Shown here piece by piece: positions 1-64,000 of a DNA stretch of 64,000 nucleotides. The notes under the pieces were generated by a model. The model searched no databases, had not been told where the DNA came from, and worked only from the letters and a program-made list of their open reading frames with translations. Every line of letters starts with the position of its first letter. Positions within the stretch are counted from its first letter, which is position 1. Location: assembly GCA_902787025.1 (NCBI GenBank), contig CADAER010000025.1, positions 1-64,000 on the forward strand, in the 5' to 3' direction. This DNA is from Oscillospiraceae bacterium (lineage in GTDB: Bacteria > Bacillota > Clostridia > Oscillospirales > Acutalibacteraceae). Position numbers and translations under genes: made by a program.

Positions 1-1
1 A

Positions 2-3000
2 TGTTCCGTCTGTGCCCATATAGTAAACATCAATGTAATATGAGGCGTTGTCGGGAGTCCATACAGCGTAGAAGGTCTTGCCGTTAATATCGTTCATTGT
101 GCCGAGATCCGAAAGAACGGCGCCGTTCTGTGTAAGTGACCAGCCCTGGAAGGTGTAGCCGGCCCTTGTGGGTGCGGGATTGAGAGGATCAATCGTCGCA
201 TCGTAATAAACCATTACTTCAACATCGTCTGTGCTGTTGTTGTATTCGCCGCCTTCAAGCTTGAAGGTTGCTTTGTAGGAGTTGGGAGTGTAGGTTGCGG
301 TGTATGAAAGGTTCTCATCGGGAACTGTAGCCGCAAGTGCGGGAGTCCAATCCTGGAAGGTGTAGCCTTCTTTGTCGGGATCAGCGGGTTTCAGGCTTGC
401 TACGCTTTCGCCGAATACCGTGTTGCTGACGATGGGACCTGTGTCGCCGCCTACATTACCGCCGTCAAGATACCATGTTACGGTATGCTCGTTGGGATTG
501 TAGGTTACTGTTGCTGAGTAGCCGTTTTCATCCATTGTGCCCTGAACAGCCGGGATGTCGGGTGTGTAGCCCGTGACTGTGGGTGATGCAACATCATATG
601 CGGTGTTGTAATCATACATCTGGTTGACTACATCAGCGGGTTTGACATCGTTGTTGCCGTCGCTCATTACATAAGTGATGTTAAGGGCATACTGGTTGGG
701 CGTGTATGTAACGGTTGCTGAGTAGCCGTTTTCATCCATTGTGCCGCTTACCGCCGGGATGTCGGGTGTGTAGCCCGTAACTGTGGGTGAAGCAACATTG
801 TATGCTTCGCCGTAAACAACCATCTGGTTGACTACATCAGCGGGTTTAACATCGTTGTTGCCGTCGCTCATAACATAGGTGATGTTGAGAGCATAGCTGT
901 TTACTTCCCAGGCAGCGTAGTAGATAAGCGGGCTGTCGCCGGGAACGATTGCGTTGTTTTCAACTGTTGTGTCTGTTTCAACAGTGAGGTCGCCGAGGTT
1001 CGTTGAACCTGTGGTCTGACCTGCTGTTGTTGCCCATCCCTTGAAGGTGTAGCCTGTGCGTTCGGGATCGGCGGGAAGAACTATTGAATCGTCAAACTCC
1101 GAAAGAACCGCTTTCTGTGTTACATTTGCATCGCCGTCGAAATAACCGTTGTCGGCGTCAAATATTACATAGTAGTCGTTCGGGGTGAATATAGCATAGT
1201 AGTATGTGCTTGTGTCGGGCATTGTTGCGGGAAGTGTTGCAGCTACATCACTGCCCTGAGATGCTGCCCAGCCGACAAAGCTGTAGCCTGTCTTGTAGGG
1301 ATCCGCGGGAACTTCAAAGGGATCGCCTTCTACGTTGTCGATGGTTTCATAAGCGCTGCCGTCTTCAAGGTAGAAATACTCTTTGAGGTCGGGATCAAGT
1401 TCCCATGTGGCGGTATAGTCTCTGTCCGCGGGAGTGTCAAGAACGCCCGTGCCGATGATACTCGGAGTCCAGCCGGAGAATACATAGCCGTCTTTTACGG
1501 GATCTGCGGGCGCTGTGATTGTGCCGCCTAACGCCACCTGGGAGGTAACATCGCTTGTGTCGCCGCCGATATTACCGCCTGCAAGGTCGAAGGTTACGGT
1601 GTAGGTTATATCATCGAGATAACCGTAAATTGTCATATTGCTTGTTGTGTTGAAAGTTGCTCCGTCCGCAAGCGGTGTATCGCATGCAGAATCGGTAAAC
1701 CATGCATAGAGGGTCTTGCCGCCGGGAGCGGTGTAACGGACATCGGTCTGGATTACCGAGCCGTATGCTGTGCTGCGGCTGAATGTGTATACAACACTGT
1801 TGCTGCCCTTCGCACTATATATAATGTAATTAACTATATAGGAGTTTGCTTCGTAAATTGCATTATAGGTTGTGTCATTGTCGGGGAATACCGAGGGAGC
1901 GGCGGGAACGAAATTGCCCTCGCCTGCTACATTTGAGTAGCCTGTGTATGTGGGCGCCGTGGGAACGGTTGCGTTGAAGGGATCGCCCGCATAGCCGTTG
2001 AATGAGCCGAGGCTCGAATTTGCTTTTGTATCATAGAAATCCACGGTAACAGCCTTTGCCCAGATCATATAATAGGCAACGCTTTCATTACCATAGACCA
2101 TACCGTCAAAGTTCTGGAGAAGGTTTGCGGACTGCGGTGAAGCAGCTGCGTCTGTTGACCAGCCTCTGAACTGATAACCCGAACGGGCGGGAACCGCGGG
2201 AACAATGCTGTTTCCGTTGAGGTCAAGACCTACGGGATAGCCGGGAGTCGCTGTCGCGTCAACAACATCGGCGGGAGCGCCGTCATAGTTGTAGCTGAAT
2301 GTAGCGCCTACCTGGTCAATCCAGAAAGCGGTGAGGTCGAGGTCTTCATCCTCGGAATATTCCGTGGGACCTGCGGGGCCGTAGATGCAGTCTTCGGCAG
2401 TTGCGTTGCTGACTGATGAATCATACCAGCCTGCAAGAGTTTTGCCTGTGTAGGCAAGCGCGGGACGGGAGAATGCTTCGCCCGTTGTGCCGTAGAAGGT
2501 TCTTGCAACTGTTGTATTCTCATCCTGCCATTCGCCGCCGGCGGGGTTGAGTGTGATGCTGCTGTCGGTAGTAACCGAAGTTGAGCAGTCAACCGTGCCG
2601 TTATACCAGAGATACATGTCATAGATGATTGAGGAGTCATCGCCTGCGTCGCCCTTGGGAACATTGAAGAAACCGTAGGGGTTCGAGGTCTTCTGAACGG
2701 TGGATTCGAGAACTTCGAAAACGCCGTCGCCGCTTGCGTTGGAAAGAACGCTGAGGTCAAACTCAAAGAGCCAGTCACTGCCGTCATACTGATAGTTTGT
2801 GAACGGACCTTCAAGTGAAACTACAAAGTAGTTGTGAGTTGAAAGATAGTCGGATGTAAGGCAGCCGTCGCTGATTAAATTGTTGATAATGCCGCTTGCC
2901 GACTTTGTGAAATATGAACCGGAGAAGGCATTGTCATTAACGACAAGAGCCTGCGCTCCGTTCTGGTAGGAGTCGCTGAAGAAGGTGTTGTCATAGAAGA

Positions 3001-3244
3001 AAATGAGATCTGAAAGGTTTGAGTAGTAGTCTGTATCAATTGAGACTCTGACTTTAACCGATTCACCTGCCGTGACTTTGTCACAGGCAACCCATTCTGT
3101 GCCGTCGTTTTTGTAAATCTGAGCTGTAACTGCAAGTGTCGAACCGCCGGTTGTGGGATCAAACGCATTTGCAAGAACTGACACAGAACTGAAAATCATC
3201 ATAAACGCCAGCACCAATGCAATGACTTTTTTCGATTTAGCCAT
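2..3244 (-). CDS. Giant secreted InlB/MucBP-repeat surface protein, N-terminal part (runs off left edge)
   Basis: The reading frame is open from an ATG at 3244 to the window edge (at least 1081 residues), so its C-terminus is not visible. An AGGAGG site lies 9 nt upstream of the ATG. Residues 1-27 form a signal peptide (MAKSKKVIALVLAF..., cleaved near VLANA). Residues about 30-215 are a beta-sandwich-like region that starts with AGESVKVRVSID and resembles cohesin-type folds (inference). From about residue 218 there is a chain of InlB (Flg_new) repeats with the usual GYTFxGW and YxAxW signatures, then two MucBP-like units of 68 residues (ITYVMSDG ... GYTPDIPAVSGTM). Family knowledge says such repeats act as extracellular spacers or adhesins; the binding partner is unknown. 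It follows the 2582-residue dockerin protein by 117 bp on the same strand, probably in the same transcription unit. Confidence 0.85.
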   Translation of the reverse strand, partial: MAKSKKVIALVLAFMMIFSSVSVLANAFDPTTGGSTLAVTAQIYKNDGTEWVACDKVTAGESVKVRVSIDTDYYSNLSDLIFFYDNTFFSDSYQNGAQALVVNDNAFSGSYFTKSASGIINNLISDGCLTSDYLSTHNYFVVSLEGPFTNYQYDGSDWLFEFDLSVLSNASGDGVFEVLESTVQKTSNPYGFFNVPKGDAGDDSSIIYDMYLWYNGTVDCSTSVTTDSSITLNPAGGEWQDENTTVARTFYGTTGEAFSRPALAYTGKTLAGWYDSSVSNATAEDCIYGPAGPTEYSEDEDLDLTAFWIDQVGATFSYNYDGAPADVVDATATPGYPVGLDLNGNSIVPAVPARSGYQFRGWSTDAAASPQSANLLQNFDGMVYGNESVAYYMIWAKAVTVDFYDTKANSSLGSFNGYAGDPFNATVPTAPTYTGYSNVAGEGNFVPAAPSVFPDNDTTYNAIYEANSYIVNYIIYSAKGSNSVVYTFSRSTAYGSVIQTDVRYTAPGGKTLYAWFTDSACDTPLADGATFNTTSNMTIYGYLDDITYTVTFDLAGGNIGGDTSDVTSQVALGGTITAPADPVKDGYVFSGWTPSIIGTGVLDTPADRDYTATWELDPDLKEYFYLEDGSAYETIDNVEGDPFEVPADPYKTGYSFVGWAASQGSDVAATLPATMPDTSTYYYAIFTPNDYYVIFDADNGYFDGDANVTQKAVLSEFDDSIVLPADPERTGYTFKGWATTAGQTTGSTNLGDLTVETDTTVENNAIVPGDSPLIYYAAWEVNSYALNITYVMSDGNNDVKPADVVNQMVVYGEAYNVASPTVTGYTPDIPAVSGTMDENGYSATVTYTPNQYALNITYVMSDGNNDVKPADVVNQMYDYNTAYDVASPTVTGYTPDIPAVQGTMDENGYSATVTYNPNEHTVTWYLDGGNVGGDTGPIVSNTVFGESVASLKPADPDKEGYTFQDWTPALAATVPDENLSYTATYTPNSYKATFKLEGGEYNNSTDDVEVMVYYDATIDPLNPAPTRAGYTFQGWSLTQNGAVLSDLGTMNDINGKTFYAVWTPDNASYYIDVYYMGTDGT
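505..912 (-). repeat. Two tandem 204-bp MucBP-like repeat units
   Basis: The string around ccattgtgc recurs at 532 and 736, exactly 204 bp apart, with near-identical flanks. Each unit encodes 68 residues beginning near ITYVMSDG and ending with a threonine-rich TVTYTPN strand. The same 204-bp period occurs in the neighbouring gene at 4215-4826. Confidence 0.7.
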
Positions 3245-3279
3245 TATGCTTAATTCCTCCTTGTATATTTTTGGAATTT

Positions 3280-3346
3280 GCCTGCCCGGTTTAACCGGGC
3301 TTTGTTTTTACTGACCCGTGCAGCGGGCGGCTGCCCGCCGCACGGT
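3280..3346. other. Two GC-rich stem-loops between two giant surface genes
   Basis: A hairpin with arms GCCCGG/CCGGGC lies at 3284-3300. A larger one, with arms CCGTGC/GCACGG and GCGGGC/GCCCGC and a GGCT loop, lies at 3316-3345. Read on the minus strand, neither is followed by a clean U-tract, so they look more like processing or stabilising structures (or weak terminators) between the dockerin protein and the next gene. On the plus strand the first hairpin is followed by TTTGTTTTT, but no plus-strand gene precedes it. Confidence 0.45.
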
Positions 3347-3361
3347 GATGATAGTTCAGTG

Positions 3362-6300
3362 TCAGACAGCTGTAACTGTGCCTGTTACCTGGTCAACTTC
3401 CGCCATACCCATTGAGATGTTTCTGATGGCGGTGGTGTCGGTGGAATTGAATATGCCGTCACCGTTGAGGTCTGCCGCAACAAGAATCGGTGCGGGAGTG
3501 GTCTCGGGGTCGATCGGGTCATCGTTGTCGTCGATGCTCCAGAGCTTGCCGACCGCCTTGTTGGGAGTGAACGAAGCTTCCATTCTTGCAACCTGAACGT
3601 CGCTGCCGTTTACTTTGCCGTCGCCGTTGAGATCGCCGTATATAACAATGTAATAGGTTTCAATTACTTCATTTGTTACATTGTCGACGAGTTCAACCTT
3701 TGTGCCGGTGCCGCACGCGTCGATTCCCGCGTATGCCGCAACGGGAGTGATTACGAGGTGGCCGTTGCCGACTACTTCCGCGTATTCACTTGCGAACTGC
3801 GATGTTGTGATGTTTGTGTCAAGACCGTAGATATAACCGGTGAATTCATCTGTGGGATCATCAACCTTGTCAATAACCGTGGTCTTGGTGGATACAACTT
3901 CAATTGCTACGGGGATTCTGTTGTAGATTGCGATTACCGCAACATTGTATGCGGGAACTGTCGCAGACGCTTCAATCTGTGCGCCTGTATCGGCGTTGAA
4001 CCATACCCATTCGTTCTCGAAGCTGTAGTCTGCGATTTCGGGAGCGGTTGCGGGAACGGTGATTGCTGTGCCGAAGGGTGCTGTTGAGGTTGCCGCCGTG
4101 ATTTCATCATAAGCGGTCGAGAGCTGTGCGTAAACAGCTGTTGTCTTTTCGCTGTTTGCATCAAGGATGCTGTCAGCCGATGCCGCCTTCGGTGCATAGA
4201 ATGTTACTGTGTAGGGATTGGGTGTATATGTAACTGTTACGGTCTTGCCGTTTACATCATCCATTGTGCCGGTTACGGTCGCAACATCAGGTGTGTAACC
4301 TGCAACTTCGGGTGAACCTACGCTGTAAGCGGTGTTGTAAACTACCTGGCTTACATTTGCCGCAGGTTTAACAGCATCGTTGCCGTCGCTCATTACATAG
4401 TTGACTGTAAGGGTGTAGCTGTTGGGTGTGTATGTAACTGTTACGGTCTTGCCGTTTACATCATCCATTGTGCCGGTTACGGTCGCAACATCGGGTGTGT
4501 AACCTGCAACTGTGGGTGAAGCTACGCTGTAGGTGGTGTTGTAAACTACCTGGCTTACATTTGCCGCGGGTTTAACAGCATCGTTGCCGTCGCTCATTAC
4601 ATAGTTGACTGTAAGAGTATAGCTGTTGGGTGTGTATGTAACTGTTACATTCTTGCCGTTTACATCATCCATTGTGCCGGTTACGGTCGCGGTGTCGGGT
4701 GTGTAGCCTGCAACTTCGGGTGAAGCAACGGTGTATGTCGCGTTGTATGCTACCTGCTGTGAAACAGCGGGAGGAGCGGTTACTTTGCCGTCGCTTACAA
4801 CATAAGTGATGTTAAGAGCATAAGGGTTGGGTGAATATGTAACGGTGATTGTCTTGCCGCCTACAACATCCATATTGCCGGATACGGTTGCAACATCGGG
4901 TGTGTAGCCTGCAACTGCGGGTGAGCCTACGCTGTAGGATGCGCCGTATGCGACATCTTCGGTATGAGCCGCGGGAGCGGTTGTGCCGTCACTCATTACA
5001 TAGTTGATTGTAAGAGTATAGGGGTTGGCTGTGTAGGTCGCGGTGTATGAAAGGTTCTCATCGGGAACTGTCGCCGCAAGAGCGGGAGTCCATGCCGCGA
5101 AGGTGTAACCGTCTTTGACAGGTGTGCCGGGAGCGGATACGTTCGCGCCGAAGACTGTGTTCTGGATGATGGGACCTGCGTCGTTGCCGATCTTACCGCC
5201 GTCAAGGTTCCAGGTTACGGTGTGCGGGTTGGGATCGTATGTAACCGTAACTGTTACATCCGAGCTGCCCATTGTGCCGGTTACCGTTGCGGTGTCGGGT
5301 GTATAGCCTGTTACCGCGGGTGACGCTACGCTGTAAGCAGCGCCGACATTGACGGATTCGGTATGCTGAGCGGGAGCTGTTGAGCCGTCGCTCATTACAT
5401 AGTTGATTGTAAGGGTGTTGCTCAGCTGAATCCAGTTGATTCTGACTCGGAGGGTGGGGGTGACAACGGGCATTGTCGCGGGAAGTTCACTGTAGCCTGA
5501 GGTCTGAACAATAAATTCATAAGTATAACCGTCTCTGTGAGGAACCGCGGGAACAATCGTCTCGCCGTAGGTGTAAGTATCAACACGCTGCTGAGCGGTA
5601 AGATTTGTCTGGTTTGCTGCGGGATCCGTGAATGTGCAGCCTTGAAGATTTGTGTATGTGATTGTGAAGGTGTTGGGAGTCCATACCGCGTAGATTGCTA
5701 CGCCGTCAACACTGTCCATAACGCCGAGATCAGCATCGGGTGTTGTTGCGCTGCTGCTGCGTGACCAGCCTGCGAATGTGTATCTGCCCTGGCTGTCGGT
5801 GGGAGCGTTGATGTTTGCATCTGTGATTGCCGCGTTATATGCAATCGAATCTGTTCCCGCTGTTTCGGTGGGATCGTCAAGGTTGACATAGAATGTTGCG
5901 GTGTAGTTGTTGGGAGTGTAGGTTACGGTGACGGTTTCGCCGTCAGCATCCATTGTGCCTGTTACGGTCGCAACATCAGGTGTGTAACCTGTAACTGCGG
6001 GTGACGCAACGCTGTAAGCCGCATCATAGTAAACCTGCTCGGTATGAGCCTGAGGAGCCGTTGAGTTGTCGCTCATTACATAGTTGACTGTAAGGGTGTT
6101 CTGAGCGCGCTTGATGTAAGCCTTGAGGATTACGGTTGTGCCTACCGTGTTCTCATCGAGATGAGCGGTAAGAACATTGGCTGCGTTCGAGTCAAATTCG
6201 GACATGCCTGCAACTACATAGGATGAATAGTCGAGAGTTACATCGCCCGTGCCGCTGAGTTCGTTCGTGAACGACGGGCTGCTCGGATATGTTCCGTCAG

Positions 6301-9300
6301 TGCCCATTATATAAATGTATTCATAATAAGGCTGGCTTGTGAGCTGCCATACCGCATAGTAGGTTGTGCCGGTTGTTGAGGACTGGTCGCCGAGCTCATC
6401 GGGTGTTGTCGCGTTCTGGTTTGTGCTCCAGCCGAGGAACTCATAAGAGGTTTTGCTGGGTGAGTTCGGTGTGATTATCGCAGAGCCGAATATCGAGTCA
6501 ACTGTTGTTGTTGTGCTCTGGTCGGAGAACGCACCGCTGTTTGCATTGAAGGTGTTGGTAACGGTAATGCCCTGCCATACAGCGTAGTATGTTCTGTTGG
6601 CGGTCGCCATACCGATGTTACCTGCCGTGTTGGCTGTTGATGATAAGTTCCAGCCGAGGAATGTGTAACCTGTTCTTGTGGGAGTTACGGGCGGAATTAC
6701 GGGCTGAGTTGCAACCGATTCATCCGCGAAGGAGGTCTGATACTCTCTGTAAAGAACATAGGTGCTTGAATCTGTGTAAGCGTAGCCTACGCCGTAAGCG
6801 TCTCTGTCTTCCGCCTGTGCGTAGCCGCTGAACGTGCCGCCGTTGGCATTGAATGTGCCGGCGTAGAGCGCGCCGCGGTAAGCCGCGAGAATAAGACCCG
6901 AACCGTCAGCGTTGATTGTGCAGGTAAGTCTGTTGCTCTCGTTGGTAGCGTCAAATACATATCTGCCGTTCTGAACAGTGGGAAGGTCGGAATAGCTGAA
7001 GTAAACATCCGATGCCGTGTTGGTGTAAGCGCTTGCGTCTTCAACGAAGTGCGCTGTAGCTCCTGTTGTGCCGACGAATGTGCCGCCCTGTGTGTCGTTG
7101 GTAACGATGTTGCCGTTTGCGTTGTTGACATACATTACACGGACTGTGAACGGCGTGTCATCCGCGGGACCCCAGATTGCGTAGTAGGTGATGGGTTCAT
7201 CGCTCATTGCCTGCGGGAAGGTTACCGCTGCGCCGCCTGCTGTGAGTGACCAGCCAGTTACTACATAACCCTGTTTTGTGGGAAGGGTTGCGGGACCTGA
7301 ATACTGAACTTCGTAGCCGTATTCTTCAACGAGTGTTGTTTCATTGCCGAACGCGCCGCCGTTTGCATCCCAGGTTACGGGATAGTCAACGGGAGTCCAC
7401 TGTGCGGCATATTCTTTATTGTTCTGAGCCTGAGAGCCGTAGTAGCCGGATACCCAGGTGTCTGTTGAATCGTTCTGATTTACCCATGCGGTAAGTTCAT
7501 AACCTCTTCTGGTGGGTTCAGCATAGCCTTCAATCGCTTCGCCGACATCGCCTGTGTAGGTCCTTGTGCCCTGAGGAGCTTCAGGCCAGGTGCCGCCGTT
7601 GGGGTTAGCGTGGATTGTGCTCTGAGGAGCGGGCTGAGTTGCAAGAGTAACTGTATCCTCAGCAAGCTGAAGAAGAGGAGTTACGTGGTTGTTGAAGCTG
7701 TTCCAGACGTTTGCGGAAGCAGATTCAAGCCAGCCGTAGAACATTGTTCCGCTGTTGTTGTCGGGATCTCTGGTCCAGGCGTTATCCATATAGATCTTAC
7801 CTGTGGAGCCGGGAGTCGCCGTTGATTTGACTTTAAGTTTGAACTGAACCATCCATGTGCCGTCGTTCATCGCGCCGCCGGTTGAAACACCGCCGAGAAC
7901 GTCGGGATCGATGGAAATCTGAATCCAGTTGTAGCCGCTCGGGCACTCATCGCGGGCGGGGCTTGCAGTGTAGCCTGAATAGTCCGTTCCGTTGGTGCCT
8001 GAAATTGCGCTGATATAGCCATTGTCCGAATTGACGGTGAAGGCGTTCTTGCCGGAGCCTACAAGTTCGAACATGGTGTTGTCATACATATATACAAATA
8101 ATGTTGACGCGGTGTAGAAGTTGGTGGTCGACTTCATCTGAACGGTGATGGTGTCGCCGGGGTTGATGGGAGTGTCCGCAACGGGAACAAGCTCGCCATA
8201 CATTTCTTTGTAAGCGTCAAGTTCGATGAATGCCGCTGTGGTTGTTCTTACCCAGACTGCGCTGAGAGCTACCGTTGAGCTCGCGGAAGCCGGGAAGTTA
8301 TCGGTTGAGGGGCTTACAAGGGTAATAGCACCGCTCGATACGGCGTTGTTGTAAGCAGCCATATCGTTGATGATTCTCGGTGTGTTACCGATATACCAGC
8401 CGCCGAAGACATAACCGAATTTAACCGGGTTTGCGGGAAGAGGAAGACCGGCTGAAGTGTATGCGTCTCTGATGGGAGCGCCTGTGAGACCGGTGATGCT
8501 GTCGGGGTTAAGGGTTGTGTCAACGGGTGTGTTGGTTGTTGCGTTCGGGTTGTAACCGATATTATATGTAAGAGTTACGGGGTTGGGAGTCCATTTAGCG
8601 TAGAGGATGCCGCCGCCGACAAGTGATGCGGGAAGGCTGTTAGCGCCTGCCTGAAGAGGTGTGCCGGTGAGACCCTCGTTGAGATACCAACCGCCGAATG
8701 TGTAACCTGTTCTGATGGGAGTGGGAAGGGTTACGGAGTCGCCCGCGTGGAGACCTGCAACGCTTACGGGGTCAACAGGCTCACCGCCGTTTGAACGGAA
8801 GACTATCTTGTTGTTATAGCTTTCGAACTGAGCGTAAACTGTAACATTCTCACTGTCGTAGGGGCTTGTTGTCGTAGCGCCTACTTCGGAATACCATACC
8901 TGCTCACCCCAGTTGAACGTCGTGATATATGACGGGTCGGCATACCAGCCGAGGAACGCATAACCTGCAACTACCGGATCCGCGGGCTGAGCAACAACAT
9001 CGCCGGGATAATAAAGAGTCGAGGGCATTGTTGCGCCTGCCGCGCTCAGGTCATAGTTGATGACCGTGGGGTTCGGAGTCCACTTTGCGTAAAGGGTGAA
9101 GGGATGGGTGTCAACCGTTACCGAGTTGAGAAGGTTTGAATACTGGCCTGTTGTCGCGTTGTAGTTTTTATACCAGCCTTCAATGTGGTAATGGTTGTAT
9201 GTGAAGCTGGGAGCCGCAGTAAGAGGAACGAATGTTGATGTATATTCGAAGCTCTTGGTCTTGGGGTCGCCCGCGTCAACTACTACCGGGTCGAAGGTGT

Positions 9301-11110
9301 ACTCTTCCTGAGCCAGCGTGTAGAAGAAGATTACATAATCCTGATCGACAACTGTTATGGTCTGGGTTGCCGACGACTGAAGTGTGTAACCGTCGATAGC
9401 GGGAGCTGTGAATGTAATCTGGCTGCCGATATCTTTCGAGGGGCTGGTAAGAGAAGCTGTTGTGCCGCCTGCCGCAACATAAAGGTCGGTATTCCAGTCA
9501 TTGTATGAAGAAATTGTTGTACCCTGGAGTATGCAGTGAGCGTAAACCTTGCCGGTAAGACGGGTAAGGTTGTTGTATTTGGTCTGAAGGGTTGACTTTG
9601 CATTATCGATTGTTGTCTGGTTGGTTGCTTTGCCGTCATAGAGAACTTTAAGAGCGGTCTTATAAGCGTCAAAGAACTCGTTATATGTTGCCGATGTGAA
9701 AGCAGTGGGCTGCGGGTTGGCGCCGTTTGTCGCCGTGAAGCCGCCGGTCGCAACACCGCTCTGAATGGTTGTAACAAGGTTGCGAAGAGAGCCTTTATCA
9801 ACCATATACACATAGAAGCCCATTGATGTATTGGACTTACATTCCTGAGAACCTTTGTTACCCTGAATCTGCGGACACCAGGAGAATGTGTATTTATTGC
9901 TGCCGGTCGAGTTACCGAGGCTTGAAAGGTTACCGCCGAAATTCTTGACCATATAGTTGGCAAGCGCTGTGCCGGAAATCTTATAGCTGGTGCCGAACTG
10001 AGGCTGTGTTACATAGGGGCTGCAGTTTGCGCCCGAAGAGCCTTCAGTGTCGTCTCCGCCGAGGGCGTAGTTGATGGCGCCGAGGTATGAGTAGTTAACC
10101 CAGAGGGTGTCTGCGTAAGCGTCGGATGAATCATAGCCGGTGCAGACAAGTTCGTAACGGAAGTTTACGCCGCCCGATCCCATGGATGTGAACTTGGAAC
10201 GGTCAACATAAAGTGTGCCGCGGACACGGTTGTTGTCGTAAACATAGCCCAGATTGTGAACGGTCTTGGCGTTTGTGTATTTACCTGCTTTGAAGCAGTT
10301 CTGGGTTGTGTTGTCACCCGTTACGTGGAAATACTGAAGGTTGGCGCCCTGTGAATCGTAATCGAGTTCGGCCGCGTTGAAGTTGAAGGTGTTGTGAGAA
10401 TCTGCTGTTCCGCCGAAACCGCCGTAAGTGGAACTCTTGTCAACTTCAGCATAGAGACCTACGCCGAGAACACGGAGCGCAGCCTCAAAGCGACACACTG
10501 TATCGCCGCCGGTGCTGTTCTTGGATTTACCTCTGTAAAGGTCAACACCTACACCGCCCTGAACCTTCTGAACGTTGACCGCGCCGTAGGTTACATAGTG
10601 CGCGCCGTTTACGTCGTACTCGAAGGTGATGAGCAGCGTGTCACCTGCTGTTGCCGTAGCGGACTGACCGTCATAAGGAATGGTCCACTCATAGATGTTG
10701 TTGGCAACGCCGTTGAAAGCAGGTGTGATTGAAACCGCCTGGCTGTTCATTGATGAGAATGAGATAGTGGGTGTGGAATCGGCAGTTTCGCCGAGTTCAA
10801 GGTAAACCTTGGGGATTACGACATTTTCGCCTGCGTATGCAACCGCGGCGTTGTTCGCAACCTCAGGTGAACCTGACGGTGTTGCCGCAACGATCTTGTT
10901 ACCGCTTAACGGTGAGTATCGCTGACTCGCAACACGGATGACCTCTGTTGAGTAGGTCACCACGGCCGAGACGCCGGCAGTTGAAGTGTCGGGTCCGGAC
11001 CACATTCCGCTGGTCCATGCACTTGCATTTGTTGAAAGAATGGTCGGGCATACCGAAAGGACCATTATCAGTGCAAGCGCAAGACTGATGAGCTTCTTCA
11101 TTTTTTTCAA
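3362..11110 (-). CDS. Giant secreted InlB/MucBP-repeat protein with C-terminal type I dockerin
   Basis: This is a 2582-residue secreted protein. I chose the TTG at 11110 because GGAGGG sits 7-8 nt upstream; the ATG at 11101 is three codons further in. A signal peptide (KKLISLALALIMVLSV) ends near residue 30. Residues about 35-470 are a mixed beta region. A FIVAR-like helical segment (SATYNEFFDAYKTAL) lies near 475-525. InlB repeats fill about 600-950. Residues about 955-1155 resemble a cohesin-like sandwich (NPGDTITVQMKS). More InlB repeats follow, then MucBP-like units to about 2320. Residues about 2490-2582 are a type I dockerin with two calcium loops, DLNGDGKVNGSD and DLNGDGIFNSTD. Dockerins bind cohesins, so the protein is likely displayed through a partner encoded elsewhere. 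The start of a consensus promoter lies about 60 nt upstream. Confidence 0.9.
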   Translation of the reverse strand: MKKMKKLISLALALIMVLSVCPTILSTNASAWTSGMWSGPDTSTAGVSAVVTYSTEVIRVASQRYSPLSGNKIVAATPSGSPEVANNAAVAYAGENVVIPKVYLELGETADSTPTISFSSMNSQAVSITPAFNGVANNIYEWTIPYDGQSATATAGDTLLITFEYDVNGAHYVTYGAVNVQKVQGGVGVDLYRGKSKNSTGGDTVCRFEAALRVLGVGLYAEVDKSSTYGGFGGTADSHNTFNFNAAELDYDSQGANLQYFHVTGDNTTQNCFKAGKYTNAKTVHNLGYVYDNNRVRGTLYVDRSKFTSMGSGGVNFRYELVCTGYDSSDAYADTLWVNYSYLGAINYALGGDDTEGSSGANCSPYVTQPQFGTSYKISGTALANYMVKNFGGNLSSLGNSTGSNKYTFSWCPQIQGNKGSQECKSNTSMGFYVYMVDKGSLRNLVTTIQSGVATGGFTATNGANPQPTAFTSATYNEFFDAYKTALKVLYDGKATNQTTIDNAKSTLQTKYNNLTRLTGKVYAHCILQGTTISSYNDWNTDLYVAAGGTTASLTSPSKDIGSQITFTAPAIDGYTLQSSATQTITVVDQDYVIFFYTLAQEEYTFDPVVVDAGDPKTKSFEYTSTFVPLTAAPSFTYNHYHIEGWYKNYNATTGQYSNLLNSVTVDTHPFTLYAKWTPNPTVINYDLSAAGATMPSTLYYPGDVVAQPADPVVAGYAFLGWYADPSYITTFNWGEQVWYSEVGATTTSPYDSENVTVYAQFESYNNKIVFRSNGGEPVDPVSVAGLHAGDSVTLPTPIRTGYTFGGWYLNEGLTGTPLQAGANSLPASLVGGGILYAKWTPNPVTLTYNIGYNPNATTNTPVDTTLNPDSITGLTGAPIRDAYTSAGLPLPANPVKFGYVFGGWYIGNTPRIINDMAAYNNAVSSGAITLVSPSTDNFPASASSTVALSAVWVRTTTAAFIELDAYKEMYGELVPVADTPINPGDTITVQMKSTTNFYTASTLFVYMYDNTMFELVGSGKNAFTVNSDNGYISAISGTNGTDYSGYTASPARDECPSGYNWIQISIDPDVLGGVSTGGAMNDGTWMVQFKLKVKSTATPGSTGKIYMDNAWTRDPDNNSGTMFYGWLESASANVWNSFNNHVTPLLQLAEDTVTLATQPAPQSTIHANPNGGTWPEAPQGTRTYTGDVGEAIEGYAEPTRRGYELTAWVNQNDSTDTWVSGYYGSQAQNNKEYAAQWTPVDYPVTWDANGGAFGNETTLVEEYGYEVQYSGPATLPTKQGYVVTGWSLTAGGAAVTFPQAMSDEPITYYAIWGPADDTPFTVRVMYVNNANGNIVTNDTQGGTFVGTTGATAHFVEDASAYTNTASDVYFSYSDLPTVQNGRYVFDATNESNRLTCTINADGSGLILAAYRGALYAGTFNANGGTFSGYAQAEDRDAYGVGYAYTDSSTYVLYREYQTSFADESVATQPVIPPVTPTRTGYTFLGWNLSSTANTAGNIGMATANRTYYAVWQGITVTNTFNANSGAFSDQSTTTTVDSIFGSAIITPNSPSKTSYEFLGWSTNQNATTPDELGDQSSTTGTTYYAVWQLTSQPYYEYIYIMGTDGTYPSSPSFTNELSGTGDVTLDYSSYVVAGMSEFDSNAANVLTAHLDENTVGTTVILKAYIKRAQNTLTVNYVMSDNSTAPQAHTEQVYYDAAYSVASPAVTGYTPDVATVTGTMDADGETVTVTYTPNNYTATFYVNLDDPTETAGTDSIAYNAAITDANINAPTDSQGRYTFAGWSRSSSATTPDADLGVMDSVDGVAIYAVWTPNTFTITYTNLQGCTFTDPAANQTNLTAQQRVDTYTYGETIVPAVPHRDGYTYEFIVQTSGYSELPATMPVVTPTLRVRINWIQLSNTLTINYVMSDGSTAPAQHTESVNVGAAYSVASPAVTGYTPDTATVTGTMGSSDVTVTVTYDPNPHTVTWNLDGGKIGNDAGPIIQNTVFGANVSAPGTPVKDGYTFAAWTPALAATVPDENLSYTATYTANPYTLTINYVMSDGTTAPAAHTEDVAYGASYSVGSPAVAGYTPDVATVSGNMDVVGGKTITVTYSPNPYALNITYVVSDGKVTAPPAVSQQVAYNATYTVASPEVAGYTPDTATVTGTMDDVNGKNVTVTYTPNSYTLTVNYVMSDGNDAVKPAANVSQVVYNTTYSVASPTVAGYTPDVATVTGTMDDVNGKTVTVTYTPNSYTLTVNYVMSDGNDAVKPAANVSQVVYNTAYSVGSPEVAGYTPDVATVTGTMDDVNGKTVTVTYTPNPYTVTFYAPKAASADSILDANSEKTTAVYAQLSTAYDEITAATSTAPFGTAITVPATAPEIADYSFENEWVWFNADTGAQIEASATVPAYNVAVIAIYNRIPVAIEVVSTKTTVIDKVDDPTDEFTGYIYGLDTNITTSQFASEYAEVVGNGHLVITPVAAYAGIDACGTGTKVELVDNVTNEVIETYYIVIYGDLNGDGKVNGSDVQVARMEASFTPNKAVGKLWSIDDNDDPIDPETTPAPILVAADLNGDGIFNSTDTTAIRNISMGMAEVDQVTGTVTAV
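4215..4826 (-). repeat. Three tandem 204-bp MucBP-like repeat units inside the dockerin protein
   Basis: The string ccattgtgcc recurs at 4261, 4465 and 4669, an exact 204-bp period (68 residues). The first two units are nearly identical at nucleotide level, and the third diverges at its high-coordinate end. Further diverged units follow towards 6080. Such identity suggests recent duplication or gene conversion, and it is a place where short-read assemblies can collapse. Confidence 0.75.
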
Positions 11111-11171
11111 AATGAATCCCTCCGTTCAAAAATTTTCGTGAGATAGTTTTGGGCACTATTACACATTGTCA

Positions 11172-11200
11172 ATTATACACGGCAAATGGCTATATGTCAA
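11172..11200 (-). promoter_or_regulatory. Full-consensus sigma-A promoter for the dockerin giant
   Basis: On the minus strand, TTGACA (11200-11195), a 17-nt spacer and TATAAT (11177-11172) match the consensus at all twelve positions. The start codon at 11110 lies about 55 nt downstream of the expected transcription start. Confidence 0.85.
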
Positions 11201-11797
11201 TAAAATATCTTTAAAATTTTTATATATTATATATAGAAAATTCATATTTGGAGTTTAGTGCAGTCATAATAAACAATTGCAATGTTGAATATTTGTTGAA
11301 AGCGCCGAATTGACAAAAATCACACCGGTCGGGGTCCTTCCCGTCAGGCTGCTCCGAACCGGTCCGAAAATCCTGTTTCAGGAGTGGGAATTTTACGCGA
11401 AAATGTGTAAATTTTTTCCATTTTTTGGTAATAATTTACCCGCTGAAAATGGCGTTTATTTTTCTTATATGGAATTATTTTAGGGAATAATAACACCGTT
11501 TCGGGACGCTTTTGCGGGCTGTAAAAAATCGGGTATGCCGAATTTTGCCTCTCAATGCGCCGTAACGGCATTAATTGTGTGTAAACGGATTTTTATTGAT
11601 TTTCGGGTAAATTTGCTTTTAAGGGCCTCTGAGGGCTTGTAAAGGCAATTGTTTTACATCTGAAAAACTGCAATTTTGATGATTACTGCTTGCGCCCGTT
11701 TCGTTTTTCCCTCTCCCCTGCCCGTTTTATAGTCGGTTATTCGCGTTTTTAAGGCTTTTTCTTCGTGCGGAAAGACGGCAATGCAGAGCGCGGAAAA
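11201..11797. other. About 600 bp without a credible gene
   Basis: AT-rich DNA between the promoter of the dockerin giant and the terminator of the preceding giant. Short reading frames here have no ribosome site or recognisable product. I see scattered small inverted repeats (for example GGTAA/TTACC near 11430) and one TTGTAAAGG string near 11638, related to the motif repeated at 23158-23904. Confidence 0.5.
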
Positions 11798-11830
11798 AGG
11801 GAAAAGCCGCAGGGTTTTACCCCTGCGGCT
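11796..11830 (-). terminator. Rho-independent terminator of the 1830-residue surface protein gene
   Basis: Arms AGCCGCAGGG (11805-11814) and CCCTGCGGCT (11821-11830) form a perfect 10-bp stem with a 6-nt loop. Read on the minus strand it is followed by TTTTCCCTTTTTCC. It lies 37 bp after the stop codon. Confidence 0.8.
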
Positions 11831-11867
11831 GTGGTTGCGATATTACACTTTACTCTCAGTTCCGGGC

Positions 11868-14800
11868 TCAGGCCTGAGCTTCTGCGAGTTCAGCGTTGTT
11901 TTTGTAGATGGTGGTTGTAACTGTTGCGCTGCTGCAGTCAACCCAGGAGTTGCCGCGGCTTTCAACTGTTACGGTGTATTGGCCTTCTGCGGTGAATCTG
12001 TAGCCGATTTCCCATGTTGCCGTGCCGTCGCCGTTATCCGTGAAGGTAACGTTGTTGGAGGTTCTGGTGTAAACAGCCTGCTTCGTGCCGACAGTAAGAC
12101 GGATCTTGGAAACATCACTGGTGGTTGTGATTGTGATGGTTGTGTAGGAGAGTTTCTTACCGAGAGCTGCGGTTACTTCAAGGATTGAGTAGGGTTCAAC
12201 TTCCTCGCCGTCAACTGTGTGAACTTCACCCGATGTGTCATATCTGGTAACATTGACGCTTACTGAGTCAACGCCGCTGTCAACGAATGTCGAGGAAGCT
12301 TCATCATAGAAGTATGCGGTGTAGGTGTTGAGCTCGCTGAGCTTCGGATTATCCATGTCAAGGACATAGGAAATCGGGAAGGAAACGGTCCATGTAGCTG
12401 TGCCGTCGCCGTTGTCAACCCAGCCGTTGCCTACGGAAGCCTTTGTGAAGCCGATGGTGCTCGAAACATCTGTGCCGTTATCAACTACATCAGCAAGTCT
12501 GATCATGTTGATGTCACTGGTTGTAATGATGGTGAATGTTGCAGAATCGCCGCGCTTGATTTCATTCTTGTCAACTGCAAGTGAGATAATAGCGCTGGTG
12601 GTTGCCTGTGTCGCATATTCAACCGTGAAGTCGAAGCCGTTTTCGAGCTGTTCCCAAGAGTTCTCGTCATAGGAAACCTTCGCACGGGCTTTGTAGCCGC
12701 CTTCGGGGATTGTTGCGCGGATGGTCCAGACTTCTGTGCCGTTGTCGCCTGCAACGATTGAAACGAGACCGGTGAGATCACCGTCTTCGGGAATCGTGGC
12801 GTTGTAGCGGCTGTAATCCCAACCTATTGAATAGTTGTCGTCATAGTAAATCTGGATTCTTGTGGGTGTGCCTTCAACTGTGATTGCCCAGTTTCTGACG
12901 CCGCACTCATAGTAAGGTTCGCTGCCGAGACGGACAACGCCTTTAACTGTGCAGTAGCTTGTATCCTGAGTCCACTGTGCTGTGTAAACAACATTGCCTG
13001 CGCCGATGGTGTCGTCAACCTCGGGTGACCAGCCTGCGAATACATAGCCGCTTCTTGTGGGATCTGCGGGAACGGGAATTGATTCACCGTAAACAACATC
13101 GTAAACAACATCAGCTGTGTCTTCGTTGATGTTACCGCCGTTAAGCGCGAATGTTGCGGTGTAGGTGTTGATTGCGAACTTGGCTGTGTAAGCAGCGCCG
13201 TTTTCATCCATCGCGGGGATAGGATCAACTATTGTTTCGGAAGCGTCGCCTGTTACGAACCAGCCTAAGAAGTTGTAGCCTTCTTTTGCCGCTGCGGGAG
13301 CTACGGGAACAGAGCCATAGCTGACCATATCGGTTGTATCATTGCCGTCAACAGTCCATGTTACCTGATACTTGTTGATTGAGAATACAGCCGTTGTGTT
13401 AACATTGTTTGCGGGCATTGTTGCGGGAAGTGAGGGAGTCCAGTAGCTGAATGTGTAGCCGGTCTTCTGAGGATCGGAAATTACAACATCTGCGCCGTAT
13501 TCGAACTCATATTCTACTGTTGAGCCGTCAATCGAAGCAATTACTTTATAAGTATTGATTTCGAACTGTGCGGTAACAGTATAGTCATTTGCGGGCATTG
13601 TTGCGGGCCATTCGGGATCCCATCCGGTGAAGGTGTAACCTGTCTTGGAGGGATTCGCGATGGTGTTAACGCGCTCGCCGTATTCATATTCAACGGATGT
13701 GGAAACACCGTCAATTACATATGTGAAGGTGAAGGATGCAAGACCGAAGGATGCAACAAATGTCATATCCTGTGCGGGCATTGTTGCGGGAACTTCTGTC
13801 GCTACGCCGTCAACTTTCCAGCAGGAGAATTCGTTACCTTCCATTGTGGGATCGTCGGGAGCTGTAACAGCAGTGCCGTAATCCTGAGTGATTGTAGCGT
13901 AAGTTTCACCGTTAACGATGAAGGTAAGTGTATACTGGTTGATTGTGAACTTCGCTGTGTAAGCAGCGCCTGCGGTGCCTACTGCCGGGAACGAGGTAAC
14001 AAGAGTCTCGGAAGCGTCGCCTGTTACGAACCAGCCTTCGAAGTTGTAGCCTTCTTTTGCCGCTGCGGGAGCTGTGGGAACAGTGCCGAACTGAACATCA
14101 TCAACTGTGGTTTCACCGTCGATGGTCCATACTACCGGGTAAGTGTTAACACTAAACTGTGCGGTGTAGGTTGAATCAGCCGCGGGCATTGTTGCGGGAA
14201 CTTCGGGATCCCAGCCTGTGAAGTCATAGCCTTCTTTTGCCGCTGCGGGAGCGGAAATTGCCGCGCCGTAGTAAACCTGAGATGTGCTGTTCTGACCGTC
14301 AATCGAGAAGGTAAGAGCATACTGGTTACGGCCTACATAAACCGTAAGAGCTGTGGAGCCGTCTGCCGCGATTGTGCCTGTAGCGTTGTAGCCTGCGTGA
14401 GCTTCGTCATAGTAGAAGCCTGCTTCAAGCGCAGCGCTTGCAGCGTCAACGGGAGCACCTGTAACGCCGGTCTTGTTGGATGTTACGCCTGCATCATAAG
14501 CGCCGTCCGTGCCCATTGTGTAAACGGTTACGGTGTAAGGTGTGTCGCCTGATGCTTCCCAAAGAGCTGTGTAGGAAAGCTCTGTGTCGGGAACGGTCTG
14601 TGCAAGTGCGGGAGTCCAGCCGTTGAATGTGAAGCCGTCTTTGACGGGTGTGCCGGGAGCCTGAACGGCATCGCCGAATTTAACCTGCTGAACGATGGGA
14701 CCTGCGTCGCCACCGATGTTACCGCCGTCAAGATTCCATGTTATGGTATGATCATTTGCGGTGTAGGTAACAGTGATTGTCGGAACGGGATCAACCTGAG

Positions 14801-17360
14801 TGTCAACAGTGTAGTTGCCGCTTACAACGGGGATATCTGCTGTGTAGCCGAGGATTGAGGGCGAGGTTACGCTGTAGGAAGCGCCGAATATGTCGCCGAT
14901 CTGAACTGAAGGAGCAGCCTGTCCGCCTGTTGCGTAAACATAATCAATGTTGATCAAGCAGTCATCCGGACCGTAGAATACAGTGTATTCCTTGCCGCCT
15001 ACCTGATCCATTACAACCTGAACCGAAGCAGCGGGTGCTATCGAGGTTGAATAACCATACTGTGTGGGAGGAGTTACGGTGTAGGAAGCGTTGTAAAGAA
15101 CGTTTACTGTATCATCGGGGAATACGCTGTTGGTTGTATTTACATAGTAGTAGTGAATTGTAAGAGGATAGCTTACGGGGTTAAGTGTTACAACTACGGT
15201 AACAGCCTGTGCGGGCATTGTGCCGGTGATGTTTGTGACATTGGCTGTGTAGCCTGCGGGAACTGTTGCGGGATAGCTGTAGTTTGTGCCGTAAGGAACG
15301 CTGTAGGTTTCATCCGCGGGAGCGACTGAACCGTCAGATGTCTCATAAGTAACGGTAAGAGTATACTCGATGGGAGTGAATACTACATGGTATGTCGCGT
15401 CGCCTTCGATTGTCGCGGGCATCGGATTGTTGTTTTCGTCAACCCAGGACAGTGTGTAACCGGTGGGAACAGATACCTGAGGAGCGCTGATCGCTGTGCC
15501 GGCTGAACCGGTCTGTGTATCGATAAAGTTGCCGTTCTCATCGTTGAATGTTACCGTGAAGGAAGCATCAGCGAATTTTGCGCCGACCTGAATATACTCT
15601 GCGTTGGGAATGATTGTAATCTGCTCGTCTGTCAGCTGGAAATATTCATCAAGAACGAACCAGCCGATGAACTGCTGACCTGCTACGGGAGCGGTCGGAG
15701 TGGGAGCGACTGTGCTGATGTCTGTGCCGACAGGAACTTCAAAGCCGTCGATGTAGGTGGTGCCGTCCATCTCGTAGAAGTCAACGAATACCATGGCGGT
15801 CTGCCACTTCGCATAGAAGTTCTTGCCGTCGATGGGCATTGTGCCGAGATTGTTGATTGTTGAGCCGCCGGGAGTAAGTGACCAGCCGAGGAATGTTGCG
15901 CCTTCCTTGGTGGGTGCGGGTGAAAGCGCCTGGATGTTGGCTCCATACTGGGCCGTAGTTGTGCCGAGAACGGTTGTTCCGTCATCGTCATAGAATGTTG
16001 CTGTGTAGGTGTTTGCCGTGTAGGTAACGGTTGTGGTAACATCCGCAGTGATGGTGCCGCTTACTGTTGCGACATCGGGTGTGTAACCCGCAACTGAGGG
16101 TGAAGCAACCGAATAAGTCTCGTTGTATGCGTATGTGCTTGTGTGTGTAGGTGCGGCTGTTCCGCCACCTGCGAAGTTGTAGTTGATTGTAAGGGTGTAT
16201 GATGCTGCCGTGTAGCTTGCGTAAACAGCTGTGTCGCCCGAAATTGTAAGCGGGAATGAAACAGCGTTGCCCTGTGCGTCAACCCAGCCTGCGAAGGTCT
16301 GGCCTGCGGGAGGAGTAACGGCGGGAGCGTCTGCAAGAGCTACTGTTGCGCCTGCGGCAAGGTCGTCGATGGTGTCGATAACCGTTGTCTGGTCGGCATC
16401 ATAGAAGGTTACTGTATAGGTGTCGCCCTGTGTGGGAGGATCGCCGATGCAAAGGGTAACGCCGAAGTCCTGATAATCGAAATTGGGAACTTCGTGGGAG
16501 TTGATGGCCTTTGTTCCGTTTGAGCTGACCGCGAGGGTGCCTGTTTTCTTGGCTGCCTGAGCTTTGGTCATACCGGCTACCGGAACCTTGAACATACCTT
16601 TGTTCGGATCCTGGGTTGCGGGAAGGAAGATTGAGCCGATTTCACCGTTTTGGAGAGGAGTATGGTCCGCATCCGGATGTTCGGTTCTGACTCTATACAT
16701 AATAGCGAGTGACCAGAGGTCATCCTCGTTCTGATAGAAAATGGTGGAACCTGTTCTGCCGCCGACATAAACATTTACGCCGATGGTGTCGAGTTCATCC
16801 GCGGTCCAGCCGGATTTGGTGATGTTTGTTGAGTTGTTTGCTGTTACCGCCGGTGTTTTGGGAGCGAAGGTAAGACCGATGGAAGAGTTGGCAACATCAG
16901 CCTGAAGAGGGTTCATAATACAGCCGTAGGTTTCAAGGTTGGTGTTGGATGAATTAAGGGGTTTGATTGTAAGGTCGGTCAGACCGGTTGTGAACTTGAT
17001 GAGCAGGACGATATAGTCGCCGGGCTGAACATAACCGTCGGTTTCAACCATATGATTCTGGAAATCATAATTGGGAGTGTAGCCGCCGGATGTGTCAATC
17101 TCATAAGCCCAACCGGAAAGATAAGAATATCCGTCGGGATACATTGCCGCAAGCTGACTCTTCGTAAGAGGAGCTGTTCTCGGTTGACCGTTGAGAAGAC
17201 CGCGGTGCTGGCCGGGTTCTCTTGTGATACCGTCAAGGTTGGTGATGGTCGGCGCTGTTGCCGATGCGGCAATTGAGAAAACGCCGCCGAGACATGAAAG
17301 CGAGGTCATAAGCATTGCGAATACGAGCACAAAGCTCATAAAGCGCTTGGTTGAACGCAT
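11868..17360 (-). CDS. Giant secreted InlB-repeat protein with a non-dockerin C-terminal module
   Basis: The product has 1830 residues. The start is the ATG at 17360, preceded by AGGAGGAGG with good spacing; the frame continues 18 codons upstream but without a ribosome site. A signal peptide (RFMSFVLVFAMLMTSL) ends near residue 33. Residues about 40-300 form an unassigned N-terminal domain. InlB repeats and MucBP-like units (NYNFAGGGTAAP, GYTPDVATVSGT) follow, ending near residue 1470. The last roughly 240 residues hold two related modules, each with a DNGDGTATW strand and an ITTTSDV/ITTSDI strand, and end in AELAEAQA. The same C-terminus occurs in the protein at 42327-47141. There is no dockerin, LPXTG motif or C-terminal membrane helix, so how it is retained at the surface is unknown. 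Confidence 0.88.
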   Translation of the reverse strand: MRSTKRFMSFVLVFAMLMTSLSCLGGVFSIAASATAPTITNLDGITREPGQHRGLLNGQPRTAPLTKSQLAAMYPDGYSYLSGWAYEIDTSGGYTPNYDFQNHMVETDGYVQPGDYIVLLIKFTTGLTDLTIKPLNSSNTNLETYGCIMNPLQADVANSSIGLTFAPKTPAVTANNSTNITKSGWTADELDTIGVNVYVGGRTGSTIFYQNEDDLWSLAIMYRVRTEHPDADHTPLQNGEIGSIFLPATQDPNKGMFKVPVAGMTKAQAAKKTGTLAVSSNGTKAINSHEVPNFDYQDFGVTLCIGDPPTQGDTYTVTFYDADQTTVIDTIDDLAAGATVALADAPAVTPPAGQTFAGWVDAQGNAVSFPLTISGDTAVYASYTAASYTLTINYNFAGGGTAAPTHTSTYAYNETYSVASPSVAGYTPDVATVSGTITADVTTTVTYTANTYTATFYDDDGTTVLGTTTAQYGANIQALSPAPTKEGATFLGWSLTPGGSTINNLGTMPIDGKNFYAKWQTAMVFVDFYEMDGTTYIDGFEVPVGTDISTVAPTPTAPVAGQQFIGWFVLDEYFQLTDEQITIIPNAEYIQVGAKFADASFTVTFNDENGNFIDTQTGSAGTAISAPQVSVPTGYTLSWVDENNNPMPATIEGDATYHVVFTPIEYTLTVTYETSDGSVAPADETYSVPYGTNYSYPATVPAGYTANVTNITGTMPAQAVTVVVTLNPVSYPLTIHYYYVNTTNSVFPDDTVNVLYNASYTVTPPTQYGYSTSIAPAASVQVVMDQVGGKEYTVFYGPDDCLINIDYVYATGGQAAPSVQIGDIFGASYSVTSPSILGYTADIPVVSGNYTVDTQVDPVPTITVTYTANDHTITWNLDGGNIGGDAGPIVQQVKFGDAVQAPGTPVKDGFTFNGWTPALAQTVPDTELSYTALWEASGDTPYTVTVYTMGTDGAYDAGVTSNKTGVTGAPVDAASAALEAGFYYDEAHAGYNATGTIAADGSTALTVYVGRNQYALTFSIDGQNSTSQVYYGAAISAPAAAKEGYDFTGWDPEVPATMPAADSTYTAQFSVNTYPVVWTIDGETTVDDVQFGTVPTAPAAAKEGYNFEGWFVTGDASETLVTSFPAVGTAGAAYTAKFTINQYTLTFIVNGETYATITQDYGTAVTAPDDPTMEGNEFSCWKVDGVATEVPATMPAQDMTFVASFGLASFTFTYVIDGVSTSVEYEYGERVNTIANPSKTGYTFTGWDPEWPATMPANDYTVTAQFEINTYKVIASIDGSTVEYEFEYGADVVISDPQKTGYTFSYWTPSLPATMPANNVNTTAVFSINKYQVTWTVDGNDTTDMVSYGSVPVAPAAAKEGYNFLGWFVTGDASETIVDPIPAMDENGAAYTAKFAINTYTATFALNGGNINEDTADVVYDVVYGESIPVPADPTRSGYVFAGWSPEVDDTIGAGNVVYTAQWTQDTSYCTVKGVVRLGSEPYYECGVRNWAITVEGTPTRIQIYYDDNYSIGWDYSRYNATIPEDGDLTGLVSIVAGDNGTEVWTIRATIPEGGYKARAKVSYDENSWEQLENGFDFTVEYATQATTSAIISLAVDKNEIKRGDSATFTIITTSDINMIRLADVVDNGTDVSSTIGFTKASVGNGWVDNGDGTATWTVSFPISYVLDMDNPKLSELNTYTAYFYDEASSTFVDSGVDSVSVNVTRYDTSGEVHTVDGEEVEPYSILEVTAALGKKLSYTTITITTTSDVSKIRLTVGTKQAVYTRTSNNVTFTDNGDGTATWEIGYRFTAEGQYTVTVESRGNSWVDCSSATVTTTIYKNNAELAEAQA

Positions 17361-17455
17361 ATTTAATGCCTCCTCCTTTTTTTGAAATAGATTGTTTAAA
17401 TTATAAAAACACATTTGCTGTGATTTTTAACCTAACGGAACTTTTCATTCTGCCG

Positions 17456-17476
17456 TCCGGGGCGGGTTGCGCCCCG
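17456..17476. other. GC-rich intercistronic hairpin
   Basis: Arms CCGGGGCG and CGCCCCGG enclose a short loop in the 166-bp spacer between two giant surface genes. No U-tract follows on the minus strand, so it could be an RNA-processing or stability element instead of a terminator. Confidence 0.4.
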
Positions 17477-17526
17477 GAACAGCTGTGAATATTAATAATG
17501 TTACGGAATTAAAAAATCTTTACAGA

Positions 17527-20500
17527 TTATAATGCTACATAGGGACCTTCTTCGCCTTCGCCCCAGTGATTGTCATAATCCTGGTTGATGGTGTATGTGC
17601 CGGAAGCAACCGCTTTAATAACAAGTGTGTCGATGGAGGTCGGCTCACCGTCACCGTCAACGTCGCCGGCGCAGGCCATTGCGAAGTGATCTACTTCGCC
17701 GTCCCAGAAGTATTCTTCATAATTTGCACGGTAGCTCATAGTGTCGAACGCGTCGATCGCGCCGTCACCGTTAAAGTCGCCGTAAAGGACGAAATAGTAG
17801 GTGGCAATTACATCTTCTCCTTCTTCATCAAGGGAGATGGTGATGTAGGAGGCCGTTGAGTAAGCGTCCATTTCGTTGGGTTCCCATACAGCGTAGCAGT
17901 TTTCAATGTTCGCGAATACATGTGCGGGATCACCGTCATAGTATTCAACACCTATACCTGCGACGAAGCTGACATCGGGATTCTCTAAATAAGTCTCGTT
18001 ATATGTATCATCAATATAGGGAACGAAGGATGCGCAGAAGTCGTCACGGTAGAAGATTTCCGCATCAATGATTGCCTGATATGCATCGGGATCGTCATCA
18101 TAGCTGAAGAAATCGAATACGGGATCGCCGCTCGCCGCAAATACAAGACCATTCTTTGCATTTGTAAGGGTTAACGCAGTGCTTGCAACTGTGTCACGGT
18201 TTGCGGTGCTGTCGCCAAGGTCGGCTTTACGGACATCAATAGCTTCAACAATCGCGTTTGCGAACGCTTCTGAGCTTTCCGCTGTGTAGCCTGCCGCTAC
18301 AAGAGCCTCTTTGATTTCGGCTGCATCGCTGAGTTTGTTATCAAGTGTGTTGATAACGCTCGCTACAGCGCCGGAAATACTATCGGGATTTACGCCGCCG
18401 AGGTCAAAGTTTTCATTTTTGAGAACGCCGAGAGCGGTGATGATAGCAACGTCAAGGGCGGTGTAGTCAACGCCGGAGCAGAGTCTCTTGTATGCTCTTA
18501 CATACTGACCGAGAGCTTCCGTTACCTGTTCGGGCTTCGGAGCGGGATCGTTGAGTGTATACTGTGCGAAGCCTTTTGCAAGGGTGTATTCTTCCCAGGT
18601 TGATGCGGAGTAGTTGCCCTGGCTTGCAACCTGATGGTTGGTGTAGAACGCCTGGAGCTTGCTTGTGTTTGCATCAAGAGGAATAAGTCTGTTACCGGTA
18701 AGGTTGACCATGCTCAGAGCATAAGCAACCGAAACGGAGTTAAGAGCGGGAATGTTGGCAACTCTTACGAGATATGCCTCATATTCGGTGTTGTAAGCTT
18801 CCATAGCTTCCTGATATTTATTGTATTCATATACGGAAGCGTTCGCGCCGGGATTTTCGGGCTCAATGGGAGGATATACAACCTGTGAGTCAATGATGCT
18901 CTGCGCTGAATTTCTGGCGTCTCTGAACTTCTTGTAGTCATGGCCTACATAGTCGCGGATGCCGAAATAGCTGTAAGCATATCTTGAAGGACCGTTTGTG
19001 CCGCCTGCTGTTGTTGCCCAATACTGAACATTGTTCCAGCCGACTTTTTCGGGGTCATTGCCGTCAGCAAGATATACGGGGTTGACATCTTCTGCGTCAT
19101 CAAGATAGTAGTTGTTGCTGTAGTTTGCGCCGTTGTTCGCAGCGTTTGCAACGAAGCCCGCAATTGCGGATTCAAGGTCGCCTGTGCCGGTTGTGGCGGC
19201 TTTTGCATCAAGCGCTTTGATAGCGGCATAGAGATTGCCGTAAGCTGTTGCATACTGAGCGGACTTGGTCGGGAATTCGGATTCGGTCTTCGGGTCGAGA
19301 ACAAGGAGACCTGCCGCGTCAAGAGCTGCTTTGTAGGTGTTATACTCTGTGTTCGCGTTGGTGAATCCGCCGGGCTGACGGTTTGCGTCAACAGCGTTTT
19401 CATAGAGTGATGAAAGGCCCTTGTCATCATAGAGGAAGAACTTAACGCTCTTTGTGATGTTGCCCGAAGGAGTATTCAATGTATAGGAAGCAGTGAATGT
19501 GCCGTTTGAAATGATTGTTCTGCCTGCTTCATCAACATTTGTGCCGTTAACGGCGTTGGTTGAAAGTGTGTAGTATGTTTCGGCTGCGTTATATGCCGCG
19601 TTCTGAGGAACGAGGGTATAGGTGTAGCCGTTTGCGTTGCGGGTGTAGAGGTCGGTTCCGCGGGTTGTCGCGCCTTCCTCTGTGTTGCCATAAGTTGCAA
19701 AGTTGCCGGAGTTGACATTCGCGATGTTATAGCTCTCGCTGAGTCTTACATAACCGTCCGCAAGTTTGAACGGATTGAGCGAGTAAGTCATACCTGCGTT
19801 CTGGTCGGTGGTAAGAGATGCTTCGTCATTGAGAACGATCCAGGGAACGTTTGTTGAAATCGAGGAGATGCGGATGGTCTGTGAATTGCCGGCATCGTCC
19901 TTGACAGCTACGGAGTAGCCGAGAATGTCCTCGAGTGACTTGCCTCTGTTTGCATAAACAGTGGGAGCGGCTTTAAGTGTGTAGTTGCCTACCGGATAGT
20001 CAACACGCTCATCGGAGTCGTCTTTGTTTGTGGTGTCAACATAGCAGTATCTTGTGCAGGCAAGTTCAGCACCGTTTGCAAGATAGTTATTTGTTTCGTC
20101 TTTTACTTTATATACAATATTTAATGTAATGATGGAGTCCTTCGTAATGCCTGAGCCTGCGACGGTAAGAGTCTTCGCAGCGCCGCCCGCGAGGGACTGA
20201 CCTGCCGAAAGACCGGTAACGCCGACAGTGCCGGAGGTTGAGGTTACGGTAATGGTCTTGATTTCATAAACATAAAGTTTATCCTGTGTGAATGCGCCTG
20301 TTGCGCTTGTGTAAGCGGTGTTGATACCCGAGCTGCCATTGTAGACCTGGAACTCAAGGCCCGCGGTTGCTTCGGCAACGCTTACGATTTCAGGCATGTA
20401 GCATTCCATTTCGCCGAACTTCTGAGCGTCTGTGAGGTCAAGAAGGTCGCAGACAACGGGAAGAGCAACTGCGAGCCAGTCTGACGCATGAGCGTAGAGT

Positions 20501-22719
20501 GAATCGATAAGGTTGCCGACTATTGTCGCAAGTTCCGCATTGACTACAAGAGCGTCAAGGCTCGCGAATGACTTGGTAACAGTGTTCGGGAAGATTGCGT
20601 TTACAACTCTGGTGACAAGGTCGATGATTGCCTTCTTGGTTGTGTTGGTGTTAAGTTCACCGCCTGTGTTCCTCGAGAGAACTTTTTCAAGGTTCGAAAC
20701 ATCGTTGATGTTGAGGATGGGATAAACAATGTAATCAAATAATAATGATTTAAATACAAGGGACTGATTCGCGATGTCACCGTGAATCCATGCGCTGTTG
20801 CCCTTGATGGGAACAAGTGCGTTGATGATGGTGTCAATATCCGCCCAGACCTGAGCCGCTGTAACGCTGCCTACGGTGCCGTTGTTGTTGGGGTCGGTAT
20901 TGATGTTTTCGAATGTGCAGCCCGGTGCGGTAAGCATACCTGCGTAATTGTGAACCGCCCATGTTGCAATCTGGATTGCGAGGGTTTCATAATTGTTGCA
21001 GTATTCAAGAAGACCGCTGCCTGCGTTTGAAGCGGGGCTGGTTGCCGTGCGGTTCTTCATCTTACCGTTTGAATTCGGAACCATATCAATGTTATTGTTG
21101 ATGTTGTATGCGGCGATATCCATAAGGATGTCGAGCATCTGGTCAACAAGAGCAGCATAGTATTGAGCATCCGTAAGGTTGCCTTTTACGGGCTTGGTGT
21201 AGGAAAGCTGAGGAAGATCCTGCCATGCGAGCTGTTCAACAGCGGCGTAGCAAACATCAGCTATTGTCTGCTGGCTGTCATCAATATACATCCAGCTGAC
21301 GGATTCATTAAGGATAACTCTGAGAACGAAAGCAACAGTCTGCTGGTCGTTCATGTTACCGATTTCCTGTGAGGTGGGAAGTGTGATATAGGGCTCAAAG
21401 AATTTGTCGCCTGCGCCCTTGAGAATGAATCTTGCAACTGAGCAGATGTTCTTGAGAAGAAGAGCGTCGCCTTGGGAATTATCCCAGGTCCAGTCGTTGT
21501 TCGCAGCTGAACCGTTGAGAACGCATTCAAGAACATAGCCGAAATACGCGTTGAAGTTGCCGATGAATGTTTTGTTTGCATCATAGCCGGGGAATGTTGA
21601 GTCATACTTCGGGATATGCATTCCGTCAACGTCAAAGATTGCTGCAAGCTGAGGATCAAGATCGCCCGCCTGATATTCGCCGTCATAGGTGGGATCATAA
21701 TTCGCGCTGTTGGGATCCATCTTATCCTTATCATAGGTTACGCCGCAAACCTCGCGAAGCCAGGGGCGTGTAACATCGTTAAGAACGGGAACCGCAATGT
21801 AGTTGAACGCATTGACCATGAGCTTTTCAATGAAGTCGTAAGCAACGGTGTTTGCGTTGATGTTGCAGTCTGCAAGAATCTGGTCGATTTCCGCAGTGGT
21901 GAGATCCTCGAGATACTCCCAAAGGAATCCGTCATAATCTTCGGGATCGGGAAGAACATATGAGCCGTTAACCTTCTGATGGTTACCGATAAGCGCATAT
22001 CTGAGAAGATCGTTAAGAAGAACATCGAGGTCGCCGCTGCCGGGAGCAACGCTGTATTTGCCTTCGATTTTGTTGTTGGCGTCGAGTTCGCCGTCAAGGA
22101 TGTCATATTCATCATTCATAATATGATAGAGCGCTTTGAAAGCAAGAGCTCTGACATCGAAGAGGTAGTCGCTGACGAGCGAGTTAAGAGCGCCGAGGCT
22201 GAGTGTGTGGGCTACATAGCCGGTGAGGATGCCTTTGTTGTCTTCAAGGAAACGGACAACAGCAAGGAGAACATCAACATCCTGAGTGTTGCCTGTTGCG
22301 CCTCTGGTAACAAGGCCCTGTGATTTGGTGTGGTTGACGTAAAGAGCGTCAATGCTGAGTGAGCCTGCATCGCCAGCAATGCTCAGAAGACCTGAAACAT
22401 TTTCATAGATGGCCGCTACCGAAGCAATGGCTTTGTTGATGCTTCTCAGGTCAAGACCTTCATCTGTAAGGTTGAGAAGGTCATCGGGGCTGAGGTAGAT
22501 GTTCTGCGAAGCAAGTAACTTTTCGAGCTCTTCCAACGCCATTGAAGCATACTGTTCGGTGGTGAACGTAGGCTTGTCAAGGTCATCGTAGCCCCTGCCG
22601 GTTGATGCCGTGATTGCGCCGTCTCTGTATGCCTGGTATGCGCTGCCCATAACGGAGAACATACCGAGAAGCATTGTCAGAGCGAGAATCACACTGAGAA
22701 TTCGGGTTGACTTTTTCAA
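17527..22719 (-). CDS. Large secreted helical protein with FIVAR-like modules and C-terminal dockerin
   Basis: The 1730-residue product starts at a TTG (22719), preceded by GGAGGTG with 7-nt spacing; there is no alternative ATG with a ribosome site. A signal peptide (RILSVILALTMLLGMF) ends near residue 27. Residues about 40-780 are mostly helical and unassigned, with no InlB repeats. A beta-rich part lies near 785-1000. FIVAR-like helical segments lie near 1130-1200 and 1370-1430 (STWEEYTLAKGFAQYTL). The C-terminal 90 residues are a dockerin with loops DFNGDGAIDAFD and DVDGDGEPTSID, followed by an acidic tail. Dockerins anchor to cohesins (family knowledge); the role of the helical part is unknown. 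It is the first gene of the left-hand surface cluster and is preceded by a long structured leader. Confidence 0.87.
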   Translation of the reverse strand: MKKSTRILSVILALTMLLGMFSVMGSAYQAYRDGAITASTGRGYDDLDKPTFTTEQYASMALEELEKLLASQNIYLSPDDLLNLTDEGLDLRSINKAIASVAAIYENVSGLLSIAGDAGSLSIDALYVNHTKSQGLVTRGATGNTQDVDVLLAVVRFLEDNKGILTGYVAHTLSLGALNSLVSDYLFDVRALAFKALYHIMNDEYDILDGELDANNKIEGKYSVAPGSGDLDVLLNDLLRYALIGNHQKVNGSYVLPDPEDYDGFLWEYLEDLTTAEIDQILADCNINANTVAYDFIEKLMVNAFNYIAVPVLNDVTRPWLREVCGVTYDKDKMDPNSANYDPTYDGEYQAGDLDPQLAAIFDVDGMHIPKYDSTFPGYDANKTFIGNFNAYFGYVLECVLNGSAANNDWTWDNSQGDALLLKNICSVARFILKGAGDKFFEPYITLPTSQEIGNMNDQQTVAFVLRVILNESVSWMYIDDSQQTIADVCYAAVEQLAWQDLPQLSYTKPVKGNLTDAQYYAALVDQMLDILMDIAAYNINNNIDMVPNSNGKMKNRTATSPASNAGSGLLEYCNNYETLAIQIATWAVHNYAGMLTAPGCTFENINTDPNNNGTVGSVTAAQVWADIDTIINALVPIKGNSAWIHGDIANQSLVFKSLLFDYIVYPILNINDVSNLEKVLSRNTGGELNTNTTKKAIIDLVTRVVNAIFPNTVTKSFASLDALVVNAELATIVGNLIDSLYAHASDWLAVALPVVCDLLDLTDAQKFGEMECYMPEIVSVAEATAGLEFQVYNGSSGINTAYTSATGAFTQDKLYVYEIKTITVTSTSGTVGVTGLSAGQSLAGGAAKTLTVAGSGITKDSIITLNIVYKVKDETNNYLANGAELACTRYCYVDTTNKDDSDERVDYPVGNYTLKAAPTVYANRGKSLEDILGYSVAVKDDAGNSQTIRISSISTNVPWIVLNDEASLTTDQNAGMTYSLNPFKLADGYVRLSESYNIANVNSGNFATYGNTEEGATTRGTDLYTRNANGYTYTLVPQNAAYNAAETYYTLSTNAVNGTNVDEAGRTIISNGTFTASYTLNTPSGNITKSVKFFLYDDKGLSSLYENAVDANRQPGGFTNANTEYNTYKAALDAAGLLVLDPKTESEFPTKSAQYATAYGNLYAAIKALDAKAATTGTGDLESAIAGFVANAANNGANYSNNYYLDDAEDVNPVYLADGNDPEKVGWNNVQYWATTAGGTNGPSRYAYSYFGIRDYVGHDYKKFRDARNSAQSIIDSQVVYPPIEPENPGANASVYEYNKYQEAMEAYNTEYEAYLVRVANIPALNSVSVAYALSMVNLTGNRLIPLDANTSKLQAFYTNHQVASQGNYSASTWEEYTLAKGFAQYTLNDPAPKPEQVTEALGQYVRAYKRLCSGVDYTALDVAIITALGVLKNENFDLGGVNPDSISGAVASVINTLDNKLSDAAEIKEALVAAGYTAESSEAFANAIVEAIDVRKADLGDSTANRDTVASTALTLTNAKNGLVFAASGDPVFDFFSYDDDPDAYQAIIDAEIFYRDDFCASFVPYIDDTYNETYLENPDVSFVAGIGVEYYDGDPAHVFANIENCYAVWEPNEMDAYSTASYITISLDEEGEDVIATYYFVLYGDFNGDGAIDAFDTMSYRANYEEYFWDGEVDHFAMACAGDVDGDGEPTSIDTLVIKAVASGTYTINQDYDNHWGEGEEGPYVAL

Positions 22720-22769
22720 AGTTTTGCACCTCCAAAAAAATTTAATGCGGGGATAAATTAAACACTACA

Positions 22770-22990
22770 TTAAAAAATTTGTTTCGCAGGTTATCATTTG
22801 CGAACGCCCTGGGCGCTGCCGACTGCTTTGCCTGCCGTTAACAACCTCCTTTTTGTTTGCCTGCGCCGGATACGCCTGCCCGGCGCACGCTGCAGTCAAC
22901 TCATTTAATCCAACTCGGGTTTGGAATCCGTGGTTTTTCCGTTTTCGATCGTTAAGGGTCAAAAAAGGGTGCACGGGTCCCAAAAGCCGC
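22770..22990 (-). ncRNA. Candidate structured leader RNA upstream of the helical dockerin protein
   Basis: Between the promoter at 23007-23035 and the TTG start at 22719 lies a leader of about 280 nt that is clearly more GC-rich than its surroundings. Read on the minus strand, GACTGC and GCAGTC can pair and enclose a hairpin TGCGCCGG/CCGGCGCA and a second hairpin AACAA/TTGTT whose loop holds AAAGGAGG. Downstream, TTCGCA/TGCGAA forms a stem followed by ACAAATTTTTT, which resembles a terminator. This multi-stem-plus-terminator layout is what riboswitches look like, but I do not recognise a known class. A 72-codon frame across it is probably spurious. Confidence 0.45.
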
Positions 22991-23006
22991 TTTTATGGTC
23001 ATAATA

Positions 23007-23035
23007 AATATACTAAAAATAGGGGGCGATGTCAA
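23007..23035 (-). promoter_or_regulatory. Sigma-A promoter for the left-hand surface gene cluster
   Basis: On the minus strand, TTGACA (23035-23030), a 17-nt spacer and TATATT (23012-23007). Transcription would start near 23000, giving a leader of about 280 nt before the TTG start codon. Confidence 0.75.
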
Positions 23036-23040
23036 CGAAA

Positions 23041-24060
23041 ATGAATTTAAATTAAATTTTTTGTGAATTTATTACAATCTTTTTCCGCCGAATTTGGCAG
23101 GTTTTACAGAATTTCAGGTCGTTTTCCGCATCTGAAAAAGCCGTCTGAAATTCACGGTTTTGTAAAGGTTTTTCGCATTACAAAATCAGCGTAAATCAAC
23201 GGGTGTGTTTTTTTCGCTGCTTTTATTAAAATAAACTATAGATGTATAAAATAATATGCCGATTATAGTCTGCCCAGAAACAACATCACAAAAAACGGAT
23301 TTTGTAAAGAAAAATTTCTTTGCATTTGAATTTCTTATTTGAAAATTAGAGTCGGATCGGAGCAGCCTCGTGGACGGATGGATTGTCATTTTCGGACAAA
23401 ACCGCCCGAAACCGTCCTGTTTATGCATAAAAATCCGCTGTTGAAAAGGCTTTGAACTTGACAGCGGTTCCGGTGTTCCAAAATAGCCGTTTTTCGTGCC
23501 GTTTCACCTCCAGATCGGGGCTGTTTCGCATCCGTTCGGGCGGAGGTTTCGGGTTCCTTGTGCGCGAGGTCACCTCCGAAGCCGGAATCCGTTTTTTCTC
23601 AGACGGCACATCTTGTGGTTTGCGTTTAAAAATTCTTGTTATTTTTCCATATGAGAAATAATAATTTTACACATTTGCGTTTTTCCAGTTTTGCGGCAAA
23701 ATAAAGGTGTAAGCCTTTACACAATTCCCGTTTTGCCGCGGGTTTACGCAGATTTTCGTCAATCTGACGGTTTTCGGCGGTTTTTGAAATGTTTAGTAAC
23801 TTTGTTACTAAAAAATTTTACCTGAATTCCGCAATCCGCCGCGTTTTTTCGGTAAATCGCCTCTGTTTTGCCGTTTTGTAAAGGCTTGTATCTTTACAAA
23901 ACGGCTTGTTTACTCTTCAATGTGTCCTTGTTTCTTTTTTGCTATTTATTACCACTTTTTATCACCTGTTTGTTAACCTTCCACACACAATCCGACAATA
24001 CCGTAGATCTTCTTGCAAAGGTGGAAATCAGTCACAAGGACACGGAATAAATTGCTGTGT
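23041..24060. other. About 1 kb of AT-rich non-coding DNA with a repeated TTTTGTAAAG motif
   Basis: No reading frame here has a ribosome site and a recognisable product. TTTTGTAAAG occurs at 23158, 23300 and 23874. At 23158 it pairs with TTACAAAA (23178-23185). At 23871-23904 it is part of a perfect 13-bp inverted repeat (CCGTTTTGTAAAG with an 8-nt loop). A related GTGTAA/TTACAC pair lies at 23707-23722. Confidence 0.55.
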
Positions 24061-24062
24061 TA

Positions 24063-24091
24063 TTGACATTTAATTGTTTATGGAATAAAAT
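24063..24091 (+). promoter_or_regulatory. Sigma-A promoter for mmsA
   Basis: TTGACA (24063-24068), a 17-nt spacer and TAAAAT (24086-24091), about 35 nt before the start codon. Confidence 0.8.
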
Positions 24092-24126
24092 GGGAAAGCA
24101 ATCTTTTGAACGGAGTTGATGTTATT

Positions 24127-25650
24127 ATGGAAATCAAAAAACTCAAATATTTCGCAGGCGGTCAGTGGATAGAATCCAAAACAGACAAATATATGGATAT
24201 CTACAACCCCAGCACCGGCGAAATCCAGGCGCAGACACCCTGCTGCACCGAAGAAGAGGTAAACTACGCGGTTGAGTGCGCCAAAAAGGCTTATCCCGGC
24301 TGGTCGGACACTCCCGTCTTCAAGAGAGTTCAGATTCTCTACAAATTCAGGGAGCTTCTCGAAGAGCATATGGACGAACTCACCGAGCTTGTCGCGCGCG
24401 AACACGGCAAGGTATGGGCTGAGGCGAAGGGCGACATCCTCAAGGTCAAGGAACCGCTTGAACTCGCCTGCGGCGCTCCCTCGATGATTATGGGCGAGAG
24501 CCTTCGCGACACGTCCTCGGGCTACGACACCACCCTTTACAGAGAGCCTCTCGGCGTTTTCGCGGGCATTATCCCCTTCAACTTCCCCGGTATGATTCCG
24601 ATGGGCTGGATGACTCCCATCTGCATAGCCTGCGGCAATACAATAGTTCTCAAAGCCGCTTCGATGACTCCGATGACCTGCATGCGTCTTGCCGAGCTCT
24701 GGCAGGAGGCGGGCCTTCCCGACGGCGTTATCAATATTGTCACCTGCACGAGAAACGAAGCGAACATCCTTCTTGAGCATCCCGATGTAAAGGGCGTTTC
24801 GTTCGTCGGCACAACAAATGTAGGCCGCCACATCTTCTCAACGGCTGCGGCTGCGGGCAAGCGCGTTCAATGCCTTTGCGAGGCGAAGAACCACGCGCTC
24901 GTTCTTGAGGACGCCGCTCTTGAAAGAACTGCGAGAGGCATTATCAACTCCTCATTCGGCTGCGCGGGCGAACGCTGCATGGCTCTGCCCGTGGTTGTCG
25001 CTCAGGAAAGCATCGCGGATGAGCTTGTTTCATACATCGTAAAATTCGCGAAAGAGCTTAAAATCGGTCCCGCTTATGATAAGGAATCCAAGCTCGGTCC
25101 CGTTGTCAGCGCCGCTCACAAAGAGAAGGTCATCGGCTGGATAAACAAGGGCATCGAAGAGGGCGCCACCCTCCTGCTTGACGGCAGAAACACCGTTGTT
25201 GAAGGCTATGAAAACGGCTTCTATGTAGGCCCCACAATCCTTGACAATGTCACCGAAGAGATGACGGTCGGCACAAGAGAGATTTTCGGTCCCGTTCTCT
25301 GCATCAAGAGAGTGAAGAACTTCGAAGAAGGTCTGAGAATTATGAACAACAATCCCTTCGCGAACGGCTCGGTAATCTTCACGCAGAGCGGCTATTACGC
25401 CCGTGAGTTCGCAAAGAGAACAGACGGCGGCATGGTCGGCGTAAATGTCGGCATTCCCGTTCCCGTAGGCATTTTCCCGTTCAACGGTCACAAGCTCTCG
25501 TTCTTCGGCGACCTTCACACGCTCGGCAAAGACGGCTTCCGCTTCTATACGGAGAGCAAGACCGTCACCACCAGATGGTTCGATGAAGAAGAAATGAAAG
25601 CGAAAGAGGTTGACACCTGGGACGGCTCCGTCGGCGGAGATTTAAAGTAA
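24127..25650 (+). CDS. mmsA: Methylmalonate-semialdehyde dehydrogenase, CoA-acylating
   Basis: The 507-residue product is an aldehyde-dehydrogenase-superfamily enzyme that oxidises (methyl)malonate semialdehyde to propionyl-/acetyl-CoA with NAD and CoA. FNFPGMIPMGWM, PDVKGVSFVGTTNVG and the catalytic loop AGERCMAL (Cys284) fit the MmsA/IolA subfamily. The glutamate general base of ordinary aldehyde dehydrogenases is replaced in CEAKNHALVL by Asn, as is typical of the CoA-acylating branch. I chose the ATG at 24127, with GGAG upstream; the frame extends seven codons further to a TTG without a better site. It has its own promoter and terminator and stands alone: no valine-degradation or inositol genes are adjacent, so its physiological substrate is open. 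Confidence 0.9.
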   Translation: MEIKKLKYFAGGQWIESKTDKYMDIYNPSTGEIQAQTPCCTEEEVNYAVECAKKAYPGWSDTPVFKRVQILYKFRELLEEHMDELTELVAREHGKVWAEAKGDILKVKEPLELACGAPSMIMGESLRDTSSGYDTTLYREPLGVFAGIIPFNFPGMIPMGWMTPICIACGNTIVLKAASMTPMTCMRLAELWQEAGLPDGVINIVTCTRNEANILLEHPDVKGVSFVGTTNVGRHIFSTAAAAGKRVQCLCEAKNHALVLEDAALERTARGIINSSFGCAGERCMALPVVVAQESIADELVSYIVKFAKELKIGPAYDKESKLGPVVSAAHKEKVIGWINKGIEEGATLLLDGRNTVVEGYENGFYVGPTILDNVTEEMTVGTREIFGPVLCIKRVKNFEEGLRIMNNNPFANGSVIFTQSGYYAREFAKRTDGGMVGVNVGIPVPVGIFPFNGHKLSFFGDLHTLGKDGFRFYTESKTVTTRWFDEEEMKAKEVDTWDGSVGGDLK

Positions 25651-25667
25651 GATATCAAAATATATTC

Positions 25668-25705
25668 AAAAACTTGCAGGGTCTCGGCTCTGCAAGTTTT
25701 TTTAT
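25668..25705 (+). terminator. Rho-independent terminator after mmsA
   Basis: Arms AACTTGCAG (25671-25679) and CTGCAAGTT (25690-25698), followed by TTTTTTATT. Confidence 0.88.
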
Positions 25706-25717
25706 TGTGACGCAAGG

Positions 25718-25746
25718 TTGACTTTTTTGCCTATTCATAATATAGT
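25718..25746 (+). promoter_or_regulatory. Sigma-A promoter for the FHA-proB-proA operon
   Basis: TTGACT (25718-25723), a 17-nt spacer and TATAGT (25741-25746). AAAAGGAGG follows at 25773-25781. Confidence 0.7.
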
Positions 25747-25789
25747 ATGTTTATTATGGAATAATATCGATTAAAAGGAGGCGGGGCAT

Positions 25790-26239
25790 ACGGAAACGGT
25801 AGATTCCTTTCTCATATTTTCACACTATTTTTTACCCGTTCTGGCAATACTGATTGTTCTGCTCTGCCTTCGCGCGCTTTTGAGAAGGCGGATGCCCTCG
25901 CTCGGTAAGGCGAGAATAATAAATGAAACGAACGGAAAGTCGTATCCGATAAAATACCGCGAAACTTCAATCGGCAGGAGCAAAACCTGCGACATAGTCC
26001 TCAACTACCCCACTGTTTCAAGACTTCACGCGGTTATTGTCTGCGCGAAAGACGGCTGGTATATAGCCGACAGTTCGAGTTCAACCCTGACAGTCAACGG
26101 TCTGAAGGTCAACAAACGCGCGGATATAGCGAGCGGCGACCGGATAGGCGCGGGCAATGTCACCCTGCGGTTTGAAAACCTCAAAACCGCTCCCGCCCGT
26201 GAAAAAAGCAAAAGCACGGCACAGAAAAAGACAAAATAA
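25790..26239 (+). CDS. Membrane-anchored FHA-domain protein with an abnormal start
   Basis: The C-terminal half is a forkhead-associated domain, a phosphothreonine-binding module: GRSKTCDIVLNYPTVSRLHA carries the conserved GR...S..H core, and VNGLKVNK is the later NG turn. The same frame is open upstream to 25775 and encodes a convincing membrane helix (FLPVLAILIVLLCLRALL) before the FHA part, with AAAAGGAGG at exactly the right distance. No ATG, GTG or TTG occurs there, however; the codon at the expected place is ACG (25790), preceded by CAT. One extra G would recreate CATG-ACG, an ATG start in frame. The first standard start is the TTG at 25880, which would drop the membrane helix. So either a non-canonical start, a lost base, or a shorter cytosolic protein. 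It precedes proB by 21 bp. Confidence 0.7.
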   Translation, partial: TETVDSFLIFSHYFLPVLAILIVLLCLRALLRRRMPSLGKARIINETNGKSYPIKYRETSIGRSKTCDIVLNYPTVSRLHAVIVCAKDGWYIADSSSSTLTVNGLKVNKRADIASGDRIGAGNVTLRFENLKTAPAREKSKSTAQKKTK

Positions 26240-26260
26240 TCAACATACAAGAGGAACAAA

Positions 26261-27055
26261 ATGAGCAACGCATCACAGATTAAAAGAATAGTTGTCAAGG
26301 TCGGCACATCCACCCTGACTTACGACACTGGCAAGGTAAATCTCCGCAGGATGGAGAAAATCGCGAGAGTGCTGAGCGATCTCGCGAATTCGGGAATCGA
26401 AATAGCCCTCGTCTCATCGGGCGCGATCGGCATCGGCGCGGGCAAATTGGGGCTCAAGGAACGCCCCGCGGACACTCCCGGCAGGCAGGCGGCGGCTACC
26501 GTCGGCCAGTGCGAGCTTATGTTTATGTATGACAAGCTTTTCGGCGAATACGGTCAGATTACGGGACAGCTTCTCATCACCCGCTCCGACTTTGAGAACA
26601 AAGAGCGCCACGACAATCTTTCCAACGCGTTCAACAAGCTTTTCGAATACGGCGCTCTCCCCATTATCAACGAAAACGACTGCGTGGGCGTTGAGGAAAT
26701 CGTCTTCGGCGACAACGACAATCTTTCCGCCCATGTCGCGAAAATCATAAACGCGGATTTACTCATAATTCTCAGCGATATAGACGGTCTTTTCACATCC
26801 AACCCTCGTGAGGACGAAAATGCGAAATTCATCCCCGTTGTTGAGGAAATAAACGACGAAATCCTTGAATTCGCCGGCTCCACAGGTTCTTCGAGAGGCA
26901 CGGGCGGAATGGTGACAAAGCTTCACGCGGCGCAGATAGCGAGCGAAGCGGGCATTGACACGGTAGTTATGAACGGCAAAAACCCCGAAGATATATACCG
27001 CGTGCTTGACGGCAGGCAGGCGGGCACTCTCATCAAAGCAAAGAAGGTGCAGTAA
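26261..27055 (+). CDS. proB: Glutamate 5-kinase
   Basis: The first step of proline synthesis: ATP-dependent phosphorylation of glutamate to gamma-glutamyl phosphate. The 264-residue product is the short form: it has the amino-acid-kinase domain (VVKVGTSTL at the N-terminus, [42 protein letters not shown]) but not the C-terminal PUA domain found in E. coli. An AGAGGA site lies upstream of the ATG. Its stop codon overlaps the proA start (ATGA-type overlap at 27055), so the two are translationally coupled, as expected for enzymes that hand over a labile intermediate. Confidence 0.93.
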
Positions 27056-28188
27056 TGATTGATTTGAAAGATCTCGGCTCACGCGCGAAATCGGCGCAGA
27101 GACTGCTCGCGAAGGCGGGCGGAAACGCAAAAACGGAGGCTCTGAAAGCGGTCGCGAAAGCGATTGACTCCGACAGACAGGCGATTATCAACGCAAATAA
27201 AACTGACATTGAAAACGGCAGAAAAATTCTCTGGGGCGAGTCAAGACCGAACGGGCTTAAAATACAGAAGGTCAGCGTGCCTCTGGGAGTTATAGCCGTC
27301 ATTTACGAATCGCGCCCGAATGTTACCGCGGACGCGGCGGCTCTCTGCCTTAAAGCGGGCAACGCCGTTATTCTCAAGGGCGGCAAAGAGGCAATCAATT
27401 CCAACAAGGCAATAGCGGATATTATGCGCGGGGCGCTTGAAAAATCCGGTCTGCCCGCTGACTGCATAATCCTGATTGAAGACAACGCAAGAGAAGTCAC
27501 CAACGCGCTTATGACTCTCAACGAATATGTCAACGTGCTTATTCCGAGAGGCGGAGCCGGACTTATAAAGAGCGTTGTTCAGAACTCCACTGTTCCCGTA
27601 ATCGAAACGGGCGTGGGCAACTGCCACACATATATTGACAGTCAGGCTGATATCAATATGGCTGTCAAAATCCTTGTCAACGCGAAGACATCCAGGGTTT
27701 CGGTTTGCAACGCGTGCGAAAGCCTGCTTGTGCATAAGGATATAGCGGAAATCGCTCTTCTCGCCGCGGGCGAGGCGCTCAAAGAAAAGAATGTGACAAT
27801 CAGGGGCGACGAGGCTGTCTGCGCGGTGCTTCCCTACGCCGAAAAAGCAGATGAAAGCGACTGGGGCAGAGAGTATCTTGACTATATCATCTCAGCGAAA
27901 GTCGTTGAAAGCATCGACGAGGCGATAGAGCATATCAACAGATACGGCACGGGTCACAGCGAGTGCATCGTAACCGAAAGCTACGAAAACGCAAACAGAT
28001 TCACATCCGAGGTTGACGCGGCGGCTGTTTATGTAAACGCGTCAACACGCTTCACCGACGGCGGCGAGTTCGGATTCGGCGCGGAAATCGGCATTTCGAC
28101 ACAGAAACTTCACGCAAGAGGTCCTCTCGGCCTTGCGAATCTCGTCACCGAGAAATACATCGTCTGCGGCGACGGTCAGATAAGATAA
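27055..28188 (+). CDS. proA: Gamma-glutamyl phosphate reductase with an internal deletion
   Basis: The NADPH-dependent second step of proline synthesis. The catalytic-cysteine region ([12 protein letters not shown], Cys218), [25 protein letters not shown] and the C-terminal [13 protein letters not shown] all fit ProA. At 377 residues it is about 38 shorter than usual. The loss is in one place: IENGRK (residues 52-57) runs almost directly into [11 protein letters not shown], whereas family members have about 36 residues in between (the stretch containing LDRL...R...MA..LRQV..LPDPVG). The frame is kept. The missing part belongs to the N-terminal nucleotide-binding half, so activity is doubtful unless this is a sequence error. 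It is coupled to proB. Confidence 0.85.
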
Positions 28189-28202
28189 CTGCGGAGTGAA
28201 AT

Positions 28203-29105
28203 ATGGCTAAAAAGAAAAGCAAACTCGCATTCCCTCTGGGTATGCTGATAATAATATTCTCAATAATCGGCATTGTCGCTACGGCAAAGGCGGGCGTTAC
28301 GCTGTTCAGGGATCTTACCGACAACAGCGCGCAGAAGGAGGAATATGAAGAATTCCTGCGCCCCGTCGTTATGTATGACCCCGACCCGTTTGACGATGTG
28401 CGTTCGGCGGACTTAACACAGCTTGTCAACGCCGCCATCTGGTCGCTCATAACGCAGAGCAACTCCACCGAGGCGTTTTCATACTCCACGGGCGACAATA
28501 TGGGTATTCTCATCCCCGTAGAGCGTGTTACGGATGAGTTCATCCGCCTTTTCGGCAACGAAATCGACATAGCCTCGCAGTATGACTCAATAGATATGAG
28601 CTCGCACGACATCACTTATGATTCGGCTCAGGGCGGTTTCATCATTCCCATCACCAGCCTTGAAGTCGCTTACACTCCCGAGGTTTATGAAATTGAGAAA
28701 AAGGCCAATTCGATTATCCTTTCCGTCGGATATATCGGCGCAAAGGCGTGGGCGGATATTGACGGGGACGAATATGTCGCGCCTCAGCCCGACAAGTTTA
28801 TGAAAATCACGCTCAGACAGGGTGACAAGGGCTATTACATAGCCTCGCTGCAATCCGTAAACGCTCAGGAGGTCGCAAACGCGCCTACCCTCGCGGCTAC
28901 TGTTGTGCCCGCGATTACTGGCAACATCGCGGATGAAAACGCGTTTGCCGAAATAACCGCGCAGGATGTGACATCCGAAGGCGAAACCGGTGAAGATGAA
29001 ACGGGCGAGGATGTGACCGGCGAAGAAGATGAAACATCTGAAAGCGAAGAAGGCGAAGGCGAAACCGAAACTTCGCAGGAAGGCGGCAATCCGTCATTAT
29101 ATTGA
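28203..29105 (+). CDS. Single-pass membrane protein of unknown function with acidic tail
   Basis: I do not recognise the family. The 300-residue product starts with basic residues and one membrane helix (FPLGMLIIIFSIIGIVATA, about residues 10-30). A soluble part of about 220 residues follows, probably outside the cell. The last 45 residues are a low-complexity tail rich in Glu, Asp, Thr and Gly (GETGEDETGEDVTGEED). The start ATG follows GGAGTG and lies 14 bp after proA, so it appears to be the last gene of the FHA-proB-proA operon. Confidence 0.75.
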   Translation: MAKKKSKLAFPLGMLIIIFSIIGIVATAKAGVTLFRDLTDNSAQKEEYEEFLRPVVMYDPDPFDDVRSADLTQLVNAAIWSLITQSNSTEAFSYSTGDNMGILIPVERVTDEFIRLFGNEIDIASQYDSIDMSSHDITYDSAQGGFIIPITSLEVAYTPEVYEIEKKANSIILSVGYIGAKAWADIDGDEYVAPQPDKFMKITLRQGDKGYYIASLQSVNAQEVANAPTLAATVVPAITGNIADENAFAEITAQDVTSEGETGEDETGEDVTGEEDETSESEEGEGETETSQEGGNPSLY

Positions 29106-29189
29106 CCCGCAAATGAAACAAGTTTTATTCTCAAATATCATTATAAAAATCATTTATTTCAAATCTGATTACACTTGGGAGGAATGAAT

Positions 29190-29847
29190 TTGACAGATTT
29201 CAAAGTCAGCCCGGTTATGTACGGTATTGCGTTTGCGATTATCGTCTTTATTGTGGCTCAGTCGATGTTTTTCATTGTCAAATCATGGAAACACAAACGC
29301 TCTCGGAATAGTGGTGCCTTGGGTAAGGCTTACGGTTGTGGGCAACCTCGCCTATGAAACCGTGGCTGCCGAAACGGCGCTCGGCAATTTAGGCGGCTCG
29401 CTCAGCAGAGAAATCACCGACGCCACACAGTTTTCAACCGTGGCGTGGGCAATGACTCTCGGCTCAATTTTCCCGCTTACATTCCTGCCTCTTGTGTGCA
29501 AAAAACTGCAGAAGAAAATCGGCGGAGCGGTAAGCAAAAACGAAAAGACCGCGCAGCTCGGCGATGTGCTTTCCGCGGCGGCGTTCATCGGCATTATCTC
29601 CGCCTTCATAGCAAGGGCAATAGCCGGCACAAGCACAACGGACCCCTCAACAAACGCAGGCGTTATGTCCGTGAGCGTTCTTGTTGTTTCAATAGTCGCG
29701 ATGCTTGTTCTTACAAAGCTGAGCAAAAAATTCAACTGGACGGGATTCGAGCCTTTCGCAACGCCTGTCAGCATGTTTATCGGTATGGGCGCGGCGATTC
29801 TCATGAACATCTTCCTGCCCGATATTTCGGCAATAGTCTGGAGATAA
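29190..29847 (+). pseudogene. DUF5058-like membrane protein gene, broken by an internal out-of-frame deletion
   Basis: The N-terminal part (start TTG 29190 after GGGAGG; SPVMYGIAFAIIVFIVAQSM ... VKSWKH) and the C-terminal part (ALGIVVPWVRLTVVGNLAYE onwards to 29847) look like one membrane protein of the DUF5058 type, but they lie in different frames. The switch is near 29285-29305 (around ggaaacacaaacgctctc). As I recall the family, about 38-40 residues, including one membrane helix, normally separate these parts, so about 115-120 nt appear to be missing. Short frames start at 29175 and 29227, but neither gives a whole protein. The downstream partner at 29860 is intact and 12 bp away. Family assignment is from memory of its WxRLSxIGxxxYE signature. 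Confidence 0.6.
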
Positions 29848-29859
29848 GGAGGAGCGGAA

Positions 29860-30588
29860 ATGGACAGCAAATATTTTGACAGAGTTCATGTCTGGGGCGC
29901 AATCTGGAATTATGCGGCTCTCGTAATCATGTTCGTTATGCCCATGGGCATTTCAATCGCCTTTGACGCCTGGCCGAGCGTCGGCGTAATAGGCAAGGTT
30001 CTCCTGACGCTCATCCCCCTTTACTGGGTTACGGCAATAATCGAGGTTGTCACCTATGTTCCCATGCTCGGCGCGGGCGGAACATATCTCTCGTTTGTTA
30101 CCGGCAATATCTCAAACCTCAAGCTTCCCTGCGGGCTCAATGCGATGGAAAACGCGAAAGTGCGCGCAAACACGGAAGAGGGCGAAGTAATAACCACAAT
30201 AGCAATAGCGGTCTCTTCTCTCACGACAACCATAATAATCGCCGTGGGCGTGCTGGCGTTTGCTCCCATTCTGCCGAAAATCACGGCTGAAGGCTCCGTT
30301 TTCAAAGCGGCGTTCAACAATGTGCTGCCCGCTCTTTTCGGCGCTCTCGGCGCAGGATATTTCGTCAAGCACTGGAGACTCGCCTTCGCTCCCGTAACAG
30401 TGGGCGTGCTTGTGCTGATTTTCGCTCCCACAACGGGTGTCGGTATTCTTATGTTTGTAACTATTGTGGCGTCCCTTGTCGGCGCGGCAATCATTCACAG
30501 GGATCTTCTCCCGAAAAAATCGCAGAAATCACCCGCCCCGCAGACCGGAGACGATGCTGCGCAGGAGCAGGAAGCCGGCGACGAATAA
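29860..30588 (+). CDS. Polytopic membrane protein, probable partner of the DUF5058-like protein
   Basis: The 242-residue product has about six membrane helices (for example ALVIMFVMPMGISIAF, TTIIIAVGVLAFAPIL, VTVGVLVLIFAP) and a charged C-terminal tail (QTGDDAAQEQEAGDE). AAGGAGGAG precedes the ATG. I do not recognise a named family. Its tight spacing to the DUF5058-like gene suggests the two form one transporter-like complex (inference). The substrate is unknown. Confidence 0.7.
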   Translation: MDSKYFDRVHVWGAIWNYAALVIMFVMPMGISIAFDAWPSVGVIGKVLLTLIPLYWVTAIIEVVTYVPMLGAGGTYLSFVTGNISNLKLPCGLNAMENAKVRANTEEGEVITTIAIAVSSLTTTIIIAVGVLAFAPILPKITAEGSVFKAAFNNVLPALFGALGAGYFVKHWRLAFAPVTVGVLVLIFAPTTGVGILMFVTIVASLVGAAIIHRDLLPKKSQKSPAPQTGDDAAQEQEAGDE

Positions 30589-30627
30589 AACAGCCGGGCA
30601 TATTGTTTTATTTGTGCATTTTGGCAC

Positions 30628-30656
30628 TTGTAAATAATACTGCAATAGTTTATATT
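30628..30656 (+). promoter_or_regulatory. Promoter for the NifU-like/GGGtGRT pair
   Basis: TTGTAA (30628-30633), a 17-nt spacer and TATATT (30651-30656), followed by AAAGGAG before the ATG at 30700. Confidence 0.6.
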
Positions 30657-30699
30657 ATTTAAGGCTAATCATTCAAGTTTTGAAAGGAGATATACAGTT

Positions 30700-31395
30700 A
30701 TGATTAACTACACCAGCGAAGTGCAGAATATGTGCTGCGTCGCAAAAGGTCCCAAACACGGTCCCGCTCCCATCCCCGAAGAAGGCAAATGGGTAAAAGC
30801 CCTTGAAATCAAAGACATTTCGGGCTTCACACACGGCGTGGGCTGGTGCGCACCTCAGCAGGGCGCCTGCAAACTTTCGCTCAATGTTAAAGACGGAATT
30901 ATCGAAGAGGCTCTTGTTGAGACAATCGGCTGCTCCGGTATGACTCATTCGGCGGCCATGGCGGCTGAAATCCTTCCCGGCAAGACCATTCTTGAGGCGC
31001 TCAACACAGACCTTGTGTGCGACGCTATCAACACGGCTATGAGAGAGCTCTTCCTTCAGATAGTTTACGGCCGTTCACAGTCCGCTTTCTCGGATGACGG
31101 TCTTTCGGTAGGCGCAGGCCTTGAAGATCTCGGCAAAGGTCTCCGCTCACAGGTCGGCACAATGTACGGCACAAAGCTCAAGGGCGTCCGCTACCTTGAA
31201 ATGGCAGAGGGCTATGTCACAAGACTCGCTCTTGACGCTGACGACCAGGTTATCGGCTATGAGTTCGTATCGCTCGGCAAAATGACCGACTTCATCAAGA
31301 AGGGCGACGACCCCACAACAGCATACAACAAGGCAATCGGTTCTTACGGCAGATTCGCAGACGCCGCGAAGTACATCGATCCCCGTAAAGAATAA
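30700..31395 (+). CDS. NifU/IscU-like iron-sulfur scaffold-type protein
   Basis: The 231-residue product matches the IscU/NifU-N-like proteins that always accompany GGGtGRT proteins. It keeps cysteines in MCCVAKG, GWCAPQQGACKL and ETIGCSGMTH; the last is the typical IGCSG scaffold loop. Scaffold proteins of this fold assemble [Fe-S] clusters, but whether this branch does so is not established. AAAGGAGATA gives a strong ribosome site. The GGGtGRT gene follows after 22 bp, which makes a functional pair nearly certain. Confidence 0.85.
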   Translation: MINYTSEVQNMCCVAKGPKHGPAPIPEEGKWVKALEIKDISGFTHGVGWCAPQQGACKLSLNVKDGIIEEALVETIGCSGMTHSAAMAAEILPGKTILEALNTDLVCDAINTAMRELFLQIVYGRSQSAFSDDGLSVGAGLEDLGKGLRSQVGTMYGTKLKGVRYLEMAEGYVTRLALDADDQVIGYEFVSLGKMTDFIKKGDDPTTAYNKAIGSYGRFADAAKYIDPRKE

Positions 31396-31417
31396 TTTGT
31401 AAGAGGAGGAAATTAAA

Positions 31418-32416
31418 ATGGCATTATTTGAAAGCTATGAGAGAAGAGTTGACAAAATCAACGCCGTTCTCGCGCAATACGGTATTTCATCAATAGAAGA
31501 ATGCAAAGAAATCACTCTTGCAAAGGGTGTTGACTGCGACGCCATAGTACGCGGCACACAGCCGATATGCTTTGAAAACGCGGTATGGGCTTACACCGTA
31601 GGCTGCGCAATCGCAATCAAATCGGGCTGCACAAAGGCCGCAGACGCCGCCGCCAAAATCGGCGAAGGTCTTCAGAGCTTCTGCATCCCCGGCTCCGTTG
31701 CCGACAACAGAAAAGTCGGTCTCGGTCACGGCAACCTCGGTAAAATGCTCCTTTCGGAAGAAACCGAGTGCTTCTGCTTCCTTGCCGGTCACGAATCCTT
31801 CGCGGCTGCTGAGGGTGCAATCAAAATCGCTCTCAACGCAAATAAAGTCCGCGTCAAGCCCCTCAGAGTAATCCTCAACGGTCTCGGCAAAGACGCCGCT
31901 ATGATTATTTCGAGAATCAACGGCTTCACCTATGTTCAGACTGAGTTTGACCCCTATTCGGAGACAGTTACTGTTGTCAAGGAAACTCCTTATTCAACAG
32001 GCGACAGAGCAAAGGTCAAGTGCTACGGCGCTGACAATGTTCCCGAAGGCGTTGCGATTATGAGACTTGAGAATGTCGGCGTTTCAATCACCGGCAACTC
32101 AACCAACCCCACCAGATTCCAGCATCCCGTTGCCGGCACATACAAAAAATGGTGCAACGAAAACGGCGTTAAATATTTCTCCGTTGCGTCAGGCGGCGGC
32201 ACGGGCAGAACCCTTCACCCCGACAATATGGCGGCGGGCCCCGCAAGCTACGGTATGACCGACACCATGGGCAGAATGCATTCCGACGCTCAGTTCGCGG
32301 GCTCCTCATCCGTTCCCGCTCACGTTGAAATGATGGGACTTATCGGTATGGGCAACAACCCGATGGTAGGCGCGACAGTCGCCTGCGCGGTTGCTGTTGA
32401 AGAGGCAATGAAGTAA
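31418..32416 (+). CDS. GGGtGRT protein
   Basis: The 332-residue product belongs to the family named after its conserved motif, here ASGGGTGRTLHPDN near residue 265. Other conserved stretches include GLGHGNLGKML and AGHESFAAAEGAIKI. Its function is unknown; it is found next to a NifU-like protein in anaerobic Clostridia, Bacteroidetes and archaea (family knowledge). AGAGGAGG lies 8 nt before the ATG. A terminator follows at 32507, after a gap of about 90 bp. Confidence 0.9.
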   Translation: MALFESYERRVDKINAVLAQYGISSIEECKEITLAKGVDCDAIVRGTQPICFENAVWAYTVGCAIAIKSGCTKAADAAAKIGEGLQSFCIPGSVADNRKVGLGHGNLGKMLLSEETECFCFLAGHESFAAAEGAIKIALNANKVRVKPLRVILNGLGKDAAMIISRINGFTYVQTEFDPYSETVTVVKETPYSTGDRAKVKCYGADNVPEGVAIMRLENVGVSITGNSTNPTRFQHPVAGTYKKWCNENGVKYFSVASGGGTGRTLHPDNMAAGPASYGMTDTMGRMHSDAQFAGSSSVPAHVEMMGLIGMGNNPMVGATVACAVAVEEAMK

Positions 32417-32506
32417 GAACCTGACGCAAAGCGTCAGAACCTTGTTATTCACTGCGTTCGTAATAATCACAACTTTTCGGCATAAATACTTTATAGGTAA
32501 TTGATG

Positions 32507-32534
32507 ACTCCGCCTGAAAACGGCGGAGTTTTTT
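32507..32534 (+). terminator. Rho-independent terminator after the GGGtGRT gene
   Basis: Arms ACTCCGCC (32507-32514) and GGCGGAGT (32522-32529), followed by TTTTT. A smaller TGACGC/GCGTCA hairpin lies at 32422-32436. Confidence 0.85.
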
Positions 32535-32535
32535 C

Positions 32536-32564
32536 TTGCATTTTTCCGCATCGGGAATTATAAT
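32536..32564 (+). promoter_or_regulatory. Sigma-A promoter for the MATE exporter
   Basis: TTGCAT (32536-32541), a 17-nt spacer and a perfect TATAAT (32559-32564), immediately after the terminator. GGGGGTG follows before the ATG at 32592. Confidence 0.75.
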
Positions 32565-32591
32565 TTTCAACATAAAAACGGGGGTGAAAAA

Positions 32592-33977
32592 ATGAGCAAT
32601 GCAGATTCCGTCAAAATTTCTCTGCTCACGCGCGACAGGAGTTTTTACATTTCTCTTTTTGCGCTCGCGGTTCCCGTGGCTTTGCAGAACCTCATTACCT
32701 TCGCCGTCAATTTCGCCGACAACCTTATGGTAAGCTCGCTGGGCGATTCAGCCGTATCGGGCGTATATATGGGCAACCAGATTCAGACCTTTCTGCAGAT
32801 GTTTTCGGGCGGTGTCGAGGGCGCCATACTCGTTCTCTCGGCTCAATACTGGGGCAAAAAAGATAAGGACAGCATAAAACGGATTGTTTCGATAGGCACT
32901 CATTTTTCACTGATTTTCGGTCTTGTGCTGACCGCCGTGTGCGCCCTGTTTTCCACTCCCGTTATAGGGATTTTCACGCACGATGCGCAGGTAATCGCAG
33001 ACGGAGCTGTTTATCTGCGGGTTGTGTGCTTTTCATATGCGTTTTTCTGTCTTACCCAGGCGCTCATTGCCGCCATGAGAAGCGTTGAGGCGGCAAATAT
33101 CGGAATGATTGTTTCGGGCATTTCGCTGTTTATAAATATCGGTCTCAACTACGCGCTCATTTTCGGAAAATTCGGTCTTCCCGCGCTCGGAATAAAAGGC
33201 GCGGCGCTTGCGACCCTGATTTCGCGTATCGCCGAAACGCTGATTATTATGTTCTATGTTTTCAGGATTGACAAAAAACTGCGGATGCTGCCCGCTGACT
33301 TTTTCAGAACGGACGCTCTTCTGCGAAAGGACTTCATCCGCTACGGTCTGCCGATAATCGGCGGAAACATCGTGTGGAGCGTCAACCTTATGGGCAACTC
33401 GATTATTCTCGGCAGATTCAATCAGTCGGTTATCGCGGCGACAAGCGTCGCGAACAACCTCAATTCCCTTGCCTATGTGGCCGTTAACGGAATGTCGTCG
33501 GCTGTCGGCATAATCACGGGCAAAACCGTCGGCGCGGGCAAAACACTGCTTATGAAAGAATACGCGAGAACCACGCAGATTCTGTTTTTCGGCATAGGTC
33601 TGCTGACCGGCGGGCTTCTGTTTCTGCTCCGCGTTCCGTTCATTTCGCTTTATTCTGGCATTACTCCCGAAGCGGCGGATTACGCGAAACAGTTCTGCAC
33701 AGTGCTGTCGGTGACGATAATCGGCACCTGCTATCAGGCGGCTTGTCTGTTCGGCCTTGTCAAGTCGGGCGGAGACATAAGCTTTGTTTTCAGGAACGAC
33801 ACGATTTTCGTGTTCGGAGTTGTTCTGCCCTCCGCGATAATCGCGCTTAAACTCGGCGCGCCCGCGTGGGTTGTTTTCGCCCTGCTGAAATGCGACCAGA
33901 TTCTGAAATGCTTTGTCGCGGTATTCAAAATCAACAGCTTCAACTGGATGAAAAACCTGACGAGAGAAAGGGAATAA
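32592..33977 (+). CDS. MATE-family efflux transporter
   Basis: A 461-residue cation-coupled multidrug/toxin exporter of about twelve membrane helices. The N-terminal FALAVPVALQNLITFAVNFA with DNLMVSSLGD is the typical MATE start, and the second half repeats the pattern (GLPIIGGNIVWSVNLMGNSI). Full length for the family. It has its own promoter and is followed by a terminator, so it is a single-gene unit. The substrate cannot be told from sequence. Confidence 0.9.
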   Translation: MSNADSVKISLLTRDRSFYISLFALAVPVALQNLITFAVNFADNLMVSSLGDSAVSGVYMGNQIQTFLQMFSGGVEGAILVLSAQYWGKKDKDSIKRIVSIGTHFSLIFGLVLTAVCALFSTPVIGIFTHDAQVIADGAVYLRVVCFSYAFFCLTQALIAAMRSVEAANIGMIVSGISLFINIGLNYALIFGKFGLPALGIKGAALATLISRIAETLIIMFYVFRIDKKLRMLPADFFRTDALLRKDFIRYGLPIIGGNIVWSVNLMGNSIILGRFNQSVIAATSVANNLNSLAYVAVNGMSSAVGIITGKTVGAGKTLLMKEYARTTQILFFGIGLLTGGLLFLLRVPFISLYSGITPEAADYAKQFCTVLSVTIIGTCYQAACLFGLVKSGGDISFVFRNDTIFVFGVVLPSAIIALKLGAPAWVVFALLKCDQILKCFVAVFKINSFNWMKNLTRERE

Positions 33978-34020
33978 GCATTTTCCTGTTGTATTAATAT
34001 TGTTACAAATCAGTCTTTCA

Positions 34021-34060
34021 ACGGCCTCACGCAAAACGCGGTGAGGTCGTTTTGCTTTTC
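34021..34060 (+). terminator. Rho-independent terminator after the MATE gene
   Basis: Arms ACGGCCTCAC (34021-34030) and GTGAGGTCGT (34041-34050, one G-U pair), then TTTGCTTTT. Confidence 0.82.
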
Positions 34061-34151
34061 CATATTTTAAATTAATCATTACCGGTAAGGCGGCAATTTC
34101 ATCCGCTTATCGCGATTTATCTAAATTAATCAATAAAATTAATAAAAAATA

Positions 34152-34180
34152 ATGACTTTTATAAATGTTTATGTTAAAAT
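34152..34180 (+). promoter_or_regulatory. Possible promoter for the phoH-ybeY-dgkA-era-recO operon
   Basis: ATGACT (34152-34157), a 17-nt spacer and TAAAAT (34175-34180). The -35 box is weak. Transcription would start near 34187. Confidence 0.45.
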
Positions 34181-34220
34181 AATTTAGAATATGTTATTTT
34201 GCTCCGAAAGGCGTTACTTT

Positions 34221-35186
34221 ATGTATGAACAGATAATCAACGTCGACCGTATGGAGCAGGCGGTGAGCTTGTTCGGCAGCTTCGACGAGAACATAAAACT
34301 TATTGAAAAAGAATTCGGCGTAAGTGTTATCAGCCGCGGCTCGGAACTCAAGGTCGCGGGCGAAGCCGAGGATGTCGCGAAAGGCGTCCGCGCGATAAAC
34401 GGCCTGCTGACTCTAATAAACCGCGGAGAAGCGCTCAGCGACCAGAATGTGCGCTATGTTCTCTCCCTTGTAAAAGACGGCGACGAAGACAAGCTTGAGC
34501 AGATGACGGCGGACTGCGTGTGCATAACATCGAAGGGCAAGCCCGTCAAGCCGAAAACGCTCGGTCAGAAAAGATATATCGAAACAATAAGGAACAACAC
34601 AATCACAATAGGCGTGGGTCCCGCGGGCACGGGTAAGACATATCTCGCCGTCGCGATGGCTGTCACGGCTTTCAGGGCAAAAGAGGTCAACAGGATTATT
34701 CTTACAAGACCCGCCGTTGAAGCCGGCGAAAAGCTGGGCTTTCTGCCGGGCGACCTGCAATCGAAGGTTGATCCGTATTTAAGACCGCTTTACGACGCGC
34801 TCTTCGATATGCTCGGGGCGGAAAATTACCAGAAACACCACGAGCGCGGAGATATTGAGGTAGCGCCTCTCGCCTATATGCGCGGCCGCACGCTCGATGA
34901 CAGTTTCATCATTCTCGACGAAGCGCAGAACACCACAAGCGAGCAGATGAAAATGTTTTTAACCCGTCTCGGCTTCAACTCGAAAATGGTTGTCACGGGC
35001 GATATAACTCAGATTGACCTGCCCGACGGCAAGCGTTCGGGACTCAAGGACGCAATGAAACTGCTGAAAAACATAGACGATATAGGAACGGTCCGTTTCA
35101 ACGAAAAGGATGTTGTCCGCCACAGACTCGTTCAGGATATTATCAAAGCCTATCAGAGGCAGGAGGAAGAAAGGAACAGAAAATGA
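34221..35186 (+). CDS. phoH: PhoH-like ATPase
   Basis: The 321-residue product belongs to the PhoH/YbeZ family of RNA-associated P-loop ATPases, which work with the YbeY endoribonuclease. It has an N-terminal KH-like region (residues 1-75), Walker A GPAGTGKT near residue 133 and Walker B FIILDEAQNTTSEQMKMFL near 230. I chose the ATG at 34221, with GAAAGG upstream; an ATG ten codons earlier (34191) would lie almost at the predicted transcription start. It overlaps ybeY by 4 bp. Confidence 0.92.
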   Translation: MYEQIINVDRMEQAVSLFGSFDENIKLIEKEFGVSVISRGSELKVAGEAEDVAKGVRAINGLLTLINRGEALSDQNVRYVLSLVKDGDEDKLEQMTADCVCITSKGKPVKPKTLGQKRYIETIRNNTITIGVGPAGTGKTYLAVAMAVTAFRAKEVNRIILTRPAVEAGEKLGFLPGDLQSKVDPYLRPLYDALFDMLGAENYQKHHERGDIEVAPLAYMRGRTLDDSFIILDEAQNTTSEQMKMFLTRLGFNSKMVVTGDITQIDLPDGKRSGLKDAMKLLKNIDDIGTVRFNEKDVVRHRLVQDIIKAYQRQEEERNRK

Positions 35187-35689
35187 CCGGAAAAGTTAAG
35201 GTTATTATCACCAACGACCAGAAGGTCTGCAAAATACCCACGGGCGTGCGTCTGCTTGTGCGCAAGTGCTGCCACGCCGTGCTTTCACTTGAAGAATTCG
35301 ACGGAGCCGCCGAGATAAGCGTTACCTTTGTTGATGATGACGCTATTCAGACTCTCAACAAACAGTTCCGCAACATTGACGCGAGCACCGATGTTCTCTC
35401 GTTTCCGCTGGGCGAAAACGGGGAGTATGACATAAACCCCGACACGGGCGCCAAAATGCTCGGCGATATTGTTATTTCGGTTCCTCACGCCGAACAGCAG
35501 GCGGAGACCTACGGTCACAGTCTGCAGCGTGAAATCGGATTTTTAACAGTTCACTCAATGCTTCATCTGCTCGGTTACGACCATGTAAACGGCGGAATAG
35601 AAGCCGTGCGTATGCGTGAAAAGGAAGAGACCGTTCTCACTCAGCTCGGTCTGAAACGCAACGCGAGTTATTATATGGACAAGGAGTAA
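35183..35689 (+). CDS. ybeY: Endoribonuclease YbeY (16S rRNA maturation)
   Basis: A single-strand endoribonuclease of late 16S rRNA processing and ribosome quality control. The metal-binding signature HSMLHLLGYDH, with three histidines, lies near residue 122-132, and DASTDVLSFPL is the second conserved segment. At 168 residues it is full length. The start overlaps the phoH stop (ATGA). Confidence 0.94.
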   Translation: MTGKVKVIITNDQKVCKIPTGVRLLVRKCCHAVLSLEEFDGAAEISVTFVDDDAIQTLNKQFRNIDASTDVLSFPLGENGEYDINPDTGAKMLGDIVISVPHAEQQAETYGHSLQREIGFLTVHSMLHLLGYDHVNGGIEAVRMREKEETVLTQLGLKRNASYYMDKE

Positions 35690-35692
35690 GCC

Positions 35693-36169
35693 GTGAAAGA
35701 CCTTGCCAAAAGTTTTGTTTACGCGTTCAACGGCATAATAGTATGCATCAAAAAAGAACGCAATATGAGAATACACCTGACCTTCTGCGCCTATATGTTT
35801 TATTTTCTGGGCGTTCACGACTGGTTCGAGGTCACACGCACGCAATACGCGATTCTGTTTGTAATCTGCGCGGCTGTTATCGGCGGCGAACTTGTAAATA
35901 CGGCGATAGAGAGAGCCGTTGACCACGCGTCAACCGAGATTACCGAACCGGGCAGAATAGCAAAGGACTGCGCCGCGGGAGCCGTGCTTGTCAGCGCCGT
36001 TTTCGCAGTGGCGTGCGGCATAGCGATTTTATGGCAGCCCGACGCTTTCAGGGCGATGTTCGCATACTACAAAGAGCATTTATATTTTCTTGCCGTGCTT
36101 ATCGTATGCGTTACGCTCAGCGTGATTTTCATATTCAAAGGAATACCCGGCGGAAAAAAGGATAAATAA
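35693..36169 (+). CDS. dgkA: Diacylglycerol/undecaprenol kinase family protein
   Basis: A 158-residue integral membrane lipid kinase. In Gram-positives this family phosphorylates undecaprenol for cell-wall carrier recycling. ERNMRIHL and GGELVNTAIERAVDH are the family active-site segments, and GRIAKDCAAGAVL follows. It has an extra C-terminal membrane helix (LYFLAVLIVCVTLSVIFIF) beyond the usual three. It starts with GTG after AAGGAG and lies 3 bp after ybeY. Confidence 0.88.
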   Translation: MKDLAKSFVYAFNGIIVCIKKERNMRIHLTFCAYMFYFLGVHDWFEVTRTQYAILFVICAAVIGGELVNTAIERAVDHASTEITEPGRIAKDCAAGAVLVSAVFAVACGIAILWQPDAFRAMFAYYKEHLYFLAVLIVCVTLSVIFIFKGIPGGKKDK

Positions 36170-36170
36170 T

Positions 36171-37064
36171 ATGTCAGAAAAAACCGCTTTCATAGCAATT
36201 GTGGGCTGCCCGAATGTGGGCAAGTCCTCCATACTCAACAAAATGATAGGGCAGAAAATCGCCATTGTTTCGAGCAAGCCGCAGACCACCCGCACAAAGA
36301 TTATGGGCGTGCTTACCGACAGCGACGGCGTTCAGCTTGTTTTTACAGACACACCCGGTTTTCATCGCCCTCACAATAAACTCGGCGAAAAGATGATAAA
36401 AGCCGTAGGCAACAGCATTTCGGGCGTTGACGCCTGCCTGTTTGTCACCGAGCCCGCGGGCGAAATACGGAATGAAGAAAAAGAACTGCTGAAAAAAATC
36501 TCGGCAGGCAAAATTCCCGCCGTGCTTGCGATAAACAAGATTGACACTGTCGAAGACAAGGAGCAGCTTCTCAGAAGAATAGCGCAGTTTGCCCCGCTTT
36601 ATGATTTCGAGGCAATAGTGCCGGTGAGCGCCCTGCGTAAAGAGGGTATTGACGAGCTTAAAGACGAACTGAAAAAGTTAGCTTACGAATCGCCCCACTT
36701 CTTCCCCGATGACACGTTGACCGACCAGCCTGAAAGGGTTCTGGCGGCTGAAATAATCCGCGAAAAGATGCTTAACCTCCTTGACAAGGAAGTGCCGCAC
36801 GGGACCGCCGTTTGCATAGAGAGAATGCGCGAGCGCGAAACCGCGGATATAATCGACATCGATGCCACAATCTACTGCGAGCGGGAGAGCCACAAGGGTA
36901 TTATCATAGGCAAAAACGGCGCTTCCTTAAAACAGATTTCCACCCGCGCGAGGATTGATATGGAGCGGTTTTTCGACTGCAAGGTCAACCTGAAATGCTG
37001 GGTCAAGGTCAAGGAAGGCTGGCGCAACCGCGAAGGTCTTATACACAATTTCGGACTTGATTGA
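36171..37064 (+). CDS. era: GTPase Era
   Basis: A 297-residue ribosome-assembly GTPase that binds the 3' end of 16S rRNA. Full set of GTPase motifs: G1 GCPNVGKS (residues 12-19), G2 region PQTTRTKIMG, G3 DTPGFH, G4 NKID, G5 VSALRKEG. The C-terminal KH domain carries GIIIGKNGASLKQI. The gene starts 1 bp after dgkA. Confidence 0.96.
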   Translation: MSEKTAFIAIVGCPNVGKSSILNKMIGQKIAIVSSKPQTTRTKIMGVLTDSDGVQLVFTDTPGFHRPHNKLGEKMIKAVGNSISGVDACLFVTEPAGEIRNEEKELLKKISAGKIPAVLAINKIDTVEDKEQLLRRIAQFAPLYDFEAIVPVSALRKEGIDELKDELKKLAYESPHFFPDDTLTDQPERVLAAEIIREKMLNLLDKEVPHGTAVCIERMRERETADIIDIDATIYCERESHKGIIIGKNGASLKQISTRARIDMERFFDCKVNLKCWVKVKEGWRNREGLIHNFGLD

Positions 37065-37066
37065 TT

Positions 37067-37731
37067 ATGAAATTTTCTACCGACGGTCTCGCGCCTTTTC
37101 AAACGGAGCGAAAAGGCTCCGCAACTCAAAGCAGAGCGCCACTCAGCCGCTTTGCTACTCGCACTTCTCTTTCTATCAGAGCAGAGACAGCTATGTCGTT
37201 GATGACGCGCAGAGCATCGAAACATTTTTCCGTCTGCGCGATGACATTGAAAAGCTCTCGCTCGCCCAGTATTTCTGCGAACTCGCTTCCGAACTCGCTC
37301 CCGAGATGGAGGAATCGGAAGATTATCTGAAACTCGTTCTCAACTGCCTTTATATGCTTGTCAGCGAAAAGCGCTCGCAGACGTTTTTAAAACCCGTAAT
37401 CGAACTGAGAATGCTGACTCTCGCGGGCTATATGCCGTCTCTCGGCGTATGCTCCGCCTGCGGCAAAGAGCCTGAGGGCAATGTGTTCTTCGACATACAT
37501 AACAGCTGTGTTTACTGCGCCGGTTGCAGACCCTCGGGCGAAAGAATAACAAAGGGAATACTCAACGCGATGCGGCACATTTGCGCGTCACCCGCTGAAA
37601 AACTCTTCTCGTTTGAACTCGCTCCCGACTCGCTTAAAAAGCTTTCATCAATCAGTGAAAGATATCTGCTTACTCAGACGCGCAGGAATTACAGAGCGCT
37701 TGATTTTTACAACAAATTATTCAGGGAATAA
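37067..37731 (+). pseudogene. recO: DNA repair protein RecO, broken near its N-terminus
   Basis: RecO loads RecA in the RecFOR pathway. The first eight codons from ATG 37067 (MKFSTDGL) match a RecO start, but the rest (RAFSNGAKRLRN onwards, including FFRLRDDIEKLSLAQYFCEL and the zinc-site pairs CSACGKE and CVYCAGC) is in another frame. The switch is near 37090-37097 (around ggtctcgcgcc). RecO proteins normally have about 24 residues in between (the VIREx..GExDRLVTLLT stretch of the OB fold), so about 70 nt seem lost. A continuous frame does run from an alternative start at 37057 (224 residues), overlapping era by 8 bp, but its first 10 residues are unlike RecO. The position after era is canonical. 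Confidence 0.75.
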
Positions 37732-37768
37732 AGCCGTGCGGCTTAAAATAAATCCAAAGGAGACTGAA

Positions 37769-39796
37769 ATGAGCAACCAAAACAACGGCACTGTCGCCAC
37801 CTATACCAAAAAAGAACTGGCGGGTTATCTCACCGGTCTTGCCGGTCAGAACATTATTTACAACATAATCGCGACCGGTCTTGCGTTCTATTTTCAGAGC
37901 GTAATCTTCCTGCCGGCAATCGCCTGCTCGCTTATTTTCGCGCTCGCGAGAGTATGGGACGCTGTCAACGACCCGATGATGGGAACAATCGTTGACAAAA
38001 CCCGCACAAAATGGGGCAAATGCAAGCCCTATCTTCTCTTCGTTCCCGCGATTATAATGGTCACGACCATTCTTCCGTTCATCAACAATATGTATGCCGA
38101 GCCCAACGACCTTCACGAGGTTGCGCTCCAGGAACAGAACGCTTATGTTGCGTTCGTTGACAGCGACCTTGTAAAAGAGTTCGAGTATGACGGCGTCAAA
38201 TACTATATGATTCCCGCAGGCGGCTCCTGGGAGCTTCAGAAAGACGCAAGCGGCAAAACCCTTATGGATGAAGACGGCAACATCGTAAAGACAAAGGTTA
38301 TGATTTACACAGAGGACAAACAGCCTCTTGCCGACACCGCTCTTGCTGAGACGGTTCTTCAGGAGTTCCAGAGTGAAGAGGGCTTTGTCAAGAAGACAGG
38401 CGGCAAAGCTGCGATTATCATTGCCTGGGCGGCAATCTCCTATGTTCTCTGGGGTATGACCTACACCATCGGCGACATTCCTCTCTGGGGTGTTACCTCG
38501 CTTATGACCGAGAGCCAGCAGGACCGCGCGAAGGCGCTCACTCTTGCGCGTGCCGTTGCCAACGTAGGTATGATAGGCACTCTCTTCACAATGATTGCCC
38601 CCGCATTCCAGGGCATATTCAAAGGCCGCGGTATGGATGAGGCGCACTCATTGAGAGCAGCCTACATTCTTCTTGCGATTGTAATGACCGTTTTCGCTTC
38701 GGTTCTTTTCCAGGTCGCGGGTCTTTCTGTAAAGGAAAAGGTCGCCGCGAAGAGCGAAAAGACATACACAATCAAAGAGAACTTCAAGATTATGTTCGGC
38801 AACAAGCCCTTCCGTCAGATTCTTATCTCCGGTATTCTGAGAAGCCCCATTCAGCTTCTCGCCATTGTTGCGATGACTCTTGTTATGTATTATTTCTTTA
38901 ACAACGATATAGGCAGAACCCTGTTTGTTGACGGAGCGCTCAATATAGGTCTTGTTCTCAAGATTCTCATTCTTGTTGTAGGTCTCTTCGGCGGAATGAT
39001 CGGCTTCCCGCTCTTCGTTCCCAAGCTTATAACAAAGTTCGAAAAGAAAAAGCTCTACAACTTCTTCTCCCTCATCGGTGCCATTCCCTTTGCTCTTATT
39101 TTCGGTTTCTTCCTTATTTCAAAGGGCAATGTTCTTACCTGGGTAGGTATGGCTGTTATGTCCGTTCTCTTCTTTATGGCGGCAGCCTCAATGGGTTCGC
39201 TCAATGTTCTTCAGTCCGTTATGATAGCAGACTGCGTTGACTATGAAGAATACTACACGGGCGTTCGCCCCGACGGCGTTTTCTTCTCAGGTCAGTCATT
39301 CATCACCAAGCTTTCCGCAGGTATCGCATCGCTCATCTCAGGCGCTGTTTACGCGATAGTCGGTTTCTCCGACAAAAACGTCGCCCTTCTTAACAACGCG
39401 CTTATAAACGGCTCGGATTTCAAGACCTACAACGACGGTAAATACGCGGCGGCAATGTTCTTCCTTATCTCCATCCCGCCCGCAGTAGGTATGGTTTTAG
39501 CGGCTATGCCCACACTCAGATACGCTCTTCCCGACAAAGAGCACAAGAGAATTCTTGCTGAACTCATCAGCAAGCGTCACGGCACTGAAGTCGCGGGCGA
39601 AGTTCCCGCTTATGAAGAGCCCGCTCCCGTTGAGGAAGCGCAGGCAGAGGTCATAACAACCGTTGAAGAAACGGTTGAAACAGTCGCGGACGAAATCGCC
39701 GACACAGCCGGCGAGGTCGTTGAAGAAGCAACCGACGTTGTCTCAGACGTGGTTGAAGACACAGTTGATGATGTTGACGGTAAAACCGAAGACTGA
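37769..39796 (+). CDS. GPH-type (MelB-like) sugar/cation symporter with a large insert and acidic tail
   Basis: The 675-residue product is longer than the usual 450-500 residues. The N-terminal GQNIIYNIIATGLAFYF and RVWDAVNDPMMGTIVDKTRT are typical of the glycoside-pentoside-hexuronide family; TIGDIPLWGVTSLMT and DCVDYEEYYTGVRPDGVFF are further family signatures. Between the third and fourth helices there is an insert of about 105 polar residues (roughly residues 110-215). The last 65 residues form an acidic, repetitive Glu/Val/Ala/Thr tail (VEETVETVADEI). The start ATG follows AAAGGAG; the frame is open 52 codons upstream over the end of recO. The substrate is unknown; no glycosidase is adjacent. 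Confidence 0.87.
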   Translation: MSNQNNGTVATYTKKELAGYLTGLAGQNIIYNIIATGLAFYFQSVIFLPAIACSLIFALARVWDAVNDPMMGTIVDKTRTKWGKCKPYLLFVPAIIMVTTILPFINNMYAEPNDLHEVALQEQNAYVAFVDSDLVKEFEYDGVKYYMIPAGGSWELQKDASGKTLMDEDGNIVKTKVMIYTEDKQPLADTALAETVLQEFQSEEGFVKKTGGKAAIIIAWAAISYVLWGMTYTIGDIPLWGVTSLMTESQQDRAKALTLARAVANVGMIGTLFTMIAPAFQGIFKGRGMDEAHSLRAAYILLAIVMTVFASVLFQVAGLSVKEKVAAKSEKTYTIKENFKIMFGNKPFRQILISGILRSPIQLLAIVAMTLVMYYFFNNDIGRTLFVDGALNIGLVLKILILVVGLFGGMIGFPLFVPKLITKFEKKKLYNFFSLIGAIPFALIFGFFLISKGNVLTWVGMAVMSVLFFMAAASMGSLNVLQSVMIADCVDYEEYYTGVRPDGVFFSGQSFITKLSAGIASLISGAVYAIVGFSDKNVALLNNALINGSDFKTYNDGKYAAAMFFLISIPPAVGMVLAAMPTLRYALPDKEHKRILAELISKRHGTEVAGEVPAYEEPAPVEEAQAEVITTVEETVETVADEIADTAGEVVEEATDVVSDVVEDTVDDVDGKTED

Positions 39797-39810
39797 TAAA
39801 TGACTTTTAC

Positions 39811-39840
39811 ATGCGCCCGGCGCTGAGTCGGGCGCATATT
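39811..39840 (+). terminator. Hairpin after the GPH transporter gene
   Basis: Arms ATGCGCCCG (39811-39819) and CGGGCGCAT (39829-39837). The following ATTGTATATTG is a poor U-tract, so termination may be partial before mutS2. Confidence 0.5.
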
Positions 39841-39874
39841 GTATATTGCAATCTGTTTACCGGAAGGTTTTAAT

Positions 39875-42256
39875 ATGAACAAACACTTTACGGCGCTTGA
39901 ATTTGACAAGGTTCTGGAGATGCTCGCGGAGTTCACCGCCTGCCCCGACGCAAAAGAGGCGGCTCTTTCGCTCGTGCCCGAAACAAACCTTGCGCTCGCT
40001 CAGGTGCTTATGAACCAGACAAAAGACGCGCACATGCTTTTAGCGCGCTTCGGAGGCCCTGCGTTCAGCGGTCTGAAAAACGTGAACAACATACTGAGCC
40101 GCGCAAACGCGGGCAGCGTGCTCACACCCAGGGAACTGCTCGATGTGGGCGGGGTTCTGCGCGCAATCCGTTCGCTTTCGCAGTGGAGGGAGTCAAACGC
40201 GGGCGTTGAATGTTCGCTTGACTCGCTCTTCAACGCGCTGACCCCCAACAAGTTCCTTGAAAGCGCGATTTTTGAGGCGATAATCTCAGAGGAGGAAATC
40301 GCGGATTCCGCATCGCCCGAACTCTACGACATACGCCGCAAAATAAGAGTGCAGGAGAGCAAGGTGCGCGAGCAGCTTGACAAGCTCATTCACTCCTCAA
40401 AGTTCTCAAAGATTCTTCAGGATTCAATAGTCACCCAGCGCAACGGCAGATATGTTGTGCCCGTCAAAGCCGAGCACAGAAGCGAAGTGCCGGGCATGGT
40501 CCACGACACCTCTGCGAGCGGAGCGACCGTTTTTGTTGAGCCGATGGCTGTGGTTGAGGCGAACAACGAAATAAGGGTGCTTCAGACAAAGGAACGCGAA
40601 GAAATCGAACGCATTCTGGCGGGGCTTTCCGCTCAGGCGGGCGATTTTGAAGACAGCATAAAGAGCAGTTACGAATGCGCGGTCGAAATCAATCTGATTT
40701 TCGCGAAAGCGCAGTTTGCATATTCTTTAAAAGCCTGCCCGCCCCTGCTCAATGACAAGGGAATAATCAATCTTCGTCAGGCGAGGCATCCGCTTATTGA
40801 CCCGAAAAAAGTTGTCGCTGTTGACATACAGCTCGGCGGCGATTTTGACACGCTTGTAATAACAGGTCCCAACACCGGCGGCAAGACCGTCTCAATCAAA
40901 ACAATCGGTCTGCTGACGCTTATGGCTATGAGCGGTCTTATGATTCCCGCGGCGGACAGAAGCGAAATCTCCGTTTTCAACAACGTGTTTGCCGATATCG
41001 GCGACGAGCAGTCGATTGAGCAGTCTCTCTCCACATTCTCGTCGCATATGGTAAACATTATCAATATTCTCAACGAGGTCACGGATTCAAGCCTTGTTCT
41101 CATTGACGAACTCGGCGCGGGCACCGACCCCGTTGAAGGCGCGGCTCTCGCGATGGCTATTCTTGAAACCCTGCATTTCAGAGGCGCCGTTATAGCCGCC
41201 ACCACGCACTATGCCGAACTCAAGGCATACGCTCTCGAAACGCCGAGAGTTGAAAACGCTTGCTGTGAGTTTGATATCACATCCCTGCGCCCGACATACC
41301 GTCTTATTATCGGCGCTCCCGGAAAATCGAACGCCCTTGCCATCTGCGAACGGCTCGGTCTTGACAAAGAGGTTGTCACAAGAGCAAACGACCTCGTTTC
41401 ATCGGAAAACAAGGAATTCGAAAATGTGGTTGACAAACTCGAAGAAACCCGTCTTCGTATGGAGCGCGAATTTGACCGCGCGAATACGCTTGCGCTGAAA
41501 GCAGAGGAAGACAAGCGCGAAATCGAGCGTCTCAAAGCGGAAACCGCGAAAATCCGCGAACAGGAAACGGAAAAGGCCAAGGCTCAGGCGAAAAAACTCG
41601 TTGAGCAGGCAAAGAGAGAGGCGTATTCTCTTCTTCAGGAAATAGAAAAAATCAAAAAAGAAAAAGATAAAACGAACGACAAGGCGGAACTTGCGAGGCG
41701 CGCCCGTTCAATGGTCAAAAAGGGGATTGAGGCAATAGATTCCGCGACGGATCCAGTGGTCGACGCTGACGATGATGAAGATTATGTTCTTCCCCGCGAC
41801 CTTGTGCAGGGCGACAATGTGCTTATCCGTGATTTAGGCAAGACGGCTGTCGTGCTTTCGCCCGCCGACAAAAACGGCAATGTCGAGGTTCAGACGGGCT
41901 CAATAAAGACGAGAGTCAAACTTGACAATCTCAAGCTTATTGAAGGCGAAAAGAAAAAAGAAAACAAAAACACCGCGAGCACAAAAGGAGTTACAGGAAA
42001 ACTCAACACCGAGGCTAAGACACGGCTTGATTTAAGAGGTATGACCGTTGAGGAGTGCATTATGGAACTTGAAATGTTCCTTGACAGCGCCATGCGTTCG
42101 GGTCTGCACGAGTTCACGGTTGTTCACGGCAAAGGCACAGGCGCGCTGCGAAGCGCTGTGTCCCGCTATCTGAAAACCTCACCCTATGTCAAATCCTCCC
42201 GCCTCGGCGTTTACGGCGAAGGCGAAGACGGCGTCACAATCGTCACGCTTAAATAA
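39875..42256 (+). CDS. mutS2: MutS2 (Smr-domain DNA/ribosome quality-control ATPase)
   Basis: The 793-residue product has the MutS2 layout: core/lever domains, an ATPase with Walker A GPNTGGKT (about residue 331) and Walker B LVLIDELGAGTDP (about 406), a coiled coil (about 520-610), and a C-terminal Smr nuclease domain with LDLRGMTVEE and VVHGKGTGALR (about 717-793). MutS2 suppresses recombination and, in B. subtilis, rescues collided ribosomes. The start ATG at 39875 follows GGAAGG; the frame extends 12 codons upstream without a site. A strong bidirectional terminator follows. Confidence 0.93.
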   Translation: MNKHFTALEFDKVLEMLAEFTACPDAKEAALSLVPETNLALAQVLMNQTKDAHMLLARFGGPAFSGLKNVNNILSRANAGSVLTPRELLDVGGVLRAIRSLSQWRESNAGVECSLDSLFNALTPNKFLESAIFEAIISEEEIADSASPELYDIRRKIRVQESKVREQLDKLIHSSKFSKILQDSIVTQRNGRYVVPVKAEHRSEVPGMVHDTSASGATVFVEPMAVVEANNEIRVLQTKEREEIERILAGLSAQAGDFEDSIKSSYECAVEINLIFAKAQFAYSLKACPPLLNDKGIINLRQARHPLIDPKKVVAVDIQLGGDFDTLVITGPNTGGKTVSIKTIGLLTLMAMSGLMIPAADRSEISVFNNVFADIGDEQSIEQSLSTFSSHMVNIINILNEVTDSSLVLIDELGAGTDPVEGAALAMAILETLHFRGAVIAATTHYAELKAYALETPRVENACCEFDITSLRPTYRLIIGAPGKSNALAICERLGLDKEVVTRANDLVSSENKEFENVVDKLEETRLRMEREFDRANTLALKAEEDKREIERLKAETAKIREQETEKAKAQAKKLVEQAKREAYSLLQEIEKIKKEKDKTNDKAELARRARSMVKKGIEAIDSATDPVVDADDDEDYVLPRDLVQGDNVLIRDLGKTAVVLSPADKNGNVEVQTGSIKTRVKLDNLKLIEGEKKKENKNTASTKGVTGKLNTEAKTRLDLRGMTVEECIMELEMFLDSAMRSGLHEFTVVHGKGTGALRSAVSRYLKTSPYVKSSRLGVYGEGEDGVTIVTLK

Positions 42257-42281
42257 AAAACAAAATAACGACAGCATACAA

Positions 42282-42307
42282 AAAGGGACGACCTGTGTCG
42301 TCCCTTT
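42282..42307. terminator. Bidirectional terminator between mutS2 and the convergent giant gene
   Basis: Perfect 11-bp stem AAAGGGACGAC (42282-42292) / GTCGTCCCTTT (42297-42307) with a CTGT loop. A/T-rich runs on both sides fit use by both convergent genes. Confidence 0.88.
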
Positions 42308-42326
42308 ATTTTTTATCCGGTTATCT

Positions 42327-45300
42327 TTATCCCTGCGCTGCCGCGAGTTCGGCGGCTGAGTTATATATTGTTGCTGTGACGGTTGCGCTGCTGCAGCCCT
42401 CCCAGCTGTTGCCGCGGCTTTCGGCAAGAATGTTGAATTCTCCCGCCTTCGTGAAGCGGTAGCCGATAACCCAGGTTGCCGTGCCGTCGCCGTTGTCTGT
42501 GTATGTGACATTTTTGGAAGAAGCGGAATAAACCGCCGCTTTGCCGTCAACGGTCAGACGGAGTTTCGTTACATCGCTTGTCGTTGTGATTGTAATGTTC
42601 GTATATGAAAGCTTTTTACCCTGATCGGCCTGAACGGATATAATCGAGTAAGGGTCAACCTCCTCGCCCGCGACCTCGTGGATTTCAGCCGAGGCGTCGT
42701 ATTTTGAAACTGTGACGCTGACGGGCTGAGCCTTGCTTTCGACAAGGACTTTTTGGGAGTCCTTGTAATAATAAACTTTATATGTGTTGACTTCGCTAGT
42801 TTTGCCGTAATCGTTATATGTCGCGGTTACGGGCAGAACCCAGGTCGCCGTGCCGTCGCCGTTGTCTGTATATCCGCTGCCCGCGGACATCTTCGAAAAG
42901 CCTGTCGAGTTTACGGTCACACCGTCAATCGCGTCCGTGAGTCTGATGAATCTTATGTTATCCGAAGTGACAACCGTAAATGTTACCGTCTCACCGCGCA
43001 GAACCTCGGTTTTATCCGCCGTGAAAGAGGAAACAAACCATTCTTCACGGGTATAAACCGCGGTGTATGTTGAATCCGCGGCAACGGGTGAGATTTCGGG
43101 CGACCAGCCCGCGAAACAATATGAGAATCCGCCGTCGTCATAATCGGCGGGGGTTTCGCCGTTATATTCGGGAATCGCTCCGCCGGGAACATTTTCATCC
43201 GTTTCAACGGTTTCGCCGTTTACGACCCATATTACCGTGAAAGCGGAGGGTATCGAAATGAATTTATACCCGTCAAGCGCCGTTTCGCCGTCCCAGGCTG
43301 TTCCGTTTTCGGAGACAGGCTCTGTGTTCACTCTCGCGCCGAGAGCCTTTGTGCCGTCAGTGAGAACACAGCCAGCCGAAGCCGCGCTGCTGTTTGAAAC
43401 AAGAGTGAGTGACGAATCTTCCGAAACATCAAGCGATTTTGCGTTGAGCGATACCGCGTCACCGCCTGTTGTGAGAGAAGCCGACGCGCCGTTCCTGAAC
43501 ACAACAGAGTTGTTGCATTGCAGCGCTTCGTCCCCCGCGCCGCCTGTCATTGTGATATTCAGGGCGCAGTTGTCAAACGTCAAAACGGAAGCTGTGCAGC
43601 AGATGCCTGCACTCCCTTCAAGTCCCGTTGTGTCAAAGTCAATATTCAGCGTGCCGCCGCCCGAGAACACGGGCTTGCTGTCGTATGAGCCGTTGCTTCC
43701 GTTGTAGCACGCGATTCCGAACACACGGAGCGTTTCCTCTCCGGTTGAGTTGTTGACAATTGTGTTCTCGCCGTTGAGCGCGATTTTGAACGGAGTTCCC
43801 CTGTTTACGCTGTATCGTATGCCGAACTCGTTGGCGCTGTCTCCCGGTCTTGCGGCCGCTTCTATTACCGCTCCGCTGAGCGTAAGCGTGTTCGTGCTGA
43901 CATCATATTGAACTTTGCCGTCGCCCAGAACATCATTGTAATTGTCGCCGTTTACCTGCGTTCCGCTTACAAACAGGTTCCAGCCCTTTGCCTTCTGCGC
44001 CGTGTCGGAGTATTCTTCTCCTCCGAAGGTCACGACAGCGGTATAGATAAAGTGCGTGCTGCTGTCCGTCTGCGTGACGGCCGCGTTGCAGGTTTCCGAA
44101 TAATCACAGCCCGTGCAGCCGAATACAGCCTGAGCCGACGAACAATCATCGGACCAGACCCATACAGGCTGACCGAATGTGTGCGAATGGTTTTCGAAAA
44201 CAATATCCTTGTTCCCGTCAAGCGCGGGAGCGTAGGCGTAGCTGTCGCTTGCGTAATTGGAAACGTCCGGAGTAAATGACGGACTGTCGTCAACATTTGT
44301 ATCGTGAACAAGCACTCTGCCGGGCTCGCCCGAAATGTATATGAGCGCATTGCTTCCGAGCGGATACCAGACGGTTATCTGCTGGCTGTCTCCGCCGAGC
44401 ACGACATTAGATCTTGATTCGTCCGCCTTGTAGTTGTTATATACCTTCGGGTTGTTGTTTATCTTAAAGTCAACGGATTCGGCATATACGCCGCCAGCGG
44501 ACTGATTCGCGCCTGTGCAGACATTTCCCGTAACCTCAGCGCTGCCGTCCAGCTCAAACGAGTTGTTCTCTCCCGAAGCGTAAACGCCCGAGCCGCTGCC
44601 TCCGCATATGTTTTCGCATACGGCGCCGCCGCTGATTTTGACTTTGTTGCTGCCCGAAGTGCCCGCAATATATATTCCGCCGCCGTTGCCCGCCGCGATG
44701 TTGCGTGAGACCGAACCCGAATAAACAAAGACTCTGCCGCTCTCAACATATATTCCGCCGCCGTTGCCCGTCGTGTTACCGCCGGTTACCTTACCCGTTC
44801 CCTTTGAGTCGGTCAGTGTGAGCGTGCCGCCCGTGATTCTGAAAACGCTGCCGTCTTGCGTCGGTTCGTCAAGGTTGCGGTCTATATTGTATCCGTTGAG
44901 GTTTATCGTGACGGTTCTGCCCGCGGGAACGGTCAGGGGGCCGTCCTGCGCCGTAGCGACGATATCGCCCGAAAGGTTTATCGAACCTGCTCCGCCGTTA
45001 ATCGCGGACTGGATGTTCGCCCAGGGAATCTCCCACTGGGCAATAACTGTGTAGTCGCCCGCTTCTATGATGTCGCCGGGCTGATAGACTCTGTCGCCGA
45101 TAAGCCAGCCCGTGAAATTCGCGTATGGCATATATGCGGATGGGTGAAGGTCCGGCAGTTCAAAGTCACCGTCATAAACGATATTTGTATTGAGCGAGCC
45201 CGTGCCTCCGTTGAGGTCGTAGCTTATATAGTTGATGTGATGTGTTATCGAATCCGTGTATGTTGCGCCGTCTTTCTCCGCGCTGACCGAAATGGTGCGT

Positions 45301-47141
45301 GTATTCTCATCGTCAACAAAGGTTGACTCGCAGTGAACCGTCTCAACCTTTCCGCATTTGCCGCAGGTGAATACCGCGTCAGCCTCAGATTCATCAGCCG
45401 ACCAGTTCCATTCAGGCTCGCCGAAGGAATGTCCCGTAGGCGGAACGACGATGGTTGAAATCTCATATCCGCAGTCAACGCAGTGTGTTTCGCTCTGGCC
45501 GCTTTCTTCGCAGGCGGGAGGCTCAACAACATTTACATCCGATGAAATGTGCGACACTCTTTCATATGAGAGCGTGACATCCATATCCTCGTTTATGTCG
45601 GAAAGGTCCGCGTTCGAGCCCGTGTATATGTAATGATACTGTTCGTCTCCCGTGTCAATGATGGTTTCAGGCTCGAAGTAATTGAAGCCCTCTGTTTTTG
45701 AAACGGAAACCGTTCTGTCTTCCATACCCATCTCTTCAGGGTAGTGAAGAGTGACGTTCCAGCCTATAAGACTCCACTGCGCGTAAAGGGTAACCACCTC
45801 GTTACTGACGGATGTTAGGTTGATTGCGAAGCCCTTGTTCGAAATAAAGGTGCCACTGCCGTCGGGTTCGGTGTTCCAGCCGAGGAATTTATATGTTCCC
45901 AGCTCGTCTCTTCTTGAGAACGAGTTCGCGGGCAGCTGAAGCGGCGTGTCATAGGTCGCTGTCTTCGTGCTGTTCATGGAGCCTGCTGTCGAGCCGTTTC
46001 CGTTAAAGGCGATTTTGTATTTGTTCGCTTTGAGCGCGGCGGTCAGCACGGTGTTGCCCGCGCCGAAGGTGAACTGATTCGCGTCATAATCGTAAACGCC
46101 GTCACCCTCCTGGTCGTAGCCGGTGAGCGTGTAGCCCGCGGGAACGGGAACTTCGCTTAAATCCACCCATTCGCCTCTGAACTTGTTCGCGGTGTATACC
46201 ACGCTGTTCTTCACTTTTACTCTGAGACTATGCTTGAAATAGTAGTAAACCGTAACATCCTTCGTCACCTTGGAGTGACTTTCGTTTCCCGTGCTGAATG
46301 TAAATGTGTAAGTGCTTTTGTGATCCGTTCCGCTTGTGCTGCTCAAAAGGTATTCAACACCGGGGCTGACGCCGTCCGCGGATATGTTCTTATATACCTT
46401 CCAGCTGTCGCCCGAATCGTTCGTCTCTTTTGAGGGTTCGCCCGCCGAGCCTTTATAGCCTCTCCAGGTAACGCCGTAAATGTCGCAGGCGTTTATGAAA
46501 ATTCTGCCGGACGCCGTTCCCGCCTGCTGACCTTCATAGAATTCGTTGAAGTTCTCCTCCTGCGGAAGGTTGGGAATAACGGAGTGATGATTGATAATGT
46601 TTATTGTTTTGGGGTAAGGGTAGTGAATGGGGTCTATCGGCAGATAGTTGTAGTCGTTCGAGCTGCTGAAACAACTTGACGAGGATGTGATATACGAAGA
46701 GCGGACATTTACGCCGTTTACATAAATGTTTACCTCCGCCTTCCACTCGCGCCAGGTAAAGCCGCCGCCGAAATCCGTGTAAACAAGAACATCGCTCGGG
46801 AAAGCGGTGCCGAGATCCCTCGTTACTGTCCAGGTGCCGTCGCTGTGGTCGATTGAACTCTTTATGTCGTATTGCTCGATTTCTCTTTCGGTTCCCGTGC
46901 CGTTGTTGTCTTTCGCGTAAATCTTGCAATACGCGCTGTTCCAGCCGTCCGCGTCGTCGGTTACTTTTATATCAATTTTAATCACATAGTTTTCGCCGAA
47001 TTGCAGGTTGGAAGCCGCTTCCGCCTTTATTGACACGGGCGCGGCAAAAACCGCGCCGAAGACGAGCATAAGCGCCAGCATAATGCAGAGCGCTCTTTCA
47101 GGCAGAGTCCTTCTTTTATTTCCGGAGAGCATATACGCCAT
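42327..47141 (-). CDS. Giant secreted InlB/beta-helix surface protein
   Basis: The product has 1604 residues. The ATG at 47141 has AGGAG at 8 nt; the ATG at 47147 is too close to it. A signal peptide (RALCIMLALMLVFGAVFA) ends near residue 43. An unassigned N-terminal domain runs to about 340. InlB repeats occupy about 375-460 and again near 640-700. Two units of about 65 residues start with HSFGEPEW or HTFGQPVW and carry CGKCG or CTGCD cysteine pairs. Right-handed beta-helix coils (GNGGGIYVESG, GNGGGIYIAG) lie near 700-900, and a second beta-rich stretch near 1080-1300. The C-terminal 240 residues match the end of the 1830-residue protein at 11868-17360 (two DNGDGTATW modules, end in AELAAAQG). 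It is divergent from a two-component system and has SARP-like direct repeats at its promoter. Confidence 0.88.
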   Translation of the reverse strand: MAYMLSGNKRRTLPERALCIMLALMLVFGAVFAAPVSIKAEAASNLQFGENYVIKIDIKVTDDADGWNSAYCKIYAKDNNGTGTEREIEQYDIKSSIDHSDGTWTVTRDLGTAFPSDVLVYTDFGGGFTWREWKAEVNIYVNGVNVRSSYITSSSSCFSSSNDYNYLPIDPIHYPYPKTINIINHHSVIPNLPQEENFNEFYEGQQAGTASGRIFINACDIYGVTWRGYKGSAGEPSKETNDSGDSWKVYKNISADGVSPGVEYLLSSTSGTDHKSTYTFTFSTGNESHSKVTKDVTVYYYFKHSLRVKVKNSVVYTANKFRGEWVDLSEVPVPAGYTLTGYDQEGDGVYDYDANQFTFGAGNTVLTAALKANKYKIAFNGNGSTAGSMNSTKTATYDTPLQLPANSFSRRDELGTYKFLGWNTEPDGSGTFISNKGFAINLTSVSNEVVTLYAQWSLIGWNVTLHYPEEMGMEDRTVSVSKTEGFNYFEPETIIDTGDEQYHYIYTGSNADLSDINEDMDVTLSYERVSHISSDVNVVEPPACEESGQSETHCVDCGYEISTIVVPPTGHSFGEPEWNWSADESEADAVFTCGKCGKVETVHCESTFVDDENTRTISVSAEKDGATYTDSITHHINYISYDLNGGTGSLNTNIVYDGDFELPDLHPSAYMPYANFTGWLIGDRVYQPGDIIEAGDYTVIAQWEIPWANIQSAINGGAGSINLSGDIVATAQDGPLTVPAGRTVTINLNGYNIDRNLDEPTQDGSVFRITGGTLTLTDSKGTGKVTGGNTTGNGGGIYVESGRVFVYSGSVSRNIAAGNGGGIYIAGTSGSNKVKISGGAVCENICGGSGSGVYASGENNSFELDGSAEVTGNVCTGANQSAGGVYAESVDFKINNNPKVYNNYKADESRSNVVLGGDSQQITVWYPLGSNALIYISGEPGRVLVHDTNVDDSPSFTPDVSNYASDSYAYAPALDGNKDIVFENHSHTFGQPVWVWSDDCSSAQAVFGCTGCDYSETCNAAVTQTDSSTHFIYTAVVTFGGEEYSDTAQKAKGWNLFVSGTQVNGDNYNDVLGDGKVQYDVSTNTLTLSGAVIEAAARPGDSANEFGIRYSVNRGTPFKIALNGENTIVNNSTGEETLRVFGIACYNGSNGSYDSKPVFSGGGTLNIDFDTTGLEGSAGICCTASVLTFDNCALNITMTGGAGDEALQCNNSVVFRNGASASLTTGGDAVSLNAKSLDVSEDSSLTLVSNSSAASAGCVLTDGTKALGARVNTEPVSENGTAWDGETALDGYKFISIPSAFTVIWVVNGETVETDENVPGGAIPEYNGETPADYDDGGFSYCFAGWSPEISPVAADSTYTAVYTREEWFVSSFTADKTEVLRGETVTFTVVTSDNIRFIRLTDAIDGVTVNSTGFSKMSAGSGYTDNGDGTATWVLPVTATYNDYGKTSEVNTYKVYYYKDSQKVLVESKAQPVSVTVSKYDASAEIHEVAGEEVDPYSIISVQADQGKKLSYTNITITTTSDVTKLRLTVDGKAAVYSASSKNVTYTDNGDGTATWVIGYRFTKAGEFNILAESRGNSWEGCSSATVTATIYNSAAELAAAQG

Positions 47142-47176
47142 ATTCATAACTCCTTACACTTATTCATATTAAAACT

Positions 47177-47205
47177 ATCATAACAGGGGTGACAAAAAGG
47201 TGACA
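47177..47205 (-). promoter_or_regulatory. SARP-type direct-repeat operator with -10 box for the giant surface gene
   Basis: On the minus strand two copies of TGTCACC (47205-47199 and 47194-47188) are spaced so that they repeat every 11 bp, one helical turn. TATGAT (47182-47177) follows 5 nt after the second copy, and there is no good -35 box. SARP-family regulators are known to bind heptameric direct repeats with 11-bp period overlapping the -35 region, and a SARP-type response regulator is encoded by the divergent operon. That it acts here is inference. Confidence 0.6.
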
Positions 47206-47250
47206 GATAAAGCCGGAAGTAAATAATACTATTTTCCCGCGAAAAATATG

Positions 47251-47279
47251 TTGTGTATATCCGCGGTATATGATATTAT
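47251..47279 (+). promoter_or_regulatory. Promoter for the two-component operon
   Basis: TTGTGT (47251-47256), a 17-nt spacer and TATTAT (47274-47279), 34 nt before the ATG at 47314. Confidence 0.6.
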
Positions 47280-47313
47280 TACCGTATAATTATTTTATAT
47301 AACAGGTAGAATT

Positions 47314-48603
47314 ATGTCAACTCTGCAATATATTCATTTTTCAATAGAAATATGGGGCGCGCTCTTCTGCCTTATTTCCGTCTTTTCGGTTTTCATAACA
47401 AGGCATTTCGACCTGAAAGGCGCGCGCAAACTCATCGTGCTCCTTCTGTGCGCCATGCTCCTTATGGTAAGCGACTCGCTCGCCTGGATTTTCAGGGGCA
47501 ACATAAGCGAAGCGGGCTATTATATTGTGCGAATCTCGAATTTCTGCGCCTTCTTTTTCGGCTTTCTCACAATGCCGCTTGTCGCTGAATACATTTCGCA
47601 TCTTATCTCCAAGCGATCGGGCATCCCCGGTCTTTACTGGAAATATATCGAGTGGATTCTTTTCGCTGTCGGCACGGCGCTTCTTGTGGCGAACCTTTTC
47701 AACAAGTTCATTTACTCGTTTGACGCGAGAAACACCTATTACCGCCTGGGCTACGGTATTCTGCCCGGCTGCATAGCCTTCACGGGCATAATCATAACGC
47801 TCGGCGTTGTGCTTCAGTATATCGGATACATGAACAAATTCGAAAAAGCGGCAATGATAATGTTCCTCGTTTTACCCAATGTCGCCGTAATAATACAGAC
47901 CATGCACTACGGCGTGTCGTTTACGAATATTTCGCTTGTTCTTTCAACATTTCTGCTGTTTGTTTCATACGAGTTTGACTATATGGAATTCAACACCGAA
48001 AAGGAAAGAAAGCTCGCCGAGGAGAGAATACGCCTTATCAATCAGCAGGTTCAGCCGCATTTTATTTTCAACACTCTCTCATTGATAAGGCATCTTTGCA
48101 AAAACGCGCCCGATGAGGCGGCGGACGCCGTCAACGAGTTTTCGGGCTACCTGCGCGGCTGCACAGATTTTCTCAACGAAACGGACTGCATCCCCGCCGA
48201 GAGGGAGCTCGACCTCGTAAAACACTACATTTATCTCGAACAGAAGCGTTTCGGCAAAAGCATAACCGTTGATTATGACATTGACGACACCGGTTTTTCC
48301 GTTCCGCCCTTCGCGGTTCAGACCATAGTCGAAAACGCCATAAAGCACGGCCTTCGCTCGCAGAATATAACCAACGGTCTTATATCGCTGCGCACCCGCG
48401 CGGAAGGCGGTTATCATATAATCGAAATCGAAGACAACGGAGCGGGCTTTGACACCGACAAACTCAAAGACTCCACCCAGACAGCCCATGTAGGCATAAG
48501 AAACACAGCCGAAAGGCTCCGTCTTATGTGCGGCGGAACAATAGATGTCCACAGTGAGCCGGGAAACGGCACAAAGGTAACGATTAAAATACCGAAGGAT
48601 TAA
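47314..48603 (+). CDS. LytS-like sensor histidine kinase with multi-pass membrane sensor
   Basis: A 429-residue membrane kinase. Residues 1-225 contain about seven membrane helices (for example IEIWGALFCLISVFSVFI, SLVLSTFLLFVSYEF). The His_kinase box QQVQPHFIFNTLSLIRH puts the phospho-acceptor at His249. The ATPase part has VENAIKHGL (N-box, about 340), IEDNGAGFD (G1) and GNGTKVTI (G2). The signal sensed is unknown. It is the first gene of a four-gene operon, and the response regulator follows after 3 bp. Confidence 0.92.
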   Translation: MSTLQYIHFSIEIWGALFCLISVFSVFITRHFDLKGARKLIVLLLCAMLLMVSDSLAWIFRGNISEAGYYIVRISNFCAFFFGFLTMPLVAEYISHLISKRSGIPGLYWKYIEWILFAVGTALLVANLFNKFIYSFDARNTYYRLGYGILPGCIAFTGIIITLGVVLQYIGYMNKFEKAAMIMFLVLPNVAVIIQTMHYGVSFTNISLVLSTFLLFVSYEFDYMEFNTEKERKLAEERIRLINQQVQPHFIFNTLSLIRHLCKNAPDEAADAVNEFSGYLRGCTDFLNETDCIPAERELDLVKHYIYLEQKRFGKSITVDYDIDDTGFSVPPFAVQTIVENAIKHGLRSQNITNGLISLRTRAEGGYHIIEIEDNGAGFDTDKLKDSTQTAHVGIRNTAERLRLMCGGTIDVHSEPGNGTKVTIKIPKD

Positions 48604-48606
48604 AAG

Positions 48607-49398
48607 ATGAAAATTCTTATTGTTGACGATGAAGAATATCTGAGAGAAGACCTGCGCGACGCGCTCGAAAGAGTTTCACCCGGCAACGAATACAGTTTCG
48701 CCGCCGAATACAACGAAGCGATGAAACTTGTACGCGCCAACGCATTTGACATCGCTTTTCTGGATATTCAGATGCCCGGCAAAAACGGTCTTGAACTCGC
48801 GCAGATGATAAAAAAAGAGCGGCCTCATATGAATATCGTTATGGTAACGGCATACAGCCAGTACGCGCTTGACGCGCTCAAGCTCTTTGTCAGCGGTTAT
48901 CTTCTTAAACCCGTTATGGACAATGACCTGCGCGAAACCCTCGGCAATCTGCGCAATCCCATAGAAAAAGATACCGCCGTGAAAAGGCTCAAGGTCAGGT
49001 GCTTCGGCAACTTTGATGTTTTTGCCGACGGAAAACCCGTAGTATTCAAAAGGCAGAGAGAAAAGGAAATGCTCGCATATCTCATATGTCTCAAAGGCGC
49101 GTCGGCAAACAGGAACGAAATCTGCGCGGAGATTTTCGACGAGTCCTTCACTCCCGAAAAAGCGATACTCAATTTCAAAACAATTTTTTCTTCTCTGAAA
49201 AAAGATTTGACACGCCTCGGCTTTGATAATATACTTATCCATAACAGCAATTCCTATTCCGTAGATACAAACCTGCTGGAATGTGACTATTATGACTACC
49301 TTGTCGGAATTGCGGATGAATCCGAAAGTTATCACGGCGAGTTTATGAATCAATACAGCTGGGCCGAATCATATATCTACCTGCTTGAAAACTATTGA
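48607..49398 (+). CDS. Response regulator with SARP-type output (CheY + winged helix + BTAD-like)
   Basis: The 263-residue product has a receiver domain with acidic pocket DDEE (residues 7-10), phospho-acceptor Asp53 in AFLDIQMPG and Lys101 in YLLKPV. From about residue 130, LKVRCFGNFDVFADGKPV opens an OmpR-like winged helix of the SARP/SapR type, followed by a short BTAD-like end (NQYSWAESYIYLL). Such regulators usually bind direct heptamer repeats; a matching pair lies in the intergenic region upstream of the kinase gene. The likely target is the divergent giant surface gene (inference). Confidence 0.9.
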   Translation: MKILIVDDEEYLREDLRDALERVSPGNEYSFAAEYNEAMKLVRANAFDIAFLDIQMPGKNGLELAQMIKKERPHMNIVMVTAYSQYALDALKLFVSGYLLKPVMDNDLRETLGNLRNPIEKDTAVKRLKVRCFGNFDVFADGKPVVFKRQREKEMLAYLICLKGASANRNEICAEIFDESFTPEKAILNFKTIFSSLKKDLTRLGFDNILIHNSNSYSVDTNLLECDYYDYLVGIADESESYHGEFMNQYSWAESYIYLLENY

Positions 49399-49413
49399 AG
49401 GTGAGATGCTGAA

Positions 49414-49875
49414 ATGAAAAAGAAAATTCTTTGCGCCGTTCTCATAGCGCTGCTTGTTATCGGAGCTGCCGTTCTTATTATTTTCAGACAAAAAAGTCCC
49501 GACGCTTCCCCGAAAAGCGGACAGGGGCAGGCAAGCGAGGAAGCCAACTTTGATATGGAATATTCCGACCGTCTCAACGGAGTTCCCGTAACGGATGTTT
49601 CCTCAAACAGCAGCAGCATCGAGGTAACCTACGGCGACGCGGGCTTCACGAGAAAAACCCTCGGTGTTGTTGACAACAGCGACAAACGCAACGACCTTGA
49701 CGAAAACGGCGAAATGACCGTCGGCGCGTATAATGTCACCCTTCTGGGCAAAAACGGCAGTATTTATGTCGCGAAATGGAGTTACAACAGCTTCGCCTAC
49801 ACCATCTCTCTTGACGGAAACAAGGACGGCGTGAGCCGTGAAGAAATGCAGGAATACATACTGTCCACAAGATAA
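49414..49875 (+). CDS. Small membrane-anchored exported protein in the two-component operon
   Basis: I do not recognise a family with certainty. The 153-residue product has an N-terminal membrane segment (ILCAVLIALLVIGAAVLIIF) and a soluble exported part. The segment YVAKWSYNSFAYTISLDG followed by SREEMQEYI resembles the end of DUF4367-type domains. GGTGAG precedes the ATG, 15 bp after the response regulator. A role in signal perception or in the envelope stress sensed by the kinase is possible. Confidence 0.72.
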   Translation: MKKKILCAVLIALLVIGAAVLIIFRQKSPDASPKSGQGQASEEANFDMEYSDRLNGVPVTDVSSNSSSIEVTYGDAGFTRKTLGVVDNSDKRNDLDENGEMTVGAYNVTLLGKNGSIYVAKWSYNSFAYTISLDGNKDGVSREEMQEYILSTR

Positions 49876-49884
49876 GGAAATGAT

Positions 49885-50370
49885 ATGAAGAAATTATCCG
49901 CAATCCTTCTCGCGGCGGCTGTCTGCCTCTGCATATTCACCGCCTGCGGCAAAAAAGAGGAACCGCTCATTGACAGCGGTGATAAAATAGTTCCCACGCA
50001 AGCGCCCGAAATGGAAACGGCGAAAACCGAAGATGACATTTTCGGCGCCTTTGAAAGCGACGGTTATTCCGCGACAATCGAAGCGGGCGAAAGCGGTCTT
50101 GTTCTTGTTACGATAAAAGGCAAAACGGAAGAAAACAAATCTTCCGAGTGGGTGATAAACGGCTATTTCAGCGAGGGAAACAACCTCATAAACTACATAA
50201 ACGCCGTGAAATACGAAATCACTTACGACAGAACCGGAGCCGAGAAAAAACGCGAAACGGTTTATGACAACGGAGCGGGCAGAATTCTCTTTGCCTCACC
50301 GGATGATTTCATCTGGAAGAACAGTTCCGAATTCATCGAAGACGGCAGCGAATTCACAAGAACAAAATAA
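49885..50370 (+). CDS. Small lipoprotein in the two-component operon
   Basis: The 161-residue product has a lipoprotein signal peptide (KKLSAILLAAAVCLCIFTAC, lipobox FTAC, Cys21) followed by a linker and a beta-rich domain of about 115 residues of unknown function (TIEAGESGLVLVTIKG). AAGGAAATG-type spacing places it 9 bp after the preceding gene. A strong terminator follows, so it ends the operon. Confidence 0.78.
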   Translation: MKKLSAILLAAAVCLCIFTACGKKEEPLIDSGDKIVPTQAPEMETAKTEDDIFGAFESDGYSATIEAGESGLVLVTIKGKTEENKSSEWVINGYFSEGNNLINYINAVKYEITYDRTGAEKKRETVYDNGAGRILFASPDDFIWKNSSEFIEDGSEFTRTK

Positions 50371-50384
50371 AACATAATTTACTT

Positions 50385-50418
50385 AAAACCCCCGCAGGAG
50401 TAATCCTGCGGGGGTTTT
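50385..50418. terminator. Bidirectional terminator
   Basis: Perfect 15-bp stem AAAACCCCCGCAGGA (50385-50399) / TCCTGCGGGGGTTTT (50404-50418) with a GTAA loop. It serves the two-component operon and, convergently, the beta-prism operon. Confidence 0.92.
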
Positions 50419-50449
50419 GTGGGTTTATTTAACTGTCCGGTGGCGGCTG

Positions 50450-53400
50450 TCAGTTCTTAGTGTATTTCAGAGTGCCCTGTTTTTCCGTTTCCGTGAGATA
50501 GCCTCCAGTTATTTCGGCACCCGGTTTCACGCTGCCGTCGGATCTCTGCGCGAAAATTGTCACCCTGTTGTCGAGCGCGCAGTTATCCGCGTATGAATAC
50601 GCCACCGTTCCCGCGTTCGGGTTGGCGGGGCGGCTGTTGTCGCTGAACATTACATATTCCCAGCGGATAACGCTCTTATTTGAGCCCGCCGCGCCCGCGA
50701 GCGAGGTGTTGTATGGAACTCTGTCGTAATTTGACATACCTATCTGACTGTAATAGCCGGTGAACGCGTCCTGCGGAAGAACGGTTGAGGCACCGTTTTT
50801 GTCGTTATAGTTTTTCGAGTAATACGGGCAGCAGTAATACATATAAATCTTGTCGCCCGCTCCGCCTGTCAGGTCTTTGTCCGAAACAGGGTAGTAATAA
50901 ACTCTGTTTTCTCCGACGAAGCCCTGCGGTCTGAACTCCTCCTGTCTTGTGATAACTATGTCGTAAACCGCTTCGGTGAGCGCTTTTTCTATCGCTTCCT
51001 GCCTCTTCGCCTCAGTAGCGCTCTCATCGATTGAAGCCCAGTCAATATGCTTCGAGCGGAAGCCCATATATATGCTCTTGCCTTCAACGCCCTTGTTGAG
51101 GTCCATATCGACATACTCGTAACAGCCCTGCGAGAGCAGGTCGCACAGCGCCGCTCTTCTGTTGTTGCCCGTGCCGATATAAAGCTTTGTGTATATGTCT
51201 CTGTCCTCTTTGTCGTATTTCAGGTGTATGAAATTGGTCTGGTTGGGGTTTCCGTAAGGCGCCGTATGGTTTTTGTCATACGCGCGGTTTGTCGCGTAGC
51301 CGGGGGCCATGGGAGAATTGTCAACCATAATTTCCGTAATCGGCGCGCCCGGATCTATGCCCGTGTTCGTCGTGTAATACAGGAAATACTTTTTGCCGTT
51401 CATCTCAATCGCCGCCTGCGTGCCTGCGCATTTATAGACAACCTTCTCGATTTTAAGCTCGTCGGGAGCGTCGGAATCGTTATACTGATAAAGCAGCACG
51501 CCCGTAATCGCGAGTTCCTTTTTATCCGTTCTCGTTACGCCTATATAAGCCGCGACGTTGTTTTCGGGAGGAGACTCGGCGGCATTGCCTTCGAACACAA
51601 TACTTCTCTTGTTATACCAGGCGTCGCTCTGATTGGCTATGGCGAAGTTCGTGTAAACAACCTCGTCAGTGCAGCCCGCGACAGCGGCGTTAAGAGCCTG
51701 ACCGTCAACCACGGCGTCAACCGCTTTAAGCACTTCATCTTTTGCGCCCGGATTTTTCTCTTTATACTGCGCTCTCGAATAGGTTCCGACCGAAAGCGCC
51801 GAAATGTATTTCGGCTTCGCGGGTTCGGGATTCCTCAGATAGATGAAGAGGTTGGTAACCTGCTTTCCGTATCCCGCTTCAGTCGGATTGGTTTCGGTAG
51901 TTTTGTTGTTGAAGAAACTGCTGTATGAGAACTCAAACGGTGTCGCGTTGTGCGGATTTTTCATTTCCTGAACGGAATGGAAATCTCCCGTCGCGTCTGT
52001 ATTGTCAAGGGTTTTGAGGCCTTTGACATTGTAGGCTATGCCGTTCGCCGTTGATTTACCCTTGATTGTTTTGTTTGTTATTACGACATCGGCGAGCTTT
52101 ATCGGCTCCTTGCCCTGCGTGTAACCCAGCACATACAGTCCCGTCGGGATATAACCCGAAACGGTAAAGCCGTATTTGACATTCTGCGCAAAGGACGAAG
52201 TTGTTGTATGACCCGCGCGCACGGCGTTTATGTCGCTTATGGAGAAGTTGACGCCGCCTCTGTCCTTGAAGGTGTTGTTTATGCCGATATATCTCGAAAT
52301 CCAGCCCGCCTTGTAACTCTGCTGTCCTATGTAACTGCACGCGATATAGTTTAACTGCTGCCCCGAAGAGCTCTTCTTCGAGAGAGTATAGGGAAGGGAA
52401 TCCGAGAACAGCGTTCCCTGATAAACAGCCGCGTCGTAAACCGCCCTGTGCGGGTTATAGGTGTAGGTGTAAACAAGATTCAACCAATAGCCGCCCGTGC
52501 CCGCGCCGAAATCGACGCTGTGATTGAGGCTTGACGCCATATTGTATGAATCCTTGCCGCCTATGACAACCGCGTGCGGTATGCTCTTCGCGTAATTCAC
52601 GAGGTTCTCGTATTTTTCGTCAAAATGCGAGTTCTTGTCGTTTTTCTTGTAGTCCCTGCCACCTATGAAGAAGAAGCCGGAGAGATATTTCGTGCCCGAG
52701 GTGTATTGCGTTTCGGGTTCGAAGTAGAAATACGAGCAGCCGTGTCCCGCCATCGCTCCGACCGTCCTGACCGTGTAGCCCGAGTAGATTCCGTTGGGCG
52801 TGGTTTCTTCGGGTGTATCCTCGAGTTTTATGTTGAAGTCATAGGGATAGTCCGCTCCGAAGAGGGAGACGGGCTCCCAGCCGGGCTTGACCTTGTCGAA
52901 TTTGTTAACTACATGAAGTCCGTCGGCAAGTATCGGCGGTCCCGCGTTTTCATCCTTCGAGTAATACAGAGCGTCCGCCTGTGGCCTTGTCTTGTCATCG
53001 CCCACGGCGACATACGCGCCCACATTTTCCACAAACGAGTAGAGCATACTTCCGCGGTATGTAGGAGTGCCTTCGGGCTTGCCCGCGTAAGGACTTACCC
53101 TGATATCCCTGACGGCGTTGTTCTTGTCGGATGTAATTGCGTAGCCGACAAAGGTGGCGTAGGAGCTGCCGGGCGAAAGGTTTGCGTCGAGAATATAGAA
53201 CTTTTTATCCTTCGCGAGTATTTTCGCCTTTGCCTCCGCTTCGGTCTTGCCGACCGAAACAATAAGGTCTTCGATATAACTGTTGCTGCCTTCTTTTTTC
53301 TCGCCCTCCGAATCGGGTTCGGGGGATGCGTTTGTTATGGAATAATCGGTGCGGTAATGGATATAACAGCCGCGGACGCTGTCTTTTTCACAGAAGGCGT

Positions 53401-55297
53401 TTGTGTTCGCGACATTTCTCTCGCCGAAGAATTTAATACTGTCATAGCCGTTGAGCTTCGCGCTGTTTCCGTAAATAATATTGAATATTCTGCCGTCCGA
53501 GTCCGCGCGTATCGGGCTTCCCACTCTCGTGTCGCTCGTGCAGGCGATAAGGCACCATTTATACTGCTTGGAGCAGTTGAGGTCGCCTACCTTGTTCTCA
53601 CTGTTGCGAACGGATTTATACCGAACGTTTATGGTTCCGTTTGCGGTGTCGGGAGCGTCAAAAATATATTCGGGTTTTACGGTGTGGTCTCGGTCCTTGT
53701 CTATTTCCTGAACCTTTTCGATAATCCATTTCACGAGCGCCCAGATAAGCTGGAACGCGATTACAAGCACGGTCACGACAAGAAGGCCGATGCCCATCCA
53801 CGAAACAATCGAAAGCGCCGAAATGCAGAACGCGCTGAACGCCGTTTCAGCCGCGGCGCAGGCAACGCAGATTTTAAATGTAACCTCTGCCACGCCGACA
53901 AGCACGAAAGCCGCGCCTACGGCGATATCTATCCATTTGAGGACCATCTGTATGTCTTCGTCGATTTTGTCGAGACTGCTCGTCACGCCGAGAGACAGTT
54001 CCGCCTTCTGTTTTCTGACCGCGTCGGATGTGAACGCTATCTGCGCGTTTTCGATATCCTCGCCGTCTATATCCCAGAGCGAGACGGAAACTCCGTCGTT
54101 GTAGTTCTTTATTTCTTTTTTCGCGTTTTCGAGCTGCTCTTCGTAATCGGTAAGCTTCGTGTTTTCACCGAGATTCGCTATGGCGCTGACGAAGCCCGTG
54201 CGCGAAAGAATTTCAACCTGATTGTCGGTCATAGCCTCAACCACCGGGTAAAGCTGCATAAGGTCAACAGTCTCGGAGGTTTTTCTGCCGATGCTCAACA
54301 GCCAGTCGCCGAGCTTCATTCTGTCGTTGAAATCATACTGATTGAGCGTGTTGTATGCGGCGATGAAGAGCAGGTCGGTATCTTTTTCCTCAAGGTTTTC
54401 CATCTGTTCAACGGCGTTTTCCATTGAGTCGAACATTTCATTTTCGGTAATGTTTTTCTCGTTGTATCTCGCCGCCGCGTTTTCATAATATGTGGTGAAA
54501 TCCTGCAGGGCAGAAAAGAGTTTTTTCGCAAGGTCGTTATACTGCCTGTGAAGGTCGTCCTCTTCGTCTTCGGTAAGCCCCGCGTCAAAATCATCCCAGA
54601 GAGAACTCAGGCGTATTCTCTGCGCCCAGTTCGCCGTAAATGTGGACTGCGTGTCCATATCATAGTTGTTCTCATATGGCGCTATGCCGATATTGAGAAG
54701 ACCGAGCACATTGTTTACCGCGCCCGCGCTCGCTTTGACAAGCATTTTTACGAAGAAGTCAATATCCGCCTCGCCGTTCAGAATGTAGTCGCCGAGTTTC
54801 GTCTTGTTCTTGTCACCGATGTCGAACAGGTTGAGTCCCTTGTATGCTTCAAGCGCCTTGGGGCTTCCCATTTCATAATTCGCCGCGAACTCGTTTGCGG
54901 TTGAGAACAGCACCTGCGCCGTTCCCTGCTGCTGTGACGCGAGATAATTCTGAATACCCTTGTAGTCATACATCTGGTATCCCGTATCCATAGCCATCAT
55001 ACGGATATCCGTGAGCGCCTTGTCTTTATCCGTCGTTGTCTTGTAGCCGATATAGACGCTCTCGCCTGTGCCTGTGCCCGAGTTGAGGTCGGGTGAAAGG
55101 AAGGTGTAGCCGATGCTGTTGAAATACGCCTGCGCGTCGGAACCAGAGCCCTGATACATTTTTATATCCTGAACATACTGAACGGGAACGGTGGATTCCG
55201 CGAATGTTCCGAGTGTGCCCGCAAGAGCCGTGATAAGACCTACCGCTATGCAGAAAGCGGAGAACAGCAGACCTTTTCTTTTAATTTGCTGTTTCAT
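50450..55297 (-). CDS. Large exported protein with repeated MABP/beta-prism-like domains and central membrane helices
   Basis: The 1615-residue product starts at ATG 55297 (AAGGAGG upstream; the GTG at 55309 lies inside that site). The signal sequence ends near GTFAES (about residue 35). Residues about 38-110 are an MABP-like module (YVQDIKMYQG, SPDLNSGTGTG, YIGYKTTTDKDKALTDI). A helical region runs to about 450 and ends with AFTSDAVRK, the counterpart of the TSDALR motif in the smaller paralogs. Hydrophobic helices span about 450-525. The rest is a chain of related beta modules (NAGPPILADGLHV, NTGIDPGAPITEIMV, YVDMDLNKGVEGKSIYMGF). There is no C-terminal anchor. The assignment to the MABP fold rests on the DLNxG ... 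IYxGYK ... ITDI pattern. Its start overlaps the end of the beta-helix gene by 17 bp. Confidence 0.82.
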   Translation of the reverse strand: MKQQIKRKGLLFSAFCIAVGLITALAGTLGTFAESTVPVQYVQDIKMYQGSGSDAQAYFNSIGYTFLSPDLNSGTGTGESVYIGYKTTTDKDKALTDIRMMAMDTGYQMYDYKGIQNYLASQQQGTAQVLFSTANEFAANYEMGSPKALEAYKGLNLFDIGDKNKTKLGDYILNGEADIDFFVKMLVKASAGAVNNVLGLLNIGIAPYENNYDMDTQSTFTANWAQRIRLSSLWDDFDAGLTEDEEDDLHRQYNDLAKKLFSALQDFTTYYENAAARYNEKNITENEMFDSMENAVEQMENLEEKDTDLLFIAAYNTLNQYDFNDRMKLGDWLLSIGRKTSETVDLMQLYPVVEAMTDNQVEILSRTGFVSAIANLGENTKLTDYEEQLENAKKEIKNYNDGVSVSLWDIDGEDIENAQIAFTSDAVRKQKAELSLGVTSSLDKIDEDIQMVLKWIDIAVGAAFVLVGVAEVTFKICVACAAAETAFSAFCISALSIVSWMGIGLLVVTVLVIAFQLIWALVKWIIEKVQEIDKDRDHTVKPEYIFDAPDTANGTINVRYKSVRNSENKVGDLNCSKQYKWCLIACTSDTRVGSPIRADSDGRIFNIIYGNSAKLNGYDSIKFFGERNVANTNAFCEKDSVRGCYIHYRTDYSITNASPEPDSEGEKKEGSNSYIEDLIVSVGKTEAEAKAKILAKDKKFYILDANLSPGSSYATFVGYAITSDKNNAVRDIRVSPYAGKPEGTPTYRGSMLYSFVENVGAYVAVGDDKTRPQADALYYSKDENAGPPILADGLHVVNKFDKVKPGWEPVSLFGADYPYDFNIKLEDTPEETTPNGIYSGYTVRTVGAMAGHGCSYFYFEPETQYTSGTKYLSGFFFIGGRDYKKNDKNSHFDEKYENLVNYAKSIPHAVVIGGKDSYNMASSLNHSVDFGAGTGGYWLNLVYTYTYNPHRAVYDAAVYQGTLFSDSLPYTLSKKSSSGQQLNYIACSYIGQQSYKAGWISRYIGINNTFKDRGGVNFSISDINAVRAGHTTTSSFAQNVKYGFTVSGYIPTGLYVLGYTQGKEPIKLADVVITNKTIKGKSTANGIAYNVKGLKTLDNTDATGDFHSVQEMKNPHNATPFEFSYSSFFNNKTTETNPTEAGYGKQVTNLFIYLRNPEPAKPKYISALSVGTYSRAQYKEKNPGAKDEVLKAVDAVVDGQALNAAVAGCTDEVVYTNFAIANQSDAWYNKRSIVFEGNAAESPPENNVAAYIGVTRTDKKELAITGVLLYQYNDSDAPDELKIEKVVYKCAGTQAAIEMNGKKYFLYYTTNTGIDPGAPITEIMVDNSPMAPGYATNRAYDKNHTAPYGNPNQTNFIHLKYDKEDRDIYTKLYIGTGNNRRAALCDLLSQGCYEYVDMDLNKGVEGKSIYMGFRSKHIDWASIDESATEAKRQEAIEKALTEAVYDIVITRQEEFRPQGFVGENRVYYYPVSDKDLTGGAGDKIYMYYCCPYYSKNYNDKNGASTVLPQDAFTGYYSQIGMSNYDRVPYNTSLAGAAGSNKSVIRWEYVMFSDNSRPANPNAGTVAYSYADNCALDNRVTIFAQRSDGSVKPGAEITGGYLTETEKQGTLKYTKN

Positions 55298-57650
55298 TTT
55301 TACGGGCACCTCCTTTTTTCTTTTTGTAAATCAACGCGGCGGCAACAGCCGCGACAGCCGCCGCGGGTATGCCGACAAGCACAACCATCCTGTGTCCTCC
55401 GAAAAGAGTCGCCGTCACTACGGGAGTGTCAAGTTCCTGTTCGGAGACGAATTCCATCGTGCCGTTTTCGGGGTGGAAATACCGCAGCTGGTATTCGGTG
55501 ATGTGCTTAGAAACGGAAACCGCTCCTCTGTCGCCGCGGTAAAAATATATTTCCGAGCCTTCGTACAGACCGCATGACTCAAAGAACGTGTCTTTCTGTG
55601 AGCTGTTTGTGTCGTCAAGGCACAGATTCGGTCCGTTGTAAGACGCTTTGTTGTCTTTGATAATCATTTTGCCGCCTAGCGAAATCGTGTTTTCCTCATA
55701 AACATAAACCGCGCCGCAGCTTCCCGAACGGTTGCCCGTTATGGTGTCGTCCTGAAGAACAACGCCGTTGCGCCCGACAAACACGGCTCCGCCGTAGGTG
55801 CCGGCTTTGTTTTCATACATACCGCAGTTTTCGACAAGAATCGGTTTTGTGTCTGCGCCAATGCCGTTGATATAGAGCGCTCCTCCGTTCTCTCCCGTTA
55901 CACTGCGTCTGAAAGTGCAGTTCGTGATTTTATATCTCGACTTTCCTTTAAATGCGAAGATATAGGCCGCGCCGCCGAAATCTTCGCAGACATTTCCGGT
56001 AAACAGGCAGTTGTTTATTTCGCAGTCAATCGGTCCGTCGGCGTCGTAGTCGCTGAGGTAAATGGCGCCTCCGCTGTCCTCGCTGTAACAATCCTGGAAT
56101 ATTACATTGTCAAGTCTTATTGTGCATGATTTCTTGGGGGCGGCAATTCCTCCGCCGTTGCACTCGTCATAACTGTCAATGGTCTGGCAGAAGAAGATGC
56201 GGCAGTCTTTCATATTGAGCTTCGAACCGTCTTTGAGAAGGATTGCTCCGCCGTCTTCGTCCGATGTGCATTTGTAAATCGTGCCGCCGAACATATTGAA
56301 TGTTGCGTTCGGTCTCACGTGAACGCCGCCCGCTCCGTTTTCGCTCGCGCCGCCCGTGATAACTCCGCCTAAAATGCCGTCGTAGCCCTTGCATTCGGGG
56401 TTGCTGTCCTTTATGGTGAAAACCGCTCCGTCGCCTACATAGATAACCTCGCCGTCATCCGTCTGTTTGCCGTTCCTCGCGCGGTTTATATAATGCCCGT
56501 TCAGGTCAATCGTAACTGTCGAATTGTTCGGAACAATAAGACGCTCGTCCTTATCGTAGTTTGAGCCGAGCACAATCTCGACGCCGGAGCCAGATGCCGC
56601 GTATGCTTTCGCTGCGTTCCAGGCCGCTTCCGCCGAGTTGTGTTTTTCCATCTTCGTCATTCTGCCGCCGCTGAAAACCTGAACCACCGACTCGGCAGTG
56701 TTCTTTATGATTATTTCGCCGTTCGACCCGAGAATAAGGGCGTCTCCCTCCTTCGCCGGCTTGAAAACAGCGGTGGGAGTGCCTGTGTTGTATGTATTGT
56801 ATTTCATAACGGCAGCCGGGTTGTTGCCCTCGCCCGAAAGCGAAATCTTTTCGTTGCAGGTGAGCTTGCCCGAAAGCGTTATGTATCTCGCGAGACTCGA
56901 ATGAATATCGTCGTTCTGACCGTCAACAAGGTTGCCCGAAACAGTCGGCGAACCGCTGATATTGAAATCGCCCGCGTTGAATATTCCGCCGCCGTAACCC
57001 GTCGCGGCGTTTTCCTGAATTTTTACATTGTCGATAATTGTCTTTTTGATATTGCCTACGGATTTTATATATGAACCTTCCTCAATTGTGACGGTGCAGC
57101 CCGTCGCGTTGTATATGCCGCCGCCGTTGCGCGAGCGGTTGTGATGTATGACGCCGCCCTTTACAGTCAGCGTGCCGTATGAGGAATCCGATGAACCGTT
57201 GTAGATTCCTCCGCCGCAGCCGTAAGTGTTGTCGGTCGCCTTGTTGTTGTAAATCGTGCCGCCCTCTATGGTAGTGTTGCCGTAGTTGCAGATTCCGCCG
57301 CCGTTGAGCGCCGCTCCGCCCCTGATTTCGCCCGCGTTTGTGCCGGATGTGTCTTTGAGAACAAATGTCGCGCCCGGCATAACGGTTATGACGCTGCCGC
57401 CCTCGACGCATACGGCAAGACCTCTGTCAAGCGTTTTGCCGTTCAGGTCGAAGGTTACTGTTTTTCCTTCGGGGACGACAAGACCGTGAGTGATCGTCAG
57501 ACTCATTGACAGTCTTATGTCGCCGCCCTTATTGAAATTGTTTATGAGAGCGGTTTCCGTTCCCGCCTGGATAACCGCGGAGACTCCGACGGACATTGCC
57601 GTCAGAAGAATAATCGCCGAGAGCAGAAACGGAATTATTCTGTGTTTCAA
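55281..57650 (-). CDS. Exported right-handed beta-helix protein with C-terminal membrane anchor
   Basis: The product has 789 residues from the TTG at 57650, which has GAGGTG at 6-7 nt and opens a good signal peptide (RIIPFLLSAIILLTAMSVGV). A TTG 12 codons upstream lacks a site. Most of the protein consists of beta-helix coils with GGGI/GGA turns (NGGGICNYGN, YGCGGGIYNG, DSGGAIYLSDYD), as in pectate-lyase-like or Pmp-type proteins; no catalytic residues can be assigned. A membrane helix (VVLVGIPAAAVAAVAAALI) and KKKKGG end the protein, with no LPXTG motif. It lies between two beta-prism genes in the operon, so it probably works with them. Confidence 0.83.
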   Translation of the reverse strand: MKHRIIPFLLSAIILLTAMSVGVSAVIQAGTETALINNFNKGGDIRLSMSLTITHGLVVPEGKTVTFDLNGKTLDRGLAVCVEGGSVITVMPGATFVLKDTSGTNAGEIRGGAALNGGGICNYGNTTIEGGTIYNNKATDNTYGCGGGIYNGSSDSSYGTLTVKGGVIHHNRSRNGGGIYNATGCTVTIEEGSYIKSVGNIKKTIIDNVKIQENAATGYGGGIFNAGDFNISGSPTVSGNLVDGQNDDIHSSLARYITLSGKLTCNEKISLSGEGNNPAAVMKYNTYNTGTPTAVFKPAKEGDALILGSNGEIIIKNTAESVVQVFSGGRMTKMEKHNSAEAAWNAAKAYAASGSGVEIVLGSNYDKDERLIVPNNSTVTIDLNGHYINRARNGKQTDDGEVIYVGDGAVFTIKDSNPECKGYDGILGGVITGGASENGAGGVHVRPNATFNMFGGTIYKCTSDEDGGAILLKDGSKLNMKDCRIFFCQTIDSYDECNGGGIAAPKKSCTIRLDNVIFQDCYSEDSGGAIYLSDYDADGPIDCEINNCLFTGNVCEDFGGAAYIFAFKGKSRYKITNCTFRRSVTGENGGALYINGIGADTKPILVENCGMYENKAGTYGGAVFVGRNGVVLQDDTITGNRSGSCGAVYVYEENTISLGGKMIIKDNKASYNGPNLCLDDTNSSQKDTFFESCGLYEGSEIYFYRGDRGAVSVSKHITEYQLRYFHPENGTMEFVSEQELDTPVVTATLFGGHRMVVLVGIPAAAVAAVAAALIYKKKKGGARKNETAN

Positions 57651-57704
57651 CTGATACACCTCGCTTAGAAGTGAGATTGTTTTCAATCCGCGGGAAAAAG
57701 CGGA

Positions 57705-60155
57705 TTACGCGGCAGCTGCTTCTCTCTTTTTCTTTCTCGCCGCTTTTGTTACAAAAGCTGAGATAACAGCGCCCGCCACAATGCCGCAGGAGCCTGCCGC
57801 AGCAAGCGTGCCTGTGGAGAAATTCGACGCCGCCGTGTCTGGAGCCGAGGAGCCGCCCTCGGTTTTGAAATAGATCATCACGCTCGGCGCGTCATTGTTC
57901 CAGTCGTAAAGCCCGCTGTTGAGGTTGAAAGCGGAGCCCGAGCCGAACAGATGAACACCCGTTGTGTATCCGGGAGGAACGTCTGTGTCGTCAACCTTGA
58001 CAAGAAGAGTGTCCGCGAGAATCGGGGCGAATGACTGACTCTTCTGCGCGTAGAGCGCCAGCCATTGTTTGCCGACATCGCCGTTCATATCGGCGAAAAT
58101 GCCGGATGTGCCGTAGTATTCCGCGCTCTCCTGTCTGTTGCACTCAACCGCCGTGTAGTAGACGGAAAGATTCTTGATAACTATTTTTTCGCCTTTTTCG
58201 TTGTAGGCGGTGATATCCTTTTCCTCAACCATATATTTCGGAATCGGCGTGAACTCAACCTTATAGTAATTCACGAGGTCCTGATATGTCAGGTATGTTG
58301 ACAGCGCCGCGAGGGCGACCATCGCTATTGAGAAGCCGATTGACAGATATCTGCACAGCTTGCCCTGCTCGGCGATTCTCGCCACTCTGCCTTCATACTG
58401 CCTGGCTTTGTTGCCCATTGTGCGTATGTAATTGCTTCTGAGGTCAATCAGGTAGTCCTGCAGGTTCATATACTCCTGACTTGACATCGTTTTGCCTATT
58501 TCCGATACCATCGCGTAGCCCGCTTTTTCACAGCACCACTTGGTAACTTCAATGTCCGCCCGGATGGCGTTTGCCATTGCCTGAAATTCTCGGTATTTGT
58601 TTACAAGTCCCATATAAACGGAAAGTGAAATGCCGAGACCCGCCGCGGAAGCGATTGTGGCGCTTATTGAAAGAAGAGTCCACCAGTTCAGCGGGAAGGC
58701 GGAAGGATTGTCGCTGTTGAGATTCTTCTGGGCGAACTCCGCGCGAATGGCGTCGCTCGTCATTGCTACGCCGCCTTTCTGGTAAAGGTCTCTGTTCACG
58801 CCGTCATAAACGGATATTTCGTCGATTTCCTCCATTACCTCGTCTTCATACGCATCCGAAATAGTTCCCGCGATAACGACAAGGTCGGAGAGCGAAACAA
58901 AGTCGAGACCCGCTCTCTGTCCGTCCGACAGAGAAGCGACAAGCGGATAAAGCTTTGTTATATCTTCCTCAATATCTTCATAAGGCTGCGTGAAGAAATC
59001 GAAAAGAGTGCCGTCGCCGTAGCCGACATTTTCAAGATATTCTTTTACAATAATATCGGTAAGGCTGTTCGCGAACGCCTCGCCGTTGAGTTCCGCCTCG
59101 GCGGTTATCCTTGCGTAAGCGTCGAGCTGTTTTTCATCCGCCGTAGTTATGTCGAAGTTTTCGAGAATTTCCTTGTCCTCGTCAGACAGAATCTCGAATT
59201 TTTCAATATCCTCTTCGGCCTCGCCCGCTTTAAGAAGCTGCTCCCTGAATGTCTCCCAAAGAGCGAGAATCTTTTTCGCGTCGTCCTGATACATAAGGGC
59301 GAGTTCCTTCTCCGCATCTGTGGGGAGCATATCCATAGCGTCGATAAGATCTTCATAGGTTATTGAAGTGAAGCGGTCAACCCAGGAATCATCTTCCGTA
59401 TCCGTCGCCTTGACGATAAGCCTCTCAATAAGCAGAATCGCGTTGCCGTTGCCCTGGGCGAGTATTGTGAGAATATCCGTGTGCTTTCTCTTTTCCTTTT
59501 TGGGAAGAGCGCTGTATTTTTTGGTGCTAAGTTCAACAGCGTCGGTTCCTTTTTTCTCGGATGCCGAAAGAAGGTTGTATTCGCTTAAACCCATTTCATA
59601 TTTCGTTTCGTTGAGAAGCAGGTCGCCGAGACCTCTGTCGCTGCAGTCATCGTCGGTGAATTTATTGAGCAGGTCGTGAATATACCGCGCCCTCGCCTTG
59701 TTTTCTTCATTTGAGGAGTTGTAATTCGCCCTGTATTCCTTTATCGCGACAAGGAAGTTGTCAACAAAGGGGATAATCTGGCTTTTCATCTGCCCTTCCA
59801 TAAGAGCGTCATACGCCGCGGCGGAATATCCGCCTTTCATATTCATAAGAGCAAGGTCGGTTATCGCCTCGCTTCTCTTTGTCGTGGTTTTGTAGCCCAT
59901 AAGGACGGCTTTGTCGCCCTTTGAGCCCCAGCCGCCGCCCGCGTCCTGATTGAGGTCCACGGGATTGCCGTTCTCATCTTTCAGGATTATATATCCTTTG
60001 AGCGATTCAAGCGCCTTTTCGGCGTTTTCTCCCATGCCGATTTTAACCTCGCTTATGTATTCGGGAACAGAGTCCGCGAACACCTGAGCGGGCATAACGG
60101 CGACAATAAGAACCGCCAGCAATATCGATGTGATTATAAAAGATAATCTTTTCAT
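57705..60155 (-). CDS. Exported membrane protein of the MABP/beta-prism-like paralog family (third copy)
   Basis: The product has 816 residues; AAGGGA lies 8 nt before the ATG. Residues 1-27 are a signal peptide ending QVFADS. Residues 29-105 are an MABP-like module: YISEVKIGMG, PVDLNQDAGGG, LMGYKTTTKR, AITDLALMNMKGGYS. A helical region (110-450) ends with QKGGVAMTSDAIR. Membrane helices lie at about 498-522 and 612-635. A second beta domain follows (YYKVEFTPIP, FADMNGDVGKQWLALYAQK, HLFGSGSAFNLNS). A last membrane helix (about 775-800) ends in KAARKKKREAAAA. Topology is probably outside-in-outside-in. It is the intact reference copy for the family. Function unknown. Confidence 0.83.
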   Translation of the reverse strand: MKRLSFIITSILLAVLIVAVMPAQVFADSVPEYISEVKIGMGENAEKALESLKGYIILKDENGNPVDLNQDAGGGWGSKGDKAVLMGYKTTTKRSEAITDLALMNMKGGYSAAAYDALMEGQMKSQIIPFVDNFLVAIKEYRANYNSSNEENKARARYIHDLLNKFTDDDCSDRGLGDLLLNETKYEMGLSEYNLLSASEKKGTDAVELSTKKYSALPKKEKRKHTDILTILAQGNGNAILLIERLIVKATDTEDDSWVDRFTSITYEDLIDAMDMLPTDAEKELALMYQDDAKKILALWETFREQLLKAGEAEEDIEKFEILSDEDKEILENFDITTADEKQLDAYARITAEAELNGEAFANSLTDIIVKEYLENVGYGDGTLFDFFTQPYEDIEEDITKLYPLVASLSDGQRAGLDFVSLSDLVVIAGTISDAYEDEVMEEIDEISVYDGVNRDLYQKGGVAMTSDAIRAEFAQKNLNSDNPSAFPLNWWTLLSISATIASAAGLGISLSVYMGLVNKYREFQAMANAIRADIEVTKWCCEKAGYAMVSEIGKTMSSQEYMNLQDYLIDLRSNYIRTMGNKARQYEGRVARIAEQGKLCRYLSIGFSIAMVALAALSTYLTYQDLVNYYKVEFTPIPKYMVEEKDITAYNEKGEKIVIKNLSVYYTAVECNRQESAEYYGTSGIFADMNGDVGKQWLALYAQKSQSFAPILADTLLVKVDDTDVPPGYTTGVHLFGSGSAFNLNSGLYDWNNDAPSVMIYFKTEGGSSAPDTAASNFSTGTLAAAGSCGIVAGAVISAFVTKAARKKKREAAAA

Positions 60156-62559
60156 AACAAATCCCTTTGAAATTCTGAATTACGCCGCCGCTTTTCCGCT
60201 TTTCTTTCTGCCGACTGCGGCTGCCGCGATGCCTGAAATCAACGCTCCGAATGGCTAAATTGCCCGCGGTGAAGTTCGAGCCTGACGCGCCGGCGGATGA
60301 GGAGTCTGTCTTGTAATAAACCATAACGGATGGCGCGTCCTTGTTCCAGTCGTAAATCTCGCTGTTGAGGTTGAACGCCGAGCCCGAGCCGAACATATGA
60401 ATACCGGTCGTGTAGCCCGCGGGAATATCCTTGTCGTCAACCTTTACAAGCAGTGATTTCGCAAGTATGGGCGCCTTGTCTTCGTTTTTCTCGGCGTAGA
60501 GGGCGAGCCACTGCCTGCCGATATCGCCGTTCATATCCGCGCAGGTGCCGAGCATGCCGAACAGTTCGTCGTCAGCTGTTCTGTTGGTTTCAACAGCCTT
60601 GTAATAAGCCGCCTGATTCTTGAAAACCGTCTTGTTGCCGTATGCATCATACGCGTAAATGTCTTTTTCATCAATAATATAGTGAGGAATCGGCGTGAAT
60701 TCAACCTTGTAGTATGCAACCATTTCTCTGTATGTCAGGAAAGTCGCCAGCGCCGTCAGAAGAACCATCGCCACCGTGAAACTTATCAGAATTTTATTGC
60801 AGAAAGCCGATTTGCCCATCAGCACCCGTTCGCTTTCCTTGTATTGCGCGCTTTTTGGAATCAGGAGGTCATAAGCTCTTTTGGTGGGCCTGGTAAAATT
60901 ATTCAGCTCGGCTTCCCATTGCAGCGTTTCATTGTTTATATAGCGTCCGAAGTTGCTGACTATAAATTTGTGCTCCTCGGTAACCTGCTTCGAAGCGGCT
61001 CTGAGCGCCTTCGAGGTAATACCCTTGAGAACAGCCGAACCGACAAATCCTACCAGCGACACGCCGGCGAAAACATAAAGCACAGCGGGGCCCGCGCCGA
61101 GAGTAAAGGAATCGGGAATCTCTTCCTTCAAAGCCGCTTTCTTGCGCAGGGCGTCGCTTGTGAGCGCTACGCCGCCCTTCTGAAATACCGCGCGGTCAAC
61201 TCCCTTGTAGAGAGATTCGCTGTCGATTTTGTCAAGCGCGCTTTTGTCGAACGCATCCTTGTCAATCTCAGCCATAAGAACAAGGTCTTTCAATGAAACA
61301 AAGTCGAGACCCGCTCTCTGACCGTCGCTCAGAGCGGCGACTACCGGGTAAAGCTCGGTTAAATCGTCGAAATCGCGCGAGAAGAAATCGAGCAGAGTGC
61401 CGTCGCCGTATTCACAGGCTTTGAGATATTCGCAGACAGCTACCGTCGATGCGCTGTCAACGAATTTTATCTGCTTTGATGTGTATTCGGTATAAGCATT
61501 CGCGAGGTCGATATAGTCATCCATATCGGCGCTGTCGGATTTGAAACTCTCTATTCTTTCGGTAAGGGCTTCAATTTCGGCATTGCTTAATTTTTCTACC
61601 GTTTCAGCCGCTTTGTCCTGCGATTTTATTTCATCCTGGAAATCCTTGATTTTGACAAGAAGTCTTTTCGCGTCGTCTTCATAGAGCCTGTCCAATTCGT
61701 TTTCCGCTTCGGTCGGAAGCATACTCATCATACCCGCGTATGCTTTAACCAGAGAATTATAGGACATATCCGAAATGCGTTCAATCCAGGAGTCTTCTTC
61801 GGTGTCGGATGCCCTGACCAGAAGATTCTCGATAGCTATTGTGCTCTCGCCGTTTGACTGCGCGAGTATCGTGACTATGTCGGCGTGCTTTTTCTTTTCC
61901 GCGTCCGAAAGCTTCGCGTAAGCCTTGTCGCTTTCCTTGAGGATGTCGGTCTTTTCCTTTTCCTCGGCGGAAAGAGCGTTGTATGCTTTCAGACCCATTT
62001 CGTATTTCGTTTCGTTCATGAGCAGTTCACCGAGAGCCGCTCCGCCGCAGTCATCATCCGTGAACTTGTTGAGAGCAAGACGGACATACTGCGCCCTGTG
62101 TCTGTTCAGAGCGATTCCGCCGGCCAGGTTTTCCCTGTATTCTTTTATTGTCGTAATAAAACTGTCAACAAGCGGAATAATCTGACTTTTGATGTTTGAC
62201 TCCAGAAGAGCATCGTATTCCTGAACGGAGTAGCCGCCTTTCATATTCATAAGAGCGAGGTCTGTTATCGCTTCGTTTTTGTCTGTTGTGGTTTTATAGC
62301 CGAGATATACTACCTTGTCGCCCTTTGAGCCCCAGCCGCCACCCGCGTTGTCGTTGAGATCAACGGGGTTGCCCTTGTCATCAGACAGGATTTTATAACC
62401 CTTGAGCGCGGCTTCGGCGTCTTCCTTCTCTTTGCCCATGCCGATTTTTACTTCGCTTATGTATTCGGGAAGAGCATCGGCGAACACCTGCGCGGGCATA
62501 ACCGCCGCCGTAAGCAGTGCGAGAATTATCGCGGTGATTATAATCGTGATTTTTTTCAT
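60043..62559 (-). CDS. MABP/beta-prism-like membrane protein (second copy), frameshifted at its C-terminus
   Basis: Same layout as its neighbours: signal peptide ending QVFADA, MABP-like module (YISEVKIGMGK, YLGYKTTTDK, AITDLALMNMKGGYS), helical region, QKGGVALTSDALR, two membrane helices, and the second beta domain with FGSGSAFNLNS. GGGAGG lies 8 nt before the ATG. After SNFTAGNLA (near 60262) the frame breaks. The first copy has AGGAGLAFGALVS there, while here FGALISGIAAAAVGRKKSG continues in another frame to a stop at 60180-60182. Aligned to the first copy, 23 nt are missing. As written, the frame instead runs 113 bp into the start of the third copy, replacing the membrane anchor with a basic tail. 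Residues before the break look intact. Confidence 0.8.
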   Translation of the reverse strand: MKKITIIITAIILALLTAAVMPAQVFADALPEYISEVKIGMGKEKEDAEAALKGYKILSDDKGNPVDLNDNAGGGWGSKGDKVVYLGYKTTTDKNEAITDLALMNMKGGYSVQEYDALLESNIKSQIIPLVDSFITTIKEYRENLAGGIALNRHRAQYVRLALNKFTDDDCGGAALGELLMNETKYEMGLKAYNALSAEEKEKTDILKESDKAYAKLSDAEKKKHADIVTILAQSNGESTIAIENLLVRASDTEEDSWIERISDMSYNSLVKAYAGMMSMLPTEAENELDRLYEDDAKRLLVKIKDFQDEIKSQDKAAETVEKLSNAEIEALTERIESFKSDSADMDDYIDLANAYTEYTSKQIKFVDSASTVAVCEYLKACEYGDGTLLDFFSRDFDDLTELYPVVAALSDGQRAGLDFVSLKDLVLMAEIDKDAFDKSALDKIDSESLYKGVDRAVFQKGGVALTSDALRKKAALKEEIPDSFTLGAGPAVLYVFAGVSLVGFVGSAVLKGITSKALRAASKQVTEEHKFIVSNFGRYINNETLQWEAELNNFTRPTKRAYDLLIPKSAQYKESERVLMGKSAFCNKILISFTVAMVLLTALATFLTYREMVAYYKVEFTPIPHYIIDEKDIYAYDAYGNKTVFKNQAAYYKAVETNRTADDELFGMLGTCADMNGDIGRQWLALYAEKNEDKAPILAKSLLVKVDDKDIPAGYTTGIHMFGSGSAFNLNSEIYDWNKDAPSVMVYYKTDSSSAGASGSNFTAGNLAIRSVDFRHRGSRSRQKEKRKSGGVIQNFKGICYEKIIFYNHIDIAGGSYCRRYARSGVRGLCSRIHKRG

Positions 62560-62589
62560 ATTACTTGTCCTCCCTGAGGATTCCTTTGC

Positions 62590-64000
62590 TTACGCTGCCG
62601 CCTTTTTGCTCTTTTTCTTATCCGCCGCCGTTACTGCAATCGCGGAAACAAGCGCTCCGAAAGCAAGTCCGGCGCCGCCCGCGAGAGCGAGATTACCCGC
62701 GGTGAAGTTTGAACCGGATGTGCTCGCCGCCGAGGCGGTTTCGGTTTTGAAATAAACCATAACGCTCGGCGCGTCCTTGTTCCAGTCGTAAAGCTCGCTG
62801 TTGAGGTTAAACGCCGAACCCGAGCCGAACATATGAATACCCGTAGTATAGCCCGCGGGAAGGTTTGTGTCATTTACTTTTACAATAAGCGAGTCAGCGA
62901 GTATGGGCGCGGCAACATCGCTCGTCTGCGCGTAAAGGGCGAGCCACTGTCTGCCGACATCGCCGTTCATATCGGCGCAGTTGCCGAGAGTGCCGTAAAA
63001 CTCATCTGCCGGGCCTCTGTTGCACCTGACCGCTTTATAATACGCCGCCTGATTCTTTATTACCTCTTTTTCGCCTCTTTCATTAAACACGGTAATATCA
63101 GCCTCATCCACCATATAGTGGGGAATCGGAGTAAAGTCAACTTTATAGTAATTAACCATATCGCGGTAGGCAAGATATGTCGTGATGAGGGCGATAATGA
63201 CAGTCGCAAAGGTCAGACCGGCAGAAAGATAGTTGAAATAGCGCGACTGAGCGGCCGCCGTCTTTTTGAAGCTGTCAAGATACTGCTGATAGGTTCCGCC
63301 TTTGTAGAGGTGATCCGAAAGCCCGGGGAAATCCTTCACAACCAGTCTTGCGTTCGGCACATCGTTTACCCAGTTGGTGAGAGATGAAATTCTCAGATAG
63401 TTGCGGACTTTTACCGTAACATTTGCGAGAAGAGTTATTGCCATTGCCGAGGCTGAAATGCCTGTGATAACAACAAATATCCATGAAAGCGGACTTAACA
63501 GACTGCCGGCGTCTTCCTGCTGAATAAGAGCTTCCGAACGCAGCGCGTCGCTTGTGAGCGCGACGCCGCCCTTCTGATAAATACCGCGGTCAACGCCTTC
63601 ATATATCGAAACGGGGTCTGAAACATCGCCCGTCATTTTGCAGTAGGTCGATTCGTCCGTGAGGGCAATTGCGAAGAGTTCCCTGAAATTGATGAATTCG
63701 ATACCCGCTTTCTGACCGTCCGTAAGAGAAGCGACGAGGGGATATATCGATGTGATATCTTCCTCAACCTCCTCAACGGGGCGCATAAAGAAATCGAGGA
63801 GAGTTCCCTCGCCGTATTCGATTGTTCCGAGATAATCGTAAATCACGGCGATTTCCGCCGCCTGACTTGCCTCGGCCAATTCGGACTGCGCTTTTGCGTA
63901 GTCTTCAAAAACCTGCGCCGCGTCTTCAACCGATTCGCAGTTTTCTATATCGGCGTATGCCTGAACTGCCGACTCATATTCGTCATAGTCGAATTTTTCG
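62590..64000 (-). CDS. MABP/beta-prism-like membrane protein (first copy), N-terminus beyond the window
   Basis: The C-terminal 469 residues of the family. The frame stays open to the right edge (EKFDYDEYESAVQAYADI), so the apparent TTG start at 63879 is internal. Visible: the end of the helical region (YGEGTLLDFFMRPVEE, SLTDGQKAGIEFINF), QKGGVALTSDALR, two membrane helices, the second beta domain (FTPIPHYMVDEADIT, NCADMNGDVGRQWLALYAQ, HMFGSGSAFNLNS), and a C-terminal membrane helix (ALAGGAGLAFGALVSAIAV) ending DKKKSKKAAA. The second copy follows after 30 bp. The operon promoter lies beyond the window. Confidence 0.82.
   Translation of the reverse strand, partial: EKFDYDEYESAVQAYADIENCESVEDAAQVFEDYAKAQSELAEASQAAEIAVIYDYLGTIEYGEGTLLDFFMRPVEEVEEDITSIYPLVASLTDGQKAGIEFINFRELFAIALTDESTYCKMTGDVSDPVSIYEGVDRGIYQKGGVALTSDALRSEALIQQEDAGSLLSPLSWIFVVITGISASAMAITLLANVTVKVRNYLRISSLTNWVNDVPNARLVVKDFPGLSDHLYKGGTYQQYLDSFKKTAAAQSRYFNYLSAGLTFATVIIALITTYLAYRDMVNYYKVDFTPIPHYMVDEADITVFNERGEKEVIKNQAAYYKAVRCNRGPADEFYGTLGNCADMNGDVGRQWLALYAQTSDVAAPILADSLIVKVNDTNLPAGYTTGIHMFGSGSAFNLNSELYDWNKDAPSVMVYFKTETASAASTSGSNFTAGNLALAGGAGLAFGALVSAIAVTAADKKKSKKAAA

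Follow-up and report, generated by a model that had tools for sequence, protein, structure and literature searches.

The window, a stretch of 64,000 nucleotides from an Oscillospiraceae bacterium, carries an operon of surface proteins with a predicted split β-prism, several of which have a common C-terminal S-x-F-x-x-G tag, probably the cleavage site of a PrsW-family intramembrane protease whose gene lies elsewhere in the genome. The operon encodes copies of a protein of about 800 residues (S), a large paralogue (B) and a β-helix-like protein (H). A PrsW subfamily and its polytopic partner, c4, are linked to the S and H proteins.

Organization of the gene cluster

The cluster consists of five minus-strand genes, B, H, S3, S2 and S1, as the sequence-only reading had proposed for an operon on one strand. 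Three S copies lie in the window, and we add a fourth, S0, just past its end.

47314–48603, plus strand: membrane histidine kinase; family recurs near such clusters (17 of 73 stretches)
48607–49398, plus strand: response regulator; family recurs (16 of 73 stretches)
49414–50370, plus strand: two small proteins of 153 and 161 residues; their families are found again in 10 and 5 of 73 stretches
50450–55309, minus strand: B, 1619 residues, large paralogue with no C-terminal tag
55281–57686, minus strand: H, 801 residues, β-helix-like; tag-like tail at about 55305–55415
57705–60155, minus strand: S3, 816 residues, the copy characterised most fully
60043–62559, minus strand: S2, listed frame, with a frame slip just 3' of the tag motif
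62590–64000 (window end), minus strand: S1, 786 residues; start at contig position 64950, outside the window; strict tag GSNFTAG
L001:5029–7383: S0, 784 residues, fourth S copy, between the window and the contig end

Taking these starts, B overlaps H by 29 bp, and gaps of 18, 30 and 77 bp separate H from S3, S2 from S1 and S1 from S0, respectively. The listed frame of S2 extends 113 bp into S3, and its unshifted stop, judged by eye, lies 24 bp before S3. The close packing noted earlier stands, while the exact range given for it (−17 to 54 bp) depends on the chosen starts. Because the frame slips near the C-terminus, the C-terminal helix of S2 is absent in the assembly. The Lys-rich C-terminal anchor ascribed to the smaller copies is therefore seen in S3, S1 and S0 and not in S2; B has no such anchor. 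B and the S copies share a common architecture, in line with the earlier description: a DLN...GYKTTT...A(I/L)TD pattern, a helical part, TSDA(L/I/V)R, central membrane helices and a later β part (the N-terminal part of S1 was read from contig sequence outside the window). Genes for SpoIIE and STAS proteins, and two-component genes, also recur near these clusters.

Distribution of the family

Homologues amount to 847 proteins at E ≤ 1e-3, from 7993 scored candidates. The family is found at 69 loci and is widespread in gut Clostridia. The nearest relatives of the source bacterium are rumen inhabitants, and its own genome holds 14 family matches across three contigs. In related stretches, 36 of 46 tandem S pairs are spaced −20 to 54 bp apart (overlapping stretches kept). 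This operon and family pattern is far beyond chance. The β-helix gene, whose co-occurrence had been raised with the first reading, accompanies 39 of 42 distinct B genes within the stretch retrieved and lies directly upstream of B in 34; five of the 42 have no upstream gene at all in their stretch. None of S3, B, H, PrsW and c4 matched a defence system in PADLOC, and we found no account of these proteins, or of a PrsW-linked C-terminal tag, in the open-licence literature searched.

S and B are built on predicted MABP prisms

MABP prisms are known in ESCRT-I and perforin-2. The predicted domains of S3 and B are located as follows.

60075–60155, minus strand: S3 residues 1–27, predicted signal peptide (hydropathy, sequence)
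59826–60071, minus strand: S3 residues 29–110, sheet one of the predicted split MABP prism; DLN at 67–69
58731–59825, minus strand: S3 residues 111–475, helical domain, predicted extracellular, ending in TSDA(I/L)R
58296–58685, minus strand: S3 residues 491–620, two membrane helices flanking the least conserved loop
57855–58262, minus strand: S3 residues 632–767, predicted prism sheets two and three; DMN at 689–691, NLN at 744–746
57708–57830, minus strand: S3 residues 776–816, C-terminal tag: A-SNFSTG, membrane helix, Lys/Arg tail
52709–53290, minus strand: B residues 674–867, predicted contiguous MABP prism
50537–51205, minus strand: B residues 1369–1591, predicted contiguous MABP prism

The predicted structure of S contains the three sheets of a single β-prism, split between residues 110 and 632 by an insert of about 520 residues that comprises the helical domain and the two membrane helices. 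The MABP-like prism of the sequence-only reading is recovered as a predicted fold with DLN motifs, though not as a separate N-terminal domain in S. For S, an arrangement of two prisms flanking the membrane part was considered and rejected, the model and the motifs indicating one split prism. The metal motif rule assigns one DLN-type motif to each prism sheet (excerpt of PMC10344926). The Asn of all three motifs is kept in 98 of 98 S proteins, and a metal site is predicted in the split prism. Profile comparison of the S β modules revealed no significant internal repeat, the sole strong row being a stretch common to both cut pieces, so that support for the three-sheet reading comes from the model and the motifs. 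In B, four DLN-type motifs were found by pattern and several contiguous prisms are predicted.

The closest fold matches of the prisms are those of MACPF pore-formers; the nearest known domains are the prisms of MACPF proteins (Mpf2Ba1, 8b6u/8b6v; Photorhabdus, 2qp2) and of human MVB12B (3tow). The likeness lies in the predicted three-sheet prism and its DLN-type motif per sheet. In contrast to these proteins, S has its prism interrupted, no MACPF domain was found, and B has several prisms. Plain Foldseek gave no match for S at E ≤ 1e-3; for B, the top matches were Mpf2Ba1 chains (E 0.0099 and 0.034). The three matches of a PDB sequence search were all at chance level. Pfam gave no match to the family, and PF10240 itself was matched in no control genome. 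A MACPF domain was matched neither by Pfam nor by any row for the helical part of S, with a tool for which absence is not an exclusion. A pore reading of this helical part was not favoured, its rows being at background level only.

The fold matches bear on the proposal that S and B are weapons, that is, prism-bearing pore-forming or adhesive proteins directed against rival cells or the host, with PrsW as the releasing enzyme. Besides the pore-former prisms, the tandem copies of S are variable and their central loop is poorly conserved (mean column identity 0.22), and PrsW domains are fused to toxins elsewhere, where they were proposed to process exported proteins in polymorphic toxin systems (excerpt of PMC3482391). 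In those systems PrsW is fused to its cargo, whereas here it is a separate protein and the tagged candidates are in trans. We regard this proposal as improbable.

In the predicted topology the first sheet and the helical domain lie outside, the variable loop between the two central helices is cytoplasmic, and sheets two and three are again outside; the tag and the last helix follow, with the Lys tail inside. In the S3 model, the tag and the second central helix have pLDDT under 50. As to what the exposed prisms and helical domains might bind, lipid is the likeliest guess, since known MABP domains bind acidic lipids (excerpt of PMC6753088).

S and H share a C-terminal tag

S and H fall into separate clusters and differ in predicted fold. 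Unrelated upstream, they share a C-terminal S-x-F-x-x-G motif, a membrane helix and a Lys/Arg tail. After 70% de-duplication, 54 of 74 S proteins and 36 of 50 H proteins carry the motif, where shuffling gives means of 2.25 and 0.85; among other exported proteins with an anchor it occurs in 1 of 94. In the alignment of H tags the rows were picked by motif, so invariant columns there are no evidence; the motif counts are. The S tag forms an island of conservation (0.71) behind a weakly conserved linker (0.46). The tail of the window H departs twice from the motif, with Thr in place of Ser and His in place of Gly. Most listed H proteins have no membrane segment besides the tag and the signal peptide.

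The S and H tags of one stretch also agree in whether they carry F (F in both in 33 stretches, non-F in both in 3, mixed in 2; Fisher 0.0012), which is weak evidence of co-variation, as non-F stretches are few and some of them are related. In the source genome, a profile of H tags retrieved two H tails (E 4.8e-13 and 1.4e-6), an LPXTG-type tail (6e-5) and, weakly, one S tail (0.07). Since the LPXTG-type tail outranks the S tail, the H-only profile is not specific enough by itself as a genome-wide finder and was rejected for that use. LPXTG-type tails occur on other proteins of this genome (L155); among the S and H tails listed, none has LPXTG before the helix.

A PrsW-family protease and c4 accompany the tag

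The protease belongs to a distinct PrsW subfamily, with PF13367 at 72.6 bits against 23.5, and Glu71, Glu72, Glu108, His136 and His172 are invariant in 12 rows. It is present in 40 of 46 S-bearing genomes, compared with 2 of 144 S-negative genomes of the order, and 30 of the 36 S-bearing genomes without rows in the protease profile still have it. The polytopic protein c4 occurs in the same 40 genomes and adjoins 52 of 54 proteases scoring at least 250 bits. The isolate Eubacterium xylanophilum ATCC 35991 (L071) is among the bacteria with both protease and c4. S, B or H lies within 7 kb of 46 of these 54 proteases; in protease-centred stretches alone the count is 36 of 44, the other 8 having no S, B or H within that distance. 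In the source genome the protease is on contig C4 and the cluster on C25. The missing adjacency counts against the pairing, but it also makes the link genome-wide and not only local.

Also counting against the pairing, six S-bearing genomes lack both protease and c4 (G150, G159, G160, G162, G183 and G185; assemblies of unstated completeness). H-type tag tails at E ≤ 1e-7 are found in G150, G162, G183 and G185, another PrsW is present in G150 and G183, and a PF13367 search of G159, G160, G162 and G185 gave no match. G149 likewise has no PF13367 match, yet a piece of the subfamily was detected at a contig end. Conversely, no tag was seen within 6.5 kb of a 260-bit protease (L199), nor near the c4–PrsW pair of the S-negative genome G139.

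These counts could arise if protease, c4 and S/H merely travelled together as a mobile or regulatory unit, with no contact between protease and tag. The sporadic distribution of S (3 of 147 genomes of the order) and the two-component, SpoIIE and STAS genes nearby would suit such a unit. However, the link is genome-wide in the source genome, and some distant relatives of the protease have a similar tag nearby although S and B are not seen there; we consider mere co-travel very improbable.

Distant relatives of the protease in ECF-sigma operons

The distant relatives of the protease belong to ECF-sigma operons, next to small proteins of two helices whose tag is similar. Eight of these operons have such a small protein, and in 6 of them it carries S-x-F ahead of a membrane helix; at L200 a β-helix protein does so. 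In B. subtilis, the site at which PrsW cleaves RsiW lies between Ala and Ser, which would fit the A-S of many tags.

These operons could also indicate that the role of PrsW is purely regulatory, its substrate being an anti-sigma-like protein or another signalling protein in control of these genes, and that the C-terminal segment serves simply as a stop-transfer anchor bearing a helix-packing motif. In agreement with this, PrsW, c4 and S have an ECF sigma gene as a neighbour at two loci (L084 and L085), and Gly 791 and Gly 795 are invariant in the last helix of S, as in packed helices. On the other hand, no ECF sigma gene was seen beside most close proteases, and a regulator would leave unexplained both the S-x-F before the helix in unrelated H and two-helix small proteins and the contrast in conservation between tag and linker. 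We judge this explanation unlikely, though it is the most serious of the alternatives.

Our preferred reading remains cleavage at the tag, and we infer that PrsW is the enzyme that cuts it. The last helix would hold each exported protein in place up to the cut that PrsW makes at the tag together with c4. H would thereby be released or re-anchored. Because its central helices would still hold S, cleavage of S would be a maturation step. Given the distant PrsW proteins beside tagged two-helix small proteins, the tag probably began as a site-1 signal on an anti-sigma-like protein and would then have spread to surface proteins.

Comparison with known sorting systems

Sorting of tagged surface proteins by intramembrane proteases is known from several proteobacterial genera and from myxobacteria. 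The GlyGly-CTERM/rhombosortase system combines a tripartite C-terminal tag, sporadic spread and a co-distributed, often adjacent intramembrane protease (excerpt of PMC3237569), and the same traits recur in the S/H–PrsW system: a tripartite tag on proteins unrelated upstream of it and a co-distributed protease, with six misses. The motif differs, however, PrsW is not a rhomboid, and there is a second polytopic partner, c4. Furthermore, GlyGly-CTERM proteins have no other membrane segment, whereas S has two central helices. The MYXO-CTERM tag is cut by myxosortase, a glutamic intramembrane protease (excerpt of PMC11980579), and PrsW and CPBP proteins are distantly related (excerpt of PMC3482391). 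In contrast to that system, the S/H motif has no Cys, the protease is PrsW and not CPBP, and the hosts are Clostridia and not Myxococcota. With B. subtilis PrsW–RsiW the present protease shares the PrsW family and, through its distant relatives, the ECF-sigma setting; it differs in falling far below the cut-off of the PrsW (RsiW protease) equivalog NF033739 (24.3 bits against 225) and in being mainly linked to surface proteins.

Taken further, and tentatively, PrsW and its polytopic partner may form a dedicated C-terminal sorting or shedding enzyme for S-x-F-x-x-G surface proteins in gut Clostridia, beside the LPXTG pathway. An anti-sigma site-1 tag would have moved to surface proteins and a stress-signalling protease would have become sortase-like, and its main clients would be of a novel architecture, in which a metal-pinned β-prism closes around an insert that spans the membrane. 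We hold this wider scheme to be possible, if somewhat doubtful.

The predictions place MABP prisms at the core of a large family of bacterial surface proteins, and the tag offers a testable substrate rule for a PrsW subfamily of no known function. If true, the tag-sorting enzymes would gain a further protease family through the PrsW-type pair of anaerobic gut Clostridia, and the ECF-sigma-operon relatives would show a possible origin of sorting systems. The pair would also give such bacteria a new route to place or release surface proteins.

Operon and family

The sequence-only reading had described an operon of paralogous membrane proteins with a β-helix protein, and this observation proved real. 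Five genes lie on one strand:

50450-64000, minus strand: B (large paralogue of S, 1619 aa), H (β-helix-like protein, 801 aa) and the S proteins S3 (816 aa), S2 (838-aa frame) and S1 (truncated by the window end)

The contig ends at 67425, and the sequence beyond the window completes S1 and adds a further copy, S0. A search of the same genome with S3 gave 14 matches on contigs C25 (which carries this operon), C4 and C5. S relatives in the protein database number 847 at E ≤ 1e-3 (from 7993 scored candidates, 120 listed). Neither S nor B matches any Pfam or NCBIfam family above cut-off. A scan of GTDB genomes for S yielded 134 encoding stretches, of which 80 were kept, representing 69 distinct loci. 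The source genomes were mostly assembled from metagenomes, and many bear names that refer to ruminants; a few lack a metagenome label, e.g. Eubacterium xylanophilum ATCC 35991 and Lachnospiraceae P6B14.

Layout and predicted fold of S

By hydropathy, most of the S proteins listed begin with a signal peptide and have a pair of central helices and a further helix at the C-terminus. Averaged over alignment columns, identity reaches 0.74 in each of the β modules, 0.71 in the C-terminal tag and 0.63 in the helical part, and falls to 0.46 in the linker that precedes the tag. It is lowest by a wide margin (0.22) in the loop between the central helices (residues 516–599 of S3, 57705-60155), the length of which varies among paralogues. 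Lys/Arg versus Asp/Glu counts are 13/10 in the loop, 37/81 in the helical part and 6/1 in the tail, a distribution that weakly supports the topology we infer for S. The β-prism proposed earlier was right in kind but not in number, since S very probably contains one split prism, not two.

A C-terminal tag shared by S and H

S and H proteins have in common the motif S-x-F-x-x-G ahead of the last helix, and Lys/Arg residues after it. In 73 stretches, with genes open at the 3′ end excluded, a looser form (S-x-[FLV]-[STGNA]-x-G) lies beside an anchor in 106 of 133 S and 44 of 58 H proteins, compared with 1/20 B and 2/390 other proteins. When anchored proteins only were counted after 70% de-duplication, the strict motif SxFxxG was found in 54/74 S (shuffle mean 2.25), 36/50 H (0.85) and 1/94 other exported anchored proteins (0.57).

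Within the operon, S3, S1 and S0 carry the strict motif. In H, Thr replaces the Ser and His the Gly, and B is untagged. The S2 frame slips immediately past the motif (60043-60300), with loss of the last helix; there are intact paralogues, and the slip may be a lesion in the genome itself or an artefact of sequencing or assembly.

For the operon's H, the only match in Pfam and NCBIfam is a weak one, to an adhesin. Chlam_PMP repeats exceed the Pfam cut-off in five of seven other H proteins scanned. In another two tagged proteins, encoded next to the protease (L151, L200), Beta_helix exceeds it as well.

Other surface proteins of this genome

Four very large surface-type genes occupy 2-22719 (minus strand). 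The three scanned (all except 3362-11110) contain Listeria-Bacteroides repeats, MucBP- or Muc_B2-like matches, or dockerin. The proteins of 11868-17414 and 42327-47147 resemble each other at their C-termini, which are unanchored (SRGNSW..CSSATVT.TIY..AELA.AQ) and may form another domain for export or attachment; related stretches end proteins in loci L021 and L039. On contig C46 (L155, 5280-11792), three neighbouring proteins terminate in LP(E/Q)TG, a helix and a basic tail, so that, judging from sequence, LPXTG-type tails seem to be in use in this genome besides the S-x-F tag.

A linked PrsW-family protease

Our own gene calling on the 73 stretches showed recurrent neighbours: H upstream of B (immediately so for 34 of 42 B genes), tandem S, two small proteins, SpoIIE and STAS proteins, and the pair c4–c5. 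A histidine kinase occurs in 17 stretches and a response regulator in 16; the window's pair lies at 47314-49398. c5 is a PrsW-family intramembrane protease with invariant E71, E72, E108, H136 and H172 (12 sequences), scoring far under the NCBIfam PrsW equivalog cut-off (24.3 of 225 bits). For c4, a conserved polytopic protein, Pfam gave no match. For proteases of at least 250 bits, c4 lies within 200 bp in 52 of 54 cases and S, B or H no more than 7 kb away in 46 of 54. In protease-centred stretches alone, several of them short contigs, the latter figure is 36/44.

Near c4–PrsW (L017:7447-10912 and other stretches), a SpoIIE-type phosphatase with a HAMP domain recurs along with an acyltransferase and a STAS protein; these are perhaps a partner-switching regulator.

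Within the order Oscillospirales, three of the 147 genomes sampled carry S. The c5 profile matches 40 of 46 S-locus genomes, or 30/36 independently of the ten that supplied profile rows. In the order sample it matched two of three S-bearing genomes (382 and 362 bits) and 2 of 144 S-negative ones (231 and 119 bits). The two S-bearing genomes other than the present one appear to be among the 46 as well (same contig places) and were kept apart from the controls in pooling. c4 matches the identical 40 genomes, and in the order sample the two S-bearing genomes and one S-negative (122 bits), with a second S-negative (33 bits) in one search only. The pooled Fisher p for co-occurrence is 3.6e-32, with relatedness ignored. 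Profile searches of the 46 genomes found neither c5 nor c4 in G150, G159, G160, G162, G183 and G185; despite this, G150, G162, G183 and G185 have H-type tails at E ≤ 1e-7.

PrsW relatives in ECF-sigma operons

Distant c4–PrsW pairs adjoin ECF sigma genes in L146, L148 and, in the genome studied here, L154; Pfam confirms the sigma genes of L154 and L146. To test this link, we analyzed the surroundings of 12 PrsW relatives from 391 genomes of the class Clostridia, leaving aside that of the genome studied here, and found an ECF sigma gene in six, all Pfam-confirmed. In these six the ECF sigma gene comes first, then genes for a small protein with two helices and for a polytopic protein at the place of c4 (no match to the c4 profile), and last PrsW. 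Together with L154 and L146, six of eight small proteins have A/G-S-I-F ahead of the second helix (L202, L203, L207, L209, L210 and L154; absent in L206 and L146), followed by Gly at the strict spacing in L202, L203 and L210. No such small protein was seen beside the ECF sigma gene and c4–PrsW of L148, and in L200 its place is taken by a β-helix protein that bears PASIFGEG together with a helix. No S-x-F tag was seen near PrsW in L199, L201, L204, L205 and L208, where the L208 protease runs off the contig. From their position, the two-helix small proteins would be anti-sigma factors. In L084 and L085 the two locus types meet: each stretch combines an ECF sigma gene with PrsW, c4, S and a two-helix small protein whose tag is of the non-F kind.

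A second two-helix small protein follows PrsW in ECF-sigma type stretches; its last helix is preceded by a motif of its own, GS.(L/M)L.E(D/E)AGGYV or a closely similar sequence:

L202:5996-6319
L203:10466-10756
L205:10458-10784
L209:9258-9605
L210:10356-10679
L154:9881-10198

Proposed processing of the tag

PrsW is described as the site-1 protease of RsiW, and site-1 proteases as clipping anti-sigma factors in their extracytoplasmic part (both in PMC3498285). CPBP proteases are presented as distant relatives of PrsW (PMC3482391), and one of them, myxosortase, is reported to cut MYXO-CTERM tags (PMC11980579). The evidence given for GlyGly-CTERM and rhombosortase, namely a tripartite tag, sporadic spread, co-distribution and adjacency (PMC3237569), has the same pattern as that for the S/H tag with PrsW. 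Taken together, the site-1 role, the CPBP kinship and this shared pattern lead us, by analogy, to lean towards a model in which the linked PrsW, together with c4, would cut at the tag. Such a cut may result in release, transfer to another anchor or mere turnover. With the tag and its linked protease, the family probably represents a novel variation on C-terminal systems for sorting or shedding.
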